From contig NZ_OY781470.1 of the NCBI RefSeq assembly GCF_963676935.1, positions 1,956,680 to 2,020,679 of the forward strand: a stretch of DNA of 64,000 bases, written 5' to 3'. Below the pieces are notes generated by a model that saw nothing but the letters and a program-made list of their open reading frames with translations, was not told the DNA's origin and ran no database searches. Shown here piece after piece: positions 1 to 64,000 of this stretch. Positions within the stretch are counted from its first letter, which is position 1, and every line of letters starts with the position of its first letter. A program made the translations under genes and the position numbers. Source of the DNA: Halarcobacter sp. GTDB lineage: Bacteria; Campylobacterota; Campylobacteria; Campylobacterales; Arcobacteraceae.

Positions 1-157
1 ATCCCATTGTTCCTATAATCATTACAACTTGAACTAGAACTAATGGTACTCTAAAAGGTTTTAATTGTGAGTAAATTAATGGATTTAGATCATATTCAGG
101 CTTAGCTGAACGAAATTCCCACCCAAGGGATTTTTTTATTTTTCTAAAGATGCTCAT
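1..157 (-). CDS. Ion (potassium) channel protein, N-terminal fragment
   Basis: The frame opens at an ATG at 157 and runs off the left edge, so only about 52 residues are visible. It begins MSIFRKIKKSLGWEF, continues with a basic, polar stretch (AKPEYDLNPLIYSQLKPFR) and enters a first hydrophobic helix (VPLVLVQVVMIIGTMG). This head matches my memory of two-TM K+ channel proteins with a C-terminal TrkA-type NAD-binding domain that follow rpmB in epsilonproteobacteria. The pore and regulatory domain are outside the window. It starts 27 bp after the rpmB stop, with a small hairpin between, and is probably cotranscribed with rpmB. No clear Shine-Dalgarno site is visible, so the exact start is less certain than the frame. 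Confidence 0.6.
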   Translation of the reverse strand, partial: MSIFRKIKKSLGWEFRSAKPEYDLNPLIYSQLKPFRVPLVLVQVVMIIGTMG

Positions 158-160
158 GAA

Positions 161-181
161 AGCACTTTACTCTAAAGTGCT
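161..181. other. Perfect 9-bp hairpin between rpmB and the channel gene
   Basis: AGCACTTTA (161-169), CTC loop, TAAAGTGCT (173-181). It fills the gap between the rpmB stop and the next ATG at 157. No T-run follows on the minus strand, so it is not an obvious intrinsic terminator. It would put a stem directly upstream of the channel gene start and might affect mRNA processing or translation (inference). Confidence 0.5.
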
Positions 182-184
182 CTC

Positions 185-373
185 TTATGAGTGTTTTTTA
201 AGAGTTCTTAACTCTTTAGCTGAGATTCTGATTTTTTGTGTAGTACCGTCTTCTAAAGTAACTCTAACAGTTCTTAAATTTGGCACAAATCTTCTCTTAG
301 TTCTGTTTTTTGCGTGACTTACGTTGTTACCAACCATAGGTCCTTTTCCTGAAATTGCACATCTTCTTGACAT
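185..373 (-). CDS. rpmB: 50S ribosomal protein L28
   Basis: This is the 62-residue L28 of the large ribosomal subunit. It starts [20 protein letters not shown], the classic L28 head, and continues with the conserved basic segment [16 protein letters not shown]. The length is normal. The frame stays open five codons further upstream, but the ATG at 373 is the right start: it is preceded by GAAGGAAACTAAA, a good Shine-Dalgarno site at normal spacing, and gives the family's usual N-terminus. A TATAAT box lies about 45 bp upstream. The next gene on the same strand is a channel protein 27 bp downstream. Confidence 0.97.
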
Positions 374-415
374 TTTAGTTTCCTTCAAATTTTTTATAGT
401 GAAAAATATTCGCGT

Positions 416-421
416 ATTATA
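416..421 (-). promoter_or_regulatory. Probable -10 box for rpmB
   Basis: A perfect TATAAT on the minus strand in the context GGTATAATACGC, about 43 bp upstream of the rpmB start. Campylobacterota sigma-70 promoters rely mainly on an extended -10 element, and no -35 match is expected. Confidence 0.6.
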
Positions 422-486
422 CCTTGCAATTCTTAAGTTAAAGTTAAATTTAAGATGTTTTTTAAAATAAATCTTTTTATCTTTAA

Positions 487-495
487 TATGATAAT
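487..495 (+). promoter_or_regulatory. Probable -10 region for ligE
   Basis: TATGATAAT on the plus strand, about 30 bp upstream of the ligase ATG, downstream of a T-rich stretch. An AAAGG ribosome-binding site follows at 515-519. Confidence 0.45.
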
Positions 496-525
496 ATTTT
501 ACATTATTTATTACAAAGGCAAATT

Positions 526-1326
526 ATGAGAATTATTATACTATGTTTATTATCTATTTTTACTTTTGCAATGCAAATTCAAAAACCCCAAAGCTACCAA
601 GGAGATGAAAATATAAACTCTTGGCTTATGAGCGAAAAACTTGATGGGATAAGAGGATATTGGAATGGTAAAGAGCTACTTACAAGAAAAGGCAAAAAGA
701 TTTATGCACCAAATTGGTTTATAAAAAACTTTCCTAATTTTGAACTTGATGGGGAACTTTGGACAAAAAGAGATGATTTTGAAAATATCCAAAGTATTGT
801 AATGGATAAAACACCAAGTTCAAAATGGAATGAGATAACTTATAATATTTTTGAAGTACCAAATACAAATGGTAATTTTATAAAAAGATTAGAAAAAGCA
901 AAAATGTGGTTTTTTAAAAATAAAAATAAACATGTTCATATAATAAAGCAAAAAAAAGTTATAAATAAAGAGCACCTAAATAGCTACCTAGAAGATATTA
1001 TAAAGAAAAAAGGGGAAGGTATAATTATAAAAGATCCAAATAAACCTTATCATACAGGAAGATCACCTTATATTTTAAAAGTAAAAAAAGCCAAAGATAT
1101 GGAAGGTAAAGTTATAGGTGTAAATATATCTGATAAAACAAAGGTTCTAAAAAGTTTGAAATTGGAACTTGAAAATGGGATAATATTTAATCTAGGAACA
1201 GGATTTACAAAGGAACAAAGAATAACTCCACCTAAAATAGGTGAGATAGTAACTTTTAAATATTATAGTTTTACAAAAAATGGTAAACCAAAGTTTGCAT
1301 CTTTTTTACATATTAGAAAAGATTAA
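526..1326 (+). CDS. ligE: Periplasmic ATP-dependent DNA ligase (LigE type)
   Basis: A small 266-residue ATP-dependent DNA ligase that should seal nicks by the lysyl-AMP mechanism. Residues 1-16 (MRIIILCLLSIFTFAM) look like a signal peptide, as in the LigE/Lig E group of Campylobacter, Haemophilus and Neisseria, which acts in the periplasm and has been linked to DNA uptake or extracellular DNA. Motif I is EKLDGIRG with nucleotidyl lysine K38. The nucleotidyltransferase motifs FELDGELW (72-79), YNIFEVPN (106-113), GEGIIIKDP (163-171) and LKVKK (184-188) are all present, followed by a short OB-fold region. There is no N-terminal DNA-binding domain, which is typical for the group. It is the only plus-strand gene seen and converges on the next gene with interlocked stop codons at 1323-1326. 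Confidence 0.9.
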   Translation: MRIIILCLLSIFTFAMQIQKPQSYQGDENINSWLMSEKLDGIRGYWNGKELLTRKGKKIYAPNWFIKNFPNFELDGELWTKRDDFENIQSIVMDKTPSSKWNEITYNIFEVPNTNGNFIKRLEKAKMWFFKNKNKHVHIIKQKKVINKEHLNSYLEDIIKKKGEGIIIKDPNKPYHTGRSPYILKVKKAKDMEGKVIGVNISDKTKVLKSLKLELENGIIFNLGTGFTKEQRITPPKIGEIVTFKYYSFTKNGKPKFASFLHIRKD

Positions 1327-2189
1327 ATTGTTTCTAATATGGAGTTTATCTTTTCTAACTGTTTTTCCAAAGTATAGTTTTTTGCAATTTTTCTATTTTG
1401 TTTTTTTATAAGTTTCATATCTTCTTTATTTTGTAAAATTGCTTCAAGTTTAAATTGCATACTTCTGTCATTTGGTGAATCCATCGTTGAGAACACATCA
1501 ATTAATTCTTTAGAAGCATTGTTTACAGTAGTAAAAACTACTGTTTTACAAAACATAGCTTTTAGAACATTTAGTGCAAAACTTTTTGTATGTGTTGGAA
1601 GAAGAAATATATCTGAAGCTAAAAATAGTTCATCTATATCTTTATAATCTTCAAGAAGTAAAAGTTTATCTTCTAAATTAAATTTAGATAACTGAAACTT
1701 CAAATTAGTAATCTGTTTCTTATCTCCTGCTACAAGAGCAAAGAAATTATTGTTTGCTAACTGCATTACAATATTTATAAACTCAATAACACCTGAAGCT
1801 TTTAGATTTCTTCCTGTAAAAAAGATGATTTTCTTTTTTGGATCAATATTAAATTTTTCACAAAACTGTAATTTAATCTCTTTAGGTTTTTTATACTCAA
1901 TATCAACAGCTGGATAAACAACTTCAACAAAGTTTTCATCTATATTAAACTTTTGTAGAATCTCTTCTTTTAAAGTTTTAGAGTTAACAATAATTTTCTT
2001 TGCATTTTTTATATTTTCACTTGCAATATTATCAATTGTTCCTGTATGAAAATATACTTTTGCATACTCTTTTTTCTTGAATAATAATTTATCCATAAAA
2101 GAGTTTTTTGAAAGTAAAGAGATATTATCTTGTTTTAGTAACTCTTCTATAAGTCTATTTTTTGCTTTGAAACTTATTGTATGGCTCAT
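1323..2189 (-). CDS. Glycosyltransferase family 4 (group 1), short form
   Basis: A 288-residue GT-B glycosyltransferase, likely adding a core or O-chain sugar. The C-terminal nucleotide-sugar domain is clear: IIFFTGRNLKASGV (about 120-134) corresponds to the phosphate-binding start of the domain, and FLLPTHTKSFALNVLKAM (about 195-213) corresponds to the E-x7-E region, although its first acidic residue is replaced by K/S. The N-terminal acceptor domain is shorter than the usual 350-400-residue family. It follows gmhA after 2 bp, so it belongs to the heptose operon. The stop TAA overlaps the convergent ligase stop, so no terminator fits between them. The substrate is unknown. Confidence 0.75.
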   Translation of the reverse strand: MSHTISFKAKNRLIEELLKQDNISLLSKNSFMDKLLFKKKEYAKVYFHTGTIDNIASENIKNAKKIIVNSKTLKEEILQKFNIDENFVEVVYPAVDIEYKKPKEIKLQFCEKFNIDPKKKIIFFTGRNLKASGVIEFINIVMQLANNNFFALVAGDKKQITNLKFQLSKFNLEDKLLLLEDYKDIDELFLASDIFLLPTHTKSFALNVLKAMFCKTVVFTTVNNASKELIDVFSTMDSPNDRSMQFKLEAILQNKEDMKLIKKQNRKIAKNYTLEKQLEKINSILETI

Positions 2190-2191
2190 AT

Positions 2192-2758
2192 TTAACTTAA
2201 CTCATTATCTATGATTTGGCAAATTGTATGACCAAAAAGTATGTGCATCTCTTGTATTCTTGGAGTATCATCTGAAGGTACTACAAGATTTATATCACAT
2301 AAATCATTCATAGCTCCACCATCTCTACCACTTAAACCTACAATTTTACACCCTATTTCTTGCCCTACTTTAAAAGCATTTATAACATTTTTCGAGTTTC
2401 CAGAAGTTGAAATACCTATAAGTAAATCTCCTTTAACAGCCAAAGACTCAACTTGTCTATCGAAAACTCTATCATATCCATAATCATTTCCAATAGCAGT
2501 TAAGGCTGAAGTATCCGTTGTAAGTGCAATACCTGGTAAACCTCTTCTTTCAGTTTTATATCTTCCTGTAAGTTCTGCTGCAATATGTTGTGCATCTGCT
2601 GCACTTCCGCCATTTCCAAAAAGAAGAATTTTATTTCCATTTTTTAATGTTTCTACGGCTATTGCTGCTGCTTGCTGTAAAGGCTCTCCCATTGTTTCTA
2701 TAACTTTATGTATAGTATCTAAATGTCCTAAGAACTCTTTTTCTATAACTAAATTCAT
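2192..2758 (-). CDS. gmhA: Sedoheptulose 7-phosphate isomerase
   Basis: The first enzyme of ADP-heptose synthesis for the LPS inner core: it converts sedoheptulose 7-phosphate to D-glycero-D-manno-heptose 7-phosphate. The 188-residue SIS-domain protein is full length. [19 protein letters not shown] (about 49-67) and the phosphate-binding STSGNS (about 117-122) are hallmark GmhA motifs, and the C-terminus [17 protein letters not shown] carries the conserved histidine helix. The ATG directly follows the hldE stop, so the two are translationally coupled. Cytoplasmic. Confidence 0.95.
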
Positions 2759-4198
2759 CTAATTAACCTTTTGGATCTTTTCAATTGTCTTTGTTGTACT
2801 TTTACCATCTACAAAAGTAACTAACTTTGTTTGTTTTGCTATATCTGAACCAACTACTTCTTTACCTTCGTAATCAGCACCTTTTACCAAAATATCAGGC
2901 TGTACTAATTTTATAAGTTCATAGGGGGTATCTTCATCAAAAATAACTACATAATCAACACACTCTAAAGCAGAAAGGATATATGCCCTGTCATCTTGAG
3001 TATTTATTGGTCTATTTTCACCTTTTAATCTTTTTACACTGGCATCTGAATTTAATCCTAGAATTAAAACATCACCAAAAGATTTTGCAGTGTTTAAATA
3101 ACTTACATGACCTTTATGTAAGATATCAAAACAGCCATTTGTAAAAACAACTTTTTTATTTTGCTTTTTAAGTCTAGTTGATATTTTTTCTATTTGTTCA
3201 AAAGATTTTATGTGCAGTTCAATTGAACTTTTATGTAAAGAAGCTTGATACTCTTCTATCTCATCTAAAGAAGCAGTTGCACTTCCTATTTTCCCAACTA
3301 CTACACCAGCTGCAAGATTAGCAAACTCAACTGAAGTACTAATATCACAACCTAAAGATAAAGCAAACCCCAATGAAGCAAGTACAGTATCCCCTGCACC
3401 AGTTACATCATAAACTTCTCTTGCAACTGTTGGTTTAACATTCACCTTGTCATCTTCTAAAATCGCTATTCCATTTTCACTTAATGTTATAACTGAAACA
3501 GCTAAAGATACTTCATTTTTTAGTTTTGTTAAGGCATCTTTTAAATCTGTTTCATTTTCGATTTTTATACCTGAAGCAAATTCTGCTTCTTTTTTATTTG
3601 GAGTTAAAAGATAAGCACCTTTGTATTTTGTAAAATCACTACCTTTTGGATCAACTAATACCTTTTTACCTTTTTTATTTGCGTAAGTGATAACTTTTTC
3701 AAGAAGTTCACTTGTCAAAACACCTTTGTTGTAATCTGATAAAAGAACAATATCATAACTGTTTATTTTCTCTTGAAACTTTTCATAAAGTAATTTTACA
3801 CTTTGGACAGAAATATTATTTTTACTCTCTTTATCATATCTAACAACTTGTGAGTGAGAAGCCATAAGTCTTGTTTTTCTTGAAGTTTTTCTTCCCTTTT
3901 GCTCAACTAGTGAAGCTTTTGCTCCTTGCTTAGTTAACATGGCTTTTACTAATAAACCAACCTCATCATCGCCAATTACAGATAAAACCTCAACATTTGA
4001 ACCAAGAGCTATAAGATTACTTATAACATTGCCTGCTCCACCTAAGACTGTAGTCTCTTTTTTTATATCAACTATTTGAACAGGTGCTTCAGGTGAGATT
4101 CTTTCACAATTTCCCCAAAGGTATTCATCTATCATTAAATCACCAATCACTAATATCTTTGGCTGATTTTTTAAAGCTAAATTTTGAACAGTTTGCAA
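2759..4198 (-). CDS. hldE: Bifunctional heptose 7-phosphate kinase / heptose 1-phosphate adenylyltransferase
   Basis: Two fused enzymes of the ADP-heptose pathway. Residues 1 to about 325 are a PfkB/ribokinase-type kinase: ILVIGDLMIDEYLWG at the N-terminus, GGAGNVISN, and the C-terminal anion-hole/base motif DVTGAGDTVLA. Residues about 345-479 are a cytidylyltransferase-like adenylyltransferase with VFTNGCFDILHKGHVSYL (HxGH motif) and GLNSDASVKRLKG. The length of 479 is normal for HldE. It lies between hldD (3 bp upstream) and gmhA (adjacent). The usual intermediate phosphatase gene gmhB is not in the operon. Confidence 0.96.
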   Translation of the reverse strand: MQTVQNLALKNQPKILVIGDLMIDEYLWGNCERISPEAPVQIVDIKKETTVLGGAGNVISNLIALGSNVEVLSVIGDDEVGLLVKAMLTKQGAKASLVEQKGRKTSRKTRLMASHSQVVRYDKESKNNISVQSVKLLYEKFQEKINSYDIVLLSDYNKGVLTSELLEKVITYANKKGKKVLVDPKGSDFTKYKGAYLLTPNKKEAEFASGIKIENETDLKDALTKLKNEVSLAVSVITLSENGIAILEDDKVNVKPTVAREVYDVTGAGDTVLASLGFALSLGCDISTSVEFANLAAGVVVGKIGSATASLDEIEEYQASLHKSSIELHIKSFEQIEKISTRLKKQNKKVVFTNGCFDILHKGHVSYLNTAKSFGDVLILGLNSDASVKRLKGENRPINTQDDRAYILSALECVDYVVIFDEDTPYELIKLVQPDILVKGADYEGKEVVGSDIAKQTKLVTFVDGKSTTKTIEKIQKVN

Positions 4199-4201
4199 TC
4201 T

Positions 4202-5215
4202 TTATCCTTTTTTAACTTCTGTTTCAAATAGTTCTTTTATTTGAGGGATATATGCTTTAATCCCCTCTTCCATAGAAAACCTTGGTTCATACTCTAAATT
4301 TTCTTTTGTAGAATCAATATTTGCTTGGGTAAAAAACTGATAAGAGCCTATAAATGGATTTGGGATATACTCTTTTCCATTGTCAATATTCAGTTCTTTT
4401 TGTAAAATATTTACAATATCCTCAAAACTTCTAGCTTTTCCTGTACCTACATTGTAAACACCACTCTTTTTAGGACTACAAGCTTTTATATTTGCTTGAA
4501 CTACATCTTCAATATAGATAAAGTCTCTTAAAATTTTATCACTACCTTCAAAAAGTTTAGGAGTAGAACCATTTAAAATTTGATGTCCAAATTGAACTAC
4601 CATAGAAGCTGTTTTATTTTTATAAAACTCCCTTGGACCATACACATTAAAGTATTTAAGTCCTACAATAGAGATATCAACACCTTGTTTTAAATACTTA
4701 TATGTAATATTATCCATCATAACTTTTGAGAATCCATATACATTGTTTGGAGATTCATATCCAACTTCAAATCTATTGCTATCCCCATAAGTTGCACCAG
4801 AACTTGCATAAATCATATTTGCATTATGCTTTATAGCAATCTTAAGTAAGTCTTCATAGGCATTAACATTTGTTTTTATCATAATATCTTGTTCTAAAGC
4901 TGTGGTATCAGAAATAGCTGCTTGATGAAAAATATAATCAAATTTGTATGAGTTTTCTAAGTGCTCTAGAAGTGTACTATCATTGATATCACCACTTATC
5001 ACTTGACCATTAAAACCAATTAAATTTTTAAAATGACCAAAACTTTTTAGATTTCCATTTGAAAAAGTCTCTCCACTTCTAAAACAATCAAGAGCAATTA
5101 TATTTGCTTCCGGATAGTTTTCTTGAAAGTAAAAACAAAGGTTAGAACCAATAAATCCTGCAGCACCTGTGATTAAAATATTTTTGTTATTAAAGTCTAT
5201 ATCTGTATATTTCAT
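4202..5215 (-). CDS. hldD: ADP-L-glycero-D-manno-heptose 6-epimerase
   Basis: The last step of the inner-core heptose pathway, epimerising ADP-D,D-heptose to ADP-L,D-heptose. It is an extended SDR protein of 337 residues. The Rossmann motif is GAAGFIG (17-23), the catalytic pair is Y160/K164 (YGFSK), and the substrate segment LKYFNVYGPREFYK is diagnostic of HldD. It is first in the hldD-hldE-gmhA-GT operon. A TATAAT box lies about 62 bp upstream and AGGAA precedes the ATG. Confidence 0.93.
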   Translation of the reverse strand: MKYTDIDFNNKNILITGAAGFIGSNLCFYFQENYPEANIIALDCFRSGETFSNGNLKSFGHFKNLIGFNGQVISGDINDSTLLEHLENSYKFDYIFHQAAISDTTALEQDIMIKTNVNAYEDLLKIAIKHNANMIYASSGATYGDSNRFEVGYESPNNVYGFSKVMMDNITYKYLKQGVDISIVGLKYFNVYGPREFYKNKTASMVVQFGHQILNGSTPKLFEGSDKILRDFIYIEDVVQANIKACSPKKSGVYNVGTGKARSFEDIVNILQKELNIDNGKEYIPNPFIGSYQFFTQANIDSTKENLEYEPRFSMEEGIKAYIPQIKELFETEVKKG

Positions 5216-5276
5216 AAAAAATTCCTATTTATTTAAAGGATAATATTTTAACAAAATTTTGATTAGATTCTAAGTG

Positions 5277-5282
5277 ATTATA
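5277..5282 (-). promoter_or_regulatory. Probable -10 box of the heptose operon
   Basis: TATAAT on the minus strand in the context GTTTTATAATCAC, in the 89-bp gap between the WbaP-type gene and hldD. A second weaker AT-rich candidate (GTTAAAATATT) lies closer to the gene. Confidence 0.5.
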
Positions 5283-5304
5283 AAACGAATTTTCATATAT
5301 TAAA

Positions 5305-6642
5305 TTATTGAGCACCTATTTTAGAAAAAACAACTTTAATTGTTTTCATAAATATCACAAAATCCATCCACAAAGACCAATTTTGAATATACCATTTATC
5401 AAGTTCAACTCTCTCTGAAAAAGTCAAGTTATTCCTACCACTAACTTGCCATAATCCAGTTATCCCTGGTTTTACTTCTAATATAATATCCTTATTATAT
5501 TTTCCAATCTTTTCTTTTTCATTAATTATATATGGTCTTGGACCAATTAAGTTCATATCTCCTCTTAAAACATTAAAAAACTGAGGAAATTCATCTAAAG
5601 AAGTTGCCCTTAATACTTTTCCTATCTTTGTGATCCTAGGATCATTTTTATATTTATGATAAATTGAATAATGCTCTACTTCATCAGGGTTATTGATTAA
5701 ATATTTTTTTAATATCTCATCACCATTTTCATACATTGTTCTATATTTATAACAACTAAAACTAGAACCTTTTATGCCTAATCTTTTTTGTTTAAAAAGA
5801 ACTTTTCCATTTGAATCAATTTTAATTAGTATTATCATAAAAATATGAAGAAGAATACCAAAAGGTAAAATACACAAAACTAATATTTTTTCAAAAAAAT
5901 ATTTAGTAAGCAAATTTCTATAATTTAAAAGTCTATTTTCAATACAAATAGCAGATAGTCTTACATTAAAATAATCTACAATATTTGCATGTGTAAAATC
6001 AATGTGATGCATATAAGGTATTACATAAATATTTTTTGTTTTTTTAGAATAAACTCTTATCAGTCTTTTTGATTGTTCAGTTGTAAAGTTTTTTGATATT
6101 AAAATCACAACATTGAATCTCTTTTTTGATACGTTATAACCAAAGTACCAATTCTTTTTTAGTTCTTCTTTCATTTCATCAACTAAAAATGACTTTCCCA
6201 CAACTCTTACATTAACTTTAAAAAAATTAAATTTAAATAAAAGTTTTTTTAAAAATCTTTTTGAAATAGGTATAAGAAAAGAAGCTGTAATAAAAAATAT
6301 TAAGATAAATGCTCTCGAGTATTCACTTGACATTTTTGTTAATGTAATAACTGTAAATACTATTACAAAAGATAATAACAAGCTTTTTAATACTCTTTTT
6401 GTATCACTCCAAAAATCATAACGTATAAAATATATTTTTTCAAATAAGAAAATTACAAAAGATAATAAAACAATCCAATAATATCTATGAAAAGTTGAAG
6501 TATCTAAAAATGGAAAAAATTCAGATAGAAAACTTGCCCTTATATATAAAGCAATTTTTAAAGAGACTAATAAAAAAAATATATCAGCAGTGACTAAAAT
6601 AATAATATATAAAATATTTGAGAGATTTAATCTTTTTATCAT
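5305..6642 (-). CDS. WbaP-type polyprenyl-phosphate sugar-1-phosphate transferase
   Basis: A 445-residue initiating phosphoglycosyltransferase that should load the first sugar-1-phosphate onto undecaprenyl phosphate at the inner membrane. About four hydrophobic helices fill residues 1-135, followed by a soluble CoA-binding-like middle domain, another helix (about 240-270), and the catalytic bacterial sugar transferase domain. Catalytic landmarks are KQKRLGIKG, CYKYRTM, the LRATSLDEFPQFFNVLRGDM helix with its D-E pair, GPRPYI and PGITGLWQVSGRNN. The length and layout match WbaP/WcaJ rather than short PglC. It ends the gmd-rmd-GT operon. The donor (Gal-P or Glc-P) cannot be read from sequence. 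Confidence 0.9.
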   Translation of the reverse strand: MIKRLNLSNILYIIILVTADIFFLLVSLKIALYIRASFLSEFFPFLDTSTFHRYYWIVLLSFVIFLFEKIYFIRYDFWSDTKRVLKSLLLSFVIVFTVITLTKMSSEYSRAFILIFFITASFLIPISKRFLKKLLFKFNFFKVNVRVVGKSFLVDEMKEELKKNWYFGYNVSKKRFNVVILISKNFTTEQSKRLIRVYSKKTKNIYVIPYMHHIDFTHANIVDYFNVRLSAICIENRLLNYRNLLTKYFFEKILVLCILPFGILLHIFMIILIKIDSNGKVLFKQKRLGIKGSSFSCYKYRTMYENGDEILKKYLINNPDEVEHYSIYHKYKNDPRITKIGKVLRATSLDEFPQFFNVLRGDMNLIGPRPYIINEKEKIGKYNKDIILEVKPGITGLWQVSGRNNLTFSERVELDKWYIQNWSLWMDFVIFMKTIKVVFSKIGAQ

Positions 6643-6653
6643 GCTTAATTATA

Positions 6654-7784
6654 CTATGTTATTTCTTTATCTAGTTTTGAAATTATAAAATTTAAAAATT
6701 CTTTTTTAAATCTATTGTCACTATATTTTTTCATTTGATTTGAAATATTTTTATGATTAAAAGTTATTTCTTCAAATTTTTTTATTGCATCAATAATACT
6801 ATTTTCTCTTTGTTTACTAAAGTGAATACCAGTTTCTTTATCTATAACTGTCTCAGCTGTGCCACCTTTATTTAAAGCAATTACAGGAGTACCACAACAC
6901 ATAGCTTCAATAGGTACTATACCAAAATCTTCAACTGCAGCATACACAAAAGCACATGCATTTTGCATATATTTAATTAATGTAGTATCACTTTGATAAC
7001 CCAAAAGCTGGATATTTTCTTTTGCTATTAATTTAATATTATCATACTCTTCACCATCACCTATAACTACAAGTTTTTTATCAGGCATTTTATTAAATGC
7101 TTCCACAATCAATTTAGTTTTTTTATAAGAAACTAACCTTGATGCAGTAAGATAAAAATTATCTTTTTTTTCTTTTATTAAAAACTTATCAATATTAACA
7201 GGGGGATATATAACTTTAGATTCTTTTTTATAAATTCTTTTAATTCTCTCCTGTACAAATATGGAATCTGCTATAAAATAGTCAACTCTATCTAATGTCT
7301 TAATATCCCAATTTCTTATATATTTTAAAGTAAATTGTACTAAAGCTTTTTTAGGCTGTTTTAGATTTTTAGTATATTCATCATACAAATCCCATGCATA
7401 TCGAATTGGCGTGTAACAATAACAAATATGAAGTTGATTTTTATCTTTTTTTATTCCCTTTGCAACTGCCCAAGAAGAACTAATTATTAAATCATATTCT
7501 TTTAAATTTAAGCTTTCAATGGCAAGAGGGAATAAAGGTAAATAGTTCCTAAATTTATTTTTTGAAAAAGGTAATTTTTGGATAAATGAAGTTTTTGAAT
7601 ATTTACCTTTTAAAATATTTTTTCTATCTTTATCATTTAAAAAATCAACTAATGAAAAAATATCTGCTTCAGGAAATATATCTAATATAGACTTTAAAAC
7701 TTTTTCTGCTCCAGCATTTGTAACAAGCCAATCGTGTACTATTGCTATTTTATAATTGGATATATCTATATTTTTTTTATTCAT
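6654..7784 (-). CDS. Glycosyltransferase family 4
   Basis: A cytoplasmic GT-B glycosyltransferase of 376 residues. The N-terminal acceptor half starts IAIVHDWLVTNAGAEKVL, the form seen in mannosyl- and rhamnosyltransferases of polysaccharide loci, and contains CYCYTPIRYAWDLYDEY. The donor half has YLTASRLVSYKKTKLIVEAF and AVEDFGIVPIEAMCCGTPVI, with both glutamates of the E-x7-E motif. It overlaps the upstream GT by 4 bp. With Gmd and Rmd in the same operon, GDP-D-rhamnose or GDP-mannose is the likely donor (inference). Confidence 0.85.
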   Translation of the reverse strand: MNKKNIDISNYKIAIVHDWLVTNAGAEKVLKSILDIFPEADIFSLVDFLNDKDRKNILKGKYSKTSFIQKLPFSKNKFRNYLPLFPLAIESLNLKEYDLIISSSWAVAKGIKKDKNQLHICYCYTPIRYAWDLYDEYTKNLKQPKKALVQFTLKYIRNWDIKTLDRVDYFIADSIFVQERIKRIYKKESKVIYPPVNIDKFLIKEKKDNFYLTASRLVSYKKTKLIVEAFNKMPDKKLVVIGDGEEYDNIKLIAKENIQLLGYQSDTTLIKYMQNACAFVYAAVEDFGIVPIEAMCCGTPVIALNKGGTAETVIDKETGIHFSKQRENSIIDAIKKFEEITFNHKNISNQMKKYSDNRFKKEFLNFIISKLDKEIT

Positions 7785-8902
7785 AAATTCTTAGATAACC
7801 TTTTGAAAATTTCAATATGCTCTTTTGCAGATTTTTCCCAACTAAATTGTTTAGCTCTTTTTAATCCCTTTTTTATCATTTGTTTTTGAAGTGATTCATC
7901 ATTTAAAACAAATTTAAGTTTTTCATTTATATCATTTATATCATCAGGATTACAATAAACTACTGCATCTGAACCTACTTCAGGCAATGAGCTACTATTA
8001 CTACAAATAACAGGTGTGCCACATGCCATAGATTCTAAAACAGGTAAACCAAAACCTTCATAAAAAGAAGGAAATAAAAATAAAGATGCTTTGTTATAAA
8101 CTTTAGCAAGTTCTATATCTGAAATATATCCTAAATAATGAATATTTTCTTTATCCTTGTTTATTAACTCCATTATTTGATTATTTTCCCAACCTTTAAA
8201 GCCAGCCAAAACTAACTTATATTTATCTTTAAAAGTATCATCCAAATTATTATAAGCCTTTAAAAGTCCCAATAAATTTTTTCTAGGTTCAATACTTCCT
8301 ACAGAAAAAATAAAATTTTCAGGTAAAGTTTGATTAATCTCTAAATTATCATATATTTTAAATAAATTATGATTTATTCCATGATAAATAACATGTATAT
8401 TTTTCTCTGGAAAATTTAATCTCTCTTTAATCTCTTGTTTTGAAAAATTTGATCCTGTAATTATTTCATCTGCTTTTTCTATATTTTTAAAAAAATATTT
8501 TTCAAAATATTCTATTCTTTCTTTTGGATGATATTCTTTATATAAAATAAATGAAAAATCATGAACTGAAGAAACTATTTTTTTTGCTCTAATTTTATCA
8601 TTAGGAATAAAGTTAGGTTGCCAATAAATATCATATTTTTTAGAAAAAATTCTACTTGAAAGAATCAATAGTTTTCTTATAATCTTTTTTAAAATTATAT
8701 TTTTTGAAATTATATTTTTTAATACTTTTATATCTTTTCCATTTGAAGGATGAATTAATTTCTTACTAAAATAACCATAAAAATAATTTACTTCAAAATC
8801 ATCATATTTCTCTATATTTTTAGATATTTCGTAAGTATACCTTCCTATACCAGTTAATGAAGACATTAAAGATATAGCATCAACTAATATTTTAAGCTTC
8901 AA
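7781..8902 (-). CDS. Glycosyltransferase family 4 (MtfB-like)
   Basis: A 373-residue GT-B enzyme. It opens ILVDAISLMSSLTGIGRYTYEI, the G-IGRY signature of the MtfB/WbdB mannosyltransferase subgroup. The donor domain has IFSVGSIEPRKNLLGLLKAY and FYEGFGLPVLESMACGTPVI with the complete E-x7-E pair. It overlaps rmd by 11 bp and the next GT by 4 bp, so translation is coupled. It most likely elongates a mannose- or rhamnose-type chain; linkage is unknown. Confidence 0.87.
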   Translation of the reverse strand: MKLKILVDAISLMSSLTGIGRYTYEISKNIEKYDDFEVNYFYGYFSKKLIHPSNGKDIKVLKNIISKNIILKKIIRKLLILSSRIFSKKYDIYWQPNFIPNDKIRAKKIVSSVHDFSFILYKEYHPKERIEYFEKYFFKNIEKADEIITGSNFSKQEIKERLNFPEKNIHVIYHGINHNLFKIYDNLEINQTLPENFIFSVGSIEPRKNLLGLLKAYNNLDDTFKDKYKLVLAGFKGWENNQIMELINKDKENIHYLGYISDIELAKVYNKASLFLFPSFYEGFGLPVLESMACGTPVICSNSSSLPEVGSDAVVYCNPDDINDINEKLKFVLNDESLQKQMIKKGLKRAKQFSWEKSAKEHIEIFKRLSKNL

Positions 8903-9770
8903 GCATATCTCTCAATGTTAATTCAAATTCTTTTTGCTCTACATTACCAATAAGACTATAAAGTTTTTCATTTGAACCCGTTAAAGATTTTATTTCATCT
9001 TTTCTAACGAAAGCAGGATTTACTTTAACATTTATTTCATATCCTGAAATTTTATTCATACTACTAATTACATCAAGAAGTTTTATTCCTCTTCCAGAAC
9101 AAATATTTACTATTTCACTTTTTTTATCGCATTCTAAAAGTCTTTTATAAACTTCACAAACATATCCGATGTCATTGAATTCCCTACTAACATCTATATT
9201 TCCCAATTCAATAGAATCTTTTTTTTCTTTAAAATGTTTTACAATTTTAGGTATTAAAAATTGTTCAGCTTGTCCTGAACCAGTGTAGTTAAATGGTCTT
9301 GTTATAATTATAGGTAATTTTGAAAAATATCCTTTAGATAAACACTCCATTGAATATTTACTAGCACCATAATGATTTGCAGGAATTGGACATAATGATT
9401 CATCAAGAACTTCTTTACCTTGATTTCCGTATATGGTTGCACTACTAGCTAATATAAGTTTAGATGGATTTTGGTTTAATTCTAAAATTGAATCTAATAT
9501 ATTAGTAGTACCTATAGTATTAACTTTATAAAAATCTTCATTTTTACCATGAGCTGCAAAAGATATTCCAGATAGATGTATAATAAAATTTGGTTCAACT
9601 TCTTTTAATACATTTAAAACATCATTTTTTGATGTAATATCACAAATAAATTTTTTATCACCACTTTTTGATAATGATGTACCATAAATTTCATATCCTT
9701 TATCTTCTAAAAAAATTGAAAGATATTTTCCTGTAAAACTATCTATACCTGTAATTAATACTTTATTCAT
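8892..9770 (-). CDS. rmd: GDP-6-deoxy-D-mannose (GDP-D-rhamnose) reductase
   Basis: A short-chain dehydrogenase of 292 residues that should reduce GDP-4-keto-6-deoxy-D-mannose, made by Gmd, to GDP-D-rhamnose. It has the N-terminal nucleotide motif TGIDSFTGKYL (G8, G14), the catalytic pair Y134/K138 (YGASK) and the RMD-like segment RPFNYTGSGQAEQF. It lacks the GDP-fucose synthase head, so GDP-L-fucose is unlikely; a GDP-6-deoxy-talose enzyme of the same family cannot be excluded. It lies one gene from gmd. ManC at the right edge would supply GDP-mannose. Confidence 0.82.
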   Translation of the reverse strand: MNKVLITGIDSFTGKYLSIFLEDKGYEIYGTSLSKSGDKKFICDITSKNDVLNVLKEVEPNFIIHLSGISFAAHGKNEDFYKVNTIGTTNILDSILELNQNPSKLILASSATIYGNQGKEVLDESLCPIPANHYGASKYSMECLSKGYFSKLPIIITRPFNYTGSGQAEQFLIPKIVKHFKEKKDSIELGNIDVSREFNDIGYVCEVYKRLLECDKKSEIVNICSGRGIKLLDVISSMNKISGYEINVKVNPAFVRKDEIKSLTGSNEKLYSLIGNVEQKEFELTLRDMLEA

Positions 9771-9777
9771 CTATTCC

Positions 9778-10548
9778 TTACCTTTTCTCTATATCAACTG
9801 TCAAATAATCATTTTTGATTGTTTTTGATATTCTTGCTGTTTCTACACAAAGCATGTTAATATAATCATTCTTTTTCATATCACTTATATTAGAACTTCC
9901 ATCTTCCCAAGGATTCCAAACAACTACATCACTTGCATTTTTATGAAAAATTTTTATTTGATTATGAATACTATTTATAATATTATAATTTGTCATTTTA
10001 TAAATTCTGTCAATTTGCTTGTCTATTTTAAGATTTTCTTTATCGCTTTTAACTAATCTATTTTCTAAACTATCAAAATAATTTAAATTTAAATTATCTA
10101 CTTGAACATCTAAAATATTATTAACATAAAAATAAGTATGTAAGGCAGCTGTAGTTTCAACTTCTGAATCAATTTCTAATGAAATTGAAAAATTTTTCCC
10201 TAAATTCATCTTTAATTTAAGTTCAAAAGAATAAGGCCAATACTCTATATTTACCATATCTGAATTTAAAATAAATTCTAAAGCTACATTAGTTGGGGTA
10301 TCAATTCGGCTTATTAGTTTCCATTTACTAATACGAGCAAAACCATGGGAAGGTGATTTTTTTTTACCAAACCATGGCCAACAGATTGGGATTCCCCCTC
10401 TAAAGGGTTCTTCCTCTTTAAAAAAAGAAAAATCAGTATGCCAAAATAATTTTTGTTTATCTTTTAGCTGAAAATGAACAATTTGTGCACCCTGAAGTAA
10501 TATTTTTGCATCAAAAAGTTCATGTTCTATCTCTAAAATGTCACTCAT
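9778..10548 (-). CDS. D-hexose-6-phosphate mutarotase (YeaD family)
   Basis: A 256-residue aldose-1-epimerase superfamily protein of the YeaD/glucose-6-phosphate 1-epimerase branch, interconverting hexose-6-phosphate anomers. Typical landmarks are GAQIVHFQLKDKQKLFWHTD, FRGGIPICWPWFG and HGFARISKW near the N-terminus, AALHTYFYV in the middle, VVWNPWEDG and CVETARI near the end. It is 3 bp downstream of gmd. Being inside the GDP-sugar operon, it may help channel hexose-6-phosphate into mannose-6-phosphate (inference). Cytoplasmic. Confidence 0.88.
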   Translation of the reverse strand: MSDILEIEHELFDAKILLQGAQIVHFQLKDKQKLFWHTDFSFFKEEEPFRGGIPICWPWFGKKKSPSHGFARISKWKLISRIDTPTNVALEFILNSDMVNIEYWPYSFELKLKMNLGKNFSISLEIDSEVETTAALHTYFYVNNILDVQVDNLNLNYFDSLENRLVKSDKENLKIDKQIDRIYKMTNYNIINSIHNQIKIFHKNASDVVVWNPWEDGSSNISDMKKNDYINMLCVETARISKTIKNDYLTVDIEKR

Positions 10549-10551
10549 ATA

Positions 10552-11626
<1,075 letters not shown>

Positions 11627-11716
11627 TTTTCTTAGAGTAATTATTTACTTTTATATTATAAATATAGTTTTTTGATATAATTTTATGATTTTAGAAGTAA
11701 CTTAGATTTAAATACA

Positions 11717-11746
11717 AAAAGAAAGTAGAAAACTCTACTTTCTTTT
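11717..11746. terminator. Bidirectional-looking terminator hairpin, copy 1
   Basis: A 13-bp perfect stem, AAAAGAAAGTAGA / TCTACTTTCTTTT, with an AAAC loop. On the minus strand it is followed by TTGTATTT. The same 30 bases recur at 15761-15790, downstream of the intact DUF4214 gene. Here it terminates the pseudogene relic. Confidence 0.8.
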
Positions 11747-11760
11747 CAAGTTTGAATAAA

Positions 11761-12085
11761 TTACGACTGAATACTATAAGAAGCAACAAGTTAAATAAAC
11801 TCTTAAGAGACAATAAATCCATTTAAGATATCATCAGTTGTTGCACCTTGTGCTATTTGTGACAACAAACTATTTTTCTCTCCGCTATTTGCTGTTCTAC
11901 TTAGGATATTTTGGTAGAACCTTTCTATGAAGGTTTTTTGTTAAATATTTGTGTTATTTGATAAACTATCATTATAGTAAAAAAATTTTTTACTATTAAA
12001 TGAAGTGAATCCATCATTATTAGTAACAGTTAGAGTTATAGTATAAAATTCCACTGAAAAGTCTGATTTATGAAAGCTACTAGAA
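11761..12085 (-). pseudogene. Decayed PKD/DUF4214 secreted-protein fragment
   Basis: One minus-strand frame reads as protein through several stop codons. The upstream part contains YTITLTVTNNDGFTS, typical of the end of a PKD-like beta domain. After an in-frame TAA it continues QKTFIERFYQNILSRTANSG, a DUF4214 start, then jumps directly to LLSQIAQGATTDDILNGFI, the end of the last DUF4214 repeat of the intact paralog at 15805, so about three repeats are missing. Two later stops replace the glutamines of the paralog's GSQEFIQLAASYGINP end. The downstream terminator is also shared with that paralog. No start codon or signal peptide remains. Confidence 0.75.
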
Positions 12086-12094
12086 TTTAAAATA

Positions 12095-12123
12095 TTAAAG
12101 GGATAAATTATATATCCCTTTAA
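12095..12123 (-). terminator. Terminator hairpin after the 12128-15610 gene
   Basis: An 11-bp stem, TTAAAGGGATA / TATCCCTTTAA, with a 7-nt AATTATA loop. On the minus strand it is followed by TATTTTAAATTCT. It lies 4 bp after the stop codon and overlaps the upstream end of the pseudogene frame. Confidence 0.7.
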
Positions 12124-12127
12124 AAAA

Positions 12128-15100
12128 TCATTCTTTATTTACAGTAATTTCTCTTTTAGCTGAATAACCAAAAAGTGTAAAGTCTTTTGTTTCACTTACT
12201 TGTGTACCATCTCGAGATAGGATGTAATTATTCCCTCCAAATATTTCTCCTGCTGATGTATAAGTTATATCAAATTCTAAACTATTGTCTGTTGTATTTG
12301 TTATAATCCCATCTGAATGAGAAGAGGAACACTCTCCAACTGCATTATTCTGAGATGCTAACATTGAAGAGATAAATACAGTATCATTTTCATATACTGT
12401 AATTGATAAATTCCAAGTACAATTTACACTTGGGTCTTGTGTTAAATATACATATGATGTTCCACTCCATTTACCAGTGTAATCATAAGGTATATCTTTG
12501 ATAAGTACTTGTTTTGTTGCAATTTTACCATTATATGAAGCAGTAATTGTTACTGTTGAATCTTGACTTACTGAAGATGCAGACAAAATACCACTCGAAT
12601 TAATACTTGAATATGAAGAGTTTTCACTCCATGATGGAATTACTACTTCAAAAGAACCATCACTGTAATATGCCGTTACTGTATAATTTGATGTTGTATT
12701 TTCATTTAAACTTGAAGATCCATTTATTGTTATGTTTTGTAATGTTGTTGGGGTACTTGAATTATAATCTTTTACACAACGTACAGACGTGCTTGCACCT
12801 GCATAAGCATTATACGAGTCACCACTGTAAAAGTCCACAATCCAACCATAGTTAATAGCCGAATAAGCCGTAGACGACCAATAATAATAGTCGTTAGTGC
12901 TAACATTTTCAAAAATAGAGTCTATAGTTGGAAAATTATCACTAACGACAATGGTTTGAAGTTCCTGCATTGTTGGTAACCTCCAATCAATATAGCCTCC
13001 TAATATTTTATTTTCACAATATGTTAAAGCACCAGCTAAAGTTTTAGTAACTGTTTTTGCATCAATATCATCTTGCCATTGAAGTCCTGTATTATTATCT
13101 GTAACAATATCATTTTCTCTTGTATATTTTCCATCTGTACACTCACTTGCAGTACAAGATTGTGAAGTACTTGGCTTAGTTCCACTACAATATGAATCAT
13201 TAACTAAACTTCCATCAGAAGCTTTACATTGAACTGTTCTTGTTTGTGTTCCATTATTAGTACCACATTCTCCTTGACAAGAAGACCAATCTCCTTCTAC
13301 CCAAGAGTATGTTAATGAGAATTGAGAACTAATATTAAAATATCCACTTCTGTCACTACTTGTGTGTATTATATTTTTAGCTATTTCAATTCTACATTGA
13401 TCATGTATTATATCATCCCAATAAACTGAATTAGTTCCAAAGTTTCCAATATTCCAAGTATATGTATTTTCTTGATTTGGTATATGTGCTACCTTGTCTA
13501 TAAAATACCATTTATCTTCAACATTTCCTTTACATTGAATAGATATATAAACATCATCATTTGCCCATTCAGAACCTGCTGTCCATTTTATATTTATAGA
13601 ATCAACTCCATCAATAAAAGTTTTATTTTCTAAATCACTTGTAAGTGTCAAAATAGGGGCTGAATATTTTATCTCTTTATATTGCCCAAAATAACTCCTG
13701 ATAGTTTCATAAGCTCCACCATATGTTTCAGTGAAACCATTATCATCAACATGAATATAAGGCATAAATTCAAAATCTTGTTTAAAGAGTGTTGTAATAT
13801 TATTAAAATCAGATGCACTCCTTGTAAAATATCCTAATCTATTAAAATAATTTTCCTCTACTTCTGTTTTATTACAACCTGATAATTTTCCAAAAGTATC
13901 TTCATTACAATTATTTTCATATATAGATACTGAAAAATCTTTATTTATTAAGTCATTTAGACTGCTTCCAATTATTTTATTTGATTCAACATCAACTGCA
14001 ATATAATGTTCAGAACCAATTATATAATAGACACTGCCATTCCCATATTCTTGTTTTAAATTAAACGAAAAGTTTCTCTGCTTATTTGTATTCGAATCAT
14101 CATAAAATAGATCAAGTTCTTTTACATTTGTTTCAATATTTATATTTCTTATTGAATCGTGACTTTGATCATAATTTGCATAATATAATATTTGATATTT
14201 TAAAGTTAATGAATCTGTAAGTTCATTCCATGTATCACTATTACTTATCAACGATTTTTTAGCATTTGCTTTAGATTTAATATCTACAAAAGGGTAAGTA
14301 GCAGGGATTCTTATTCCTCCTAAATAATCTAATAATTGTTCTCTTAAATTAGAAACATTAAAAGGTCGTACAAAATCACTACTGTAATAACCTTTTGGTT
14401 CCTCATAAGAAGGAGCTGGCCAACCTATTACAGGATCATCATCAATTATTTCAACATCTACTTTTTCACCATCAATCACAATAGTAGAATTACTTTGAAT
14501 CCAACTAGAAATTAAATCTTTTGGAATTGTTGCTACATATCTGCCATCAGCTTGTTGCTCAACTTTTATATCTATCTTACTTTTTAATGTTTCTTCTGTT
14601 TCATTATCTGAAAATAGATTTTGATTATTTATAGGAAAAGTAATATTTACTTTTTTATCCATATCAGTATTTACAATTGTTGAACCAATAAAGTTTCCAG
14701 AATCTCTTTTTTCTAAATTAGTTTTTACTGAAATTCCATTATTATCAGAAGTACTTTCTATAAAATTATTTTGAATTACTACTTTATTAAAATTTTCTTC
14801 CGAATCATTTAGATTAAAGGATTTAACCAAATTAACAAACTCCTGAGAACCAATAAAACCTTCAAATACTTGCTGTCTTGTATAGCCTTGATTGTTTATC
14901 TTATCTAACCAATCAGCTTTCCCTCCCGCATCTGATGCTCTTCCAAAAAATGCTTGATAACATGTCTCTAAAAATGTATTATTATCTTCATTCTGATTTA
15001 TATATTCTGAAGAAAACAAAAACCCTGATGCTATCTCTGTTGGATCTTTTATTTGATTTGTTAATTGTTCTACCCAATCATTAAATCCACTCTCATCATA

Positions 15101-15610
15101 GTTTCTTTTTAATACTAATGAATAAAATCTATCTACATAAGCTTCTACTCCTGATAAACTTGGTCTATCACTATCTAATATTTGTGTTACTCCAAAACTA
15201 TCAGTTAAGTTTTTAAACTCTTGTGATTGAAAGAATCCAAACATTACACTTTGTTTTGTTCTTCCATTATTCATTTTATTTAACCAATCATTTTTCCCAC
15301 CATCATCAGCTACTCTATTAAACATTGTTTGATACATAACATCAAGAAACTCTTCATTTGTCAGATTTAAGTTTATAAATTCTTGAGAATTTAAAAATCC
15401 CATTGCAACTTGAGCTGCACTTTGATTTTGTATTACATCTAACCAGGTTGACATTCCACCACTATCTGCTGTTCTTCCTAGTATATTCTGATAAAATCTT
15501 TCTATAAATGCTTCTTGTTGACTTGTATTAGCATTTGCATTTGTTATGCACATTAAACTTAATAGAACAATTACTATAATTGCTTTTATAGAAGAAGATA
15601 GTGAATCCAT
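12128..15610 (-). CDS. Large secreted protein: DUF4214 x4, TSP1-like, DUF1566, Big_2-like
   Basis: A 1160-residue exported protein of unknown function. A signal peptide (hydrophobic helix at about 9-23, then ITNANAN) is followed by four DUF4214 repeats (about 33-270), each with the FYxxxLxRxADxxGxxxW pattern, for example RFYQNILGRTADSGG. A long beta-rich region follows, then a thrombospondin type-1-like module (about 765-825) with WSSCQGECG and paired cysteines, a DUF1566 (Lcl C-terminal) domain (about 834-947) with WRLPTMQEL, YYWSSTAYS and VRCVKD, a Big_2-like domain (about 954-1041) and a C-terminal beta domain. The ATG at 15610 has AAAAGG upstream. DUF4214 is phycobilisome-linker-like; adhesion or surface retention is an inference. 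A single gene between terminators. Confidence 0.85.
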   Translation of the reverse strand: MDSLSSSIKAIIVIVLLSLMCITNANANTSQQEAFIERFYQNILGRTADSGGMSTWLDVIQNQSAAQVAMGFLNSQEFINLNLTNEEFLDVMYQTMFNRVADDGGKNDWLNKMNNGRTKQSVMFGFFQSQEFKNLTDSFGVTQILDSDRPSLSGVEAYVDRFYSLVLKRNYDESGFNDWVEQLTNQIKDPTEIASGFLFSSEYINQNEDNNTFLETCYQAFFGRASDAGGKADWLDKINNQGYTRQQVFEGFIGSQEFVNLVKSFNLNDSEENFNKVVIQNNFIESTSDNNGISVKTNLEKRDSGNFIGSTIVNTDMDKKVNITFPINNQNLFSDNETEETLKSKIDIKVEQQADGRYVATIPKDLISSWIQSNSTIVIDGEKVDVEIIDDDPVIGWPAPSYEEPKGYYSSDFVRPFNVSNLREQLLDYLGGIRIPATYPFVDIKSKANAKKSLISNSDTWNELTDSLTLKYQILYYANYDQSHDSIRNINIETNVKELDLFYDDSNTNKQRNFSFNLKQEYGNGSVYYIIGSEHYIAVDVESNKIIGSSLNDLINKDFSVSIYENNCNEDTFGKLSGCNKTEVEENYFNRLGYFTRSASDFNNITTLFKQDFEFMPYIHVDDNGFTETYGGAYETIRSYFGQYKEIKYSAPILTLTSDLENKTFIDGVDSINIKWTAGSEWANDDVYISIQCKGNVEDKWYFIDKVAHIPNQENTYTWNIGNFGTNSVYWDDIIHDQCRIEIAKNIIHTSSDRSGYFNISSQFSLTYSWVEGDWSSCQGECGTNNGTQTRTVQCKASDGSLVNDSYCSGTKPSTSQSCTASECTDGKYTRENDIVTDNNTGLQWQDDIDAKTVTKTLAGALTYCENKILGGYIDWRLPTMQELQTIVVSDNFPTIDSIFENVSTNDYYYWSSTAYSAINYGWIVDFYSGDSYNAYAGASTSVRCVKDYNSSTPTTLQNITINGSSSLNENTTSNYTVTAYYSDGSFEVVIPSWSENSSYSSINSSGILSASSVSQDSTVTITASYNGKIATKQVLIKDIPYDYTGKWSGTSYVYLTQDPSVNCTWNLSITVYENDTVFISSMLASQNNAVGECSSSHSDGIITNTTDNSLEFDITYTSAGEIFGGNNYILSRDGTQVSETKDFTLFGYSAKREITVNKE

Positions 15611-15637
15611 TTTTTACCTTTTAAATAAATAACAACA

Positions 15638-15643
15638 ATTATA
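15638..15643 (-). promoter_or_regulatory. Probable -10 box for the 12128-15610 gene
   Basis: TATAAT on the minus strand (TTATTATAATTG), 28 bp upstream of the ATG, in the 194-bp gap after the upstream gene's terminator. Confidence 0.5.
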
Positions 15644-15760
15644 ATAAAAAAAAGTTTCTAAATGGATTCAAATTAGTATATTTTTTTAAGTTTATATTAA
15701 TAATTTAGTAAAATACTTAAGTATAAGAATTATAAGTAAAAATAATTTTGATTTTTTAGA

Positions 15761-15790
15761 AAAAGAAAGTAGAAAACTCTACTTTCTTTT
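15761..15790. terminator. Terminator hairpin, copy 2
   Basis: The same 13-bp stem and AAAC loop as at 11717-11746, placed 15 bp after the stop of the 15805-17934 gene. On the minus strand it is followed by TCTAAAAAATC. Confidence 0.8.
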
Positions 15791-15804
15791 AAGATTTAAT
15801 TAAA

Positions 15805-17934
15805 TTATGGATTAATTCCATAAGAAGCAGCAAGTTGAATAAACTCTTGAGAACCAATAAAGCCATTTAAAATATCATCAGTTGTTGCACCTTGTGCTAT
15901 TTGTGACAACCAACTATTTTTACCTCCTGCATCTGCCTCTCTATTAAAAAATGCTCTATAGCATATATCTAAGAATGTTGAATCATCTAATCCTCTTTGC
16001 ATATACTCTTGGGAATTAAAAAACCCTTTTGCTATATCTCCTCCTGCTTTTGTCCCTGCTCTTAATTGACTTACCCAATCATTAAATCCTACTTCATCTG
16101 CGCTTCTATTTAACACTAAGTTATAGAATCTATTTACATATCCTGGTACTTCTGTTATTTGATCTATATCTCTTATTTGTGTTACTCCAAAACTATCTGC
16201 TAGGTTTTTAAATTCTTGAGCATTTAGAAATCCGTATATTACTTCTATTCTACTAGTACCATTATTTAATTGATTTAACCAAATATCTCTTCCTCCACTA
16301 TCTGCTACTCTATCAAACAGTGTTTGGTACAGTATATCTACGAATTGTTCATTTGAGAGTCCAAGATTTATAAATTCTTGTGATTGGAAAAATCCTAGGG
16401 CTACTTTTGCGGCACTTTGATTTTGGATTATATCTAGCCAGGTATTTAATCCTCCTGTATCTGCGCTTCTATTTAGGATATTTTGGTAAAACCTTTCGAT
16501 GAAGGTTTGTTGTTGATATGTAGCTATATTTACAGTACAATCTTCATAAATACTTTGTATACATACTACACCGCTATTTAGTTTATCTGCAACAGTTGAA
16601 ATATCGCCTCCATAACTAGATTTTCCCCAAGCAATAACAGAACCATCAGTTTTTAAAGCTACAATAGCTTCCATATTTGAATAAATTCCTGCTATACTTT
16701 CACTTAGATTTGATGGCAAATTACTTGTATCTATTTCACTACCTTCTTGTCCACCCCAAGATACAATAGAACCATCTTCTTTAATTGCAGTAAAAGCACC
16801 TTCAGTGGGATATATCTTTACTACACCACTACTTATTTTTGAAGAAACTGAGCTACTGTCTCCTCCTGACATTGAACTTCCCCAAGTTACAACTGAGCCA
16901 TCATCTTTTAATGCTGCAAAGGCATAAGCATTTGCATAAATTTTATTAATACCACTACTAAGTTCATTTGATACACTACTGCTATCTCCTCCACCCATTG
17001 AACTTCCCCAAGTTACAACGGAACCATCTTCTTTTAAGCCTGCAAAAGCAGACCCTGATGAATAGATTTTTGATATTCCATCTATTGAAGAGGGAGGATT
17101 TATAATAGAATAGCCCAAATCTGGTGGGAGCATATCATATCCCCACATTATTATTGAACCATCATTTTTAATTGCTGAAAAGAATGAAGCATTTGAATAG
17201 ATTTTATTTATGTTACTAGTTAAACTAGATTTAACATTATCAAAGTTTTCTATAAATCCCCAAGATACAACCGATCCATCATCTTTCAATGCTGCAAATG
17301 CCGTTGCAATTGAATAGATTTTCACTACTCCACTACTTAAACTCGATAAGACAGTATCTCCACTTATAGTACCAGGAGGAGCCATAGTTAAATTATCAAA
17401 AGGTATAACTGAACCATCTTCTTTTAATGCTGCATAGCCAGTATATGCTGAATATATTTCAACAACACCACTACTTAAACTAGAAGGAATATTAATATCT
17501 TGATTGCCCCAAGTTAAAACTGAACCATCTTCTTTTAATGCTACAAATCCAAGCGGATTAGAATAAACTTTTTTTACTCCACTGCTAAGACTTGATGAAA
17601 CACTACTACTATCACCTCCAAATTCAGGATAACCCCAAGTAATAAGTGAACCATCATTTTTCAAGGCAGCAAAAGCAGAAGATGAAGAATATAACTTAGT
17701 TACTCCACTACTTAAATCTGATGCAACACTACTTATATCTCCACCATATCTTGAATCTCCCCAAGCAACAACAGAGCCATCACTTTTTATTGCTGAAAAA
17801 GCTAAATTATTAAAATATCCACCTGAATTTTTCCCTATTTTTTCAAAAATCTCTTCAGCATACAAATAATTAATAGATACTATTAATGTTATCATAAAAA
17901 AAGATTTTTTCATTAAACTACTAATAACCAACAT
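15805..17934 (-). CDS. Secreted RCC1-like repeat protein with C-terminal DUF4214 x4
   Basis: A 709-residue exported protein. A basic start (MKKSFF) and a hydrophobic helix ending at LYAEE look like a signal peptide. Residues about 30-455 hold roughly a dozen repeats of 33-40 residues with the core AFAALKDDGSVVTWG followed by GGDSSSVSS and SSGVVKIY. This is the pattern of RCC1/BLIP-II-type beta-propeller blades. Residues about 470-705 are four DUF4214 repeats (for example RFYQNILNRSADTGG), ending ASYGINP, the same end as the 26499 gene product. The start at 17934 has AGGAG 10 nt upstream; an internal ATG at 17913 has none. Function unknown; a surface binding protein is a guess from the layout. 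Confidence 0.85.
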   Translation of the reverse strand: MLVISSLMKKSFFMITLIVSINYLYAEEIFEKIGKNSGGYFNNLAFSAIKSDGSVVAWGDSRYGGDISSVASDLSSGVTKLYSSSSAFAALKNDGSLITWGYPEFGGDSSSVSSSLSSGVKKVYSNPLGFVALKEDGSVLTWGNQDINIPSSLSSGVVEIYSAYTGYAALKEDGSVIPFDNLTMAPPGTISGDTVLSSLSSGVVKIYSIATAFAALKDDGSVVSWGFIENFDNVKSSLTSNINKIYSNASFFSAIKNDGSIIMWGYDMLPPDLGYSIINPPSSIDGISKIYSSGSAFAGLKEDGSVVTWGSSMGGGDSSSVSNELSSGINKIYANAYAFAALKDDGSVVTWGSSMSGGDSSSVSSKISSGVVKIYPTEGAFTAIKEDGSIVSWGGQEGSEIDTSNLPSNLSESIAGIYSNMEAIVALKTDGSVIAWGKSSYGGDISTVADKLNSGVVCIQSIYEDCTVNIATYQQQTFIERFYQNILNRSADTGGLNTWLDIIQNQSAAKVALGFFQSQEFINLGLSNEQFVDILYQTLFDRVADSGGRDIWLNQLNNGTSRIEVIYGFLNAQEFKNLADSFGVTQIRDIDQITEVPGYVNRFYNLVLNRSADEVGFNDWVSQLRAGTKAGGDIAKGFFNSQEYMQRGLDDSTFLDICYRAFFNREADAGGKNSWLSQIAQGATTDDILNGFIGSQEFIQLAASYGINP

Positions 17935-18040
17935 GTCCTATTTTCTCCTATTTAAAAAATTAAAATAATAATACCATTAATTTACTTATAATGATATTGA
18001 TTATTATATAAAAATAAAAATGTATATTTATTATACAAGA

Positions 18041-18067
18041 AAGAGAAGAGGAAAACCTTCTTCTCTT
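18041..18067 (-). terminator. Terminator hairpin after the 18072-21038 gene
   Basis: AAGAGAAGAGG, AAAA loop, CCTTCTTCTCTT, a stem with one bulged base, 4 bp after the stop codon. On the minus strand it runs into TTTCTTGTATAAT. Confidence 0.65.
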
Positions 18068-18071
18068 AAGT

Positions 18072-21038
18072 TTATGGTGCTACATTAAAGTAAACTGTTT
18101 TTGTTTTTGTTTTTTCAGGAGTACTTACATTAATTGTAATTTTTGTTTGACCTACTTGTCCCAAAATTGAACTAATAGGAATAGTAATATCTTGACCTAT
18201 ATAATTTATGTTTTGAGAATAGTTTCCTAAAGATATAATATCATTTCTATCAAGCTGTACATCAATTGTCAATGGAGTATTATCTCTTGTATCAATATCT
18301 AAATTGATATTATAAACTCCAAAATCTTTCAATTTGAAAAAGCTATCTAGTGTCATATCTAATACACTTAATTTATTATAATTTAATACAAATGCTTTTT
18401 GTTCATCATCAAAAATTAAATGGTCATAACCTGAATAAGGAATATAAGTTTTTATTAATTTTATGTTTGATGAGTCTGCAATATCTAAAACAATTAATCC
18501 ATTAGATGTATCAGAAATATATGCTTTTTTCTCATCAAAAGATAAACTTACAGAATTAATCACTCCATAACCAGTAGCTTTATATTCTCCTAATAAAGTC
18601 ATATTTTCAAGATTGCTAACATCAAAAACCAATAAAGAATTTCTATCAACAACATATGCTTTTGAACCATTTTTTGAAAGTACAATTTTTGTTGCATTTC
18701 CTTCTGTATCATAAGAACCTAACAATTGTGGAGATGCAGGATTTGTAATATCAAGAGAAATAATCCCATTATCATTATCAGCTAAAATAACTTTTGATTC
18801 ATCAATTGATAGAACTAAATCTAAAGTTCTACCTTGCGTAGCATAACTTCCAATGATAGATGGGTTATAGGTATCTTCTATATTTACAATTAAGAAATCT
18901 GATTCTCCTAAACTATAATTACTATTTGCAATAAATATTTTTGTGTTATCTTTAGATAATTTAATTGAAGCTACATCACCACCAGTATTATATTTATTAA
19001 TAAGAGTGGGGCTTGAAAGATTAGTTATATCAAATATTAATAATCCATTTGTTGAGTCTGCTATATACATTTTTGAATTGTCATTTGAAATAAGAATTTT
19101 GGTAGCATATCCATCCGTATCTTGACTAAAAACTTCTGATATAGAATTTATATTCGAAACATCTAATATATTATATCCAGCAAAATGATTACTGATATAA
19201 ACTTTTGTTTTATCTTGAGATAAGATAATATCTCTTGCTTGCCCATCAAGAGAATAACTACCTATTTCATTCTCAAAACTTTGATTATATATATCTAAAA
19301 TAGCAAAATTATCACCATTTACAATAGCATAAGCTTTTGTCTTATCATCTGAAATTTCAAAAGCAAAAACTCCACCCATCTGACTGTATTTTCCTACATA
19401 AGTAGGTAAATTTAAGTTACTTATATCTAGATAAACTAAACCACTATCTGTATAATATAACATTGTTTCATCATTTGAAAGTTTGATATTATTTATTCCA
19501 TAACTATTATCTATCTGATAACTACTAAATAAACTTGGAGAATTTGAGTTTGAGATATCTAATATCCATAAACCATTTGTCCCTTTTACAAAAGCTTTTG
19601 TTTCATCAGAAGATATATCAAAAAGATGTCCTCCTGCATTAGCATAATTACTCAATAAAGTTGGTGTTGGTGTCGATAAATCAACAATATTAAAGCCTGA
19701 AGTATCTGTAATATATAATTTACTATCATTATTAGAAATTTTTATCCCTTCAGCATAATTTACTACATTGTATTTACCTATTAAAGATGGATTTGTAGAA
19801 TTACTAACATCAATGACTGCTAAACCATAGTTTCCACCAACAAGATAAAGTTTTGAATCATCATTTGAAACTACAAAAGCATAAGAATTAAAATTTTCTT
19901 CATAATATCTACCAAGTAAACTTGGACTAGATGGATTTGAAACATCAAAAACCATGACACCCTTCATAGTATCAAGAACATATGCCTTAGTATTGTCAGG
20001 TGACAAGATCATTGTCATAACAAAACCTTCTGTATCATATTCAACAATTTTTGTTGGATTATTTGGTGTAGTTATATCTAAAATCAAAAAGCCTTTGCTT
20101 CCATTAGGAATAAATGCTTTTGTATTATCATTTGAAATAACAACACTATGTGGAGTACCATCTGATTCATAAAATCCTAAATTATTCATACTATCTTTCA
20201 CATAAACGGACAAAGGAGCAACAATATTATTTAATCCAAAGCTTTCCATTAAATTATAAAATTCTTGAGATCCAATGAAACCATTTAAAATATCATCTAC
20301 AGTAGCACCACTATCAATTTGTGATAACCAATCATTTTTTCCTCCATCATCCGCTTCTCTGTTAAAAAAAGCTCTATAACAAATATCTAAAAAAGTTGAG
20401 TTATCTAATCCTCTTTGTAAATATTCTTGACTTCCAAAAAATCCTTTTGCTATATCTCCTCCCGCTTTTGTTCCTGAATTTAATTGACTTACCCAATCAT
20501 AAAATCCTACTTGGTCAGGTGTTCTATTTAAAACCAGAGTATAAAATCTGTTTACATACCCCTCTACTCCTGTTGTACCGTATGGACTATAATTTAATTG
20601 ATCTTCGGGTCTTATAGATATAACACCAAAAGAATCAGCTAAGTTTTGGAACTCTTGAGCATTTAAAAATCCATAAAGAACTTCTAATTTACCTACTCCT
20701 GAAATTAATTGATTTAACCAAATCTCTCTTCCTCCACTATCTGCTTGTCTATTAAAAAGAGTTTGATAAAGAATATCAACATATTGTTCATTTGATAATC
20801 CTAAATTAACAAATTCTTGTGATTGAAAAAAACCTAAAGCTACTTTTGCTGCACTTTGACTTTGAATTACTTCTAGCCAAGTATTCATACCTCCAATATC
20901 TGCACTTCGCCCTAATATGTTTTGATAAAACCTTTCAATAAAAGCTTCTTGTTGAGTCATACTTGACGCAATAGTATTAGTTTGAAGTACACCTAAGTAT
21001 ATTAAACTTATAAACACTAAACTCATTAACTTTTTCAT
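18072..21038 (-). CDS. Secreted DUF4214 x4 protein with LVIVD-type propeller
   Basis: A 988-residue exported protein. A signal peptide (MKKLMSLVFISLIYLGVLQ, with likely cleavage near TIASS) leads to four N-terminal DUF4214 repeats (about 30-270; RFYQNILGRSADIGG, LYQTLFNRQADSGG, FYTLVLNRTPDQVG, CYRAFFNREADDGG). Residues about 285-890 are roughly fourteen repeats of about 43 residues with the pattern SxDxTKAYVxDxxxGLxxxDISNPxxPxLxGxY, matching LVIVD repeats, which should form one or two beta-propellers. A C-terminal Ig-like beta domain follows (about 900-988). The ATG has a strong AGGGGG ribosome-binding site. Ligand unknown. Confidence 0.87.
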   Translation of the reverse strand: MKKLMSLVFISLIYLGVLQTNTIASSMTQQEAFIERFYQNILGRSADIGGMNTWLEVIQSQSAAKVALGFFQSQEFVNLGLSNEQYVDILYQTLFNRQADSGGREIWLNQLISGVGKLEVLYGFLNAQEFQNLADSFGVISIRPEDQLNYSPYGTTGVEGYVNRFYTLVLNRTPDQVGFYDWVSQLNSGTKAGGDIAKGFFGSQEYLQRGLDNSTFLDICYRAFFNREADDGGKNDWLSQIDSGATVDDILNGFIGSQEFYNLMESFGLNNIVAPLSVYVKDSMNNLGFYESDGTPHSVVISNDNTKAFIPNGSKGFLILDITTPNNPTKIVEYDTEGFVMTMILSPDNTKAYVLDTMKGVMVFDVSNPSSPSLLGRYYEENFNSYAFVVSNDDSKLYLVGGNYGLAVIDVSNSTNPSLIGKYNVVNYAEGIKISNNDSKLYITDTSGFNIVDLSTPTPTLLSNYANAGGHLFDISSDETKAFVKGTNGLWILDISNSNSPSLFSSYQIDNSYGINNIKLSNDETMLYYTDSGLVYLDISNLNLPTYVGKYSQMGGVFAFEISDDKTKAYAIVNGDNFAILDIYNQSFENEIGSYSLDGQARDIILSQDKTKVYISNHFAGYNILDVSNINSISEVFSQDTDGYATKILISNDNSKMYIADSTNGLLIFDITNLSSPTLINKYNTGGDVASIKLSKDNTKIFIANSNYSLGESDFLIVNIEDTYNPSIIGSYATQGRTLDLVLSIDESKVILADNDNGIISLDITNPASPQLLGSYDTEGNATKIVLSKNGSKAYVVDRNSLLVFDVSNLENMTLLGEYKATGYGVINSVSLSFDEKKAYISDTSNGLIVLDIADSSNIKLIKTYIPYSGYDHLIFDDEQKAFVLNYNKLSVLDMTLDSFFKLKDFGVYNINLDIDTRDNTPLTIDVQLDRNDIISLGNYSQNINYIGQDITIPISSILGQVGQTKITINVSTPEKTKTKTVYFNVAP

Positions 21039-21236
21039 AATGTCCCCCTATTTTTAACATTAACTTAAAAACTAATATTAAAATTATAACATTATTTTAA
21101 AATAATACAAGCTTATTTTTATAATTTTAATTTATTATTATTTATAATTATTATTTATTATACTAAAGACTAATATATAAGAATTTATTATATTATTAAA
21201 TTAAAAATAATTATTTAATATTAAAAAAAGGGAGAG
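21039..21236. other. AT-only spacer without recognised gene
   Basis: About 200 bp of almost pure A/T DNA upstream of the 18072-21038 gene. Apart from the TATAAT box at 21083 and the ribosome-binding site I see no gene, hairpin or repeat. Several TTATTATTTATT-type tracts could be upstream promoter elements. Confidence 0.5.
21083..21088 (-). promoter_or_regulatory. Probable -10 box for the 18072-21038 gene
   Basis: TATAAT on the minus strand (ATGTTATAATTTT), 44 bp upstream of the ATG. Confidence 0.45.
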
Positions 21237-21361
21237 TTATAAAGTATTATAAAAAAGATGCTCAAAAGCATATGCTTTATAGTCATCTAATTTTATATTA
21301 TTGTAATATTGTTCATGAAGAGGTATGAATCTTTTGATATATGTATTGAAAAAACTTAATC
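21237..21361 (-). pseudogene. Possible C-terminal relic of a lost gene
   Basis: Directly after the glycosyltransferase stop, a different minus-strand frame reads without stops for about 40 codons and looks protein-like: it contains NTYIKRFIPLHEQYYNN and KAYAFEHLFYNTL, then a TAA at 21237. Its composition (aromatics, acids, P and H) is unlike random AT-rich DNA. It has no start codon of its own and slightly overlaps the end of the upstream gene. It may be the tail of a deleted gene. The family is not recognised. Confidence 0.3.
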
Positions 21362-22519
21362 TAATAATTTTAAAAATTTATTTTCAATAACTTTCCAAGA
21401 ATATTCACTTTCAATAAAAGAGCTAAGGGTATCATAGTATTTATTTTCATCAAGCATTGATTTTAATTCATTTTCAAAACTATCATAACCTAAATAACTT
21501 TTTCCTCCACCACTTCTTTTACATTGTCCAACCATTACATCAGAAATCCTATTTACTAGTACTGGTCTATTCATACTCCAAGCTTCTAAAAGTACCATTG
21601 ATAAACTTTCAAAAGGAGATGAATTTACTAAAAGTTCACAATCTTCAATTGCATCAAATTTAGTCTGCTCATCTATAAAACCTATGTATTTAATAAATTC
21701 ATTTTTAGGAATATCAATAACACTTTTTCCTGCTAAAACTAACTTTATATTAATCTTATATTTATCAATAAATTTTAAAAAATATTGTATTAAATCATGA
21801 ACCCCTTTACTTTCATCAATTCTTCCTATATAAAGGATATAAGGTGAATATATATCATATTTTTGTCTAAATCTTATATTAGAAATATCATTGGGTTTAT
21901 CTATACCTATTCCAAAAATATCTCCATCAAACTTAACATCAGGAAATTGTTTTTGTAAAAAATTTTTTTCTTCAACTGTACTAAATATCATTTTTTTAGG
22001 TTTTTTGAAAAAGTCTTTCCATATAGGTAAGTATATTGGTCTTTCATCATGAGCAAATGATGCAAGATATGCTTTTTCTTTTACAAAAGGTAAATTAAAA
22101 TATGTTGTAGCATATATATAAGTAAAGAAAATAAAAGCATCATATTTATCTGAATTATTTTTAATAAAAGCTGTTAAATTTTCACTATTAGGACCTTGAA
22201 GTTTCATCCACGTTTCAGCTTTTTCTATTGTTGTTGTTTCAGCTTCTGGCATTCCATTTTTGTAAAAATTATTAAATTTTTCAATATCTCTAACTTCATC
22301 AACTTTAAATCTTCTTATAGGTATATCATTTACAACTTCTATTCCTTCATCATAATAATTTTCCCAAGTCATATAATCTAAAGCACATGTAGTTAATATT
22401 TCTATATCCCAATATTTTTTCATTTTTTCAGCTATTGTAAAACAATATGATTCTGCTCCACCATTAACTTCTTTTCCACTTCGTTGAACTATAAAAGCTA
22501 CTTTTTGTTTTTTCATCAT
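21356..22519 (-). CDS. Glycosyltransferase family 4
   Basis: A 387-residue GT-B enzyme. The start KVAFIVQRSGKEVNGGAESY carries the G-GAE acceptor-domain motif and is a close relative of the first half of the neighbouring tandem enzyme. The donor half has ILYIGRIDESKGVHDLIQYF and NSSPFESLSMVLLEAWSMN with the E-x7-E pair. It starts 2 bp after the stop of the tandem enzyme, so both are made together. It is last in this operon segment. Donor and acceptor unknown. Confidence 0.83.
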   Translation of the reverse strand: MMKKQKVAFIVQRSGKEVNGGAESYCFTIAEKMKKYWDIEILTTCALDYMTWENYYDEGIEVVNDIPIRRFKVDEVRDIEKFNNFYKNGMPEAETTTIEKAETWMKLQGPNSENLTAFIKNNSDKYDAFIFFTYIYATTYFNLPFVKEKAYLASFAHDERPIYLPIWKDFFKKPKKMIFSTVEEKNFLQKQFPDVKFDGDIFGIGIDKPNDISNIRFRQKYDIYSPYILYIGRIDESKGVHDLIQYFLKFIDKYKINIKLVLAGKSVIDIPKNEFIKYIGFIDEQTKFDAIEDCELLVNSSPFESLSMVLLEAWSMNRPVLVNRISDVMVGQCKRSGGGKSYLGYDSFENELKSMLDENKYYDTLSSFIESEYSWKVIENKFLKLLD

Positions 22520-22521
22520 AA

Positions 22522-24825
22522 TTAACTCTTTAATATTTCTTCATAGTTTTTAATAAGGCTAAAAAATTCATATTTTTCTCTAATCTTTTTTTGTTCTAAA
22601 ATTATTTTTTCTCTAATATCATCATCATGTAACATTATATAAATTAATCTAGATAATAAATTATAATTTCTTTTTTGATCAAACATCATAGCTGCACTAT
22701 CAAGTGTTTCAGGAATTGCAGTACTTTTATAAGCTAATATTGGTAGATCAAACCACATTGATTCTACAAAAGGAACACCAAAGCCTTCGTGCTCACTCAT
22801 TGAAAGAAAAAGATCTGCTGACATATAACAAGAAAAAAGTTCTTGATATGAGATATGTCCTGTTAATACTATATCATCTTTATATTTTGATTCATTTATT
22901 TTGTTTTGAATTTTATGTGTGTATAAACTATTAGGAAGATATCTTCCAGCAATAATAAGTCTTGCATTTCCATATAATTCCATATACTCATCAAAAAGTT
23001 CTATTAAGTCATGTTGACACTTATTAGGAGAAACTCTACCTACAAATAAAATATTTTTTTTACCGTCTGCAAATCTTTTCATAAAATTATTATCTATATT
23101 CATCGACCATTTATTTGGTTCAATCACAAGAGGTAATACTTTTGTATTTTTGTATCCAATATACTCTAATTCATCACAATTAAATTTTGAATCCCCAAAT
23201 ACCTTATCAAACTTATTTTTTAAAGCAGGTAATTTTTCCCTACCTTCTTTTAATATTTGAGCGAAAGATTCGTCATAATTTATAAAAAAATCTGAAGGTG
23301 TTATGTTATGATAAATCATGCATTTTTTATTTGCTTTCGAATCTAAAGTATAATCAGTAGCCTTACTACCTATAGAGTGATGATAAATCAATACCATATT
23401 TTCATCATCTTTAAATTCATCTATTGATTTTATCCCATATTTTTTTTGAGATTCAGGACTAACAAACTCACAATATATTTCAGAATTAAAACCTTGTTTT
23501 TTTGCCATTTTATCAATGTAAAGCATTTGTTCAGATATTGCATCTCCACCATCAAAGCCTGCTCCAACTTGAAAAACTTTTTTTTCTGCTTTATTAATAT
23601 CATCTATCTTTTTATTATCACTTATTATTGATTTAAATATTTCAATATATTTTTGAATGATATTATCCCAATTAGCAATTTCATTTGCATATTTAAACCC
23701 AGACCCTGCAATAGTTTTTAATTTATCTTCATTTAAAGAAAATAATTCATCAAAAATATTAAATAAACTTTCTGTACATTCAAAAGCCCAACCTGCATTA
23801 CTTGACTCTAAAAGAGAGATATATGTTGCTCTACATTTTTTATTAACAATTACTGGCTTTAAACCATACCAAGCTTCATAAATGATTCTTGAGAAACTTT
23901 CATTTTCACTTGGATTTATCATTGCTTTACAGTGTTGTATTAAATTATACTTATCATCTTCACTAACTAAACCTAAATCAATAATACAAGACTTATCTAT
24001 GTTTTCAGGAAGTGTACCAACACCAGCTAAAACTAACTTTACATCTTTTTTTATTTTTTTAACATATTCTTCAAAAACTTCAATTAGATAAGTTGTATTT
24101 TTTGTAGCATCTCTTCTACCTATAAATAAAATATAATCACCTTTTACTATAGGTTCGCCTTTTTCACTTTGAAGCAATTTTGAAGAAACTTCTATTCCAC
24201 TACCCACCATATATGATTTTAAAATCATAGAAGGTCCATAAAGTTTTGTAGCTATTTCAAGCTCTCCTGTAGAATTAAATAGTATTGCTTTTCCATCAAT
24301 AAAATTTTCTCTTACAGCTTTTAAATAAGCATAACCTTCATCATGTAAACAAGGTTGTAAAACAGCTTTGTTTTTAACTTTATTTATATTTTTTATAATT
24401 GGACCATATAGATATGGAAGAAATAAAAATATGTCATATTCATTTTTATTTTTTTCTATATAATTTTCAAGATTTTTAGAATTTATATTTTCATTTATAA
24501 AAAAGTCTTCATCTTCTTTAGCAACTGGAAAATAATTACCTTTTTCTTTATGAGATATAATTTTACCATTAGAATCTCCAAACTTTAGAGGAGTTATATT
24601 ATCAACTGAAAATCTTTTTACTTTGAGTCCATCTACAATATATTCATCTTCTTTATAGAAATCATTATACCAATCATCTAAAAAACTTTTACTACAAGTT
24701 GTAAGTACCGTTAAATCTATATCTTTTTGAATATTTAATCTCGAAGAAACTTGCCAAGCTAGTTGCTCTGCTCCGCCTTTTAAATCTTTTCCAAACCAAG
24801 GAATAATAACTGCAACTTTAATCAT
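22522..24825 (-). CDS. Tandem two-domain glycosyltransferase (GT4-GT4)
   Basis: One protein with two complete GT-B enzymes. Module 1 (about 1-400) starts MIKVAVIIPWFG with KGGAEQLAWQ, and has ILFIGRRDATKNTTYLIEVF and ENESFSRIIYEAWYG. Module 2 (about 425-767) has ILFVGRVSPNKCQHDLIELF and SEHEGFGVPFVESMWFDLPI. Each has an E-x7-E pair, so two successive transfers by one polypeptide are plausible. The frame is open to a TTG at 24840, but the ATG at 24825 is the better start: GAGGAAGAAAGA precedes it and it begins like the downstream homolog. It overlaps the end of the DUF4214 gene by 8 bp. Confidence 0.85.
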   Translation of the reverse strand: MIKVAVIIPWFGKDLKGGAEQLAWQVSSRLNIQKDIDLTVLTTCSKSFLDDWYNDFYKEDEYIVDGLKVKRFSVDNITPLKFGDSNGKIISHKEKGNYFPVAKEDEDFFINENINSKNLENYIEKNKNEYDIFLFLPYLYGPIIKNINKVKNKAVLQPCLHDEGYAYLKAVRENFIDGKAILFNSTGELEIATKLYGPSMILKSYMVGSGIEVSSKLLQSEKGEPIVKGDYILFIGRRDATKNTTYLIEVFEEYVKKIKKDVKLVLAGVGTLPENIDKSCIIDLGLVSEDDKYNLIQHCKAMINPSENESFSRIIYEAWYGLKPVIVNKKCRATYISLLESSNAGWAFECTESLFNIFDELFSLNEDKLKTIAGSGFKYANEIANWDNIIQKYIEIFKSIISDNKKIDDINKAEKKVFQVGAGFDGGDAISEQMLYIDKMAKKQGFNSEIYCEFVSPESQKKYGIKSIDEFKDDENMVLIYHHSIGSKATDYTLDSKANKKCMIYHNITPSDFFINYDESFAQILKEGREKLPALKNKFDKVFGDSKFNCDELEYIGYKNTKVLPLVIEPNKWSMNIDNNFMKRFADGKKNILFVGRVSPNKCQHDLIELFDEYMELYGNARLIIAGRYLPNSLYTHKIQNKINESKYKDDIVLTGHISYQELFSCYMSADLFLSMSEHEGFGVPFVESMWFDLPILAYKSTAIPETLDSAAMMFDQKRNYNLLSRLIYIMLHDDDIREKIILEQKKIREKYEFFSLIKNYEEILKS

Positions 24826-25528
24826 TTCTTTCTTCCTCAAGAATTTTAATTTTTTCTATTATTTTTCCTAATCCATTTTCAAGTACAGCAATATTTTCAT
24901 TAATATTACTTCTAGTTTTTATATTTTCATTGTTCAATGAGTTCAATAAAAAATAAATTTGATCAGACTCATATTTAATTAATTGAGAAATATGGTTTTC
25001 TAAAATATCATTTCGTTTTACAATTTTAGGTAAACGGATAATTGTAATTAATAATTCAGAAATATAACCAATAATTGGAATTTTATAAAATGATCTTAAT
25101 ATGAACTTTGGCCATAAACCAACAATTTTAATATTTTTTAATCTTGATTCTTTAGATAAATATATTCTACCTATAATATCAATTTTGTGTAATTTACCTG
25201 TTCTTAATTTATTAAGATAATAATTCAAGCCATTTTCATCTGCTTCTCTATGAAGTATAGCTCTATAACAGTTTTTTATAAAATCTACATCAGTAAAATA
25301 TAAAAGCTCACCAAGAGTATAAGTATTTTTATGTAATATTCTATAGTCTTGTTTTAAATAATTACTACTAATAGATTCTTTTAAATGATTAAATCTAATA
25401 GAGTATTCATTTAATAATTGTTTTCTTAATTCTCGTTCATAAGCAATTTTTTCAAGTTTTTGTTTTTCATTCTCTAATTTTTCATAAAGTTCATTTTTAT
25501 CTATACTTTGTATTTTTAATGTCAACAT
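24818..25528 (-). CDS. Cytoplasmic DUF4214 / coiled-coil protein
   Basis: A 236-residue protein without signal peptide. Residues about 8-60 are a charged coiled coil, residues about 80-135 one DUF4214 domain (NCYRAILHREADENGLNYYL, then SKESRLKNIKIVGL), followed by a hydrophobic/amphipathic stretch (FYKIPIIGYISELLITII) and a second coiled coil at about 190-236. The order DUF4214, KIPI..Y, LPK, coiled coil is the same as in the N-terminal third of the large methyltransferase protein at 58512, so this looks like a short paralog without enzyme domain. It sits immediately upstream of two GT4 genes. It may organise glycosyltransferases at the membrane (inference). Confidence 0.7.
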   Translation of the reverse strand: MLTLKIQSIDKNELYEKLENEKQKLEKIAYERELRKQLLNEYSIRFNHLKESISSNYLKQDYRILHKNTYTLGELLYFTDVDFIKNCYRAILHREADENGLNYYLNKLRTGKLHKIDIIGRIYLSKESRLKNIKIVGLWPKFILRSFYKIPIIGYISELLITIIRLPKIVKRNDILENHISQLIKYESDQIYFLLNSLNNENIKTRSNINENIAVLENGLGKIIEKIKILEEERND

Positions 25529-25560
25529 TACAGGACAATCCTTTAAAGATTTTTATTGAT

Positions 25561-26502
25561 TTAGTTATCATGGTTATTTTTAATATATTTAAAAAAGAAA
25601 GATGGTATGGTTAATAATGCTAAAGGCATATAAGTTCTAAATTCTTCAACACGTGAAATTAAGAAATGACCGATTAAGAATGGAACTATAACAAAGGCAA
25701 TAGCTTTAATTATTTTTGGTTGATTTTTCCAAGTAAATAGTATAAAAATAAATGGTAATAAAGATACTAATAAATATGGGTAAAACATTAAATTTAAATC
25801 TAACATATTTGCTATATTATATCTATATTGCCAAACTCCACCTAAATAATCTCTATCCATACCATAGTACATCTTTATAGACATTAAAACTGCTACTGTA
25901 ATAATTCCTAATATAAACGTTTTTAGAAATATAATTTTATAATTTTTTTCTTCTTTTAACAATTGATAAACAAAAAACAATGGAACAAGAAAAATAACTG
26001 TTGTTTTATTTAGTGCACCAATTATTAAAATTAAAGAAAGAAGAAAAAACTTATCTTTAACAATTGCAAAATATGCAAGTAAAAAAATAAATATATTAAT
26101 CTCTTCTGATGGCTGGATATGAGCCATAGCACTTAAATTATATAAATAAAAAAAGATCAATATAATAAAAAAAGATATCTCTTTTGAGAAATAGTTTTTC
26201 AAAAAGATATAATAAGAAAAAGAGATTAAAAATAAAAAGATAAATCTTTCAAATAAATAAGCTACATGTGTTTTCATACCAAATAAATTTATAAATACTT
26301 CAGGAATAGTAAACGACAACCATCTAAACTGAAGAGGGGCAGGAGCTGCTGAAGTTATATGAGTAATATGCCAAGACTCAAATCTATCAAAAATTATATT
26401 TGCTACTTTTATATATTCTATTTCAGATATAAGTGAAACTATTAGTGAAAAAATCACTAATAGTAACAACTCATTTTTTTCTAATTTCAATCTTTCTATC
26501 AT
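25561..26502 (-). CDS. Polytopic membrane protein, possible GT-C glycosyltransferase
   Basis: A 313-residue inner-membrane protein with about eight or nine hydrophobic helices. Between helix 1 and 2 is a periplasmic loop with ITSAAPAPLQFRWLSF, a conserved-looking segment seen in membrane proteins of polysaccharide loci that resemble polyprenyl-phosphosugar-dependent (GT-C) transferases, though an acidic catalytic pair is not obvious. It overlaps the preceding secreted-protein gene by 4 bp. Since the same region encodes a polyprenyl-phosphoryl-arabinose-type pathway, it is a candidate final transferase. Function not proven by sequence. Confidence 0.55.
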   Translation of the reverse strand: MIERLKLEKNELLLLVIFSLIVSLISEIEYIKVANIIFDRFESWHITHITSAAPAPLQFRWLSFTIPEVFINLFGMKTHVAYLFERFIFLFLISFSYYIFLKNYFSKEISFFIILIFFYLYNLSAMAHIQPSEEINIFIFLLAYFAIVKDKFFLLSLILIIGALNKTTVIFLVPLFFVYQLLKEEKNYKIIFLKTFILGIITVAVLMSIKMYYGMDRDYLGGVWQYRYNIANMLDLNLMFYPYLLVSLLPFIFILFTWKNQPKIIKAIAFVIVPFLIGHFLISRVEEFRTYMPLALLTIPSFFFKYIKNNHDN

Positions 26503-29500
26503 GGATTAATGCCATATCTAGCAGCTAAACTGATAAATTCTTGAGACCCTAAAAATCCATCTAATACTTCTTCTCTAGTTTTAAGATTATTTTCAAGATC
26601 ATTAAACCAAATATCGTAACCACCTTGGTCAGGTTCTCTATCAAAGAATGCTTTATATAAAACTATTAAATATTCTTTATTACTGTAATTCTTATTTGTA
26701 AACTCTTGACTAAAGATAAACCCTTTTGCAATATCAGAACCGCTAGAAATATTATTCAATAATCTATATGTCCAGTCATTTAAACCACCTGAGTCAGCAT
26801 CTCTACCTAAACAATAACTATAAAATCTACTAACAAATTTTTCGACATCAGTTAAATTTGTATTTTCTACATTAAATGGCAAAATACCGTAACTATTACT
26901 TAAGTTAGAAAATTCTGTTGAATATATAAATCCATTTAACACTTCTTGCCTCAATGTCCAAGCATCTAATTTGTCTTTCCAATATGAAAAACCACCTGGA
27001 TCTGAACTTCTATTAAAAAATGATTCGTATAATATTTCAATAAATTGATCATCAGTAACATTTTTATTTATAAATTCTTGACTTAAAACAAAACCTTTTG
27101 CTACGTCAGCACCCACACTAAGTTTTGTAGTTAAATTATCAAGCCAATTATTTAAACCAACTGGATCAGCAGTTCTACCTAATACTTTAGAATACATTCT
27201 TTTGATAAATTCTTCTATTTTATATGTTGTTTGATTAAATTGATATCTTGCACTTCTAGGGTTAAAATTATTTTTTACACTTGAATATGCCCATCTATAT
27301 ACGATAGTTTTATTATTTGCAGTATTCATTCCACCACTAATTATATCTTGAATACCATCAATATCAAAATCAGTAATTGCAGGTGAAGCAGGGAAGAATT
27401 GAGTTACAAAATTAAAAAAACTTGTATCTGTTAATTGATTACCATCTTTATCTACAATCATAATTTGTGGACCTTGAGTATAAATAATTTCAAGGTTTCC
27501 ATTATTTGTTAAATCTACAGCTAATAATGGAACATCAATATCTACATCACCTGTTCTAAATATCGGTGTTGTTTTTGTTTCAAATAATCTATTTCCAAGA
27601 TGATCCCAAGCATAAATGTATCCATTAGCAGTAGCAGCAACTATTTCTAAATCACCATCATTATCCAAATCGCAAACAATGGGATCAGCACTTGTTCTTC
27701 CATTAGTATCTAATTTATATTTTAAATTACCGTCATGTTCAAAAACTTTTACATAGTTACCTAATGGATCTTCATGATATCTTCCTGTACCATAAATAAT
27801 TTCTAAATAATCATCTCCATCAATATCTGCAACTTGTGGAGTACTCCATAATGTTTGCTCTTCCCATTTTCCTTTAAGTGTTTCATAACCTAATTCTTGA
27901 CCTGTACCTACAAATTGATCAAAGCCAGGAATATTTTGTTTTCCATTTGCAGAAATAACATGAAAAATACCTCCAGTAGTAGTACCTGGATCTGGATTTT
28001 CTGTAATATCAGCAGATGCTAATATTTCATATTTTCCATCTTTATTTATATCAGTTACTTTAAATGTTGACCAGATTGTATCAAGTAAAGGAACAGGCCA
28101 ACCCTCTTTAGGTTGTCCTGTTACACCATCAAGTACCCATGCTCTTTGATCCCAACTTCCAAAAATTACTTCTTTTGTACCATTTGAATCAATATCAAAT
28201 ATTATAGGAGAGCCAAAAACACCTTCTTTTTTAGCATCACCAACAGCATGAAAACCTTCATGAAACCATTTTGTAGTACCATCTTTTTCAAGAGCATAAA
28301 CCCCACCTAAATCTCCCCATTGACCAACTGAAGCCTCTACACCATTTTCTATAATTGAATTTGCTCCTACTCCTATTACAATTTCTATTTCTCCATCATT
28401 ATCGATATCTCCAAATGTTGGAGGAGAACTTATTGATGTTGTATTGTAATATTTGCCCGTAGTTGGATCTGGATCAGACATAGCTGGAAAAGTTTTTTCC
28501 CATTTAACTGTACCATCTTTTTCTAAACAAATTAAACCTGCAGGTAAAACTTCATTATAGTTTGAATCAAAGCTTTTCCCAGTACCTACAAAAATTTCAT
28601 CAACTCCATCATTATCTATATCGAAAAGTGCAATTGAATTTTTTGCACCAATTGGTCCATAGTTTAATTCAGTAGCCCAGATAGTATCTGTATGAAAGTT
28701 TAAAGAATAATTGTTTTGACCTTCACCTACTATTCTTAAGTAATAATATCCCGGGTTGTAAGTTCCATTTCCTATATCTGTAGCAATTTCTCTTTTTCCA
28801 TTACTTAAATCTTCTGTATTAGATGCATTTATTAAACTTCCTGTATCGTTATATAAAAACATTGTTGTATTATCAGATAAGTCTACATAATCAAAATTTA
28901 ATGTAATTGTATGTCTTCCATATGGAATATATACTTTATACCAATCTTCATCAGCTGAAACTTGATTTGAAATACTAAAATTTGCGCTATTCACAGTTGT
29001 GGCATTACTAAAAGTATCATCTCCAGAGTTGTTATCATTTGCATCATCATTTTCATAATTAAAATTATTAGATATTTTTAAACTATATGAACCATCAAAA
29101 TCATCTGTTCCAACTTTAATATAATATAAGCCTGGTGTATGGACATGATATTGGATTGATTCTTTTACACCTGCCCCTGAAGGTCTTTGCAATATAGGGG
29201 TATTGCTACTACTATATAAAACCATATTTATGTCTTTACCTGAAGTTGGAGTCATTTCTAAATATAATAAACCTGGTTCTGTAACATTTATTTTAAACCA
29301 ATCATCATCTGCATTATTAGCTTCTAATGAGTATTCACCATAATTAATCTCTTTTGCAGAAGCGAAATCATCATTTGGTTCATAAGAATCAGTATTTTGC
29401 CAAACAGTATTGTTACTAACTTGTAAGTTATAAGTATCATTACTTGTTCCATAAATTCTGTAATAATAATCACCAGCAGGATGCCCTACTCCAATATTGT

Positions 29501-30161
29501 AACTTAATGAAATATCACCTGTAATTAATTGTGGACCATAAATTGGGGTATTAGAAGGACCATATAAAATAAAATAATTAGTTCCAGTCAAAGAGTTAAA
29601 AGTAATATCTGTAGCTAATACATTTCCTGAAGAAACATTTATTTTAAACCAATCTTCATCTTTATTTACCAAGGATAAGTTATTTGTCGAACTAAGAACA
29701 GTAGCAGAAGATTTATTATCATTTTGTTCGCTCGCATCATCTCCTAAAGCAGAAAAACTGTTTGATATTTCTAAATCATATGGTCCACCAGCATCATCTG
29801 TATCAACAACTATATAATAAGTTCCTACTTCTGAAAAATAAAGTATTTCTTCAGTACCAGAAGCTAAATTAGCTGCTAATAATTGATCACTTGAATTTTT
29901 TATAACTACATTTATATCTGTAGTTCTAGAAAATGAAGGATTTACTTTTGGGGTCATTTTAATATATAATAACCCTGGTTCTGTAACATCTAATCTAAAC
30001 CAATCTTCACTACTAGAATCTTCCATTTCTAAAGAAGTGTATGTTCCATAACTTATAACAGTAGCTGCTGCCATATTGTCATTTGGTTCGTAAATGTCAC
30101 TTGCAAATGATCTAAAACTAATAATTATACTAAACAGTATAATCTTTATAACCCTTTTCAT
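26499..30161 (-). CDS. Very large secreted protein: PPC x4, FG-GAP/VCBS propeller, DUF4214 x4
   Basis: A 1220-residue exported protein. The signal peptide ends near FRSFAS. Residues about 22-490 contain four bacterial pre-peptidase C-terminal-type domains, each opening with EPNDN or a variant followed by DWFKINV and LYYIKVGTDD-like strands. Residues about 495-960 are an integrin-like FG-GAP/VCBS propeller with repeated DIDNDGxxEIxxG calcium-loop motifs (DIDNDGVDEI, DIDNDGEIEI, DINKDGKYEI). Residues about 985-1220 are four DUF4214 repeats ending ARYGINP. GGAG precedes the ATG and a TATAAT box is upstream. Likely a Ca2+-binding surface or extracellular protein; no protease domain is present despite the PPC domains. 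Confidence 0.88.
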   Translation of the reverse strand: MKRVIKIILFSIIISFRSFASDIYEPNDNMAAATVISYGTYTSLEMEDSSSEDWFRLDVTEPGLLYIKMTPKVNPSFSRTTDINVVIKNSSDQLLAANLASGTEEILYFSEVGTYYIVVDTDDAGGPYDLEISNSFSALGDDASEQNDNKSSATVLSSTNNLSLVNKDEDWFKINVSSGNVLATDITFNSLTGTNYFILYGPSNTPIYGPQLITGDISLSYNIGVGHPAGDYYYRIYGTSNDTYNLQVSNNTVWQNTDSYEPNDDFASAKEINYGEYSLEANNADDDWFKINVTEPGLLYLEMTPTSGKDINMVLYSSSNTPILQRPSGAGVKESIQYHVHTPGLYYIKVGTDDFDGSYSLKISNNFNYENDDANDNNSGDDTFSNATTVNSANFSISNQVSADEDWYKVYIPYGRHTITLNFDYVDLSDNTTMFLYNDTGSLINASNTEDLSNGKREIATDIGNGTYNPGYYYLRIVGEGQNNYSLNFHTDTIWATELNYGPIGAKNSIALFDIDNDGVDEIFVGTGKSFDSNYNEVLPAGLICLEKDGTVKWEKTFPAMSDPDPTTGKYYNTTSISSPPTFGDIDNDGEIEIVIGVGANSIIENGVEASVGQWGDLGGVYALEKDGTTKWFHEGFHAVGDAKKEGVFGSPIIFDIDSNGTKEVIFGSWDQRAWVLDGVTGQPKEGWPVPLLDTIWSTFKVTDINKDGKYEILASADITENPDPGTTTGGIFHVISANGKQNIPGFDQFVGTGQELGYETLKGKWEEQTLWSTPQVADIDGDDYLEIIYGTGRYHEDPLGNYVKVFEHDGNLKYKLDTNGRTSADPIVCDLDNDGDLEIVAATANGYIYAWDHLGNRLFETKTTPIFRTGDVDIDVPLLAVDLTNNGNLEIIYTQGPQIMIVDKDGNQLTDTSFFNFVTQFFPASPAITDFDIDGIQDIISGGMNTANNKTIVYRWAYSSVKNNFNPRSARYQFNQTTYKIEEFIKRMYSKVLGRTADPVGLNNWLDNLTTKLSVGADVAKGFVLSQEFINKNVTDDQFIEILYESFFNRSSDPGGFSYWKDKLDAWTLRQEVLNGFIYSTEFSNLSNSYGILPFNVENTNLTDVEKFVSRFYSYCLGRDADSGGLNDWTYRLLNNISSGSDIAKGFIFSQEFTNKNYSNKEYLIVLYKAFFDREPDQGGYDIWFNDLENNLKTREEVLDGFLGSQEFISLAARYGINP

Positions 30162-30175
30162 ACTGATTCTCCATG

Positions 30176-30194
30176 CACTAAATTGTAATTAGTG
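30176..30194 (-). other. Small inverted repeat in the 5' leader
   Basis: CACTAA (30176-30181), 7-nt spacer, TTAGTG (30189-30194), between the -10 box and the ribosome-binding site of the 26499-30161 gene. It could be a leader hairpin or a dimeric protein-binding site. Confidence 0.3.
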
Positions 30195-30196
30195 AT

Positions 30197-30202
30197 ATTA
30201 TA
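30197..30202 (-). promoter_or_regulatory. Probable -10 box for the 26499-30161 operon
   Basis: TATAAT on the minus strand (TTATTATATAATATC), 36 bp upstream of the ATG. Confidence 0.5.
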
Positions 30203-30236
30203 TAATAATTTATTTAAGTTTGAATTAATTTTTTAT

Positions 30237-30830
30237 TTATCTAAAGGGTTTATAAAATTTTTCATTGGCAATGTCTAGCATTTCTTTATCTCCACTACTA
30301 TCACCATAAGCATAAATAAAATCAAACTCAGTTAAGTTATATATTTCTTTAATACGATTAACTTTTTCTTGCCCATAACAATTTTTAGTAAGAAATTTAC
30401 CGGTTACTTTATCCCCTTTAAAGTCCAACTTTGTGGAGATTAGTTCTAAATTATTTTTTTCACACCAAGGTTGTATCCAACAATCAATAGAAGCTGATAC
30501 AATTACAATTTTATCGTTATTTTTTTTGTGCCAATCAATTCTTTCTATTGCTTTTGGTCTTATAATCTGATTTAAATGATTTAAAGAATACTCATATGAG
30601 ATTTCATAAAATTTATCTTTTTTCATTCCTTTGAAGTACCAGGAAATAAAATATTGTTTAGCTTTATAATTTGGAATAATTTTTAATTTATATAATATTA
30701 ACATTGGAGAAAGAATAATTAATCCAAATAGAAACTTTTTATTTCCTACTGCAAATTTAATAAATTTTAATAAACTATCATCTGTTGTAATAGTTCCATC
30801 AAAATCAAAAAATGCTATTTTGTTACTCAT
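30237..30830 (-). CDS. HAD-superfamily phosphatase (subfamily IB)
   Basis: A 197-residue HAD phosphatase of the SerB-like IB group. Motif I is FFDFDGT with nucleophile D9 and acid D11, motif II is IVSAS, and motif III/IV is YAYGDSSGDKEML. It overlaps the upstream reductase gene by 4 bp (ATGA) and ends the UbiA-GtrA-DprE1-DprE2 operon. In that setting the probable job is removing the 5-phosphate from polyprenyl-phosphoryl-5-phosphoribose, a step mycobacteria perform with a different phosphatase (inference from context). Cytoplasmic. Confidence 0.82.
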   Translation of the reverse strand: MSNKIAFFDFDGTITTDDSLLKFIKFAVGNKKFLFGLIILSPMLILYKLKIIPNYKAKQYFISWYFKGMKKDKFYEISYEYSLNHLNQIIRPKAIERIDWHKKNNDKIVIVSASIDCWIQPWCEKNNLELISTKLDFKGDKVTGKFLTKNCYGQEKVNRIKEIYNLTEFDFIYAYGDSSGDKEMLDIANEKFYKPFR

Positions 30831-31558
30831 ATACTTAACTTTTTGAATATAAATTCTGGTATATGTTTAATTATAAGCATAATAAGTTTCCAAATACCTT
30901 TTGTATAAAGGACATCTTTTTGTTTTTGTTGTGCTTTGAATATATCCAAAGCAATCTCTTCTGGCTGAGAAGTTAATTTCTCAGGAAGATCTAAACCTTC
31001 TGTCATTTTTGTATTAACAAAACCTGGTTTTACCGTTAAAACAGATACTTTACTTTCGTATAATCTATTTCTAAGACCACTTAAGTAAGCACTAAATGCT
31101 GCTTTAGAAGAACCATAAATATAGTTTGCTTTTCGTCCTCTATCTCCTGCAACAGAACTTACGCCAACTATAAATCCATTTTTGTTGCTTTCCATATCAT
31201 TTGCAATAATATTTAATAAACTCACTACACCTGTATAATTGACATTGATAGTATTAATAGTTTTAGTAAAATCCTTCTCACACTCTTTTTGATCTGCCAT
31301 ATATCCTGCCACAACTATAACACCTAAAGGTTTTACTTCTAAGTTATTATAAAATTCTTCATGGGTATCATATTTTGATACATCCAATTCTTTTAACTGT
31401 ACATCTACATTTGAACGAATTTTTATATCATCAGCTAATTCTGCTAAGCTATCACAATTTCTTGCAGCTAAATAAAGACTATATCCATTTTTAGCATATA
31501 CCCTTGCCAACTCTTTTGCTATGTCACTTTTTGCACCGATTATTAATATATAACTCAT
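30827..31558 (-). CDS. SDR-family reductase, DprE2-like
   Basis: A classical short-chain dehydrogenase of 243 residues. It has IIGAKSDIAKELAR as cofactor loop (similar to the GASSDIG/GAKSDIA form of DprE2), catalytic serine near S134, and Y148/K152 (YGSSK). It is adjacent to a DprE1-like oxidoreductase, as in mycobacteria, where DprE1 oxidises decaprenyl-phosphoryl-ribose at C2 and DprE2 reduces the ketone to the arabinose epimer. The C-terminus has a hydrophobic/basic tail (KLIMLIIKHIPEFIFKKL) suitable for a membrane-bound lipid substrate. Confidence 0.78.
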   Translation of the reverse strand: MSYILIIGAKSDIAKELARVYAKNGYSLYLAARNCDSLAELADDIKIRSNVDVQLKELDVSKYDTHEEFYNNLEVKPLGVIVVAGYMADQKECEKDFTKTINTINVNYTGVVSLLNIIANDMESNKNGFIVGVSSVAGDRGRKANYIYGSSKAAFSAYLSGLRNRLYESKVSVLTVKPGFVNTKMTEGLDLPEKLTSQPEEIALDIFKAQQKQKDVLYTKGIWKLIMLIIKHIPEFIFKKLSI

Positions 31559-31559
31559 G

Positions 31560-32858
31560 TTAGATTCCTACTCTTTTTGATTGTAATGATTGAAATTTTT
31601 TATCCATATTATACTCTTTTCTTAACTCTCTAAATTTATCAATGTAAGGATAGCCTTTTTCAAAAGTCTCTTTTGAAACTCTTACATCTTTTGTAAGATA
31701 TATCCTACCACCATATTTCAAAACTATTTTGTCAAGTTTATCAAGTAAGTCAAATAATCCTTTTTCTATTTTAAAATCAAGTGCTAAACTATAACCTTCA
31801 ATTGGGAAAGAAAGATAATTTTGATTTTCTTTACCATAAAGTTTAAGTACTGCTAAAAAAGAGCCTTTACCACTGTTTGAAATTTCAGTTAAAATCTCTT
31901 GAAGTCCTTCAAAACTAACCTCTTTTGGCAAAATAAATTGATACTGGGTAAACCCACCTTTTCCATAAATTCTATTCCAATTATTTATTGCATCAAGAGG
32001 ATAAAAGAATGTATCAATATCAACTTTTTGTTTAGATTTACCACTAGGAGCTTTTTTATAATATAACCAATTAAAAGCCTTTACACTTAATGAATTCAAC
32101 GCAAATGAAGGAAAATTAAAAGGTATGTTCAATTTCTTTTTTTCTTTAAAATCTAGTTTGCCATCATCTGCAAAATCTCCAACCATAAGAAGACATTTTC
32201 CTATGTCACTTCCTTTTGCAAGGCAATCAATCCAAGCAACAGAATATGGCAGATGTGAATATTCTTCAAATGCTTCAAATGTTTCTTTTAAATTTTTAGT
32301 TTTTATTGTAGTTTGATTAATATATTTTGAATTTATTTTTTTTAGTGATATTTTTGCATCTAAGATAATTCCAGTTAATCCCATACCTCCACATGTTGCA
32401 AGAAACAACTCTTTGTTTTCTTTATTAGAACATTTTTTTATTTCTCCATTAGGCAACATTAGATTAAATTCAATTACACAATTTGAAAAACAACCTTCTA
32501 CATGATGGTTTTTCCCATGCACATCACTAGCAATTGCTCCACCTACAGTTATAAGCTTTGTTCCAGGAGTGACTTTTAAAAACCATCCCTTTGGAACAAA
32601 AGATTCTATGATCTCACTTAGCAACACTCCACTTTGACAGTGAAGAACACCACTATTTTCATCGAATTCTAAAAAGTAGTTATAAGGTTTACAATATATT
32701 AGCTCTTCATTTAATGCACTATCACCATAACTTCTTCCATTACCAAAAGGTATTAACTCTTTTTTATCATCTAATTTTTCAACAAGTTTATTTTTGCTTT
32801 TTAATATAAAACTATTGTTTTTTATAATAGGATACATTCCCCAACTATTTAACTGCAT
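31560..32858 (-). CDS. FAD-dependent oxidoreductase, DprE1-like
   Basis: A 432-residue FAD-linked oxidase of the vanillyl-alcohol-oxidase fold. The FAD loop PFGNGRSYGDSALN (37-50) and GGAIASDVHGKNHH correspond to DprE1's conserved FAD site. The C-terminal half carries FTQYQFILPKEV and GGRIYLTKDVRVSKETF, typical of the aldonolactone-oxidase-like cap. The frame is open to a TTG at 32876, but the ATG at 32858 has AAGG six bases before it and is chosen. Expected reaction: 2-oxidation of polyprenyl-phosphoryl-ribose, together with the DprE2-like reductase. It starts 1 bp after the GtrA stop. Confidence 0.8.
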   Translation of the reverse strand: MQLNSWGMYPIIKNNSFILKSKNKLVEKLDDKKELIPFGNGRSYGDSALNEELIYCKPYNYFLEFDENSGVLHCQSGVLLSEIIESFVPKGWFLKVTPGTKLITVGGAIASDVHGKNHHVEGCFSNCVIEFNLMLPNGEIKKCSNKENKELFLATCGGMGLTGIILDAKISLKKINSKYINQTTIKTKNLKETFEAFEEYSHLPYSVAWIDCLAKGSDIGKCLLMVGDFADDGKLDFKEKKKLNIPFNFPSFALNSLSVKAFNWLYYKKAPSGKSKQKVDIDTFFYPLDAINNWNRIYGKGGFTQYQFILPKEVSFEGLQEILTEISNSGKGSFLAVLKLYGKENQNYLSFPIEGYSLALDFKIEKGLFDLLDKLDKIVLKYGGRIYLTKDVRVSKETFEKGYPYIDKFRELRKEYNMDKKFQSLQSKRVGI

Positions 32859-32859
32859 T

Positions 32860-33252
32860 TCAATCCTTAAATACAAATTTTTTATCTAAAAAATATTTAA
32901 CTACATAACCAATACTAAGTCCTATAATAGCACCAATATATTTTGCATTTTCATCTTCAAAAAAGAAATCAAACAATATTTCAAAACCCCAAAATATGAA
33001 TGTTGTAAAAACTCCCATAAGAGAATAAAGCAAAAATTTTTTACCATCATCTTTTTTATTTTTTGGTTTATGATAAAAAATAAACTTCTTATCTAAAATA
33101 TATTTTAAAATTAGTCCAGACAATGTTCCTACAAACATTGCAATATATAATGAAAAAGCACCATCATAAAAATAAAAACTTATATATTGGAATAATAAAT
33201 TTACTAATGTAGAGAAAAAAGCAAATAATACATATCTTATAGCAATATTCAT
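32860..33252 (-). CDS. GtrA-family membrane protein
   Basis: A 130-residue protein with four hydrophobic helices and the GtrA features RYVLFAFFSTLVNLLFQY at the start and YVVKYFLDKKFVF at the end; LDKKFIF occurs in the middle loop. GtrA proteins are thought to help flip polyprenyl-phosphosugars across the inner membrane. A GtrA-like protein also neighbours dprE1/dprE2 in mycobacteria (Rv3789), which supports a role with the lipid-linked pentose here. It directly follows the UbiA gene. Confidence 0.85.
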   Translation of the reverse strand: MNIAIRYVLFAFFSTLVNLLFQYISFYFYDGAFSLYIAMFVGTLSGLILKYILDKKFIFYHKPKNKKDDGKKFLLYSLMGVFTTFIFWGFEILFDFFFEDENAKYIGAIIGLSIGYVVKYFLDKKFVFKD

Positions 33253-34113
33253 CTATAATTTTACCACTATATAAAAACTTAATAACCAAAACAAAATAGT
33301 TAACTGCAAGAATCTATCTTTTATAACAATTTTTGTTGGACTTCCACTATTTTCTTCTACAAATGTTATTTGCATATATCTCATAATGCCAAGGATTACA
33401 AAAAAAGATGTTAAGTAAAGATATTCTGTATTCAATCTTTTTATTACTTCTTCTGAAACTGTGTATAAAATATATGCTACAACTATAACACCAGACATAA
33501 ATACCATCACAGCATTTACGAACTCTAAATTATAACCATCAATATTTTTTCTGGTCTCTTTTCCTTGTGATGATAGAAGTACATCATCTCTTCTTTTTGC
33601 AACAGCTAAGAATAAAGCTAATAAAAATGTCATAATAATTATCCACATTGATAATTGACCTTGAATTACACTTGCTCCTGCAAAAAGTCTTAAAACAAAT
33701 CCCGTAGCAATTATAAAAATATCAACAATAGTAATATGTTTGAGTTTTAATGAATATGCTATATTTAAAATAAAATAAAGACTTAAAACAATAAACAAAT
33801 TAATATTTAATAAATATGCACTTATAAGTGATATTCCTGATAAAAAAAGTATCAATAATTTTGCAGTACTTTTAGTAACTTTTCCACTAGCAAGAGGTCT
33901 AAACTTTTTTTTAGGATGTTGTTTGTCCTCTTCTATATCCATATAATCATTTAATACATAAATACTACTAGCTGTTAATGAAAATAATACAAATGCAAAT
34001 ATTGTATAAAATGAATCATTTGTTGTAAAATGAAATGAAAATAATAATGGTGCAAATACAAATAAATTTTTTATATATTGATGTGGTCTTAAAAGTTTTA
34101 ATATTTGATTCAT
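33253..34113 (-). CDS. UbiA-family polyprenyl-phosphate phosphoribosyltransferase-like protein
   Basis: A polytopic membrane prenyltransferase of 286 residues from the ATG at 34113. The motif NDYMDIEEDKQHPKKKFRP (55-73) is the form seen in DPPR synthases (Rv3806c: decaprenyl phosphate plus PRPP), rather than in quinone-pathway UbiA proteins. A second acidic site is near AVAKRRDD. About eight or nine helices follow. The frame is open to an ATG at 34140 inside gmd; I prefer 34113, four bases after the gmd stop, because MNQILKLLRPHQYIKN is the usual family head. It starts the pathway continued by GtrA, DprE1-like, DprE2-like and HAD proteins. Confidence 0.82.
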   Translation of the reverse strand: MNQILKLLRPHQYIKNLFVFAPLLFSFHFTTNDSFYTIFAFVLFSLTASSIYVLNDYMDIEEDKQHPKKKFRPLASGKVTKSTAKLLILFLSGISLISAYLLNINLFIVLSLYFILNIAYSLKLKHITIVDIFIIATGFVLRLFAGASVIQGQLSMWIIIMTFLLALFLAVAKRRDDVLLSSQGKETRKNIDGYNLEFVNAVMVFMSGVIVVAYILYTVSEEVIKRLNTEYLYLTSFFVILGIMRYMQITFVEENSGSPTKIVIKDRFLQLTILFWLLSFYIVVKL

Positions 34114-34117
34114 TAGT

Positions 34118-35192
<1,075 letters not shown>

Positions 35193-35256
35193 CTCTCTTA
35201 CTATTAATAATTTAATTATTCTGTTATTAATTATTATTTATAAATTTCAAATAAAA

Positions 35257-36141
35257 TTAATTTTTTGAACTAAATATTTCTTTCAATACCCTATTACCTA
35301 TATTAGGATAAAAATGGGATGCATCTCTCCAATCTAAATCATTTGGAAATTCTAGACCTATATTTATCAAATTTAAATATTTTATTTCACATCTATTATT
35401 AACTTTTTTTAAATATCTTTGCACATTGATTTCAAAACTTTCAAACAATGGATTAATTTTTTCTTTTTTAAGAAGCTTTGAATGTAAAGGAAGAGAGACA
35501 AGTGTTATATTAATTCCTTTATTAGATTTGGAACAATTATAAATTAAACTATTTAAAAGAGTTTCAGTTTCTTGAAAGTGATGATTCATTTTCTCAATAT
35601 CTATCAAGGTTAAATACTCTTTAGGAAATCCTAATTGATTTAAATCATGAATATTACTACCTATTGAGAAATAATCTACTTTATTTATTCTAAATATATT
35701 TTCAAATAAATTTTTTAATATATAAGAGATCTCATCTTTAACATTTAAAAAACCATTATTTCTATTCATAAGAAAAACATTAGGTGATAACTCAATTATT
35801 AAATTTTTTATATTAGACTCAGAAAGAATTATATTTGATATGTTAATTATATCTTTTTGAACAATCCCAGGACTCGCAACTTTGACAACTTTATTGTAAT
35901 TATCAGAGAATCCCCTACCTACGTGAGATGTACCAACTATTACCGTGTCAATTTTTTCTGTAAAAACTTTTTTAAAAACTTTTTCAGATATATATCTATC
36001 TAAAAATAATGTTCTAATACTTTTAGGAATATAATCTCTTACTATATTATTTTCTATAGTATAATCTACAATTTTAGGTAATAAAAATAAAATAGACGCA
36101 ATTAACAATGAAAGTATAATATAAAATAATAATTTAACCAT
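35257..36141 (-). CDS. Membrane-anchored SGNH-hydrolase-like protein, MBOAT partner
   Basis: A 294-residue protein with one N-terminal transmembrane helix (about 5-21) and an otherwise soluble, presumably periplasmic domain. VIVGTSHVGRGFSD puts a candidate nucleophile at S72 (block I), and DASHFYPNIGNRV near the end gives the D273/H276 pair of block V. This layout is that of AlgJ/DltD/PatB-type partners of MBOAT acyltransferases, which take the acyl group from the MBOAT protein and transfer it to a polymer. The gene is 21 bp after the MBOAT stop. It is the last gene of the acyl-modification operon; no terminator hairpin is evident after it. Confidence 0.7.
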   Translation of the reverse strand: MVKLLFYIILSLLIASILFLLPKIVDYTIENNIVRDYIPKSIRTLFLDRYISEKVFKKVFTEKIDTVIVGTSHVGRGFSDNYNKVVKVASPGIVQKDIINISNIILSESNIKNLIIELSPNVFLMNRNNGFLNVKDEISYILKNLFENIFRINKVDYFSIGSNIHDLNQLGFPKEYLTLIDIEKMNHHFQETETLLNSLIYNCSKSNKGINITLVSLPLHSKLLKKEKINPLFESFEINVQRYLKKVNNRCEIKYLNLINIGLEFPNDLDWRDASHFYPNIGNRVLKEIFSSKN

Positions 36142-36162
36142 TAGTACTCAATTCCCTATTCA

Positions 36163-37728
36163 TCAATATCTTTCATATATAAAAGTCTGTGCATAACTAC
36201 TTTCTAATAAAAGTAAAAATAAAATGTTAAAAAGAAATAGAGTACACAATAAATAAAATAAAAAACCTTTCATAAAAAAAACTTTTTTTCTTTTTTTAAA
36301 GTTTTTTATTCCAAAAATATCCATTGTATTTGGAGATAAAAATATTATAAAAGTTGCCACAATTAAAATAAATATATAAGAAGAAGTATTTGAAAATATA
36401 TAGTTTCCATATTTATATCCATTTAGTAATGGCAAAAAACCATTGAAACTAAATTCTTCTTTTATAAAATTTGGCAATATTTCTTGTAAACTTAAAGGAA
36501 GACTTATACTTTTAAAATCAATTATAGATAAATAAATTTTAAATAAAGAATCAATATCTTGCACCTTTAAACTAATGGCCATAAGCATACTAAACATAAG
36601 AATTACAATTCTATTCAAATAATTTTTACTATTTTTATCTTTAGATATATTATCAGTAAAAAGAAACGTCGGCAGTTTAAGTAAAAACAATATTATTATT
36701 ACTAAGGTTGTCGTTCCCATTATTATTAAATTTGGAGCATGCCATATTCCTATTATTATATAAGATAAAAATAAACCTATGGCCCAAGATAAAATCATTT
36801 TTTTTTCCATATCTTTGATGGGAAGCTTTTTTAGTAAACTAAGAGTAGGAATAAAAAAATACTCTCTTACAAAGCTAGTAAAACTAATATGCCATCTTGA
36901 TATATATTCTTGAGTACTATAAGATTTTAGTGGCGAATCAAAATTTACTGGAAGTAAAATTCCAAAACATAAAGCTAATCCAATTGCGATATCTGAATAA
37001 GCTGAAAAATCAAAATATAATTGAACTAAAAAACCCCAAATAATAAACCATCCATCGAATATAGTTATACTGCTATCCAAATTCTTAATATTAAATACCA
37101 TTTGATTAATTATACCACCTAAAGGATTTGCAATCCAAAGTTTTTTTAATAAACCAGTTAAAAACAATAATATTCCTGTAGCAATCCAATAATTTGGAAT
37201 TTTTTTAAATCCTAAACTTGATATTTGTTCTACAGCATTGCGATAAGTAAAAATAGGTCCGGCAATAAAGTTTGGGAAAAAACCTAAATATAGTAGATGC
37301 CTAGAATAAGATAATATTGATAGAGAAGCATTTCTACTATCAATGATTGCAGTGATTTGTTGTAATGAATAAAAAGATAATCCTATTGGTATTCCATATG
37401 TAAATAAAACACTTGTTTCTAATGATTCTCTATCAAAAAAGCCATGACCAAACTTAAATATTATTAAAGGTAATAAAGAAAAAACAATGCCAATAAAAAT
37501 TAATATTTTACTATTCTTAGTTTTATGAATTTTTCTTACTATTAAATAGTTTATCGTAGAAGTAATAAATACTAAAACAAACGAAACTAAATCTATTAAA
37601 TATAATGAAACATAAAGTAATCCAAGAAAATAATAAGGTATTAAAGAAGGGAAAATCTTTTTTATAATTAAAAAACCTAAAAAAATTAAAGGTAAATAAA
37701 ATATTAAAAACTCTACTGAATAAAACAT
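36163..37728 (-). CDS. MBOAT-family membrane O-acyltransferase (AlgI-like)
   Basis: A 521-residue inner-membrane protein with a dozen hydrophobic segments. Hallmarks of the AlgI/PatA group are YFDFSAYSDIAIGLALCFGI (239-258), SRWHISFTSFVREYFFIP with H280, and GIWHAPNLI with the catalytic H330. It should pass an acyl group from a cytoplasmic donor across the membrane, normally an acetyl group, to its SGNH partner encoded next. In this operon the donor could be the acyl carrier protein (inference; DltB, which works with an ACP-like DltC, is a precedent in this superfamily). Confidence 0.92.
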   Translation of the reverse strand: MFYSVEFLIFYLPLIFLGFLIIKKIFPSLIPYYFLGLLYVSLYLIDLVSFVLVFITSTINYLIVRKIHKTKNSKILIFIGIVFSLLPLIIFKFGHGFFDRESLETSVLFTYGIPIGLSFYSLQQITAIIDSRNASLSILSYSRHLLYLGFFPNFIAGPIFTYRNAVEQISSLGFKKIPNYWIATGILLFLTGLLKKLWIANPLGGIINQMVFNIKNLDSSITIFDGWFIIWGFLVQLYFDFSAYSDIAIGLALCFGILLPVNFDSPLKSYSTQEYISRWHISFTSFVREYFFIPTLSLLKKLPIKDMEKKMILSWAIGLFLSYIIIGIWHAPNLIIMGTTTLVIIILFLLKLPTFLFTDNISKDKNSKNYLNRIVILMFSMLMAISLKVQDIDSLFKIYLSIIDFKSISLPLSLQEILPNFIKEEFSFNGFLPLLNGYKYGNYIFSNTSSYIFILIVATFIIFLSPNTMDIFGIKNFKKRKKVFFMKGFLFYLLCTLFLFNILFLLLLESSYAQTFIYERY

Positions 37729-37751
37729 ATTAAAATATTATTCTTATAATT

Positions 37752-39446
37752 TTATTTTTCAAAATAAATATCTTCCATTAGTAAGCCATCTAAGCCTGTT
37801 GTTCCAAATACTGCAACAGCATCTTGAACTGAATGAACAATAGGTTTTCCCATGATATTAAAACTTGTATTTAATATTATTGGTACACCAGTTATACGAT
37901 TAAATTCTTTAATTAAAGAATATAACCAAGGATCTCTATTTTTATTTATCGTTTGTACTCTCCCTGTGTTATCTTCATGGACAACTGCTGGAACTAAATT
38001 TACTTTATCAGTTTTATACTGAAAAGTAAAAGACATAAATGGTGAATCTATAGAGTCTTCAAACCATTCATTTTGATATTCTTCTAAAACAATAGGTGCA
38101 AAAGGACGATATGATTCTCTTCCTTTAACTTCTTTATTTATTAAATCTTTCATTTTTTTAGATCTAGGGTCAGCTAAAATAGATCTATGTCCTAATGCTC
38201 TAGGTCCAAATTCTGCTGCCCCTCTGAAAATGCCAATTATTTTCCCCTTAGCTAACTCTTCTGCTATTATTTTATAAGAGTTATTAGATAAGGAATGTGT
38301 ATTCCATTTTGACTTTAAAACTGTATTATTAATTACATTTAAATCTGGTAGAGTACCCAGATAACAAGTTTCACTAAAAAAAGGAATTTCTTTATTTTCT
38401 GTTATCTCCATCCATCCAAGAAGTGCTGAACCTATTGCATTTCCATCATCTGCAGGAGCAGATGGAATATGTACATTATTAAAAAAAGTATTTTTAACAA
38501 TCTTTCCATTATAAGAAGAATTTAAAGCTGTTCCCCCTGAAAGTATTAAATTATCTTCTCCATATTTTTTTAAATTATTTAAAATTTTATTCATAAATTT
38601 TTCATATGCTAACTGTCCAGTAGCTGCTAAAACTGAAGCTTTTTCAACAGGTTCATTAGCTTTTCGCACATATTTAGATAATTTCTTTTCTACATTTAGA
38701 ATTGTTGCTTTATCTGCAAAAATTGGTCTTCCATCCTCAAAGATTATTATGGTTTCAAGTACTTCAAGTAAAGATAAATCAGGTTCACCAAATGCTGCTA
38801 ACCCCATTACTTTCCACTCTTCACCAGCTATCCAATCAAAACCACAAAGAGAAGTTAACCAACAATAATAAGTTCCTAAACTCCCAGGTCCCCAAGATCG
38901 CCATAATCGCTTTAATTTACGATTTTTTAGATGAAATAAACTAAGTGCGCCAACTTCTCCTTCTCCATCAGAAACTAAGACAAGTGCATTATCATATGGT
39001 GATGAATATACAGCATTTGTAGCATGACATAAATGATGATCAAAATTCATTATTTTATCATTTATATTAGATTCAAAAATAGTTTTAATATTATGTCCAC
39101 TATTTTTATGTATTTGAGATTGAATACCAAGCATCCATTCACCAATATTTGAATCTACTAACAAAGAAGAAGGTTTTAATTGTTTAGTACTATTATCAGC
39201 AGATATACTTTGTTTCTCTTTTTTCCAACTTGTAGAAATAAAAAAATTACTATAAGGATCATCTTTAATTATTTTTTTAATATGAGGAGCTACATGATCT
39301 ATGTGATCAGGAGCTATTCCCCATGCTCTTTTACATTGTAAAAAACGCTCACTAGCTTCTGCAAAAACAACTTTTCCTTTTTCATTTACAATTGCAAATG
39401 CTGGATCATGACCAGAAGTTGATAAACCAATAAAATATTTCCCCAT
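37752..39446 (-). CDS. Carbamoyltransferase (NodU/TobZ family)
   Basis: A 564-residue cytoplasmic O-carbamoyltransferase, which uses carbamoyl phosphate and ATP to place a carbamoyl group on a sugar or alcohol. The N-terminal Kae1-like domain has GLSTSGHDPAFAIV, the metal-binding FDHHLCHA (H137, H138, H141), SDGEGEVGAL and GGTALNSSYNGKI. The C-terminal carbamoyl-transfer domain has AEFGPRALGHRSILADPRS and YRPFAPIVLEE. The length is normal for NodU/TobZ. Its ATG directly follows the ACP stop. In Nod factors and antibiotics this family carbamoylates sugars. The acceptor here is unknown: the glycan or a hydroxyl on the ACP-bound acyl chain. Confidence 0.92.
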   Translation of the reverse strand: MGKYFIGLSTSGHDPAFAIVNEKGKVVFAEASERFLQCKRAWGIAPDHIDHVAPHIKKIIKDDPYSNFFISTSWKKEKQSISADNSTKQLKPSSLLVDSNIGEWMLGIQSQIHKNSGHNIKTIFESNINDKIMNFDHHLCHATNAVYSSPYDNALVLVSDGEGEVGALSLFHLKNRKLKRLWRSWGPGSLGTYYCWLTSLCGFDWIAGEEWKVMGLAAFGEPDLSLLEVLETIIIFEDGRPIFADKATILNVEKKLSKYVRKANEPVEKASVLAATGQLAYEKFMNKILNNLKKYGEDNLILSGGTALNSSYNGKIVKNTFFNNVHIPSAPADDGNAIGSALLGWMEITENKEIPFFSETCYLGTLPDLNVINNTVLKSKWNTHSLSNNSYKIIAEELAKGKIIGIFRGAAEFGPRALGHRSILADPRSKKMKDLINKEVKGRESYRPFAPIVLEEYQNEWFEDSIDSPFMSFTFQYKTDKVNLVPAVVHEDNTGRVQTINKNRDPWLYSLIKEFNRITGVPIILNTSFNIMGKPIVHSVQDAVAVFGTTGLDGLLMEDIYFEK

Positions 39447-39704
39447 CTACTCTTCCATCATTTTACATATTGCATCTGCAACTTCATTTGCAGTTTTATA
39501 TTCAAACATTATTACTGGTTCTATTTCTAAATCATATTCTTCTTCTAAGTACCCACAAAGAAGTACTGCATTAAGAGAATCTATACCAACATCTGCTAAA
39601 TTTGTATCTGCAGTTAATTTATCAAGTGAGACCTTAGTTCTTTTCGATACTTTTTCTAATAAAAATTCTACTACTTCTTGATGCTTATTATTTATATTTT
39701 TCAT
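39447..39704 (-). CDS. Acyl carrier protein
   Basis: An 85-residue stand-alone carrier protein. The phosphopantetheine site is ADVGIDSLNAVLL with S43, in the standard four-helix layout, followed by an acidic helix III (EEEYDLEIEP). It overlaps the upstream P450 gene by 17 bp and has AAAGG before its ATG. It differs from the housekeeping fatty-acid ACP and, placed between a P450, an acyl-AMP ligase operon and an MBOAT, probably carries the acyl chain being modified. Confidence 0.92.
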   Translation of the reverse strand: MKNINNKHQEVVEFLLEKVSKRTKVSLDKLTADTNLADVGIDSLNAVLLCGYLEEEYDLEIEPVIMFEYKTANEVADAICKMMEE

Positions 39705-40767
39705 TTTTTTCTACCTTTAAATTTTTTAATGATTTTGCTGTTTTAATTGATTGTTCAAAAGTCCAATCTTTGATTGATATATTTTTATGAATTGCAAAAA
39801 ATATTGGGATTACCATAGCAATTATACTTTTAGAAATCATTGCTCCAGGGCATGAGTGAGCACCATGTCCAAATTCTAAACTAGGCTTAGCTAAATTACA
39901 ATTATTTTGTTCTGATATATTATTTTCGTTAGTAATTTTAATTAAAATATAAGTTCCTTCTTTAAAAAACTTTTCATCAATAATGAAATCTTTTTTTACA
40001 ATTCTATATATATTAAGTAAAGATGCAGAGTTATATATTATATTTTCTAAATTTTCAAAAAATATTTCTTCACTAAATTTTTCTCTCACAAAATACTTTT
40101 CTTTATTACTTAAAATTTCAAAAAATACATTACCCAATGTTTGAATAAATGGAGACATTGAACCATAAGCAACTAATAATAATATTAACTTATTATCATA
40201 TGATAAATTAATTTCATTTTCTGAATTTATATATGAAAGCATAGTGTTCTTAGAATCTGTATTATTTATTTCAAAAGATTTTTTTAGAGTATCTAATAAA
40301 TATTGGACTTCACCTTCTAATTTCACTAATTCTCTAATGGATAATAATGGTTCAGCAACTTTTTGTGCATAATATAATCTTTTCTCAAAATCATCCATTA
40401 AAACTAAATTTTCACCCATTATTATTGGTCTAATTATTTTTTTTGCAATTTCAAAACAATAATCTATTAAATCTATATCTATTGAAAAATCTAAAGATTT
40501 AGTAACTGACTCAATTTTATCTTCAAAAAAAGGTAAAAAATATGAAAGATTTTTTTTCCCAAATGTCTCTTTAAATATTCTTTTATGAATTTTATGTTCA
40601 TTTCCTTCTAAAAAAAAAGGAGAATGAGATAAAAATTTTGTTAAAAGAGTTAAATCAATATTTACATTATTTTGAAGCTTTGATATATAATCTCTTAATG
40701 GCATTACCTCAACAGAATTACTTCCTAATATCTTTGTTGCTAAATCATAATCATCTATTATATACAT
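39688..40767 (-). CDS. Divergent cytochrome P450 (second P450 of the operon)
   Basis: A short P450-like heme-thiolate protein of 359 residues. The heme loop LEFGHGAHSCPGAM is intact with C306 as the expected iron ligand, and EGNEHKIHKRIFKETF corresponds to the C-helix HxxxR-type region. The I-helix segment LLVAYGSMSPFIQT lacks the acid/alcohol pair used for O2 activation, and the K-helix ExxR seems to be replaced (ENIIYNSAS). It may therefore be an atypical P450 or a peroxygenase- or isomerase-like heme protein. It starts 1 bp after the radical-SAM stop. No redox partner genes are in the window. Confidence 0.8.
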   Translation of the reverse strand: MYIIDDYDLATKILGSNSVEVMPLRDYISKLQNNVNIDLTLLTKFLSHSPFFLEGNEHKIHKRIFKETFGKKNLSYFLPFFEDKIESVTKSLDFSIDIDLIDYCFEIAKKIIRPIIMGENLVLMDDFEKRLYYAQKVAEPLLSIRELVKLEGEVQYLLDTLKKSFEINNTDSKNTMLSYINSENEINLSYDNKLILLLVAYGSMSPFIQTLGNVFFEILSNKEKYFVREKFSEEIFFENLENIIYNSASLLNIYRIVKKDFIIDEKFFKEGTYILIKITNENNISEQNNCNLAKPSLEFGHGAHSCPGAMISKSIIAMVIPIFFAIHKNISIKDWTFEQSIKTAKSLKNLKVEKNEKYK

Positions 40768-40768
40768 A

Positions 40769-42340
40769 TTATTTATCTAATCCTTTACATTCACTCCAAG
40801 GAGATTCTAGTCCTATAAATTTAGGTTCCCACAAATTCCTTTCTGAATACATGTATCTAAGTTGTGCATAAAAAAACATTACTGTCACAAATAAATCTTG
40901 ACCTAAATTCTTTTCAACAATCTTTTCTAATATTAAGTTAAACATCTTCTTTTCAGATTTACCCATATTTTTTACTTTCATTGAAATATTAAGAATATCT
41001 CGATCAATATGATCTTTATTTGATAATGAATTTTTTTTCAAACCTTTTGGAATAAAACTACAATCTAAAATATCTAACATATTTAAAAACCTATTTGCAA
41101 AATTTTCAGGAGCATATAAATTAGAACTTAACCACTGCATACCTTTTTTCATATCTTTTTTAGAAATTGTTTTATGAATGATATTGGATTCCCATAACAT
41201 TCTATTTGAATACTCACTTTCATCTAAAATTCTTTTTTCCTTTTTTAATCTTTTAATTAGTGGCGTAGAATCAGGTGCAACCACTAGAGTCAAAGTAAAA
41301 TAAGGATTAAATGAATTCATAGCTAATTCAAATTGTTTATTGAATATATCTTTATCATCTGCATCAAAACCTACCATCATCCCACATTGAGGCAGAATAC
41401 CAAATTTTAAAAGTTTTTTTATAACTTCTTCCATTTCACACTTAACATTTTGAAATTTTTTTACTTCTTTCATACTATTTGAATTTGGAGATTCAATTCC
41501 TATAAAAACTTGGTTTAATCCTGCTTCTGCACATAGCTTTAATAATTCATCATCTTTTACTATGTCTGTGGAAACTTGTGTTCTAAAAAAAACAGGATCT
41601 GATTTATGTAAAATATTCCAGTTTTTTAATTCATTTAAAAGTTTCTTAGCTTGCATTCTATTAATTGTAAAATTATCATCAGATAGAAATACTATTCTAT
41701 ATCCTAAAGAATACAACTGTTCAAGCTCTTTTATAACATTTTTTATTGGTTTATAACGCTGTTTTTGACCTAAATAAACAATTACATCACAAAATTCACA
41801 AGAATATGGACATCCCTTTGAAGTCTGAATAGCACCAACAGCTGCTCTATGGTTTGGATACAAATCCCATCTTGGTAAAGGTAAATTGGTTAAATCAGGT
41901 TTTGTTCCTATATATCTATTTTTAAAAGAATTATTTGTTAGATCACTAAATAACTCATCTGCAATATTCTCTATCTCACCTTCAACAAGAATATCACAAT
42001 ATTCTCGCATAACATTAGGAGATAAAGAAACAAAAGGCCCTCCCATAATAATGATTTTACCTCTATTTCTAAACTCTTTTGAAATTTCAATCATTCTATT
42101 TTTTTGGGAAATATAACCAGTTATTCCAATATAATCTGCTTCAATATCAAAATCAACCTCTGAAACCTGTTCATCACACAGTTTTACTTCAAAATCTTTA
42201 GGAATAAATGATGCAATAGTAGGTAGAGCTAAATTAGCTATTTGTACACCTGGTTTATAACCCATTGATTCTAAAACTTCTGCTCCATAATAAGTAGGAA
42301 AATCAGATTTAGGATTTATTAAATAAATTAATTTTTTCAA
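40769..42340 (-). CDS. B12-binding-domain radical SAM enzyme
   Basis: A 523-residue radical SAM protein. Residues about 1-145 form a cobalamin-binding-type Rossmann domain (YGAEVLESMGYKPG, EADYIGITGYISQ, IIIMGGPFVS) but without a DxHxxG motif, which is often missing in this class. The [4Fe-4S] motif is KGCPYSCEFCD with C177, C181 and C184. The SAM-binding GIESPN is near residue 280, and a C-terminal helical domain follows. Enzymes of this class do C- or P-methylations, cyclisations and other rearrangements on unactivated carbons. Position between the two P450 genes suggests the substrate is the carrier-bound chain (inference). Confidence 0.9.
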   Translation of the reverse strand: MKKLIYLINPKSDFPTYYGAEVLESMGYKPGVQIANLALPTIASFIPKDFEVKLCDEQVSEVDFDIEADYIGITGYISQKNRMIEISKEFRNRGKIIIMGGPFVSLSPNVMREYCDILVEGEIENIADELFSDLTNNSFKNRYIGTKPDLTNLPLPRWDLYPNHRAAVGAIQTSKGCPYSCEFCDVIVYLGQKQRYKPIKNVIKELEQLYSLGYRIVFLSDDNFTINRMQAKKLLNELKNWNILHKSDPVFFRTQVSTDIVKDDELLKLCAEAGLNQVFIGIESPNSNSMKEVKKFQNVKCEMEEVIKKLLKFGILPQCGMMVGFDADDKDIFNKQFELAMNSFNPYFTLTLVVAPDSTPLIKRLKKEKRILDESEYSNRMLWESNIIHKTISKKDMKKGMQWLSSNLYAPENFANRFLNMLDILDCSFIPKGLKKNSLSNKDHIDRDILNISMKVKNMGKSEKKMFNLILEKIVEKNLGQDLFVTVMFFYAQLRYMYSERNLWEPKFIGLESPWSECKGLDK

Positions 42341-42349
42341 AAAATATTC

Positions 42350-43456
42350 CTAATTAGATTCTATAAATTTAGCAGGTAGATTTTTTATTCTAGTTGCTAT
42401 TTCTGCTTTATAAAATATTTGTTTACTTAAATCACATTTAATTATAGGAAATTTCTCAAAAAACCTAGGGATAAACTCTTTTATTATGTTTTTTGAAAGT
42501 TCAGCACCTAAACATTTATGACTTCCTGAACCAAATGTAAGATGAGAAATTGATGGACTATAATCATCTATTTTTTCCAACTCTACTTGTTCACCATACT
42601 GTTTATTATCCCGATTTATTGAAGGAATATCAATTAAAACTTGAGTCCCTTTTGGAATTATTTTTCCATTAATTTTAACATCTTTTTTTGTTTCTTTTGA
42701 TAACAAATTAGTTGATGCATAGAGACGAATTAAATCATCAACATGATTATTAACCCATTCAAAAGATGAATATTTTCTTATTTTTTCATCTTCCATTTCA
42801 CTGTAAGCTACCATAATATGTGAAATTGTTTCAGTTGTTGCTCTAGGAGCAATTAATAATACAATAAGTAGTGATACAATTTCTTCTTTTGTCATAATAT
42901 TTTTTGTATGCTCAGAAATAACTTTAAATAAACTATTTGCAGGGAAATTATCATATTGTTTAATAATCAAATTATTAAGATCAATTAAAACATTTTGTAA
43001 TTTTATAAACTGTGAAACTGATGCCATTCTTTCAACAGACTTTGTAGCTATTTCAATTTGTTTAATAAATTCTTTTCTATCAGATATTTTTACTCCAAAC
43101 AAAATCTCAGTCATATCAATATAAAAATTATCACAAATATCTACTATTAAATCAATACTATCATTTTTAATCTTTTCTATTTCATTTAATCTATATTCTA
43201 TTGCTTCAATAATATTTGAATTAAATCTTTCAATTGCTAAATGTGTAAAAATCTTATTAACTGGCTTTCTAATATCAAGATGTTCTTTTCCATGCATGAA
43301 AGGAAGAAACATTTTTAAATGTCTTTTTAACTCTGTAAAATCAATTCCAGATTCCTTTTCAATTAATTCAATGTAATTATACATATTTGGAGGTCCAAAT
43401 TCTTCTTTTGAAGAAAGAATTCGTTTTGCTGTCTTAAAGTCTTTAATTACCTGCAC
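42350..43456 (-). CDS. Cytochrome P450 (first P450 of the operon)
   Basis: A 368-residue soluble P450. The heme loop is LTFGSGSHKCLGAELSK with C315, preceded by the usual NRD (281-283) and the C-helix HLDIRKPVNKIF. The I-helix reads APRATTET (203-210). The K-helix reads DDLIRLYAS, so the normally invariant ExxR is DxxR (D241, R244). The start is the GTG at 43456: AAGGAG lies 5 nt upstream, inside the end of the ligase gene. It is likely to hydroxylate or otherwise oxidise a carrier-bound or free acyl substrate. P450s are uncommon in Campylobacterota, though Campylobacter jejuni has one near a glycan locus. Confidence 0.9.
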   Translation of the reverse strand: MQVIKDFKTAKRILSSKEEFGPPNMYNYIELIEKESGIDFTELKRHLKMFLPFMHGKEHLDIRKPVNKIFTHLAIERFNSNIIEAIEYRLNEIEKIKNDSIDLIVDICDNFYIDMTEILFGVKISDRKEFIKQIEIATKSVERMASVSQFIKLQNVLIDLNNLIIKQYDNFPANSLFKVISEHTKNIMTKEEIVSLLIVLLIAPRATTETISHIMVAYSEMEDEKIRKYSSFEWVNNHVDDLIRLYASTNLLSKETKKDVKINGKIIPKGTQVLIDIPSINRDNKQYGEQVELEKIDDYSPSISHLTFGSGSHKCLGAELSKNIIKEFIPRFFEKFPIIKCDLSKQIFYKAEIATRIKNLPAKFIESN

Positions 43457-45117
43457 TCATACTCCTTAAATTTATAGCCTTTTTGATAATTATTTGCAAC
43501 AATTTTCCTCTGAATTTTTCCACTTGAAGTTTTCATAAGTTCACCTCTTTTTAGAAAAAATATTTTAGATAATGTTACTCCAAAATTTTTTTGAATATCT
43601 TGATTGATATTTTTAATCAATTCTTCTTTATTGTTTAATTTATATTTTTCTTTTTCTCTTACTTCAATAAATAGAATAATATCACCATCAATAGAACCTT
43701 CAATTTGAATTGCTGCAGCTGAATGTGCATTTAATAGATCACTATTTCTTGCTGCTATTTGTTCTAGTTCAGAGGGTGAAATATTTTTTCCATTTTTTAC
43801 AATAATATCTTTTTTTCGCCCTGTAATAAAAAGATGATTATTTGAAATAAAACCTAAATCACCTGTTCTAAATCTTTTTGAAGGATAAAAAGATTCTTTT
43901 TCATAATATCCTTGAGTAATAGAATTACCACTAATAATTATTTCACCTATTTCTCCATTTGATAAAACATTATCATTATATAAATCGACTATTTTTATTT
44001 CTAAATTTTTTTCTTCTCCGAGATAACATCCCTCTGTATAATTTCCTTTATAGATTTGAGGTTTTGAAAATCTAAAATTTGGTTCCCCTGAAACAAATAA
44101 TGTTGCTTCTGCAAGTCCATATACAGGAGTTACAGATAATGGATTTAAATGAAATTGTGAAAATATTTTTCTAAAAGAATTCAATGTTTTTGATGGAACA
44201 TAATCTGCACCACAAAAAGCAACTTCTAAACTTGACAAATCTAATTTATTATTAAACTTTTCTATATCAAGTTCATTACAAAGTTCAAAAGAAAAAGCTG
44301 GGCCTCCAGTAAAGTTTACTTTAAATTTACTTATTGCATAAAGCCAACGTTGTGGTTTTTGTATAAAATGCAAAGGGTCCATCTGAACTATTTTCTGTCC
44401 ACTTAATAATGGATAAAAAAGTCCCCCGAACAAACCCATATCATGAAAATGAGGCAACCAAGTTAATAAGGTTTTTTCTTTTCTAAAGTTCCATTTTGAT
44501 GCAACTTTATAATAATTTGCTAAAATATTCTCAGATGAAATCAAAACCCCTTTAGGCTCACTAGTAGTACCTGAAGTAAATTGAATTATAACTGGTTGAT
44601 TTTGGGATATTTCAAAACCTGGTAATTTTAAAGATTTATTCACTTTAGTAGTATTTGACAAAGATTCTATTGTTAATACATTATTTATATTAAATAAATC
44701 ATCACTTTTAAATAATGATTTAATTGACTCAATTTTATTATCATGGGTTAAAATAAATGAGCCATCACATATTTTAATAATTTTACCTAATCTTAATGAA
44801 TTTAGCCCAAAGCGAGAAATTGTAGTGGGAATTACAGTTATACCTGCAAAAATACAAGCTATTAACGTGATCAAAAAATTTGGACCATGTTCTAGCAATA
44901 AAATCAATTTACTATTTGCAGGTATGTATTGAATAAGACTATAAGCGAACTCTTTTGATAAAGCAAGAATTTCTTTAGGTGATAAATAAACTTCACCTCT
45001 ATCCCCACCTCTTTCTAAAAAGCAATATTGCCATTCATGATTGGATGAAGATAATACTTTCTCAATCTTTAATGCTAAACATTTATTCAAAATCATCCTT
45101 AAGATAATAAATATCAT
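43447..45117 (-). CDS. Fatty acyl-AMP ligase-like enzyme (FAAL)
   Basis: A 556-residue ANL-superfamily adenylating enzyme that should activate a carboxylic acid with ATP and load it on the operon's ACP. The P-loop motif is QFTSGTTSEPKG (179-190), YGLAEATLFVSGEP is the FAAL-typical A5 motif, RTGDLGFI follows, and the C-terminal lysine lies in KTSSGKIQRK (K534). The head is slightly divergent from classical FAALs (FLERGGDRGEVYLSPKE corresponds to the family's G-x-x-Y-L region). The start is uncertain: ATG 45117 lacks an SD, while a TTG at 45090 has AAGG six bases upstream. First gene of the operon. Confidence 0.88.
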   Translation of the reverse strand: MIFIILRMILNKCLALKIEKVLSSSNHEWQYCFLERGGDRGEVYLSPKEILALSKEFAYSLIQYIPANSKLILLLEHGPNFLITLIACIFAGITVIPTTISRFGLNSLRLGKIIKICDGSFILTHDNKIESIKSLFKSDDLFNINNVLTIESLSNTTKVNKSLKLPGFEISQNQPVIIQFTSGTTSEPKGVLISSENILANYYKVASKWNFRKEKTLLTWLPHFHDMGLFGGLFYPLLSGQKIVQMDPLHFIQKPQRWLYAISKFKVNFTGGPAFSFELCNELDIEKFNNKLDLSSLEVAFCGADYVPSKTLNSFRKIFSQFHLNPLSVTPVYGLAEATLFVSGEPNFRFSKPQIYKGNYTEGCYLGEEKNLEIKIVDLYNDNVLSNGEIGEIIISGNSITQGYYEKESFYPSKRFRTGDLGFISNNHLFITGRKKDIIVKNGKNISPSELEQIAARNSDLLNAHSAAAIQIEGSIDGDIILFIEVREKEKYKLNNKEELIKNINQDIQKNFGVTLSKIFFLKRGELMKTSSGKIQRKIVANNYQKGYKFKEYECR

Positions 45118-45156
45118 TAATTTTTAAAGTATATTATTAAATTATTCCTTAAAAGT

Positions 45157-45162
45157 ATTATA
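45157..45162 (-). promoter_or_regulatory. Probable -10 box of the FAAL-P450-ACP operon
   Basis: TATAAT on the minus strand (TACTTTATAATACTTTT), preceded by a run of T, about 40 bp upstream of the 45117 ATG, in the 134-bp gap after the GDPD-like gene. It makes the eight genes 45117-35257 a separate transcription unit. Confidence 0.55.
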
Positions 45163-45251
45163 AAGTAAAAAAAGTTTAACTAAGTCTAATACATAATTTT
45201 AAATTATTAATACTTAGGTTAAATCATAAAATGCATAATATTTATACTCTA

Positions 45252-45851
45252 TTATTTAAAACTCTTCTTCCAACTATCAATACAGTAAATTTTTGTACAT
45301 ATAGAGTCAAATAAAATTTGATTATATTCTAAATAATTTTTATATTCTTCTAACTTTTCAGGTTGGCTTTGTAGCTCAGGAGAAACTAAACATAATTTAA
45401 AACCATTATCTTTTAATAACTTATAATTTTCCTTTGTAATAGGCAATTTTGAAAAACAATCTACCCATATCCATTCTACTTTACCTTTCATTGTTAGTAT
45501 AGTATCTATTCCTTCAAATTCTGAAAAACGTAATGCAATATTTTTTTCACCATTTTTAGAAAGTAAGTAAATCATAGGAAAAGAACTGTCTAAAAAAAAG
45601 TATTTTTCTATTCCATATTTTTGAATCAACTCTAATACTTTATGTTCAATTCTTTCACTTTTAATATTAAGAATCATTGTCCCATGGTTATAATGTTTTA
45701 AATATTCTTCAAAATCTTCACCTGACTTAAAAGGATCATGTTGTAAAACTAATTTATCCCCAAAATCTCTTAAGTCTAACTCAACTCCAAACTCTTTTGG
45801 AACTTGCTTTAATTCTTCAATTGTATTTATTCTATGTGCAATATATTCCAT
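45252..45851 (-). CDS. GDPD/PI-PLC-superfamily-like protein
   Basis: A 199-residue TIM-barrel-like protein resembling a short glycerophosphodiester phosphodiesterase. It opens YIAHRINTIEEL, and has FGVELDLRDF and LVLQHDPF. These correspond to the HR, E-x-D and HD metal/catalytic positions of GDPDs. It lacks the long C-terminal half. A lipid or polymer phosphodiester would be the expected substrate type, but it may be a sugar-nucleotide-locus-specific relative with another role. It follows the GT2 gene by 1 bp and is the last gene of the long manC operon. Confidence 0.65.
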   Translation of the reverse strand: MEYIAHRINTIEELKQVPKEFGVELDLRDFGDKLVLQHDPFKSGEDFEEYLKHYNHGTMILNIKSERIEHKVLELIQKYGIEKYFFLDSSFPMIYLLSKNGEKNIALRFSEFEGIDTILTMKGKVEWIWVDCFSKLPITKENYKLLKDNGFKLCLVSPELQSQPEKLEEYKNYLEYNQILFDSICTKIYCIDSWKKSFK

Positions 45852-45852
45852 T

Positions 45853-46554
45853 TTAAAGTTCCTTTTTTAACTTAAAACTAAATTCTAATGTTCTTTTTAT
45901 AAATTTCCATTTTGAAGAAAAACCTGTATTCCAACTTGATTCACCATGTATTCTAGGAGGAAATACCACATCAAACCTAATTAGATTAAGTCCTTTTTTA
46001 TTCGCCATATACAAAAAATATAAATCTAAAGAAAAATCTTTAGGACAACTTTTCTTTATATTTTCAAAAAAACTTCTATGAAAAATATTTGGTTGAGCAT
46101 TTATATCCCAAAGTTTTGTACCTAAATATACAGTTTCAAAAAAACTCATTCCTATAGTAAAAAACTGATCAAACAAGGGTCTTCCTTTCCTATCACCTTT
46201 CACATAAGTATTTTGAGGAGTTGCTTGTTTTTCTATAATGTCTAAAGCTTTTAAGGAATCAGCTGGGTCAGTTTGCATATCTGCATGGGTATATCCAATA
46301 AATTCACCTTTTGCTTCATTTAAACCAGATGTAATACCAAATCCATAACCTTGATTTACTTCAACTTTTACACATCTGGCAAAATTAAATTTAGGTAATA
46401 GGCTATTTATTACCTCTTCACTATTATCTGTTGACCCATTATTTACCAAAATAACTTCAACATCATTCCTATCAATTACACTTGAAAACTTCTCCAATAT
46501 AAGAGGTATATTTTTTGATTCATTATAACATGGCACTATTATTGATAATTTCAT
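45853..46554 (-). CDS. Glycosyltransferase family 2 (DPM1/GtrB-like)
   Basis: A 233-residue GT-A enzyme starting LSIIVPCYNESKNIPLIL, with VILVNNGSTDNS and YTHADMQTDP as the metal- and donor-binding acidic motifs. Together with the adjacent GtrA protein it resembles the polyprenyl-phosphate-sugar synthases that feed periplasmic GT-C transferases, but it lacks the C-terminal transmembrane helices of GtrB. It lies 9 bp after GtrA. Donor unknown; it may be the nucleotide sugar made by the tandem nucleotidylyltransferase upstream (inference). Confidence 0.85.
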   Translation of the reverse strand: MKLSIIVPCYNESKNIPLILEKFSSVIDRNDVEVILVNNGSTDNSEEVINSLLPKFNFARCVKVEVNQGYGFGITSGLNEAKGEFIGYTHADMQTDPADSLKALDIIEKQATPQNTYVKGDRKGRPLFDQFFTIGMSFFETVYLGTKLWDINAQPNIFHRSFFENIKKSCPKDFSLDLYFLYMANKKGLNLIRFDVVFPPRIHGESSWNTGFSSKWKFIKRTLEFSFKLKKEL

Positions 46555-46563
46555 TTTTTTCCT

Positions 46564-46932
46564 TTATTTAAAAACCCAAAATTTTTGACCTAAAAAATTT
46601 AAAACTGTACTTACACCTGTTGCTATTAAAAATGCCAACAAAACTATTTGTGTTTGTTCTAAAACAAGTTTATTAGTTAAAACATTTGCTCCAAGTGTTA
46701 CTGTATATAAAATTGCAAACTGAACAATCTCTTTATATGATTTTCCATGTTTTTCAAAAGTCCAATATTTGTTTATAACAAAAGCAACTATCGTTCCTAA
46801 AAGAAAAGAGATTGTTTTAGCAATATCATGTTCAAAAAAGTTTAATAATAAGTAATAAGTAGCTAAATCTGTACCAACTGCACTAAATCCAGCTACTAAA
46901 AATCTTTTAACTTCTTTTTTTAGTTTACTCAT
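46564..46932 (-). CDS. GtrA-family membrane protein
   Basis: A 122-residue, four-helix protein with the GtrA pattern RFLVAGFSAVGTDLATYYLL, AFVINKYWTFEKHG and NFLGQKFWVFK (N-K/Q-xW-F motifs in both halves). The probable role is translocating a polyprenyl-phosphosugar. It overlaps the nucleotidylyltransferase gene by 4 bp and is followed by the GT2 gene, a standard Gtr-type pair. This is the second GtrA gene of the window; the first (32860-33252) serves the DprE-type operon. Confidence 0.87.
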   Translation of the reverse strand: MSKLKKEVKRFLVAGFSAVGTDLATYYLLLNFFEHDIAKTISFLLGTIVAFVINKYWTFEKHGKSYKEIVQFAILYTVTLGANVLTNKLVLEQTQIVLLAFLIATGVSTVLNFLGQKFWVFK

Positions 46933-48575
46933 CTATATTCTTGCTCAAAAGTTTTATATTTTTTATCTAACTCTTCTATTTTATTTTTATTTACTGTTAT
47001 ATCTTTTTCTAAAGAGTATGGATGCCATGGTATTTTATGGAAAAAGCTTTGCCAATATACAAAAGTCTCATAATCATCAGGTGTTCCCCAACAAATATAA
47101 TCATCAACTTCAAACACTTTAACTTTTAATCCCATTTCAATTAACTCATCCATTAGTGAATCAACATAGTATTCACCATTTACTCTTATATCTTTATCTA
47201 ATAAATTTTTTAGAGCTTTATTATAATATTCAACTTTTTTAAACCAAAATGTGCCAACTACAGCATGATCCTCATATGGGTTATCAGATATTGGAACTTT
47301 TACAGATACTCCTGTGGCATTGTCATTATCATCAATTTTTACCCAACCATACATTTGAGGATTATTTTTACTGCTAATATGGTGTCTAAAGGTAAAGATA
47401 ATAGCGTCTACATCATCACTATCAATAAGTTTTTGATATTTCTCTTTATTATAAATCATTCCATTATCAGTTGCTGCTATCAATAAAGATTTTGATTCAT
47501 CAACATCTTTTAGTCCTAAACTACAAGTGATAGCTTGCCCCTCAGTCACTTCATTAATAGGAATAATTTTTGACTTTGGATATTCTTTTTTTAATGCTTT
47601 TTCTAAAGGATAGTTGTCTAAATGTTCTTGCAACGTTACGTATATATGCTCTTTTGAGTTAGGTAAAGAGTTTGCTGCTTGGATAATCATTGGTTTTCCA
47701 CTTACATCAATTAGTGGCTTAGGGTTTTTATATCCTACTTTTGCAAATCTACTTCCTCTACCTGCTAAAGGTATTAGGGTTAAACTATTATCTTTCGCAG
47801 CTGGCTTTTCTTTTTCTAAGATTGCATCTTTAAAGTATTTAGACCAAGTATTATACTCTTCAACATCAGCTGGTGTTCCCCATTGTAACATATGTTGAAC
47901 ATCATAAATAGATACTTTTAATCCATCTTTTACCAATAAATTATAGATTAAAGAGACATAATATTCACCTTTTAGATTAATGTCTTTATCCATTATCTCT
48001 TGGAAATATTTTTTAACATAGCTTCCTTTTTTAAAATAATATGTACCATTTGAAGCATATTCTTCCATTCTATTATCTGTAAAAGGTTCTTTCTCTTTTA
48101 TCTCTAACATCCATTGTTTATCATCTCTCATAAATGCATAGTTTGTTGTACCTAACATATGAGGATGAAATCTTTTATAAGCAGGTATTGCTCCATCGGC
48201 ATCTCTATCTCTTGTATGTTTTAAAAAATCTTCATAATCCCAATATGTACCAAAATCACAATAGTTTACTATTATCTCTTCATCATCATCAATTAAATCT
48301 TCTATCAAAGATACAGCATAAACTGGACCTTTCTTATGGTTTGGTATTTCTACTACATTTGCATTTGGCTTTAAAGATAAAAGTATATCTCTCATATTTG
48401 TTTCAGCAAGATGTTTTGAATTACATATAAATGTAAATTTTGTTTCTCCTGGGAATAAATCACATACGTGTGCGATAATAGGTTTTCCATCTATCACAAT
48501 TAAAGGTTTAGGATCTTTATATCCTGCTTCTACAAATCTATTTCCTACTCCTGACATTGGTACTACAATATGCAT
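46929..48575 (-). CDS. Tandem-duplicated sugar nucleotidylyltransferase
   Basis: A 548-residue protein of two homologous NTP-transferase domains. Domain 1 (about 1-250) has VPMSGVGNRFVEAGYKDPKP and a GKP motif. Domain 2 (about 258-530) has PLAGRGSRFAKVGYKNPKP. Both keep the G-x-G-x-RF nucleotide loop and the PKPL lysine, and both contain NGTYYFKKGSY/VGTFWFKKVEY and GEYYVSLIYN/GEYYVDSLMD sections. Such enzymes join a sugar- or polyol-phosphate to a nucleotide. Two active copies in one chain are unusual: they may make two donors or form an internal dimer. The adjacent aldolase-like, HAD and kinase genes suggest a private activated-sugar pathway. Confidence 0.82.
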   Translation of the reverse strand: MHIVVPMSGVGNRFVEAGYKDPKPLIVIDGKPIIAHVCDLFPGETKFTFICNSKHLAETNMRDILLSLKPNANVVEIPNHKKGPVYAVSLIEDLIDDDEEIIVNYCDFGTYWDYEDFLKHTRDRDADGAIPAYKRFHPHMLGTTNYAFMRDDKQWMLEIKEKEPFTDNRMEEYASNGTYYFKKGSYVKKYFQEIMDKDINLKGEYYVSLIYNLLVKDGLKVSIYDVQHMLQWGTPADVEEYNTWSKYFKDAILEKEKPAAKDNSLTLIPLAGRGSRFAKVGYKNPKPLIDVSGKPMIIQAANSLPNSKEHIYVTLQEHLDNYPLEKALKKEYPKSKIIPINEVTEGQAITCSLGLKDVDESKSLLIAATDNGMIYNKEKYQKLIDSDDVDAIIFTFRHHISSKNNPQMYGWVKIDDNDNATGVSVKVPISDNPYEDHAVVGTFWFKKVEYYNKALKNLLDKDIRVNGEYYVDSLMDELIEMGLKVKVFEVDDYICWGTPDDYETFVYWQSFFHKIPWHPYSLEKDITVNKNKIEELDKKYKTFEQEYR

Positions 48576-48583
48576 ATTCTCTC

Positions 48584-49648
48584 CTATAACTTTTGTCTGT
48601 ATTTTTCAGCTTCCCAATTTGAAAGGTAAGCCAGTTCATCTAATTCTAAATAATTCACATCTTTTATATCTTGGGCTAAAACCAAAATATGAAATTTTAA
48701 AACATCTTCCATATCTTTTGCTTTTTTAATATTTTTTGCGGATAAAAATATATCATTATCATGAATTATAACTTTTGGCAATTCATAATAGTTTTTCTGA
48801 TACTCGTTAATACTCTCAATATCATCAAAGCTTTTTATCTCAATACCACTAATTCCACAATACACTAAAGAGTCAGGACAAAATGGTTTTTTAAAAAACA
48901 AACTTTTATCAGTTTTTAGTAGACTATTAAGTTCTAAATCATTAGATAAATATGTGATATTTTCATTTTCATCTAATTGTTTTAATAATTTTGATATTTT
49001 ATTCGTTTTTTTATACTTTGTCATATCCATTTGGAGATATTTTGATATTTTATCTACTACTTCATTAGTTAAATTTTCTATATCTTCTAACTCATTTGAA
49101 GTTACAATTAGACCATGATTTTGTAAAAAAATAAGCTTTGGTAATACTTCAAACTTATTTATCTCTTCATAAAGTTCAAGGGCTAGTTCAATACCTGGGG
49201 TTTTGTACTCAACTAAAACAATATCTGAATCGAATAATGAACTAAGAATCTCTTTATAATTGGGCTTGTTTAAAACCATATTTACTACTACAGGATGTGT
49301 ATGTAAGGTATATTTATAAACCAAAGAATGAAGAAGAGTTTCAATAGAAGGTCTATTTTCTTTATCTATCGTTCCTTCTTTTACAAGATTCGCTGTGATA
49401 GATTCTCTAGTTCTTTTATCATTTGCATCTAACACTTCATTATTTTCTACAATTTTTGCAATCATGCTTGTAGATACTTTAGAATATCCACTATCTTGTT
49501 CTACCTCACTTAAAGAAAATCCTGATGCTTTTATTAACATTCTATCATCATCTAATTTAACAGAGCTATTCCCCCCACCAGCTTGAACAAGATCAAACCT
49601 TTCACCTGCAAACTTTGATATTCTTACTAATGCTTCTACTTCATTCAT
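48584..49648 (-). CDS. Class II aldolase/adducin-like protein
   Basis: A 354-residue protein whose N-terminal 220 residues are a class II aldolase/adducin domain. VQAGGGNSSVKLDDD is the substrate phosphate loop, and putative metal ligands are E103 (SIETLLH), H116 and H118 (LHTHPVV) and H178 (QNHGLIV). The C-terminal 130 residues are an unrecognised extension that contains PFCPDSLVYCG. It may cleave, form or epimerise a sugar phosphate. It overlaps the HAD gene by 4 bp, which supports sequential action. The exact reaction cannot be told. Confidence 0.78.
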   Translation of the reverse strand: MNEVEALVRISKFAGERFDLVQAGGGNSSVKLDDDRMLIKASGFSLSEVEQDSGYSKVSTSMIAKIVENNEVLDANDKRTRESITANLVKEGTIDKENRPSIETLLHSLVYKYTLHTHPVVVNMVLNKPNYKEILSSLFDSDIVLVEYKTPGIELALELYEEINKFEVLPKLIFLQNHGLIVTSNELEDIENLTNEVVDKISKYLQMDMTKYKKTNKISKLLKQLDENENITYLSNDLELNSLLKTDKSLFFKKPFCPDSLVYCGISGIEIKSFDDIESINEYQKNYYELPKVIIHDNDIFLSAKNIKKAKDMEDVLKFHILVLAQDIKDVNYLELDELAYLSNWEAEKYRQKL

Positions 49649-50325
49649 ACCAACTCCAATATTTCTTCAAAAGATTTTACTTCTTTAATAGAATTTATTT
49701 TTATATTTTCTTCTTTATTTTCATGATTTAACCAAATTGTGTTTATCCCTAAATTAGAAGCTCCTAAAATATCTTTTTTATAACTATCTCCAATCATGCA
49801 TACATCTTTTGGCGTTAAATTTAGTTTTTTTAATCCTAACATAAACATATATGGGTGAGGTTTTTCTCGTCCTGCTTCCTCACTAGTAACAATACAATTA
49901 CAATATTTATCTAGTTTTAGTTTTTTTATTTTTCTATATTGTATATGTGCAGTAAGGTCTGTTACTAAACATATTCTACCTTTATATTTTTCAAGTAATA
50001 AATATATATTTTCAAAAGGCATTAGATTTTCTAAAAAAGTATCCCAATACGTATTATAGATATCTAATGCATACAATAATGCATTTATCTCCAATATCTC
50101 TAGCATTTTTTGAAAATACAACAGTCTATTATGAGAAGATGCTGTCTCTGCTAACTCAAGATGAACAGTTGATCTAGCTTTATTATAGGCATCTTCAATA
50201 AACTCTTCTTTAATAGAAAACTTCTCTACACAATAATTTATGACTGCACTCTTTGCAAGAGTATGAGTTTTCTTATAGTTATAAAGGGTATTATCTATAT
50301 CTAAAAGTATACCTTTATATTTCAT
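49645..50325 (-). CDS. HAD-superfamily hydrolase (subfamily IA)
   Basis: A 226-residue cytoplasmic phosphatase-type HAD protein. Motif I is LLDIDNTLY (D9, D11), motif II is CLVTDLT, motif III is the lysine of GREKPHPYMF and motif IV is MIGDSYKKDILGASNLG. The helical cap lies between motif I and II. It overlaps both neighbours by 4 bp, between the kinase-fusion and aldolase-like genes. It probably dephosphorylates an intermediate of the same sugar-activation pathway. It is not GmhB-like in its motif I. Confidence 0.83.
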   Translation of the reverse strand: MKYKGILLDIDNTLYNYKKTHTLAKSAVINYCVEKFSIKEEFIEDAYNKARSTVHLELAETASSHNRLLYFQKMLEILEINALLYALDIYNTYWDTFLENLMPFENIYLLLEKYKGRICLVTDLTAHIQYRKIKKLKLDKYCNCIVTSEEAGREKPHPYMFMLGLKKLNLTPKDVCMIGDSYKKDILGASNLGINTIWLNHENKEENIKINSIKEVKSFEEILELV

Positions 50326-52343
50326 TTATCTTCCTCTTTTAATTTTTCACTTATCATTTTTAAACACACTAATTGAATAAAACCATCATATCCTGATTTA
50401 AACTGAGCCTCAGAAGAGATTATTTCATTAATATTTGCTATTGTATTAATAGCAATATCCTCTACATCAATTTGAGGCACTGTTTTAAATTCAATATATT
50501 GAGATTTTAAATCATCATTATAATCCCATTTATAGTTATAATCATCTAAACTTTTTAAGATATCTTCTATATGAACATTTGCATCAAAAGTAACTTTTAA
50601 TCCTAAGTGAATAGATTCAAGCTCATTACCTAAATCAAAATCGTTCACAGAAAAATATCGTATTTGGATATCTGAAAACTCTTTTTGAGGATAAATATAT
50701 TTAGTAGCATCACTCATTCTACCTTCTATTTGTTCTAATATTTTTTCAATAGAATAACCTCTTTTTTTAGTATCTCTTATAATTTTCCAGTGTCGTCTTA
50801 ACTTTTCATCAGTATCTATATATATTTTTAAATCTATATTTTTTCTCAGTTTAGGCAAATAAAAAGGATGTAGTCCAGCAATAACAATAAATTCTTTTGG
50901 ATTTACTTTAAGTGGTTTTGTAAATTTTCCAGTATTATGGTCATATTCACTTCTATAAATACTATTATTATGTTTTAAATTAAAAATTGCATCAGCTTGT
51001 TTATGAATAAAATTAGCTTTTGGATCAAGATGAGTATATTTTTGCCAGTTGGTATCACCTCTTTCCCATTTGTGTTCACCATCGCCCTCAATTTGCAAAA
51101 ATTTATCTTCTCCCACTAAAGATTCAAGGTTATTTAATAATGTAGTCTTTCCTACACCACTATCTCCACCTATACCAATTGTTAAGTTTGTTTGTTTTTT
51201 ATAAATAGAATTACTTTTTATTCCATATTTATAAAAGGCATACATAATTGCTAAAAGCATTACTTCTAAAAAAGTAAAAGAAATATTTCTTAACTTTTCA
51301 TTTTCTATTTTTAAATCAATTTCTTGTCCAAGAAATAAAATATCTTTATATTCACTTCTATAAAAAAATATGAAAAACACTAAATATGAAAATGAAAATA
51401 CAAAATGTAATATCTTAGTTTTATTTTGATTTTGATTTTGTATGAAATAAATTGACATAAAAGGAACAATCCATACATACCATGCTGGAGATGGATAAAC
51501 AAAAAACAATACACTTACAAACAAAATACCAAAATAAAAAAATAATAAATCATCATTTACTTTATTTTGATTAAAAAAATGGAAATAAACAGTTAATATT
51601 GCAGAAATTGGTAACAATAATTTAAGTTCTCCAATATTATAAAATGAATCAAATAATAAAGATTGTTTTTGATTAAATAAAACAAGTTCTATAAAACCTT
51701 TTGAAAATAAAAAAGGCAAATCTAATAAAAAAAATATACCAATCGCAAGAAGTAAATAACTAAAAATCTTTTTTATATTATTTGTTTTGTATAGATAAAA
51801 TATTATAAATGGCAATGCAACTATTAGATGAAATTTTGTTGCTAATGCACAAGCCAAAAACACAGAAGAAAAAAGATATTTATTTTTAATAAGATAATAA
51901 ACGGCTAACATAAATAATGCCGTAGGAATAATATCTAATTGCCCATGTATATATATAGAATAAATAATTATTGGATTTAAAAAATAATAGATGAAAATAT
52001 TTTGTTTTTTGTTAGGAAAAATTTTATATAAAATTAATAAAATACTCACATCAGCAATTAAAAGAGGTAATTTAAAAAATAAATCCAAACCTGTAATATT
52101 TGATAAAAACGTAAAGGAAGATAATATATATAAAAGTAAAGCATGATAAGGAAAAGAATCTAAATGTAATCCATTATCAAAATAATATTGCCAAGGATTA
52201 CCACCTTTCTCAATAAAAGTATTAATAAAAGGGATAAATAACTGATCACTTAATTCAGATGAAAAAGTTATTAAAAGTATTAGTTTACAAATAATAACAA
52301 TAAATAAATATCTATTTAATATTAAATTTTTTTCTATATTCAT
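50322..52343 (-). CDS. Fusion of a polytopic membrane (GT-C-like) domain and a uridine-kinase-like domain
   Basis: A 673-residue protein. Residues about 10-375 are a membrane domain with about ten helices resembling mannosyltransferase-type GT-C proteins (LYILSS..., FYYFLNPIIIYSIYIHGQLD, CALATKFHLIVALPF). Residues about 385-580 are a cytoplasmic P-loop kinase of the uridine kinase/phosphoribulokinase family: IGIGGDSGVGKTT (Walker A, K399), QIEGDGEHKWERGD, YRSEYDHNTGKF and IVIAGLHPFYLPKLR. A 90-residue tail follows. The kinase could phosphorylate a sugar or nucleoside coupled to transport or transfer by the membrane part (inference). I know no standard family with this fusion. Confidence 0.78.
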   Translation of the reverse strand: MNIEKNLILNRYLFIVIICKLILLITFSSELSDQLFIPFINTFIEKGGNPWQYYFDNGLHLDSFPYHALLLYILSSFTFLSNITGLDLFFKLPLLIADVSILLILYKIFPNKKQNIFIYYFLNPIIIYSIYIHGQLDIIPTALFMLAVYYLIKNKYLFSSVFLACALATKFHLIVALPFIIFYLYKTNNIKKIFSYLLLAIGIFFLLDLPFLFSKGFIELVLFNQKQSLLFDSFYNIGELKLLLPISAILTVYFHFFNQNKVNDDLLFFYFGILFVSVLFFVYPSPAWYVWIVPFMSIYFIQNQNQNKTKILHFVFSFSYLVFFIFFYRSEYKDILFLGQEIDLKIENEKLRNISFTFLEVMLLAIMYAFYKYGIKSNSIYKKQTNLTIGIGGDSGVGKTTLLNNLESLVGEDKFLQIEGDGEHKWERGDTNWQKYTHLDPKANFIHKQADAIFNLKHNNSIYRSEYDHNTGKFTKPLKVNPKEFIVIAGLHPFYLPKLRKNIDLKIYIDTDEKLRRHWKIIRDTKKRGYSIEKILEQIEGRMSDATKYIYPQKEFSDIQIRYFSVNDFDLGNELESIHLGLKVTFDANVHIEDILKSLDDYNYKWDYNDDLKSQYIEFKTVPQIDVEDIAINTIANINEIISSEAQFKSGYDGFIQLVCLKMISEKLKEEDK

Positions 52344-52359
52344 ATGTTATCTTTCTTAT

Positions 52360-54360
52360 TTAGTTTTTAATTTTTGTAATAGATAAACTTTTAATTGTTA
52401 ACTCACCACTACCATTATAAAATATTCTAAATTCAAAAGGATTAGACTCATCTATAGTTATAATCTCTTCTTCAACTTGTGTATTTTTTGATAAACTACC
52501 TTTAAATAAAATATTTTCAGTATTTCCTTTATGTAAAATTATATCAAAGGAAGGTTTATTATTATTTTTATCGTTGAAAATATAATTTAATCTAAATAAA
52601 TATTTACCAGGGTTTAAAGTTTGATATGGACCAAACATTGCATAACCTGATCCATCTAAATGGTTAGCAACTCTATTATCATTAACATTTCTACCTACTT
52701 CTCTAAAAAAAATTTTTCCTTTTAATTCAAAAGAATTTATAAAATTATTATTCAAGAGGTATGGATAATAAATATTCGTATATATCCAATCATCAAATAT
52801 ATTATTGTCATAAAATAAAATACCACTATCCTTCAAATTTTCACATTGATAATATTTAAATCCTTTTGGCACTAATTTTAATATATTTTTTTTATCTAAA
52901 TGATTATTTAAAAAAATAAAATTTATTAATGTATTAAACTTCTTTTTATCAATAATAGGTTCAATTGAATTCATCCAAAATTGAAAATCTAAATTTGAAG
53001 TAGATTCTATCATATTTATATCAGATTCTAAAAAGTACTTTACACCTCGTGATGACCAATAATCAGATAAACCTGTTCTTAAATTAATCTTTTCTTTATA
53101 TTTATTGATACATGAAGCAGCTTTGAATTCATATGAACTTTTTATTCTTTCATTAAAAGAACCATTAGTAATAAATTGTTTCCATTCTATTATTGAATAA
53201 ACAAATATTAATAAAAATGCAAAAATAAAAAAAATAGAATTTCTATTTTTTGATGTATATTTTAAATATATTGTAATCGAAATAATATATAAAAGAATAG
53301 GAAGTAATATAAAATATCTAAAACCATATAAATCTGATAATCCACCTGAAATGATAACACCCAAAATATTTATACATATTAGGAAAATAAAAAATATTAA
53401 AATAAATGATATCTTATTTACACTAAAAATATATTTCTTTTTATTTAAATATTTAAATAAAATTTGTCTATTAATAATTAAATATATAAAAGAGATTAAG
53501 TATCCTATTATCAAAGTTGCATAATACATATTAAATTTCTCATAAATAGAAACAAAAATCTTAAATATATAGTTTGATGTAATTAAAATTCTATCTAAAG
53601 ATAATTTTGTTCTCTCATTCAAAGGATTATGTAATATAATCAAATCTTTAACCAAATAGTATGTAATAAAAGATAGTATTAATATTATTAATACTATAAA
53701 TAATTTTTTATTAAACTTTTTAAATATAAAAAAAATAAGAGTTAATAATACAGGAAGAAAGAAAACTAACATAAAAAGTTTAGTAGATATTAAAGCTAAA
53801 ACATTTATCAAATAAAATACAAATAAATAAGAAATATTATTTATTTCTTTTAATGAAACAAATTTCATAATAATATATAAATTAATTAAAGAAAAGATAT
53901 AAGCACTTGCATGGACATTATTATTTTGATGTAAAAACCAAGTTGCATTATTAGTAAATATAATAGATAATACTGCATAGAAAAATAATGTGTACTTTAT
54001 TGTATTTCCATTTTTATCAGTACCTAAAAGTAACAAAATTATTTTATGCGTAAAAAAAACTAATAATAGCAATTGGACTAAAGATACAATAAACAAATTT
54101 GCTATTGCATTATGAAATAAAGGTTCTGTAAAAAAATATAATATTACATCAGGAAAATATGCAGGAGCTGGTGTAAATTTCCAGTATTCAAATAAACTTT
54201 TTACTTCGAGGCTACTACTTATAAAATCTGTTACAAACAAAGTATCAGAATTTAATATAATTGTTTGAATTGACAACGAAATTCCAATAAAAAAAGATAA
54301 AAATATAAAAGATATATTTAATAATTTTATATAATACATTTTATTTAACTTCAATTTCAT
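52360..54360 (-). CDS. Polytopic membrane protein with C-terminal periplasmic domain
   Basis: A 666-residue inner-membrane protein. About eleven hydrophobic helices occupy residues 10-405, and a soluble region of about 260 residues follows, ending in a beta-rich module (GYAMFGPYQTLNPGKYLFRL, FNGSGELTIKSLSI in approximate form) that looks like a carbohydrate-binding jelly roll. The first loop has TDFISSSLEVKSLFEYWKF, with an acidic residue as in GT-C transferases. It overlaps the upstream membrane-protein gene by 20 bp. A polyprenyl-phosphosugar-dependent transferase acting in the periplasm is plausible but unproven. Confidence 0.6.
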   Translation of the reverse strand: MKLKLNKMYYIKLLNISFIFLSFFIGISLSIQTIILNSDTLFVTDFISSSLEVKSLFEYWKFTPAPAYFPDVILYFFTEPLFHNAIANLFIVSLVQLLLLVFFTHKIILLLLGTDKNGNTIKYTLFFYAVLSIIFTNNATWFLHQNNNVHASAYIFSLINLYIIMKFVSLKEINNISYLFVFYLINVLALISTKLFMLVFFLPVLLTLIFFIFKKFNKKLFIVLIILILSFITYYLVKDLIILHNPLNERTKLSLDRILITSNYIFKIFVSIYEKFNMYYATLIIGYLISFIYLIINRQILFKYLNKKKYIFSVNKISFILIFFIFLICINILGVIISGGLSDLYGFRYFILLPILLYIISITIYLKYTSKNRNSIFFIFAFLLIFVYSIIEWKQFITNGSFNERIKSSYEFKAASCINKYKEKINLRTGLSDYWSSRGVKYFLESDINMIESTSNLDFQFWMNSIEPIIDKKKFNTLINFIFLNNHLDKKNILKLVPKGFKYYQCENLKDSGILFYDNNIFDDWIYTNIYYPYLLNNNFINSFELKGKIFFREVGRNVNDNRVANHLDGSGYAMFGPYQTLNPGKYLFRLNYIFNDKNNNKPSFDIILHKGNTENILFKGSLSKNTQVEEEIITIDESNPFEFRIFYNGSGELTIKSLSITKIKN

Positions 54361-55963
54361 AATCTTTATATGCCCCCCCTACATTGTAAAAAAAAGCAAC
54401 TGGATGTTGTAGTAAAGTTACTCTTAATATATACTCTCCACTTTTTTTTGGATAATACACAATCATTTTTTCCATAGATTCTTCACCAGGATATATATCT
54501 TTAGAAAGTTTACTTCTGTAATCTCCTCCTATAGGTTTTGATAAATCCTTAGGATCAAAAAAATGATATGTTAACATTGTTGCATAATTGCCATCTTTAT
54601 TCGATTTTGAAAACCAGATATCATTTGAATTATTTTTTACTTTTAAATAAAAAATTTCTCTATCAATATTAAATAAACTTTTATAAAATTGATTCGAAGT
54701 TGAACTAAATATTTCTATTTGACTTTCAAAACTATCTAATTTCTTTGCTTTAAATGAATTTGATTTTTCTACTTTAAATCCAGTTGGTTCAAATCCATAG
54801 CTTCTAACTTCTGGATACTGTTTAATACTAAAAATTAATGATAACAACAATACAATATAAACAAGAAACTTTACTTTTATATTAAATGTTGAAACCAAAA
54901 GAGGTAAAATAGCAATAAAAACTGTAATTGCTTTTAAAAAGTCTCTATAATAATACATTACTATTTCACCTAAAGATAATATAAGTACTGTTAAAAAAAA
55001 TATTGGGATATATTTCTTATTTTCTTTTATTTTTATGAAACTTAACACTAAAGTTAAAAGTATAATTGAAACAAAAATAAATAATCCAAATAGTGCTATA
55101 TAATCATTTGAGTTATATAATCTAATCAAGGTATTAAATATCTGTACAAAAGGATAATCTGTTATTTTATTTGCTTGTGCTGAAGGTAAGATATTAAAAT
55201 GTATAGTTAAATAAATTTGCCATAATAAAAAAATAACTCCAGGGATTGAATATAAAATAACATATTTTAAGATATAAGAAAAATCTTTTTTAAGATTTTT
55301 ATTTTTTAATAAATAGAATACTTCAAGACAAAATATGAAAAAAGCTGCTACAACATAACCTTCTCTAGTTAAGATTGCAAAACTCATAAAAAGTATATAC
55401 ATATAACTTTTATTTCTAAGATAAGAGATAAAAGCTATTAAAAAAAGTGCATCAGCAGCAGCATCAGGTAAACCATTAGTTAAAGTAATTAATACACCTA
55501 ATGAAAGCCCCCAAAATAATGCGAATAGAGGGTTGATACCTATTTCTTTATAATATTTCATTAAAAAATACAAACCAAATGTGACAATTAAAATATTAGC
55601 TAATATAAAATGTATAGACAAAACAATATCACTAAACATTAAAATTGAAACAATTTTTGCAGCTATAGGTAAGCCTATTCTTTGCCATCTATATGATGGG
55701 CTATCAATATGATTATAGGTATCATTTAATCCTAATAAGTCATTAGAGATATAATAATAAAATTGCCCATCCCATCCTTTTTGTTCTCCACCTAAAATTG
55801 GAGTAAAATTTAAATATTTATAAAGATTAGGAATTTTCCAGAAATCTGCTGGCCAGAATGTCCAAAAATAATTACCACATAAATATACTTCAACATAATA
55901 AACGACAAGAGTGGATACTAATAAAAAATAGAAAAATGTAATTAATTTTATATTTATTTGCAT
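54341..55963 (-). CDS. Polytopic membrane protein, probable GT-C-like
   Basis: A 540-residue protein with about ten helices (residues 8-370) and a C-terminal periplasmic beta domain of about 150 residues. The first periplasmic loop contains LGGEQKGWDGQFYYYISNDL, where WDGQFY resembles the acidic first-loop motif of GT-C mannosyltransferase-like proteins. NGLPDAAADALFLI and ILTREGYVV follow in helices typical of this group. The last codons contain a G7 run (54373-54379). It overlaps the tandem GT by 10 bp. It probably transfers a lipid-linked sugar to the glycan. Confidence 0.65.
   Translation of the reverse strand: MQINIKLITFFYFLLVSTLVVYYVEVYLCGNYFWTFWPADFWKIPNLYKYLNFTPILGGEQKGWDGQFYYYISNDLLGLNDTYNHIDSPSYRWQRIGLPIAAKIVSILMFSDIVLSIHFILANILIVTFGLYFLMKYYKEIGINPLFALFWGLSLGVLITLTNGLPDAAADALFLIAFISYLRNKSYMYILFMSFAILTREGYVVAAFFIFCLEVFYLLKNKNLKKDFSYILKYVILYSIPGVIFLLWQIYLTIHFNILPSAQANKITDYPFVQIFNTLIRLYNSNDYIALFGLFIFVSIILLTLVLSFIKIKENKKYIPIFFLTVLILSLGEIVMYYYRDFLKAITVFIAILPLLVSTFNIKVKFLVYIVLLLSLIFSIKQYPEVRSYGFEPTGFKVEKSNSFKAKKLDSFESQIEIFSSTSNQFYKSLFNIDREIFYLKVKNNSNDIWFSKSNKDGNYATMLTYHFFDPKDLSKPIGGDYRSKLSKDIYPGEESMEKMIVYYPKKSGEYILRVTLLQHPVAFFYNVGGAYKDYEIEVK
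54373..54379 (-). repeat. G7 homopolymer at the 3' end of the GT-C-like gene
   Basis: Seven consecutive C on the plus strand (G7 in the mRNA), encoding the Gly-Gly of NVGGAYKDYE, 12 nt before the ATG of the next gene. It is the longest G/C run I noticed in this AT-rich window. Confidence 0.9.
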
Positions 55964-58515
55964 TTTTTTATCACTTCAGCCAAGTTAACATATTCTGATT
56001 CATTTAAATCCAAATTATTGTCTACTATTATCTTTGCCAAATTAGGTATTACCTCTTTTTTATCTTGGATAGAAGCAATCTGATCTAATAAAATGTTGTA
56101 TATTTCAAATGCAATAGCATCTGGATTGTGATATTTCTGAATATGTTTAAAAGCATTTATTGATAATCTATTTCTATACTCTTTATCTTTAACTAATAAA
56201 GAAATTGCATCAGTAAAGCTTTGACCATCATTCATTTTAACTTTATGAGTTGCAGTATCAGTTATTTCGCTAAATGAAGCATAATCATTAATTATTGTTG
56301 GTAATCCATAGGCCATATTCATTAACAATGCTCTTGAAGTTTCACCTCTGGAATTTATTCTTAAATTTATTCCAATATCTGATGCTAATAAATACTCACG
56401 ATATAAGCTATCATTAACAAAACCTGTGATAAATACTTGTTCATCTATATTGTTAGATTCTATTAAAGAAAATATTTTCTTTTTATACTCTTCACAAATA
56501 AAATCTCCAACAAAACATAACTTAATATTTTTATTTTTCAAAATATTTTCTTTTATTATACTTTCTAAGATAAAATCATATTGCTTAGTATCAGTTATAT
56601 GTCCAAATGCTGATAAAACTACATCGTCATCATCAAATTTTAATTTTTTTCTATATAAACTCTTTGAATCAACAATTTTTTTTGAAGGAGCTTTTATCAA
56701 TTGTTCTATTTTAAAAATATTATACACTTCATCTTTGTAATATTTTTTAAATAAATCTTTTGAATAATTTGAATGTACTATAATTGCTTTTGCACTATTA
56801 ACGATACTTTTATTCATAGGTAAATCAATAATTGCATTCACAACCTCAATTTCATTTGAAAGAATTTTATTTGAATATTCTTCACCAATCTTTCCATGTG
56901 AATATACTAATTCATTAAAGAAGAAAGATGGATTTTGCGTCTTATCTGCAATATAATTAACAAGTCCACTTAAAAAGAAATCATGTAAAACTATAATACC
57001 TGGATTATTAAGTGCAATATTGTACATATACTGATGAAATTCAGAATTACCAAACTGATATATTATATTTTCATATTCATTTTTTTTAGATTCAAATTCT
57101 TTATAACTAAAAATATTAAAATTATATTTTATATAATCATCTTTTACATCATAATCATCTACATAAATATCAATATTCATATATTTTGATAGAAAAGGAA
57201 TTAACTCTAAACAATAATCTGATATTCCAGATCTTTTAGGAGGCAATGGCGTAAAAAAAGCAACTTTTGTATTTTTTATTGGAACTTTTTCTTTTTTTTC
57301 TAATTTTTTATATCCAGCTATTGCAATCTGAGCAGATTTTTCCCATGAAAAAAGTTTTGATCTATCGTAAAAATAATCTTTTAATGTTTCAACTAAGTTC
57401 TTATCATCAAGTACGTAATCAATTTTATTAGAAATGTCTTCAATAGAAGTAGGGTCAAACATACAATCGTCTCTACCTATAATTTCTGGAATACTTGAGG
57501 CATTACTTCCTATTACAGGTGTACCACAACTCATAGCTTCTAAAACTGGTAAACCAAAACCTTCATAGATTGAAGGAAAAATAAACAAATATGCTTTATT
57601 ATATAAATAATTTAATTCTTCATCTGATACAAAACCTGTAAATATTACTTTGTTATCAGGTATATCTAATTTTTTTATAAGTTCTTGAAAAGATTTTCTT
57701 TGGTCATCATTTATTTTACAAACTATTACATACTGAAAGTTTTCAAAGTTTTTTTGTTTGATTTTAGAGAATGCTTCTATACTTACTTCTAAATTTTTTC
57801 TAAAGTCGATTCCACCTGTATACATCAAATAAGGTTGATTTATACCATACTTTATTAAAGTTTTTTCATTATCATTTTTAGTTTTTAACTTAAAGAAATT
57901 TGAAGAATCTATAGCTCCACTAATATTTATAACTTTTTCTTCAGGTATTCCTAAAATATTAATTGCATCCTCTCTTGTTGCATCAGATATGGCAAACAAC
58001 AAATCTGCTTCATAAATTAATCTTAATTTATTAAAATACCATTTACGTACATCTTCATTAACTAAGTACGTATCTTTAAAAATTAAAGGAATTAAGTCAT
58101 ATAAAGTTATTACTGTTTTTAAATTTGTAATATTAAGAAATGTTTTTAAAGTATCTGCTTTCCCCTCTAACCCCTCAAATATACTATGAAAATGTATAAT
58201 ATCTGCATTATTATATTTAGAAAATTGCTTTTCTATTAAAAAACTATTGATATTGTTAAAAAGTGATTTATTTTTAAAATCTTTATCACTTGAATCTAAA
58301 AGTCTGTATTCTTGAATATTTTTTTCATCAATTAAAGAACTAAATGTATTAAGAATATCCTCTTTATGCTCAGGGAAAAGCGAATTTAACAATAAAGTTA
58401 CGTCAGCGGAATGTAATTTTAAAATATTCTTAGATAATTCTTCAGAATATCTACCTATTCCTCTACCCCTTGATCCTTCAGACTGGATAGCCAATAAATC
58501 CATTAAAATATTCAT
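55954..58515 (-). CDS. Tandem two-domain glycosyltransferase (GT4-GT4, MtfB-like)
   Basis: An 853-residue protein with two GT-B modules. Module 1 (about 1-400) begins MNILMDLLAIQSEGSRGRGI and has the GIGRYSEEL motif, LMYTGGIDFRKNLEVSIEAF and YEGFGLPVLEAMSCGTPVI with both glutamates, as in MtfB-type mannosyltransferases. Module 2 (about 415-830) has KVAFFTPLPPKRSGISDYC, VLSAFGHITDTKQYDFIL and SRGETSRALLMNMAYGLPTI, a weaker E-x7-E. Two-domain GTs working beside a methyltransferase cap and Wzm/Wzt are the polymerases of O9a-type antigens (WbdA), so this is the best candidate chain polymerase. It overlaps the ruler gene by 4 bp. Confidence 0.85.
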   Translation of the reverse strand: MNILMDLLAIQSEGSRGRGIGRYSEELSKNILKLHSADVTLLLNSLFPEHKEDILNTFSSLIDEKNIQEYRLLDSSDKDFKNKSLFNNINSFLIEKQFSKYNNADIIHFHSIFEGLEGKADTLKTFLNITNLKTVITLYDLIPLIFKDTYLVNEDVRKWYFNKLRLIYEADLLFAISDATREDAINILGIPEEKVINISGAIDSSNFFKLKTKNDNEKTLIKYGINQPYLMYTGGIDFRKNLEVSIEAFSKIKQKNFENFQYVIVCKINDDQRKSFQELIKKLDIPDNKVIFTGFVSDEELNYLYNKAYLFIFPSIYEGFGLPVLEAMSCGTPVIGSNASSIPEIIGRDDCMFDPTSIEDISNKIDYVLDDKNLVETLKDYFYDRSKLFSWEKSAQIAIAGYKKLEKKEKVPIKNTKVAFFTPLPPKRSGISDYCLELIPFLSKYMNIDIYVDDYDVKDDYIKYNFNIFSYKEFESKKNEYENIIYQFGNSEFHQYMYNIALNNPGIIVLHDFFLSGLVNYIADKTQNPSFFFNELVYSHGKIGEEYSNKILSNEIEVVNAIIDLPMNKSIVNSAKAIIVHSNYSKDLFKKYYKDEVYNIFKIEQLIKAPSKKIVDSKSLYRKKLKFDDDDVVLSAFGHITDTKQYDFILESIIKENILKNKNIKLCFVGDFICEEYKKKIFSLIESNNIDEQVFITGFVNDSLYREYLLASDIGINLRINSRGETSRALLMNMAYGLPTIINDYASFSEITDTATHKVKMNDGQSFTDAISLLVKDKEYRNRLSINAFKHIQKYHNPDAIAFEIYNILLDQIASIQDKKEVIPNLAKIIVDNNLDLNESEYVNLAEVIKKCK

Positions 58516-60983
58516 TTTTTATATCCTATAACAGCATAATCATGGTAATTATGTTTAATATCACTAGTTCTAAACTCTACAGGTAAAGGTGATGTATAAA
58601 TATATTTTATATCTTTAAAACCTAACCATTGAAGCATAAACGCTATCATTTCAGGGGGTAAGGGTCTTTTATGTGTTTCATCCATATAAAAACTATTAAA
58701 AGCTAACTTATTATGAGGATTTATAGTTTCTAAAATAATTACACCACCTTTAGCAATTTTACTATAGCTTAATTCTATAAAGCTTTTTAAAATATCATAA
58801 TCTAAATGTTCAATAACTTGTAGTGCGCTTATACTCGAAAATACTTTTTCAGTATTTGATAAGTATTTAATTAAATCAATTGTCTTAACATCAAATTTTT
58901 CTTTTTTTAATTTTTCTATTTCAAGAGAGTTAATATCAATACCTTTTGCATAGAAATTATTTTCCCTCAAGTTATATAAAAATTCACCTCTTCCACAACC
59001 AATATCTAAATGTGGTATTTCTTTAGTATTTAATTTTGGAATATATTCAATATATACTTTTTGTTTTTCTTTTACAACCTTGGAATTATAAAAAACATTC
59101 TCAAATAATGAATAATATAATTCATCTTGATTCATAGAACTAAATTCTTGAATAGGAACATTGAGCTTTGAAATTGCCTCTTCTAAATATTTTTCTGATT
59201 CAACTTCAAAGTGTTTTTTTAAATCTATTGAATTTATATCTACTTTTTTTTGAAGTTTTAAATCTAAATCACTTTGTATTTCTTTTAATGTATTTTCATG
59301 AACAAATACATCTAAATGATTTTTATCTATTTTTTGATTTATCTTTGATAATAAATCTTCTTCTTTTCTTTCAACTTCTGATTTATCTACTTTTTGATCT
59401 ATCTTAGATAATAAACCTTCTTCTTTTCTTTCAACTTCTGATTTATCTACTTTTTGATCTATCTTTGATAATAAACCTTCTTCTTTTCTTTCAACTTCTG
59501 ATTTATCTACTTTTTGATCTATCTTTGATAATAAACCTTCTTCTTTTCTTTCAAATTCTGATTTATCTACTTTTTGATCTATCTTTGATAATAAACCTTC
59601 TTCTTTTCTTTCAAATTCTGATTTATCTACTTTTTGATCTATCTTTGATAATAAACCTTCTTCTTTTCTTTCAACTTCTGATTTATCTACTTTTTGATTT
59701 ATCTTTGATAATAAATCTTCTTCTTTTCTTTCAACTTCTGATTTATCTACTTTTTGATCTATCTTAGATAATAAACCTTCTTCTTTTCTTTCAACTTCTG
59801 ATTTATCTACTTTTTGATCTATCTTTGATAATAAACCTTCTTCTTTTCTTTCAAATTCTGATTTATCTACTTTTTGATCTATCTTTGATAATAAACCTTC
59901 TTCTTTTCTTTCAACTTCTGATTTATCTACTAAATTATTAATAAATTGAAATAATATTTTTATATCATCATCTGATGATTTATTATTGATTACATCAACT
60001 GAATAATTATATTTAATAGTAATTTCTTTGAGTATATCAAAAATATTATTGAAATGATTTAAAAATATATTTTCAATATTTTCTATATTATTAAAAATAT
60101 TATTGTTAGTCTCTACTATTTTATTATTAGTCTCTACTATTTTATTATTAGTCTCTACTATTTTATTATTAGTCTCTATTATTCTTCTATTAATATCTGC
60201 TTCAATATTGTATATTTTTCTTTCTAGTTTAGGTAAAAATATTAATATTTTTAAAAATTTAATTGGATAATTCAAAATAGGGATTTTTGTTAAAAAATTA
60301 TAAAATTGTCTTTTTTTAAGTCCTAATACTTTTACATTATTTTTTCTTCCTTCATCAGAATATCTAATATCACACAATATTTCTGTTTTTGAATTAATAC
60401 CTCGCCTTAATTTATCTAAATAATAGTTTAATCCATTTTCATCAGCATCTCTTTTTAATAAACCAATATAAACATTTTTTATAAATTGAATATCATGATA
60501 TTTATTAAAATCATTAACCTCATATATTTCTTTAATAGAAAAACTTTCATTTTGCATTTCATGATTTTGCATTTCATGATTTTGCATTTCATGATTTTGC
60601 ATTTCATGATTTTTTTTTAGATATTCAAATGAAAAATTTAGTTTTGATAAAAATTCTTCTTTTCTTTTTAAACCAATGATATTTACTTCATTATTTAATT
60701 TCTTTTTTTCTTCAGAATTTAATATCCGATTAACCATTTCATAAGTATCTAAAGAACCATTATTTAATAAATTAAGATTACTCTCTAAAGTTTTATCATC
60801 AACCATTCTCTTTAACAAATATGCAAATGCTTTTTTTATACTTTCTTCTTGTTCTTTATCTTCAATTTGACTTATATGAAATAATTTTTTTTCATAATTA
60901 GGATATTTCTTTTTTAAAATTTCAACTTTTATCTTTTGAATAATTTGCTCAGTAGATAACTCTAACTTATTCACTTTTTTCAC
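58512..60983 (-). CDS. DUF4214 / long coiled coil / methyltransferase protein, probable O-chain capping ruler
   Basis: An 823-residue cytoplasmic protein. Order: a degenerate DUF4214-like segment (about 50-110), four NHEMQ repeats (about 125-145), a DUF4214 domain (about 165-225; GLLKRDADENGLNYYL), an amphipathic stretch (KIPILNYPIKFLKILIF), KIVETNN heptapeptide repeats (about 270-295), ten perfect-length 20-residue coiled-coil repeats (352-551; VDKSEVERKEEGLLSKIDQK type), more helix, and a class I SAM methyltransferase (about 630-823) with LDIGCGRGEFL, ALQVIEHLD and GGVIILETINP. Gene order next to wzt and a tandem GT and the methyltransferase plus coiled-coil layout match WbdD, which caps O-chains and sets their length, although no kinase domain is present. 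Confidence 0.82.
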   Translation of the reverse strand: MKKVNKLELSTEQIIQKIKVEILKKKYPNYEKKLFHISQIEDKEQEESIKKAFAYLLKRMVDDKTLESNLNLLNNGSLDTYEMVNRILNSEEKKKLNNEVNIIGLKRKEEFLSKLNFSFEYLKKNHEMQNHEMQNHEMQNHEMQNESFSIKEIYEVNDFNKYHDIQFIKNVYIGLLKRDADENGLNYYLDKLRRGINSKTEILCDIRYSDEGRKNNVKVLGLKKRQFYNFLTKIPILNYPIKFLKILIFLPKLERKIYNIEADINRRIIETNNKIVETNNKIVETNNKIVETNNNIFNNIENIENIFLNHFNNIFDILKEITIKYNYSVDVINNKSSDDDIKILFQFINNLVDKSEVERKEEGLLSKIDQKVDKSEFERKEEGLLSKIDQKVDKSEVERKEEGLLSKIDQKVDKSEVERKEEDLLSKINQKVDKSEVERKEEGLLSKIDQKVDKSEFERKEEGLLSKIDQKVDKSEFERKEEGLLSKIDQKVDKSEVERKEEGLLSKIDQKVDKSEVERKEEGLLSKIDQKVDKSEVERKEEDLLSKINQKIDKNHLDVFVHENTLKEIQSDLDLKLQKKVDINSIDLKKHFEVESEKYLEEAISKLNVPIQEFSSMNQDELYYSLFENVFYNSKVVKEKQKVYIEYIPKLNTKEIPHLDIGCGRGEFLYNLRENNFYAKGIDINSLEIEKLKKEKFDVKTIDLIKYLSNTEKVFSSISALQVIEHLDYDILKSFIELSYSKIAKGGVIILETINPHNKLAFNSFYMDETHKRPLPPEMIAFMLQWLGFKDIKYIYTSPLPVEFRTSDIKHNYHDYAVIGYKK
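59331..59930. repeat. Ten exact-length 60-bp tandem repeats (in frame)
   Basis: 600 bp consisting of ten 60-bp units with only a few substitutions: at the codon giving V or F (aac/aaa in the plus-strand reading), the G/D codon with the D/N codon, and one ttt/tta site. The unit pair starting 59341/59401 recurs at 59701/59761, indicating multi-unit duplication. Each unit encodes 20 residues of the coiled coil in the protein at 58512-60983. Confidence 0.97.
60106..60177. repeat. 21-bp tandem repeats (KIVETNN)
   Basis: About three identical 21-bp units plus partial flanks, encoding KIVETNN heptads within the same gene. The edges are approximate. Seven residues is exactly one coiled-coil heptad. 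Confidence 0.85.
60550..60609. repeat. Four identical 15-bp tandem repeats (NHEMQ)
   Basis: Four perfect copies of TTTTGCATTTCATGA (plus strand), encoding NHEMQ four times near the N-terminus of the same gene. Perfect identity suggests recent slippage. Confidence 0.95.
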
Positions 60984-62193
60984 TCTCTTCTTTTATACAT
61001 ATTATTGTTGGTTCTAATCGACAAATTCCTACATAAAATTTTCCACATATTCCTACAACTTCAAAATCTGTAGCATGATCTAACCAATGAGAACAATTTT
61101 CTAAATGTGTATCTTTTGAATGCACAGCTGCACTAATACTATATTTTCCTACACCAATATTTAAAGGCATTGAGAATGTATATGTAAAGTTTTTATCTTT
61201 TTCAAAATTTACTTTTAAATCATGATGATAAGTGTTTGTTCCGAAAATATCTTGACCAAACTTATCTCTTATAACAATACCAACAGTCATATCATCAATA
61301 TCAATTTTTGAATATATTTTTACTTTAATATTTACAGACTCTCCAGAACTAACTATATCAGAGTTTGATATTTCACCCTTTATGATTACTTCTTTTATTT
61401 CTACATCAAATGTTCCAAAAGAATTATTTTCTAAATTTTTTATAGTCATTTTTTCTTGTTTATCATTCAATTTAGCTATTAAAAAATTATAACTATTTAT
61501 AACATCATCAGGTGAACCTTCTTTTGCTAACTCTCCATGATTTAAAAGAATAACCCTATCACAAAGTAGTTTTAATGAATTTAAATCATGAGAAACATAA
61601 ATTATACTCATATTTTTTTCTTTTCTTTCTCTCAAAGCTCTTGTACATTTAGCTCCAAAATGTGCATCACCTACACTTAAAGCTTCATCTACAATTAATA
61701 CTTGTGGTTCAGAATATATTGCTATAGAAAAAGCAAGTCTCATATTCATACCTGATGAATATGTTTTTATTGGTTCATTTATATAATCCCCTAATTCACT
61801 AAACTCTATAATATCTCTTGCTTTTTCTTTACATTCATTATGAGTCATTCCAATAAGAGTACCATTCATAAAAATATTCTCATATCCAGTAAGTTCTGGG
61901 TTAAATCCAGTACCTAGTTCTAATAATGCAGTAACTCTACCATATCTTATTATTTCACCATTTGTAGGCTCAACAACACCTGCTATTTGTTTAAGAATTG
62001 TTGATTTACCTGCACCATTTACACCTATGATACCAAGTGTTTCTCCTTCATATAAATCAAAACTAATATCTTTATTTGCTATAAATTCTTTATGATATTT
62101 CTTCTTTGTAAATATTTCTTTAAATCTATTAAAGTTGTTATTATATATTTTATATATCTTAGAAACATTTTTTATTTCTAGAATTTTTTTCAT
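60967..62193 (-). CDS. wzt: O-antigen ABC exporter ATPase with C-terminal glycan-binding domain
   Basis: A 408-residue polysaccharide-export ATPase. Residues 1-240 are the nucleotide-binding domain: Walker A GVNGAGKST (K63), the LGTGFNPELTGYENI segment typical of polysaccharide exporters, signature YSSGMNMRLAF (about 145-155), and Walker B VLIVDEAL (165-172). Residues about 250-408 form the beta-sandwich extension of Wzt proteins that recognise a chemically capped non-reducing end (FSMPLNIGVGKYSISAAVHS, NCSHWLDHATDFEVVG). This fits a locus with a capping methyltransferase directly downstream. Stop and start overlap with neighbours (TAATG with wzm; 17 bp with the ruler gene). Confidence 0.93.
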   Translation of the reverse strand: MKKILEIKNVSKIYKIYNNNFNRFKEIFTKKKYHKEFIANKDISFDLYEGETLGIIGVNGAGKSTILKQIAGVVEPTNGEIIRYGRVTALLELGTGFNPELTGYENIFMNGTLIGMTHNECKEKARDIIEFSELGDYINEPIKTYSSGMNMRLAFSIAIYSEPQVLIVDEALSVGDAHFGAKCTRALRERKEKNMSIIYVSHDLNSLKLLCDRVILLNHGELAKEGSPDDVINSYNFLIAKLNDKQEKMTIKNLENNSFGTFDVEIKEVIIKGEISNSDIVSSGESVNIKVKIYSKIDIDDMTVGIVIRDKFGQDIFGTNTYHHDLKVNFEKDKNFTYTFSMPLNIGVGKYSISAAVHSKDTHLENCSHWLDHATDFEVVGICGKFYVGICRLEPTIICIKEESEKSE

Positions 62194-62966
62194 TAAATAA
62201 TATCCTTAATTGTACCAATCATCTTTTTATATAAATATCCTGCAATTAAAACACTAAGAAATGTCATTAAAGATAATAGTCCTATTGTTTCAAAAGAAGG
62301 TGCTCTAGAGTAAAGAAAAATATCTTGATATATTTTAACAAAATAATAAAATGGATTATATTTTAGAAGAAAAGGATATTTATTTTCTATCATACTTGAA
62401 AGATAAATAATAGGTGTCATCCAAAACCACAGTTGTACAATAATTGGGACGACCTCTTTTAAATCTTTAAAAAATGCTGTAAATAAAGATAATGTTACAC
62501 CTATACCAAATGAAAATAGCACCTGCAATCCCATGACTGGGATTAACCAAAAAAAGGTTAAAGTAATTGGTTGTTTAACAATAATTAAAAAACCCAATGC
62601 AAATAAAATTGATATTAAAAATAAAAAAGCTTCAGTAATCACTATACTTAATTGAAAACTATACATAGGTACATTAATTTTTTTAATAAGATGTGATTTC
62701 TCAAAAAATGATGTATTTAATCGCATAATAATAGTACTAAATGCAGTCCATGCTAACAATCCAGGTACAAGATATATACTGTAAGCATAACTATTATCTA
62801 CTATATCTAATTTCATTTTCATAAAATCTGAAAAAATAACTGTATAAATAAATATCATTACCAAAGGAGAAATAAGATACCAAAACTGACCAAGTCCAGT
62901 ACCTACATATCTTTCATTAAAATCTCTTCTAGCAAAACTAAATGCTAATAAAATATTTTCTTTCAA
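62193..62966 (-). CDS. wzm: O-antigen ABC exporter permease
   Basis: A 257-residue ABC-2-type permease with six hydrophobic helices. RRDFNERYVGTGLGQFWYLISPLVM at the N-terminus (quoted in parts: RRDFNERY and GLGQFWYLISPL) is the conserved amphipathic entry of Wzm/KpsM-type proteins, and TPIIYLSSMIENKYPFLLKY with NPFYYFVKIYQD is typical of the C-terminal half. With Wzt it exports the complete lipid-linked O-chain across the inner membrane. It starts 5 bp after manC. Confidence 0.93.
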   Translation of the reverse strand: MKENILLAFSFARRDFNERYVGTGLGQFWYLISPLVMIFIYTVIFSDFMKMKLDIVDNSYAYSIYLVPGLLAWTAFSTIIMRLNTSFFEKSHLIKKINVPMYSFQLSIVITEAFLFLISILFALGFLIIVKQPITLTFFWLIPVMGLQVLFSFGIGVTLSLFTAFFKDLKEVVPIIVQLWFWMTPIIYLSSMIENKYPFLLKYNPFYYFVKIYQDIFLYSRAPSFETIGLLSLMTFLSVLIAGYLYKKMIGTIKDII

Positions 62967-62971
62967 TTTAA

Positions 62972-64000
62972 TTATTCTCTATTAAAATCATCATTAAGTC
63001 TAATAATATCATCTTCACCAGTATACTCTCCAACTTGAGCCTCTATTAAAACAACAGGAATCACGCCTTCATTAGATAGCCTATGAACTTCACCCATTTT
63101 TATATATGTTGATTCATTTGGTCTTACAAGTTTAGTTTCTTCTCCAACTGTTACTGTTGCAGTCCCTGATACAACTATCCAGTGTTCGTTTCTATGGAAG
63201 TGTTTTTGTAAACTAAGTCTCTTTCCAGGTTTTACTTCGATTCTTTTTATTTTATATCCAGGAGTATCTTCTAAAACAGTATATGTTCCCCATGGTCTGT
63301 GTGCAGTTAAGTGGATATTATGAAGTTCAGTATTTTTTCTAACTTCTTGAACTACTTTTTTTACTTTTTGAGAAGAACCTTTTTTACTTATAAGTAAAGC
63401 ATCTCCTGTATCAACTATGATTAGATCTTCAATATCAACTGCAGTTATTTTTCTTTCTTTTCCATAAATTAAATTATTTTTACTATCAATACTAATAAAG
63501 TTTTGATTTATAGTATTTCCATTTTGATCTTTTGGTAATTCTTCATACAAAGAATCAAAACTTCCTAAGTCAGACCAATCAATATTAGAAGGAACTACTT
63601 TTACCTTAGAACTTTTTTCCATAACAGCATAATCTATACTATCTTCAGGAATAGCTAACATATCATCACATTTAATTCTTATCATATTACTTGAATTTGC
63701 ATTTTTAAAAGCTTTTAATGAAGCCTCATAAATTTCAGGTGAATATTTTTTTAATTCATCTAAAAAAACCCCTGCTTTAAAACAAAACATACCACTATTC
63801 CAATAATAGTTTCCATCATTTACATATTTTTCTGCGGTAGTTTCATCTGGCTTTTCATGAAATGCTTTTACATCAAAGTCATTAGCCTCTATATATCCAT
63901 ATCCTGTTTCAGGATAAGTTGGAGTTATACCAAAAGTAACAAGATAATCCTCTTTTGCTAAAGATTCCGCTTTTTTAACAACATTTTTGTATTCAGCTTT
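62972..64000 (-). CDS. manC: Mannose-1-phosphate guanylyltransferase / mannose-6-phosphate isomerase (5' end outside window)
   Basis: A type II GDP-mannose pyrophosphorylase/PMI. The frame runs past the right edge, so the start and the N-terminal GTP loop are not visible; about 342 residues are present. Within the nucleotidyltransferase part are GYIEANDF, FHEKPDETTA and NYYWNSGMFCFK. The C-terminal cupin (isomerase) has HRPWGTYTVLEDTPGYKIKR, LSLQKHFHRNEHWIVVSGTA and GEVHRLSNEG. It should deliver GDP-mannose for Gmd/Rmd and for mannosyltransferases. An internal ATG at 63790 is not the start, because upstream sequence continues conserved protein. Confidence 0.93.
   Translation of the reverse strand, partial: KAEYKNVVKKAESLAKEDYLVTFGITPTYPETGYGYIEANDFDVKAFHEKPDETTAEKYVNDGNYYWNSGMFCFKAGVFLDELKKYSPEIYEASLKAFKNANSSNMIRIKCDDMLAIPEDSIDYAVMEKSSKVKVVPSNIDWSDLGSFDSLYEELPKDQNGNTINQNFISIDSKNNLIYGKERKITAVDIEDLIIVDTGDALLISKKGSSQKVKKVVQEVRKNTELHNIHLTAHRPWGTYTVLEDTPGYKIKRIEVKPGKRLSLQKHFHRNEHWIVVSGTATVTVGEETKLVRPNESTYIKMGEVHRLSNEGVIPVVLIEAQVGEYTGEDDIIRLNDDFNRE

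Follow-up and report, generated by a model that had tools for sequence, protein, structure and literature searches.

Which surface molecule would receive lipid-linked arabinose in a member of the Campylobacterota, and what would secreted DUF4214 proteins have to do with it? The question is raised by a 64,000-nucleotide stretch of the Halarcobacter sp. genome (hereafter, the window), in which UbiA, GtrA, DprE1-like, DprE2-like, and HAD genes form a cassette within a surface polysaccharide locus. An earlier note, made from the letters alone, had described the five genes as consecutive, and all were found on the minus strand in that order at 30237–34113, co-directional and with intergenic gaps of -17 to +1 bp (Table 1). 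The order UbiA–GtrA–DprE1–DprE2 is not a matter of chance since it recurs in dozens of loci, and a HAD gene follows DprE2 in many other loci too. The UbiA start at 34113 is more likely than that of the longer open reading frame at 34140, because the homologue in locus L054 begins at the equivalent methionine; the DprE1-like start at 32858 is likewise the one suggested by homologues.

Table 1. Features of the window discussed in the text, in order of coordinates
Feature	Coordinates	Strand	Evidence
gmd copy 2 (99.9% identity with copy 1)	10552..11586	-	sequence comparison
Secreted TSP1 and Lcl_C domain protein, DUF4214 tandem at the N-terminus	12128..15610	-	domain matches
Secreted RCC1-like protein, C-terminal DUF4214 tandem	15805..17934	-	domain matches
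Secreted LVIVD-repeat protein, N-terminal DUF4214 tandem	18072..21038	-	domain matches
Coiled-coil-like DUF4214 protein lacking a visible secretion signal	24818..25528	-	37.7 bits
Orphan multi-helix membrane protein, overlapping the stop of the preceding DUF4214 gene by 4 bp	25561..26502	-	profile/homology searches empty
Secreted FG-GAP protein with a DUF4214 tandem at the C-terminus; gene lies 75 bp downstream of HAD	26499..30161	-	DUF4214 186 bits; Sec-type N-terminus by eye
HAD-IB phosphatase, probable 5'-phosphatase of polyprenyl-phosphoryl-ribose-5-phosphate	30237..30830	-	PF12710, TIGR01490, motifs, recurrence
DprE2-like SDR reductase with YxxxK	30827..31558	-	NF053786, NF005489, YGSSK at 148
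DprE1-like FAD oxidase	31560..32858	-	4aut match, kept motifs; ORF extends to 32876
GtrA-family small membrane protein, probable flippase for lipid-linked pentofuranose	32860..33252	-	PF04138, NF037976
UbiA-family polyprenyl-phosphate phosphoribosyltransferase (PPPRS/DPPR synthase-like)	33253..34113	-	8j8j match, NF008978, NDYMDIEED motif
gmd copy 1, for GDP-mannose 4,6-dehydratase; immediately precedes UbiA	34118..35152	-	TIGR01472 482 bits, cut-off 415
Best GT-C pentofuranosyltransferase candidate: multi-helix protein of 666 aa with NSD following helix 1	52360..54360	-	colinear with L066, L096 proteins
DUF4214, long coiled coil, and methyltransferase	58512..60983	-	Pfam; coiled coil by eye
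Wzt (with Wzt_C) and Wzm, polysaccharide ABC export	60967..62966	-	Wzt_C 102.5 bits, cut-off 30.4; ABC2_membrane

Predicted enzymes of the cassette

The UbiA protein matches the structure of Rv3806c (PDB 8j8j, E 3e-40), the DPPR synthase of Mycobacterium tuberculosis (PMC11127046), and the DPPR-synthase motif NDYMDIEED...HPKKKFRP, which had been pointed out previously, is indeed present and aligned with it (NDYMDIEED being residues 64–72). Decaprenyl-phosphate phosphoribosyltransferases were recognized by at least 207 bits against the equivalog NF008978 together with an NDxxDxExD motif; the protein scores 211.4 bits and carries the motif, and falls 0.1 bit short of the second DPPR-synthase equivalog, NF008977 (233.9 against 234). 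GtrA scores 39.7 bits with PF04138 and 168 bits with NF037976 (cut-off 50). The DprE1-like protein matches mycobacterial DprE1 (4aut, E 2e-77) and retains the motifs HGKNHH, QYQF, and LTKDVR; it probably works like DprE1, although its 391.6 bits place it outside the equivalog NF053785, whose cut-off of 500 bits is reached in none of the 397 Campylobacterota genomes. The DprE2-like protein is under the cut-off of the equivalog NF053786 (181.5 against 250 bits) and over that of NF005489 (357 bits), its YxxxK motif being YGSSK at 148. The HAD protein scores 117.6 bits with PF12710, exceeds the cut-off of TIGR01490, and contains DFDGT and GDSSGD. With the nearest solved structures being mycobacterial DPPR synthase and DprE1, and the catalytic motifs retained, the cassette very probably encodes the synthesis of polyprenyl-phosphoryl-D-arabinofuranose. 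The lipid-linked pentofuranose pathway proposed earlier thus stands; its sugar, which had been left as ribose or arabinose, is expected to be arabinose since DprE1 and DprE2 are both present.

Ala365 of the DprE1-like protein aligns with the cysteine of mycobacterial DprE1 to which covalent benzothiazinones bind, and alanine occupies this position in 21/21 Campylobacterota DprE1-like sequences. Because the targeted cysteine is replaced, covalent DprE1 inhibitors should fail on this predicted target; inhibitor sensitivity, which the earlier note had suggested as a test of the pathway, is therefore unsuitable, and such compounds are a poor probe in Campylobacterota carriers.

The lipid-linked arabinofuranose pathway is itself of a known kind. 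Transfer of undP-pentofuranose to LPS O antigens has been demonstrated (PMC11127046, PNAS, 2024), and the same source reports DprE1/E2 homologues in Araf-containing systems and ties such pathways to O antigens, so that a link to LPS would not be new, contrary to what had been supposed. As described there, the three-component systems of Citrobacter youngae O1/O2 share with the present locus a UbiA-type PPPRS of the same motif and a HAD phosphoribose phosphatase, a pair characteristic of such pentofuranose systems and present here as activities predicted by homology, as well as undP-Ribf epimerization, an extracytoplasmic GT-C enzyme (GT136 there, a candidate that is GT-C-like by layout here), and a surface polysaccharide locus. 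In contrast to those systems as described, the HAD domain is a separate gene rather than fused; GtrA stands instead of a MATE flippase, none being found within the cassette; the candidate transferase lies outside the cassette; and there are DUF4214 partners. The mycobacterial decaprenyl-phosphoryl-arabinose pathway shares homologues of UbiA, DprE1, and DprE2, and a GtrA-type small membrane protein, Rv3789, which PMC11127046 likens to transporters of Glc/Gal O-antigen systems. It has the phosphatase Rv3807c, whereas the cassette has an unrelated HAD-IB protein; additionally, DprE1 and DprE2 are here under the equivalog cut-offs, the benzothiazinone-site cysteine is alanine, and no Emb/Aft was identified.

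The polysaccharide locus and candidate transferases

Two gmd copies bracket the whole segment (10552–11586 and 34118–35152), and the surface polysaccharide genes of the locus also include WbaP-like, heptose, and GT genes. A D-rhamnan backbone was considered and set aside: although gmd is unambiguous, the 8892–9770 gene is under every NCBIfam cut-off. The 58512–60983 protein is, by analogy with WbdD, a possible chain terminator or ruler of the exported polysaccharide. Just upstream of the cassette, on the same strand at 36–45 kb, lie natural-product-like genes for an ACP, a P450-like protein, a radical SAM protein, an acyl-AMP ligase, and a carbamoyltransferase.

We favor the reading that the cassette supplies a lipid-linked D-arabinofuranose donor that decorates, extracytoplasmically, the polysaccharide of the same locus, be it O antigen or capsule; the substrate, the flipping, the identity of the transferase, the acceptor, and the binding of DUF4214 to polysaccharide are each points that we infer. 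The HAD protein would strip the 5'-phosphate from polyprenyl-phosphoryl-ribose-5-phosphate, C2 inversion by DprE1 (FAD) and DprE2 (SDR) would yield undP-Araf, and GtrA would flip it, after which a GT-C enzyme, most likely that at 52360–54360, would place Araf on the Wzm/Wzt-exported O-polysaccharide. The cassette-side DUF4214 surface proteins are probably part of the same surface system.

The transferase slot after DprE2, usual elsewhere, is empty in this window. Of 42 distinct Campylobacterota places, 20 have a membrane protein immediately after DprE2, as do 7 of 53 other loci; these membrane proteins belong to mutually unrelated families. The 52360–54360 protein is colinear with two such in-slot proteins, those of L066 (25% over 656, 1e-32) and L096 (2e-10), both encoded between DprE2 and HAD; these relatives were sought in about 100 cassette loci and the 397 phylum genomes, a sampling biased toward cassette-side finds. 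At 1e-8 the protein matches only its own genome and is absent in 396 of the 397. GT-C-like by layout, it is the most likely candidate for adding Araf, and unclassified membrane proteins at 50322–52343 (N-terminal part) and 54341–55963 could be GT-C enzymes as well. A search of the same genome with alignment A2, run without a positive control, returned no slot transferase of the ArnT/PMT_2 type elsewhere. The membrane protein at 25561–26502, previously put forward as the periplasmic transferase, was dropped: it has no relative among the 397 phylum genomes at 1e-5, noise-level matches only among 104 family genomes, no match in plasmid, PDB, Pfam, or NCBIfam searches, and a single-sequence AlphaFold model too poor to use (pLDDT 55).

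DUF4214 proteins beside the cassette and the acceptor of the sugar

The suspected link between the cassette and secreted DUF4214 proteins proved recurrent. In four other loci as well, the cassette is followed by a DUF4214 gene, whose cargo is unrelated from one locus to the next. This could simply reflect variable surface-gene islands that carry both as cargo, the donor serving a capsule or another glycan unrelated to DUF4214, and such an explanation is the most serious competitor, though still an improbable one. It would account for the 36 of 42 Campylobacterota cassette places with no DUF4214-type gene next to them and for the 24 of 30 DUF4214 genomes that lack the cassette. However, the adjacency in the five loci is on the same strand, at 30–345 bp, and far over the background rate, and what the cassette-side proteins share is the DUF4214 module and not the cargo. 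At the genome level, the cassette occurs in 20/397, DUF4214 in 30/397, and both in 6 (p 0.002); shared ancestry contributes to this co-occurrence since it is carried by family f4 (at least 26 genomes), in which 4/4 cassette genomes have DUF4214, and family f7 has it in just 1/9, a figure that again suits the island explanation. The proteins of L142 were not accepted as DUF4214: they have no Pfam DUF4214 match, and their earlier label was circular, as the profile had been built from L142 itself; a separate profile-profile comparison with DUF4214-type N-termini gave 96.8% probability.

Alternatively, Araf might be placed on proteins, a dedicated transferase, that at 25561–26502, O-arabinosylating the secreted DUF4214 proteins within the periplasm. 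The 4-bp overlap of this gene with the DUF4214 gene stop and the trailing of cassettes by DUF4214 genes are consistent with such a role, and a protein-glycosylation precedent has been proposed for Pseudomonas pilin (PMC11127046). We regard it as unlikely: the presumed transferase is an orphan, and the slot membrane proteins come from unrelated families. Furthermore, the cassette-linked DUF4214 proteins of L055, L045, and L063 are probably exported by type I secretion, as inspection by eye shows no Sec-type start in any of them, and RTX repeats occur in two. Type I secretion bypasses the periplasm, where GT-C enzymes work. Use of the lipid-linked sugar by the natural-product-like genes, and not for a surface glycan, is very improbable despite their position just upstream on the same strand, since the tight neighbors of the cassette are gmd and, 75 bp on, the DUF4214 gene, and the UbiA–DprE2 core occurs in many differing gene surroundings.

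We tentatively speculate that DUF4214 is a widespread Gram-negative anchor of surface or S-layer-type proteins to O-polysaccharide, and that undP-Araf from the cassette creates or masks its docking site; the odds are against this extension as a whole. The S-layers of C. fetus (Sap) and Caulobacter (RsaA) are O-antigen-anchored (PMC8559796, PMC6978808, PMC3887049), and there, too, surface proteins adjoin O-polysaccharide genes including gmd. The conserved N-terminus of a sap-like array in genome G108 is DUF4214 (24.7 bits, cut-off 23.2) and is 34% identical over 155 aa to the L045 protein; another cassette locus of the same genus sits among SapC/type I secretion genes. The window proteins differ in that they look Sec-exported and carry other cargo. 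SapC was over its cut-off in 5/20 cassette genomes against 23/230 background genomes, or 21/228 once the carriers G003 and G131 were removed from the background (p 0.044 with these removed); it was not relied on as a general companion, the G108 genome being without SapC. No useful match to DUF4214 was found among PDB sequences. A model of the tandem from 18072–21038 (AlphaFold, pLDDT 83.8) suggests a phycobilisome-linker-like fold: the fold search returned mostly phycobilisome linker domains (lowest E 2.8e-5, highest Z 10.2), followed by the RsaA N-terminal domain as the first other match, a weak one (E 0.27/0.51, Z 4.4/4.3) given that unrelated proteins reach Z 4.0. The Caulobacter control genome had no PF13946 match.

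Sporadic in the Campylobacterota and present in many other phyla, the cassette looks like a mobile module in which a fixed donor core is combined with exchangeable membrane proteins, and which recurs next to DUF4214 surface proteins in the Campylobacterota. If DUF4214 does read the decorated polysaccharide, a domain of unknown function would gain a role, and S-layer-type protein retention in Gram-negatives would become testable from sequence. As an anchor, it would supply the widespread anchoring domain that Gram-negative S-layers are said to lack (PMC8559796).

Cassette enzymes and their precedent

On the minus strand of the window, the cassette side carries gmd, UbiA, GtrA, DprE1-like, DprE2-like and HAD genes in this order, and intergenic gaps of -17 to +1 bp within the five-gene cassette bear out the earlier note's reading of UbiA to HAD as consecutive. 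Along its length, UbiA aligns to 8j8j, a structure of the mycobacterial decaprenyl-phosphate phosphoribosyltransferase (E 3e-40), and it retains NDYMDIEED. Among the mycobacterial DprE1 structures, 4aut is the best match to the DprE1-like protein (E 2e-77), which retains HGKNHH, QYQF and the lysine of LTKDVR; YxxxK is kept in the DprE2-like protein, and DFDGT and GDSSGD in the HAD protein. The aligned mycobacterial DprE1 cysteine, the site of benzothiazinone attack, is replaced by Ala365 in the DprE1-like protein and by Ala in 21/21 aligned Campylobacterota sequences. Since neither the DprE1-like nor the DprE2-like protein reaches its NCBI equivalog cut-off, they are described as working like DprE1 and DprE2 and are not filed as such. 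The assignment of the pathway to lipid-linked arabinofuranose synthesis is firmly held.

According to PMC11127046, a UbiA/HAD enzyme of Citrobacter youngae produces undP-ribofuranose, which is diversified through epimerisation, and a GT-C enzyme transfers the undP-pentofuranose sugar onto the O antigen post-polymerisation; DprE1/E2 homologues are present in Araf systems. Thus, the pathway and its LPS link are already known, contrary to the expectation that a link to LPS would be new, and the extension lies in the organism group and the gene layout; a word search of that paper's main text returned no campylobact- word and no Arcobacter.

A DprE1 profile search of 397 Campylobacterota genomes gave matches above 330 bits in 20 of them, at 21 places (two in genome G264), the remaining listed matches, at ≤62 bits, being other FAD oxidases; within the genus, two of 16 genomes carry the cassette. 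Scanning of named genomes returned at least 560 DprE1 relatives, and the record titles of the best 80, which were examined, span Campylobacterota, Desulfobacterota, Gammaproteobacteria, Bacteroidota, Kiritimatiellae, Chloroflexota and others. The phylum of seven places was set because their DprE1 sequences are identical to named contigs, e.g., Sulfurimonas and Helicobacter aurati. This scattered distribution suggests horizontal spread. H. aurati and H. muridarum (loci L052 / L107 and L123) have a divergent version ordered DprE1-UbiA-membrane protein-DprE2, and a UbiA homologue 50% identical to that of the window is encoded at 898-1767 of L139, an unverified phage record of 6.6 kb obtained from human stool.

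DUF4214 genes beside the cassette

Beyond HAD, the minus-strand order continues with a DUF4214/FG-GAP protein of 1220 aa, then an orphan membrane protein whose gene overlaps the preceding one by 4 bp, a short protein with DUF4214, two proteins of GT4 type, three further DUF4214 proteins and a second gmd. DUF4214 tandems number four in the window and are placed N- or C-terminally on unrelated cargo; the other three share 41-77% identity with the first. The gmd copies (10552-11586 and 34118-35152), 99.9% identical and in direct orientation inside a 1133-bp repeat (98.5%), bracket the entire cassette and DUF4214 segment, which looks like a recent insertion or a duplication via recombination. A remnant of DUF4214, interrupted by three stops, is present at ~11788-11958 (contig 1968467-1968637), in the stretch separating gmd copy 2 from the first DUF4214 gene.

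Elsewhere in the window, 37752-45117 holds genes for carbamoyltransferase, ACP-like, two P450-like, radical-SAM-like and acyl-AMP-ligase-like proteins, assigned by sequence reading with Pfam used for the carbamoyltransferase only, which look like a small natural-product cluster within the glycan locus. A second GtrA gene next to a GT2 gene (45853-46932) forms a separate GtrA/GtrB-like pair.

DUF4214 genes following cassettes, in the window and four compared loci
Locus	Preceding gene or element	Distance (bp)	Strand	Detected by
Window	HAD	75	same	Pfam
L055	cassette	85	same	Pfam
L063	cassette	164	same	Pfam
L070	DprE2	30	same	Pfam
L045	membrane protein after DprE2	345	same	Pfam

Outside DUF4214 these proteins are unlike one another (FG-GAP, RTX, Lcl_C, long Thr/Ala-rich stretches). 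The Campylobacterota set comprised 42 distinct places (the window, 20 genome regions, one further region and 20 named loci counted after dropping seven duplicates), set beside 53 other loci. A DUF4214-type gene comes next in six of the 42 places, and in 4/40 when the window and locus L142 are left out, for which the chance is 2e-4 at an assumed per-gene rate of 0.75%, set well above the roughly ten DUF4214 genes seen in the window's own genome. Against a link, however, 36 of the 42 places have no such next gene (several contigs end before it), 24 of the 30 DUF4214 genomes are without the cassette, and no co-occurrence is seen in family f7. Among the 53 non-Campylobacterota loci, searched with local profiles derived from Campylobacterota, no DUF4214 adjoined the cassette.

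Candidate transferase

A large membrane protein lies directly 3' of DprE2 in 20/42 Campylobacterota places and 7/53 other loci. These proteins form nine unrelated clusters, the biggest being PMT_2/ArnT-like (n=16, one member from outside Campylobacterota), and the pair from L058 and L089 is MBOAT-like, not GT-C. The window has no such protein after DprE2; among its four unassigned membrane proteins, solely that at 52360-54360 clusters with the others (25% over 656 aa with L066, a Sulfurimonas MAG; 21% over 485 aa with L096, Marinicella pacifica), and its family occurs, among the 397 phylum genomes, in its own genome only. Its role as the transferase is thus predicted through guilt by association. 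The neighbouring 50322-52343 encodes an odd fusion of a multi-helix GT-C-like N-terminal part and a phosphoribulokinase/uridine-kinase-like domain.

Proposed surface anchoring and the probable acceptor of arabinofuranose

GT-C enzymes act in the periplasm. RTX-bearing, signal-less partners (e.g., those of L055 and L045) should bypass it, which makes direct glycosylation of every DUF4214 partner unlikely; anchoring of surface proteins to the O-polysaccharide fits both export routes.

In genome G427 of the same genus, the cassette (L142) lies among four proteins, one with RTX repeats and another metalloprotease-like, whose common N-terminal domain is distantly related to DUF4214-type N-termini; also present are SapC (204 bits), HlyD and an ABC protein of the type I secretion type; SapC, ABC and HlyD also lie ≤9 kb from DprE1 in L056. 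In genome G108, RTX-bearing proteins of 800-1300 aa form an array and have one N-terminus in common; DUF4214 exceeds its cut-off within that N-terminus (one member tested), and the L045 protein is 34% identical to it over 155 aa. At the end of the array stand gmd and a GT gene, with Wzt and Wzm-like genes coming next. This order matches the sap-wcbK-wbbC arrangement reported in PMC3887049 for C. fetus of type B, in which wcbK is stated to be important for LPS and SapB binding. We infer that G108 is C. fetus; a SapC search of its genome gave no match.

In published work, S-layer proteins of C. fetus and Caulobacter are stated to bind O antigen through their N-termini (PMC8559796), DUF4214 is described as a likely surface anchor in segmented filamentous bacteria (PMC12780176), and a Halomonas DUF4214 protein has an 88-residue model match to a Caulobacter S-layer protein (PMC11970703). 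A literature search, within the portions of papers it covered, found none connecting DUF4214 with pentofuranose.

DUF4214 also occurs in the probably cytoplasmic proteins 24818-25528 and 58512-60983, and G108 is absent from the cassette-bearing genomes; therefore, the general ligand cannot be arabinofuranose itself and may be the polysaccharide backbone. The 58512-60983 protein, adjoining Wzt, combines DUF4214, a long repetitive coiled coil and a methyltransferase, and is possibly a chain-length ruler that shares this module with the surface proteins through its DUF4214 part. That the O-polysaccharide accepts arabinofuranose is held with moderate confidence, and DUF4214 as its putative anchor is a testable proposal.

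Follow-up and report, generated by a model that had tools for sequence, protein, structure and literature searches.

The window, a 64,000-nucleotide stretch of DNA from Halarcobacter sp., contains eight contiguous open reading frames between positions 35257 and 45117. All lie on the minus strand and are listed here in the order FAAL to SGNH gene:

43447..45117, minus strand: FAAL-type acyl-AMP ligase, 556 amino acids (Pfam AMP-binding, 1.6e-49)
42350..43456, minus strand: P450a, 368 amino acids (Pfam p450, 1.6e-19)
40769..42340, minus strand: B12-binding/radical SAM protein, 523 amino acids (Pfam Radical_SAM, 2.5e-16; DUF4070)
39688..40767, minus strand: P450b, a diverged P450, 359 amino acids (TIGR04538, 1.1e-6; no Pfam match)
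39447..39704, minus strand: acyl carrier protein (ACP), 85 amino acids (PP-binding, 3.2e-15)
37752..39446, minus strand: NodU-type O-carbamoyltransferase (CARB), 564 amino acids (Carbam_trans_C, 2.9e-67; Carbam_trans_N, 1.8e-31)
36163..37728, minus strand: MBOAT acyltransferase, 521 amino acids (Pfam MBOAT, 8.1e-11)
35257..36141, minus strand: SGNH-fold putative periplasmic acyltransferase partner (AlphaFold model; no Pfam match)

Successive genes are spaced by -10, 9, 1, -17, 0, 23, and 21 bases, which bears out the tight spacing noted in a preliminary description of this DNA. The same description credited the operon with its own promoter. The 134-base gap upstream of the FAAL gene does contain sigma-70-like matches, but these do not exceed chance: a scan of the region found 78 such sites against 81 expected. 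The operon contains no redox partner for the P450s.

Comparison with solved structures places the window's ligase closest to fatty-acyl-AMP ligases, not CoA ligases; its best solved relatives are the FAALs 3kxw and 3lnv (9.7e-76), FadD23, and the mycobacterial FAALs. We propose that the enzyme charges the ACP with an activated acid, which is probably a fatty acid. The carrier protein has the attachment site VGIDSLNAV, whose serine motif is kept in those relatives in which an ACP was found, and the genome of the window encodes an AcpS-type PPTase. CARB contains both Carbam_trans domains, with NovN (1.5e-86), GdmN, and TobZ as solved relatives. The operon carbamoyltransferases form a single clade with a support of 100/100. 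Further CARB matches at 38–43% in methanotrophs, cyanobacteria, and others (L077 and L079–L127) were set aside; they are unlinked to a FAAL-P450-ACP core, and the ones included in the tree group in a clade apart from the operon members.

The radical SAM protein carries a CxxxCxxC motif at C177, C181, and C184 and is 61% identical to its counterpart in G080, another genome of the same family. Its B12-binding domain scores 24.9 bits, which is below the curated cut-off of 32.1. The protein is a candidate C-methyltransferase, and only some operons of the wider family contain the gene. No CobA/BtuR adenosyltransferase was found in either of the two genomes searched, a result that has no bearing on the use of methylcobalamin, and the genome search returned a MetH match. 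Viral contigs searched for relatives of the radical SAM protein yielded none.

The two P450s combine an intact heme-binding loop with losses elsewhere in the fold. The cysteine loop reads FGSGSHKCLG in P450a and FGHGAHSCPG in P450b of the window and is kept in all 56 P450 domains of the operon family. None of these 56 domains contains the I-helix signature [AG]Gx[DE][TS], which a motif search found in 3 of 3 control P450s; the I-helix alignment may be off by about one residue, which does not affect the motif count. The arginine of the ExxR motif is lost in 29 of 31 P450b and 15 of 25 P450a domains (an aligned arginine is present in 2 and 10, respectively). In the window, P450a has D-x-x-R in place of ExxR and P450b lacks the arginine. 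Because the canonical oxygen-activation acid is absent from every domain, hydroxylation by these enzymes is not assured. The preliminary description had the acid oxidized twice; two P450s with heme cysteines are indeed present, but it is doubtful that they are ordinary monooxygenases.

P450a and P450b are fused in most alphaproteobacterial operons, and this natural fusion suggests that the pair acts as a single unit. A model of one fused homolog (pLDDT 89, pTM 0.90) was used for a fold search, in which the P450b half found its nearest fold in P450BioI complexed with fatty-acyl-ACP (Z 36.1, 21% identity); 3ejb is also among the best matches by sequence. P450BioI oxidizes acyl-ACP through oxygen chemistry. 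The operon P450s show weak sequence similarity to entries for TxtE and P450nor. P450 matches elsewhere in the order (L014–L041) were considered as operon relatives and rejected: the P450s of L014–L016, the loci compared, are canonical (AGHE[TS], ExxR), and the short stretch compared beside them contained no other operon parts.

The MBOAT and SGNH proteins form an apparent end module. His330, the catalytic residue of the MBOAT, and Tyr518 are invariant in an alignment of 16 operon MBOATs. Tyr518 lies in a C-terminal acyl-shuttle motif, which is FIYERY in the window and FxYxxF in most of the other operon MBOATs; a few of these proteins end one to three residues past the shuttle tyrosine. Ser72, Asp273, and His276 of the SGNH protein are likewise invariant in the 16 operon partners, although the other partners are only 12–19% identical to that of the window. 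The latter has an N-terminal membrane helix. A sequence search of the PDB found no relative, and the SGNH assignment came from a fold search with an AlphaFold model (pLDDT 75.5) whose matches include PatB (Z 13.0) and DltD (E 4.7e-4). In PatAB and Dlt, an acyl-tyrosine shuttle passes the acyl group from the MBOAT to its SGNH partner (PMC12148441). The residues kept in the operon agree with this mechanism, although here the donor appears to be a carrier protein reserved for the pathway. The window MBOAT scores 117 bits against the DltB model, whose cut-off is 375. We do not take this similarity to prove that the donor is an ACP, since an AlgI-like paralog in the same genome scores higher (148.8 bits); use of an ACP donor by the MBOAT thus rests on gene linkage.

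Starting from the carbamoyltransferase, we found 30 further non-redundant loci besides the window and G080. The search for the eight-gene set in other genomes that the preliminary description had suggested recovered the whole set in G080, where the gene order differs, and in 3 of the 30 loci (L043, L050, and L076); the others carry part of it. The core order FAAL-P450a-P450b-ACP-CARB is fixed in 21 of the 30, in Pseudomonadota, Bacteroidota, and Verrucomicrobiota, and the operon extends to at least four phyla. From locus to locus, CARB, FAAL, and both P450s diverge in parallel (rho 0.79–0.87 between their pairwise distances), a parallel to which shared host descent also contributes. This recurrence places the gene set far beyond a chance cluster. 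The openly licensed papers that we searched contain no description of it.

What varies is the end module, which is exchangeable. MBOAT and SGNH genes occur together in 15 of the 30 loci and a thioesterase-like gene in 6, with no locus containing both (Fisher p 0.017), a pattern that would follow if both modules unload one and the same ACP. Neither was recognized in the remaining 9 loci, so the core can work without MBOAT and SGNH. The operon of Phaeobacter sp. G2 consists of TE-FAAL-P450-ACP-CARB only.

The genomic surroundings vary as well. O-antigen type genes flank the operon in the window, and sugar-nucleotide genes surround it in four other loci (L062, L063, L064, and L068). Glycan genes were not found beside the operon in G080 or most other loci by a marker search that under-detects glycosyltransferases. 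The association with an O-antigen locus drawn in the preliminary description therefore holds for the window and these four loci; it is a local setting and not a constant linkage.

These observations lead us to favor, with modest confidence, a carrier-protein-fed pathway of envelope acylation that delivers a tailored, carbamoylated acyl group to an extracytoplasmic acceptor. The identity of the acid, the reaction catalyzed by the P450s, the sequence of the tailoring steps, and the acceptor are inferred. The FAAL would activate a fatty acid, or less probably another carboxylic acid, and attach it to the dedicated ACP. P450a and P450b, as one heterodimer acting on acyl-ACP, would introduce an oxygen function, and the hydroxyl so formed would be carbamoylated by the NodU-type enzyme. 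Where a B12/radical SAM enzyme is present, it may make a further change, most likely a C-methylation. Once tailoring is complete, the MBOAT would remove the acyl group from the ACP and attach it to the tyrosine of its own FxYxxF motif, on the outward-facing side of the membrane. From there the SGNH protein would use its serine to transfer the group to a hydroxyl on an acceptor outside the cytoplasm, a surface glycan being the most likely candidate. The preliminary description had already predicted that an acid is activated, loaded on an ACP, tailored there, and passed on by the MBOAT and SGNH proteins; the residues invariant in 16 of 16 proteins, the mutual exclusion of end modules, and the modeled resemblance to P450BioI bound to acyl-ACP support these steps. 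A fuller statement, which we advance only tentatively, is that the operon specifies an undescribed decoration of the Gram-negative envelope in which an obligate P450 pair without oxygen-activation residues oxidizes an ACP-bound acid that is carbamoylated and passed by a tyrosine-shuttle MBOAT and SGNH protein to a surface polymer, the core being rewirable to thioesterase release.

The exchange of end modules could also be read as the mark of a small-molecule pathway, with a soluble or lipid-like product, an MBOAT and SGNH protein that acylate or export a small acceptor, and a thioesterase that releases the product in relatives. The six loci with a thioesterase-like gene, the nine with neither end module, the minimal Phaeobacter operon, and the position of most operons outside glycan loci fit this reading. 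We nevertheless regard it as unlikely: every MBOAT locus, the window and G080 included, has an intact shuttle motif and SGNH triad, as in systems that acylate envelope polymers (PMC12148441), and four loci lie among sugar-nucleotide genes, like the window. It is more improbable still that the chemistry is as we propose and the acceptor is a periplasmic or outer-membrane lipid or protein. Members of the MBOAT superfamily also acylate lipids and proteins, and polysaccharide genes are not linked to the operon in some of its genomes and positions; against this, O-antigen type genes flank the window operon, and characterized MBOAT-SGNH pairs act on polymers (PMC12148441).

A third alternative, compatible with the rest of the favored envelope pathway, concerns the P450s, which may not hydroxylate at all. 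They could catalyze dehydration, isomerization, desaturation, or a peroxide- or NO-dependent reaction, or P450b could be a heme-bearing scaffold for P450a; the carbamoylated oxygen would then come from the acid itself. The I-helix motif missing from every operon domain and present in all controls, the widespread loss of the ExxR arginine, and the weak similarity to TxtE and P450nor point in this direction, but the universal heme cysteine loop and the oxygen chemistry of P450BioI, the closest fold, weigh against it. A further point in its favor is that the CYP157 family likewise lacks the ExxR arginine (PMC3599690). We consider a non-hydroxylating pair a serious possibility, though short of an even chance.

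If the favored pathway is correct, the operon represents a carrier-fed MBOAT-SGNH system in Gram-negative bacteria that can place custom-made acyl groups on the cell exterior. The P450 pair would provide a natural test of the chemistry open to a P450 that lacks the oxygen-activation acid and ExxR. Because the operon spans at least four phyla, a single worked-out case would account for many unnamed clusters.

Several known systems resemble parts of this assembly. PatA/PatB and the AlgI-type systems share with the operon an MBOAT with a histidine and a fused C-terminal FxYxxF motif, followed by an SGNH partner with Ser, Asp, and His. However, they use acetyl-CoA as donor without a carrier protein (PMC12148441), whereas the operon has a ligase, an ACP, and an apparently tailored acyl group. 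Among MBOAT-SGNH systems, only Dlt is said to have a carrier protein (PMC12148441). Dlt (DltA, DltC, DltB, DltX, and DltD) has the same logic, a single operon that encodes an AMP-forming ligase, carrier protein, MBOAT, and SGNH protein, together with a tyrosine shuttle. DltX is a separate microprotein, whereas the operon's motif is fused to the C terminus of the MBOAT. The ligase is FAAL-like and not DltA-like (it scores 103.9 bits where the DltA cut-off is 559.85, and FAAL models and structures score higher), and the operon adds four tailoring enzymes and occurs in Gram-negative hosts. CARB shares both domains with NodU, NovN, GdmN, and TobZ but belongs to its own clade linked to FAAL-P450-ACP, and its substrate is presumably ACP-bound. 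CYP157 comprises bacterial P450s without the ExxR arginine that are linked to Streptomyces conservons and are not known to be associated with ACP or acyl transfer. P450BioI (CYP107H1) binds fatty-acyl-ACP; P450b of the operon differs from it in its paired or fused domains and in the loss of the I-helix acid and ExxR.

The window (G000:C1:1956680-2020679) lies in a 3.1 Mb single-contig genome and contains the operon together with several groups of glycan-related and repeat-protein genes:

35257-45117, - strand: eight ORFs with intergenic spacings of -17 to +23 bases, encoding a fatty-acyl-AMP-ligase-type ligase (FAAL), P450a, a B12/radical SAM protein, P450b, an ACP, a NodU-type O-carbamoyltransferase (CARB), an MBOAT protein and an SGNH protein
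30237-34140: HAD, SDR (DprE2-like by position), DprE1-like (391.6 bits), GtrA-like and UbiA/decaprenyl-phosphate phosphoribosyltransferase genes
34118-35152 and 10552-11586: GDP-mannose 4,6-dehydratase, two copies separated by 23.6 kb
12128-21038, 24818-30161 and 58512-60983: large DUF4214-repeat proteins, joined to TSP1, RCC1, LVIVD or FG-GAP domains or a methyltransferase

Pfam and NCBIfam recognise six of the eight products, the exceptions being P450b and the SGNH protein. P450b has a perfect heme loop, yet lacks a Pfam match. The product of the last gene likewise has no Pfam match; its AlphaFold model (pLDDT 75.5, pTM 0.71) adopts an SGNH hydrolase fold that in fold searches matches Campylobacter jejuni PatB (Z 13.0 across 173 residues) and DltD (E 4.7e-4). 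The promoter that the preliminary description assigned to the operon is unsupported.

Glycan genes, which include a GDP-mannose dehydratase, the DprE1/DprE2/UbiA set, glycosyltransferases and nucleotidyltransferases, flank the operon both upstream and downstream. The genes at 30237-34140 may constitute a D-arabinofuranose donor pathway inside a Gram-negative glycan locus. The two GDP-mannose 4,6-dehydratases are identical as proteins and differ at one of 1035 bases; this pair is a recent duplication.

Close relatives of the operon P450 were found only in this genome and in G080, a second genome of the same family, among 399 genomes sampled from the order; a carbamoyltransferase profile (E 1e-100) retrieved the same two among 397 genomes of the phylum. 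G080 contains all eight parts with the radical SAM gene shifted to the operon end, and the neighbours, named by eye, are a restriction-type system, an XerD-like recombinase and pyrG. In a maximum-likelihood tree, operon carbamoyltransferases form one clade (support 100/100) in which those of the window and G080 fail to group together. This suggests two acquisitions, a reading tempered by weakly supported inner branches at that point and by a compositional skew.

When the carbamoyltransferase profile was run against 84,980 species genomes, it hit 80 loci, about 30 of which contain a linked core. Tblastn of plasmids added Rhodobacteraceae bacterium SC52, which has the gene set, and Phaeobacter sp. 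G2, which has a shorter version. Linked-core loci plus these two plasmids, minus two near-duplicates, make up a set of 30, with the window and G080 counted separately. Hosts are Alphaproteobacteria, Gammaproteobacteria (Pseudomonas, Hahella, Marinomonas, Alteromonas, Idiomarina), Bacteroidota (Galbibacter, Pedobacter) and one Puniceicoccaceae bacterium. The order FAAL-P450a-P450b-ACP-CARB is found in 21 of the 30 loci; departures comprise a single P450 (five loci), a FAAL missing directly upstream (three) and an unrecognised ACP (one).

What accompanies this core varies. An MBOAT and/or SGNH gene directly follows the carbamoyltransferase in 15/30 loci and a thioesterase-like gene is present in 6/30, never together (p 0.017); nine loci have neither module. 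The radical SAM gene occurs in 13/30, and the complete eight-gene set is present in five operons, the window and G080 included. A TPR protein is encoded beside the core in five loci that lack an MBOAT (e.g., L057:12066-14453 and L073:3053-5845), and its C-terminal part resembles, by eye, lysophospholipid or LpxL-type acyltransferases. One thioesterase-like protein (L042:8654-9640, in a locus without MBOAT) contains GGNCQG, in which Cys replaces the usual Ser nucleophile. The Idiomarina locus places the operon set amid genes named by eye as PqqD-like, HPr-kinase-like and sulfotransferase-like, and has a second MBOAT/SGNH pair.

The heme Cys loop is kept in all 56 operon P450 domains. The I-helix region of all 56 lacks [AG]Gx[DE][TS], a motif that three unrelated P450s from the same taxonomic order do carry. 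The ExxR Arg is found in 10/25 P450a and 2/31 P450b domains; CYP157 shows that a P450 can exist with ExxR lost (PMC3599690). Most alphaproteobacterial operons encode P450a and P450b as a single ORF of about 725 amino acids. In the fused Fluviibacterium model (pLDDT 89.2, pTM 0.90), the best fold match of the P450b half is P450BioI with fatty-acyl-ACP (Z 36.1, 352 residues, 21% identity), followed among P450s by PksS (Z 33.6). This closeness to P450BioI supports action on an acyl-ACP; the fold does not indicate which reaction. Apart from the operon, a canonical P450 in G080 adjoins a second NodU-like carbamoyltransferase (L011:631-3340).

The ligase is most closely related to FAALs and the carbamoyltransferase to NovN, GdmN and TobZ. 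The radical SAM protein shares 61% identity between the two genomes and may be a C-methyltransferase, since its nearest plasmid relatives include one adjoining a RiPP-type precursor (Shinella). The window genome also contains an AcpS-type gene and a MetH-type match.

The operon is best read as producing a carrier-fed, tailored acyl group that would be passed to an extracytoplasmic acceptor. Gene set, conservation, motifs and folds are what the analysis shows; the acid, P450 chemistry, tailoring order and acceptor are what we infer. The logic first proposed is largely right. A glycan as the target is plausible, though not as a general rule; the G080 operon lies beside non-O-antigen genes. The MBOAT catalytic His and the Tyr of a C-terminal FxYxxF-like motif are common to 16/16 aligned sequences, and Ser, Asp and His to the SGNH partners. 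The operon MBOAT resembles DltB (117 bits); AlgI-like paralogues are more DltB-like (up to 148.8 bits), and the case for an ACP donor therefore rests on gene linkage and module exchange. The Tyr corresponding to that of the FxYxxF-like motif becomes auto-acetylated in PatA and hands the acetyl group on to PatB, and in Dlt the same motif is located on DltX (PMC12148441). Carrier proteins are stated to be absent from MBOAT/SGNH pathways except Dlt (PMC12148441); in contrast to those non-Dlt pathways, the ligase and ACP here belong to the same operon.
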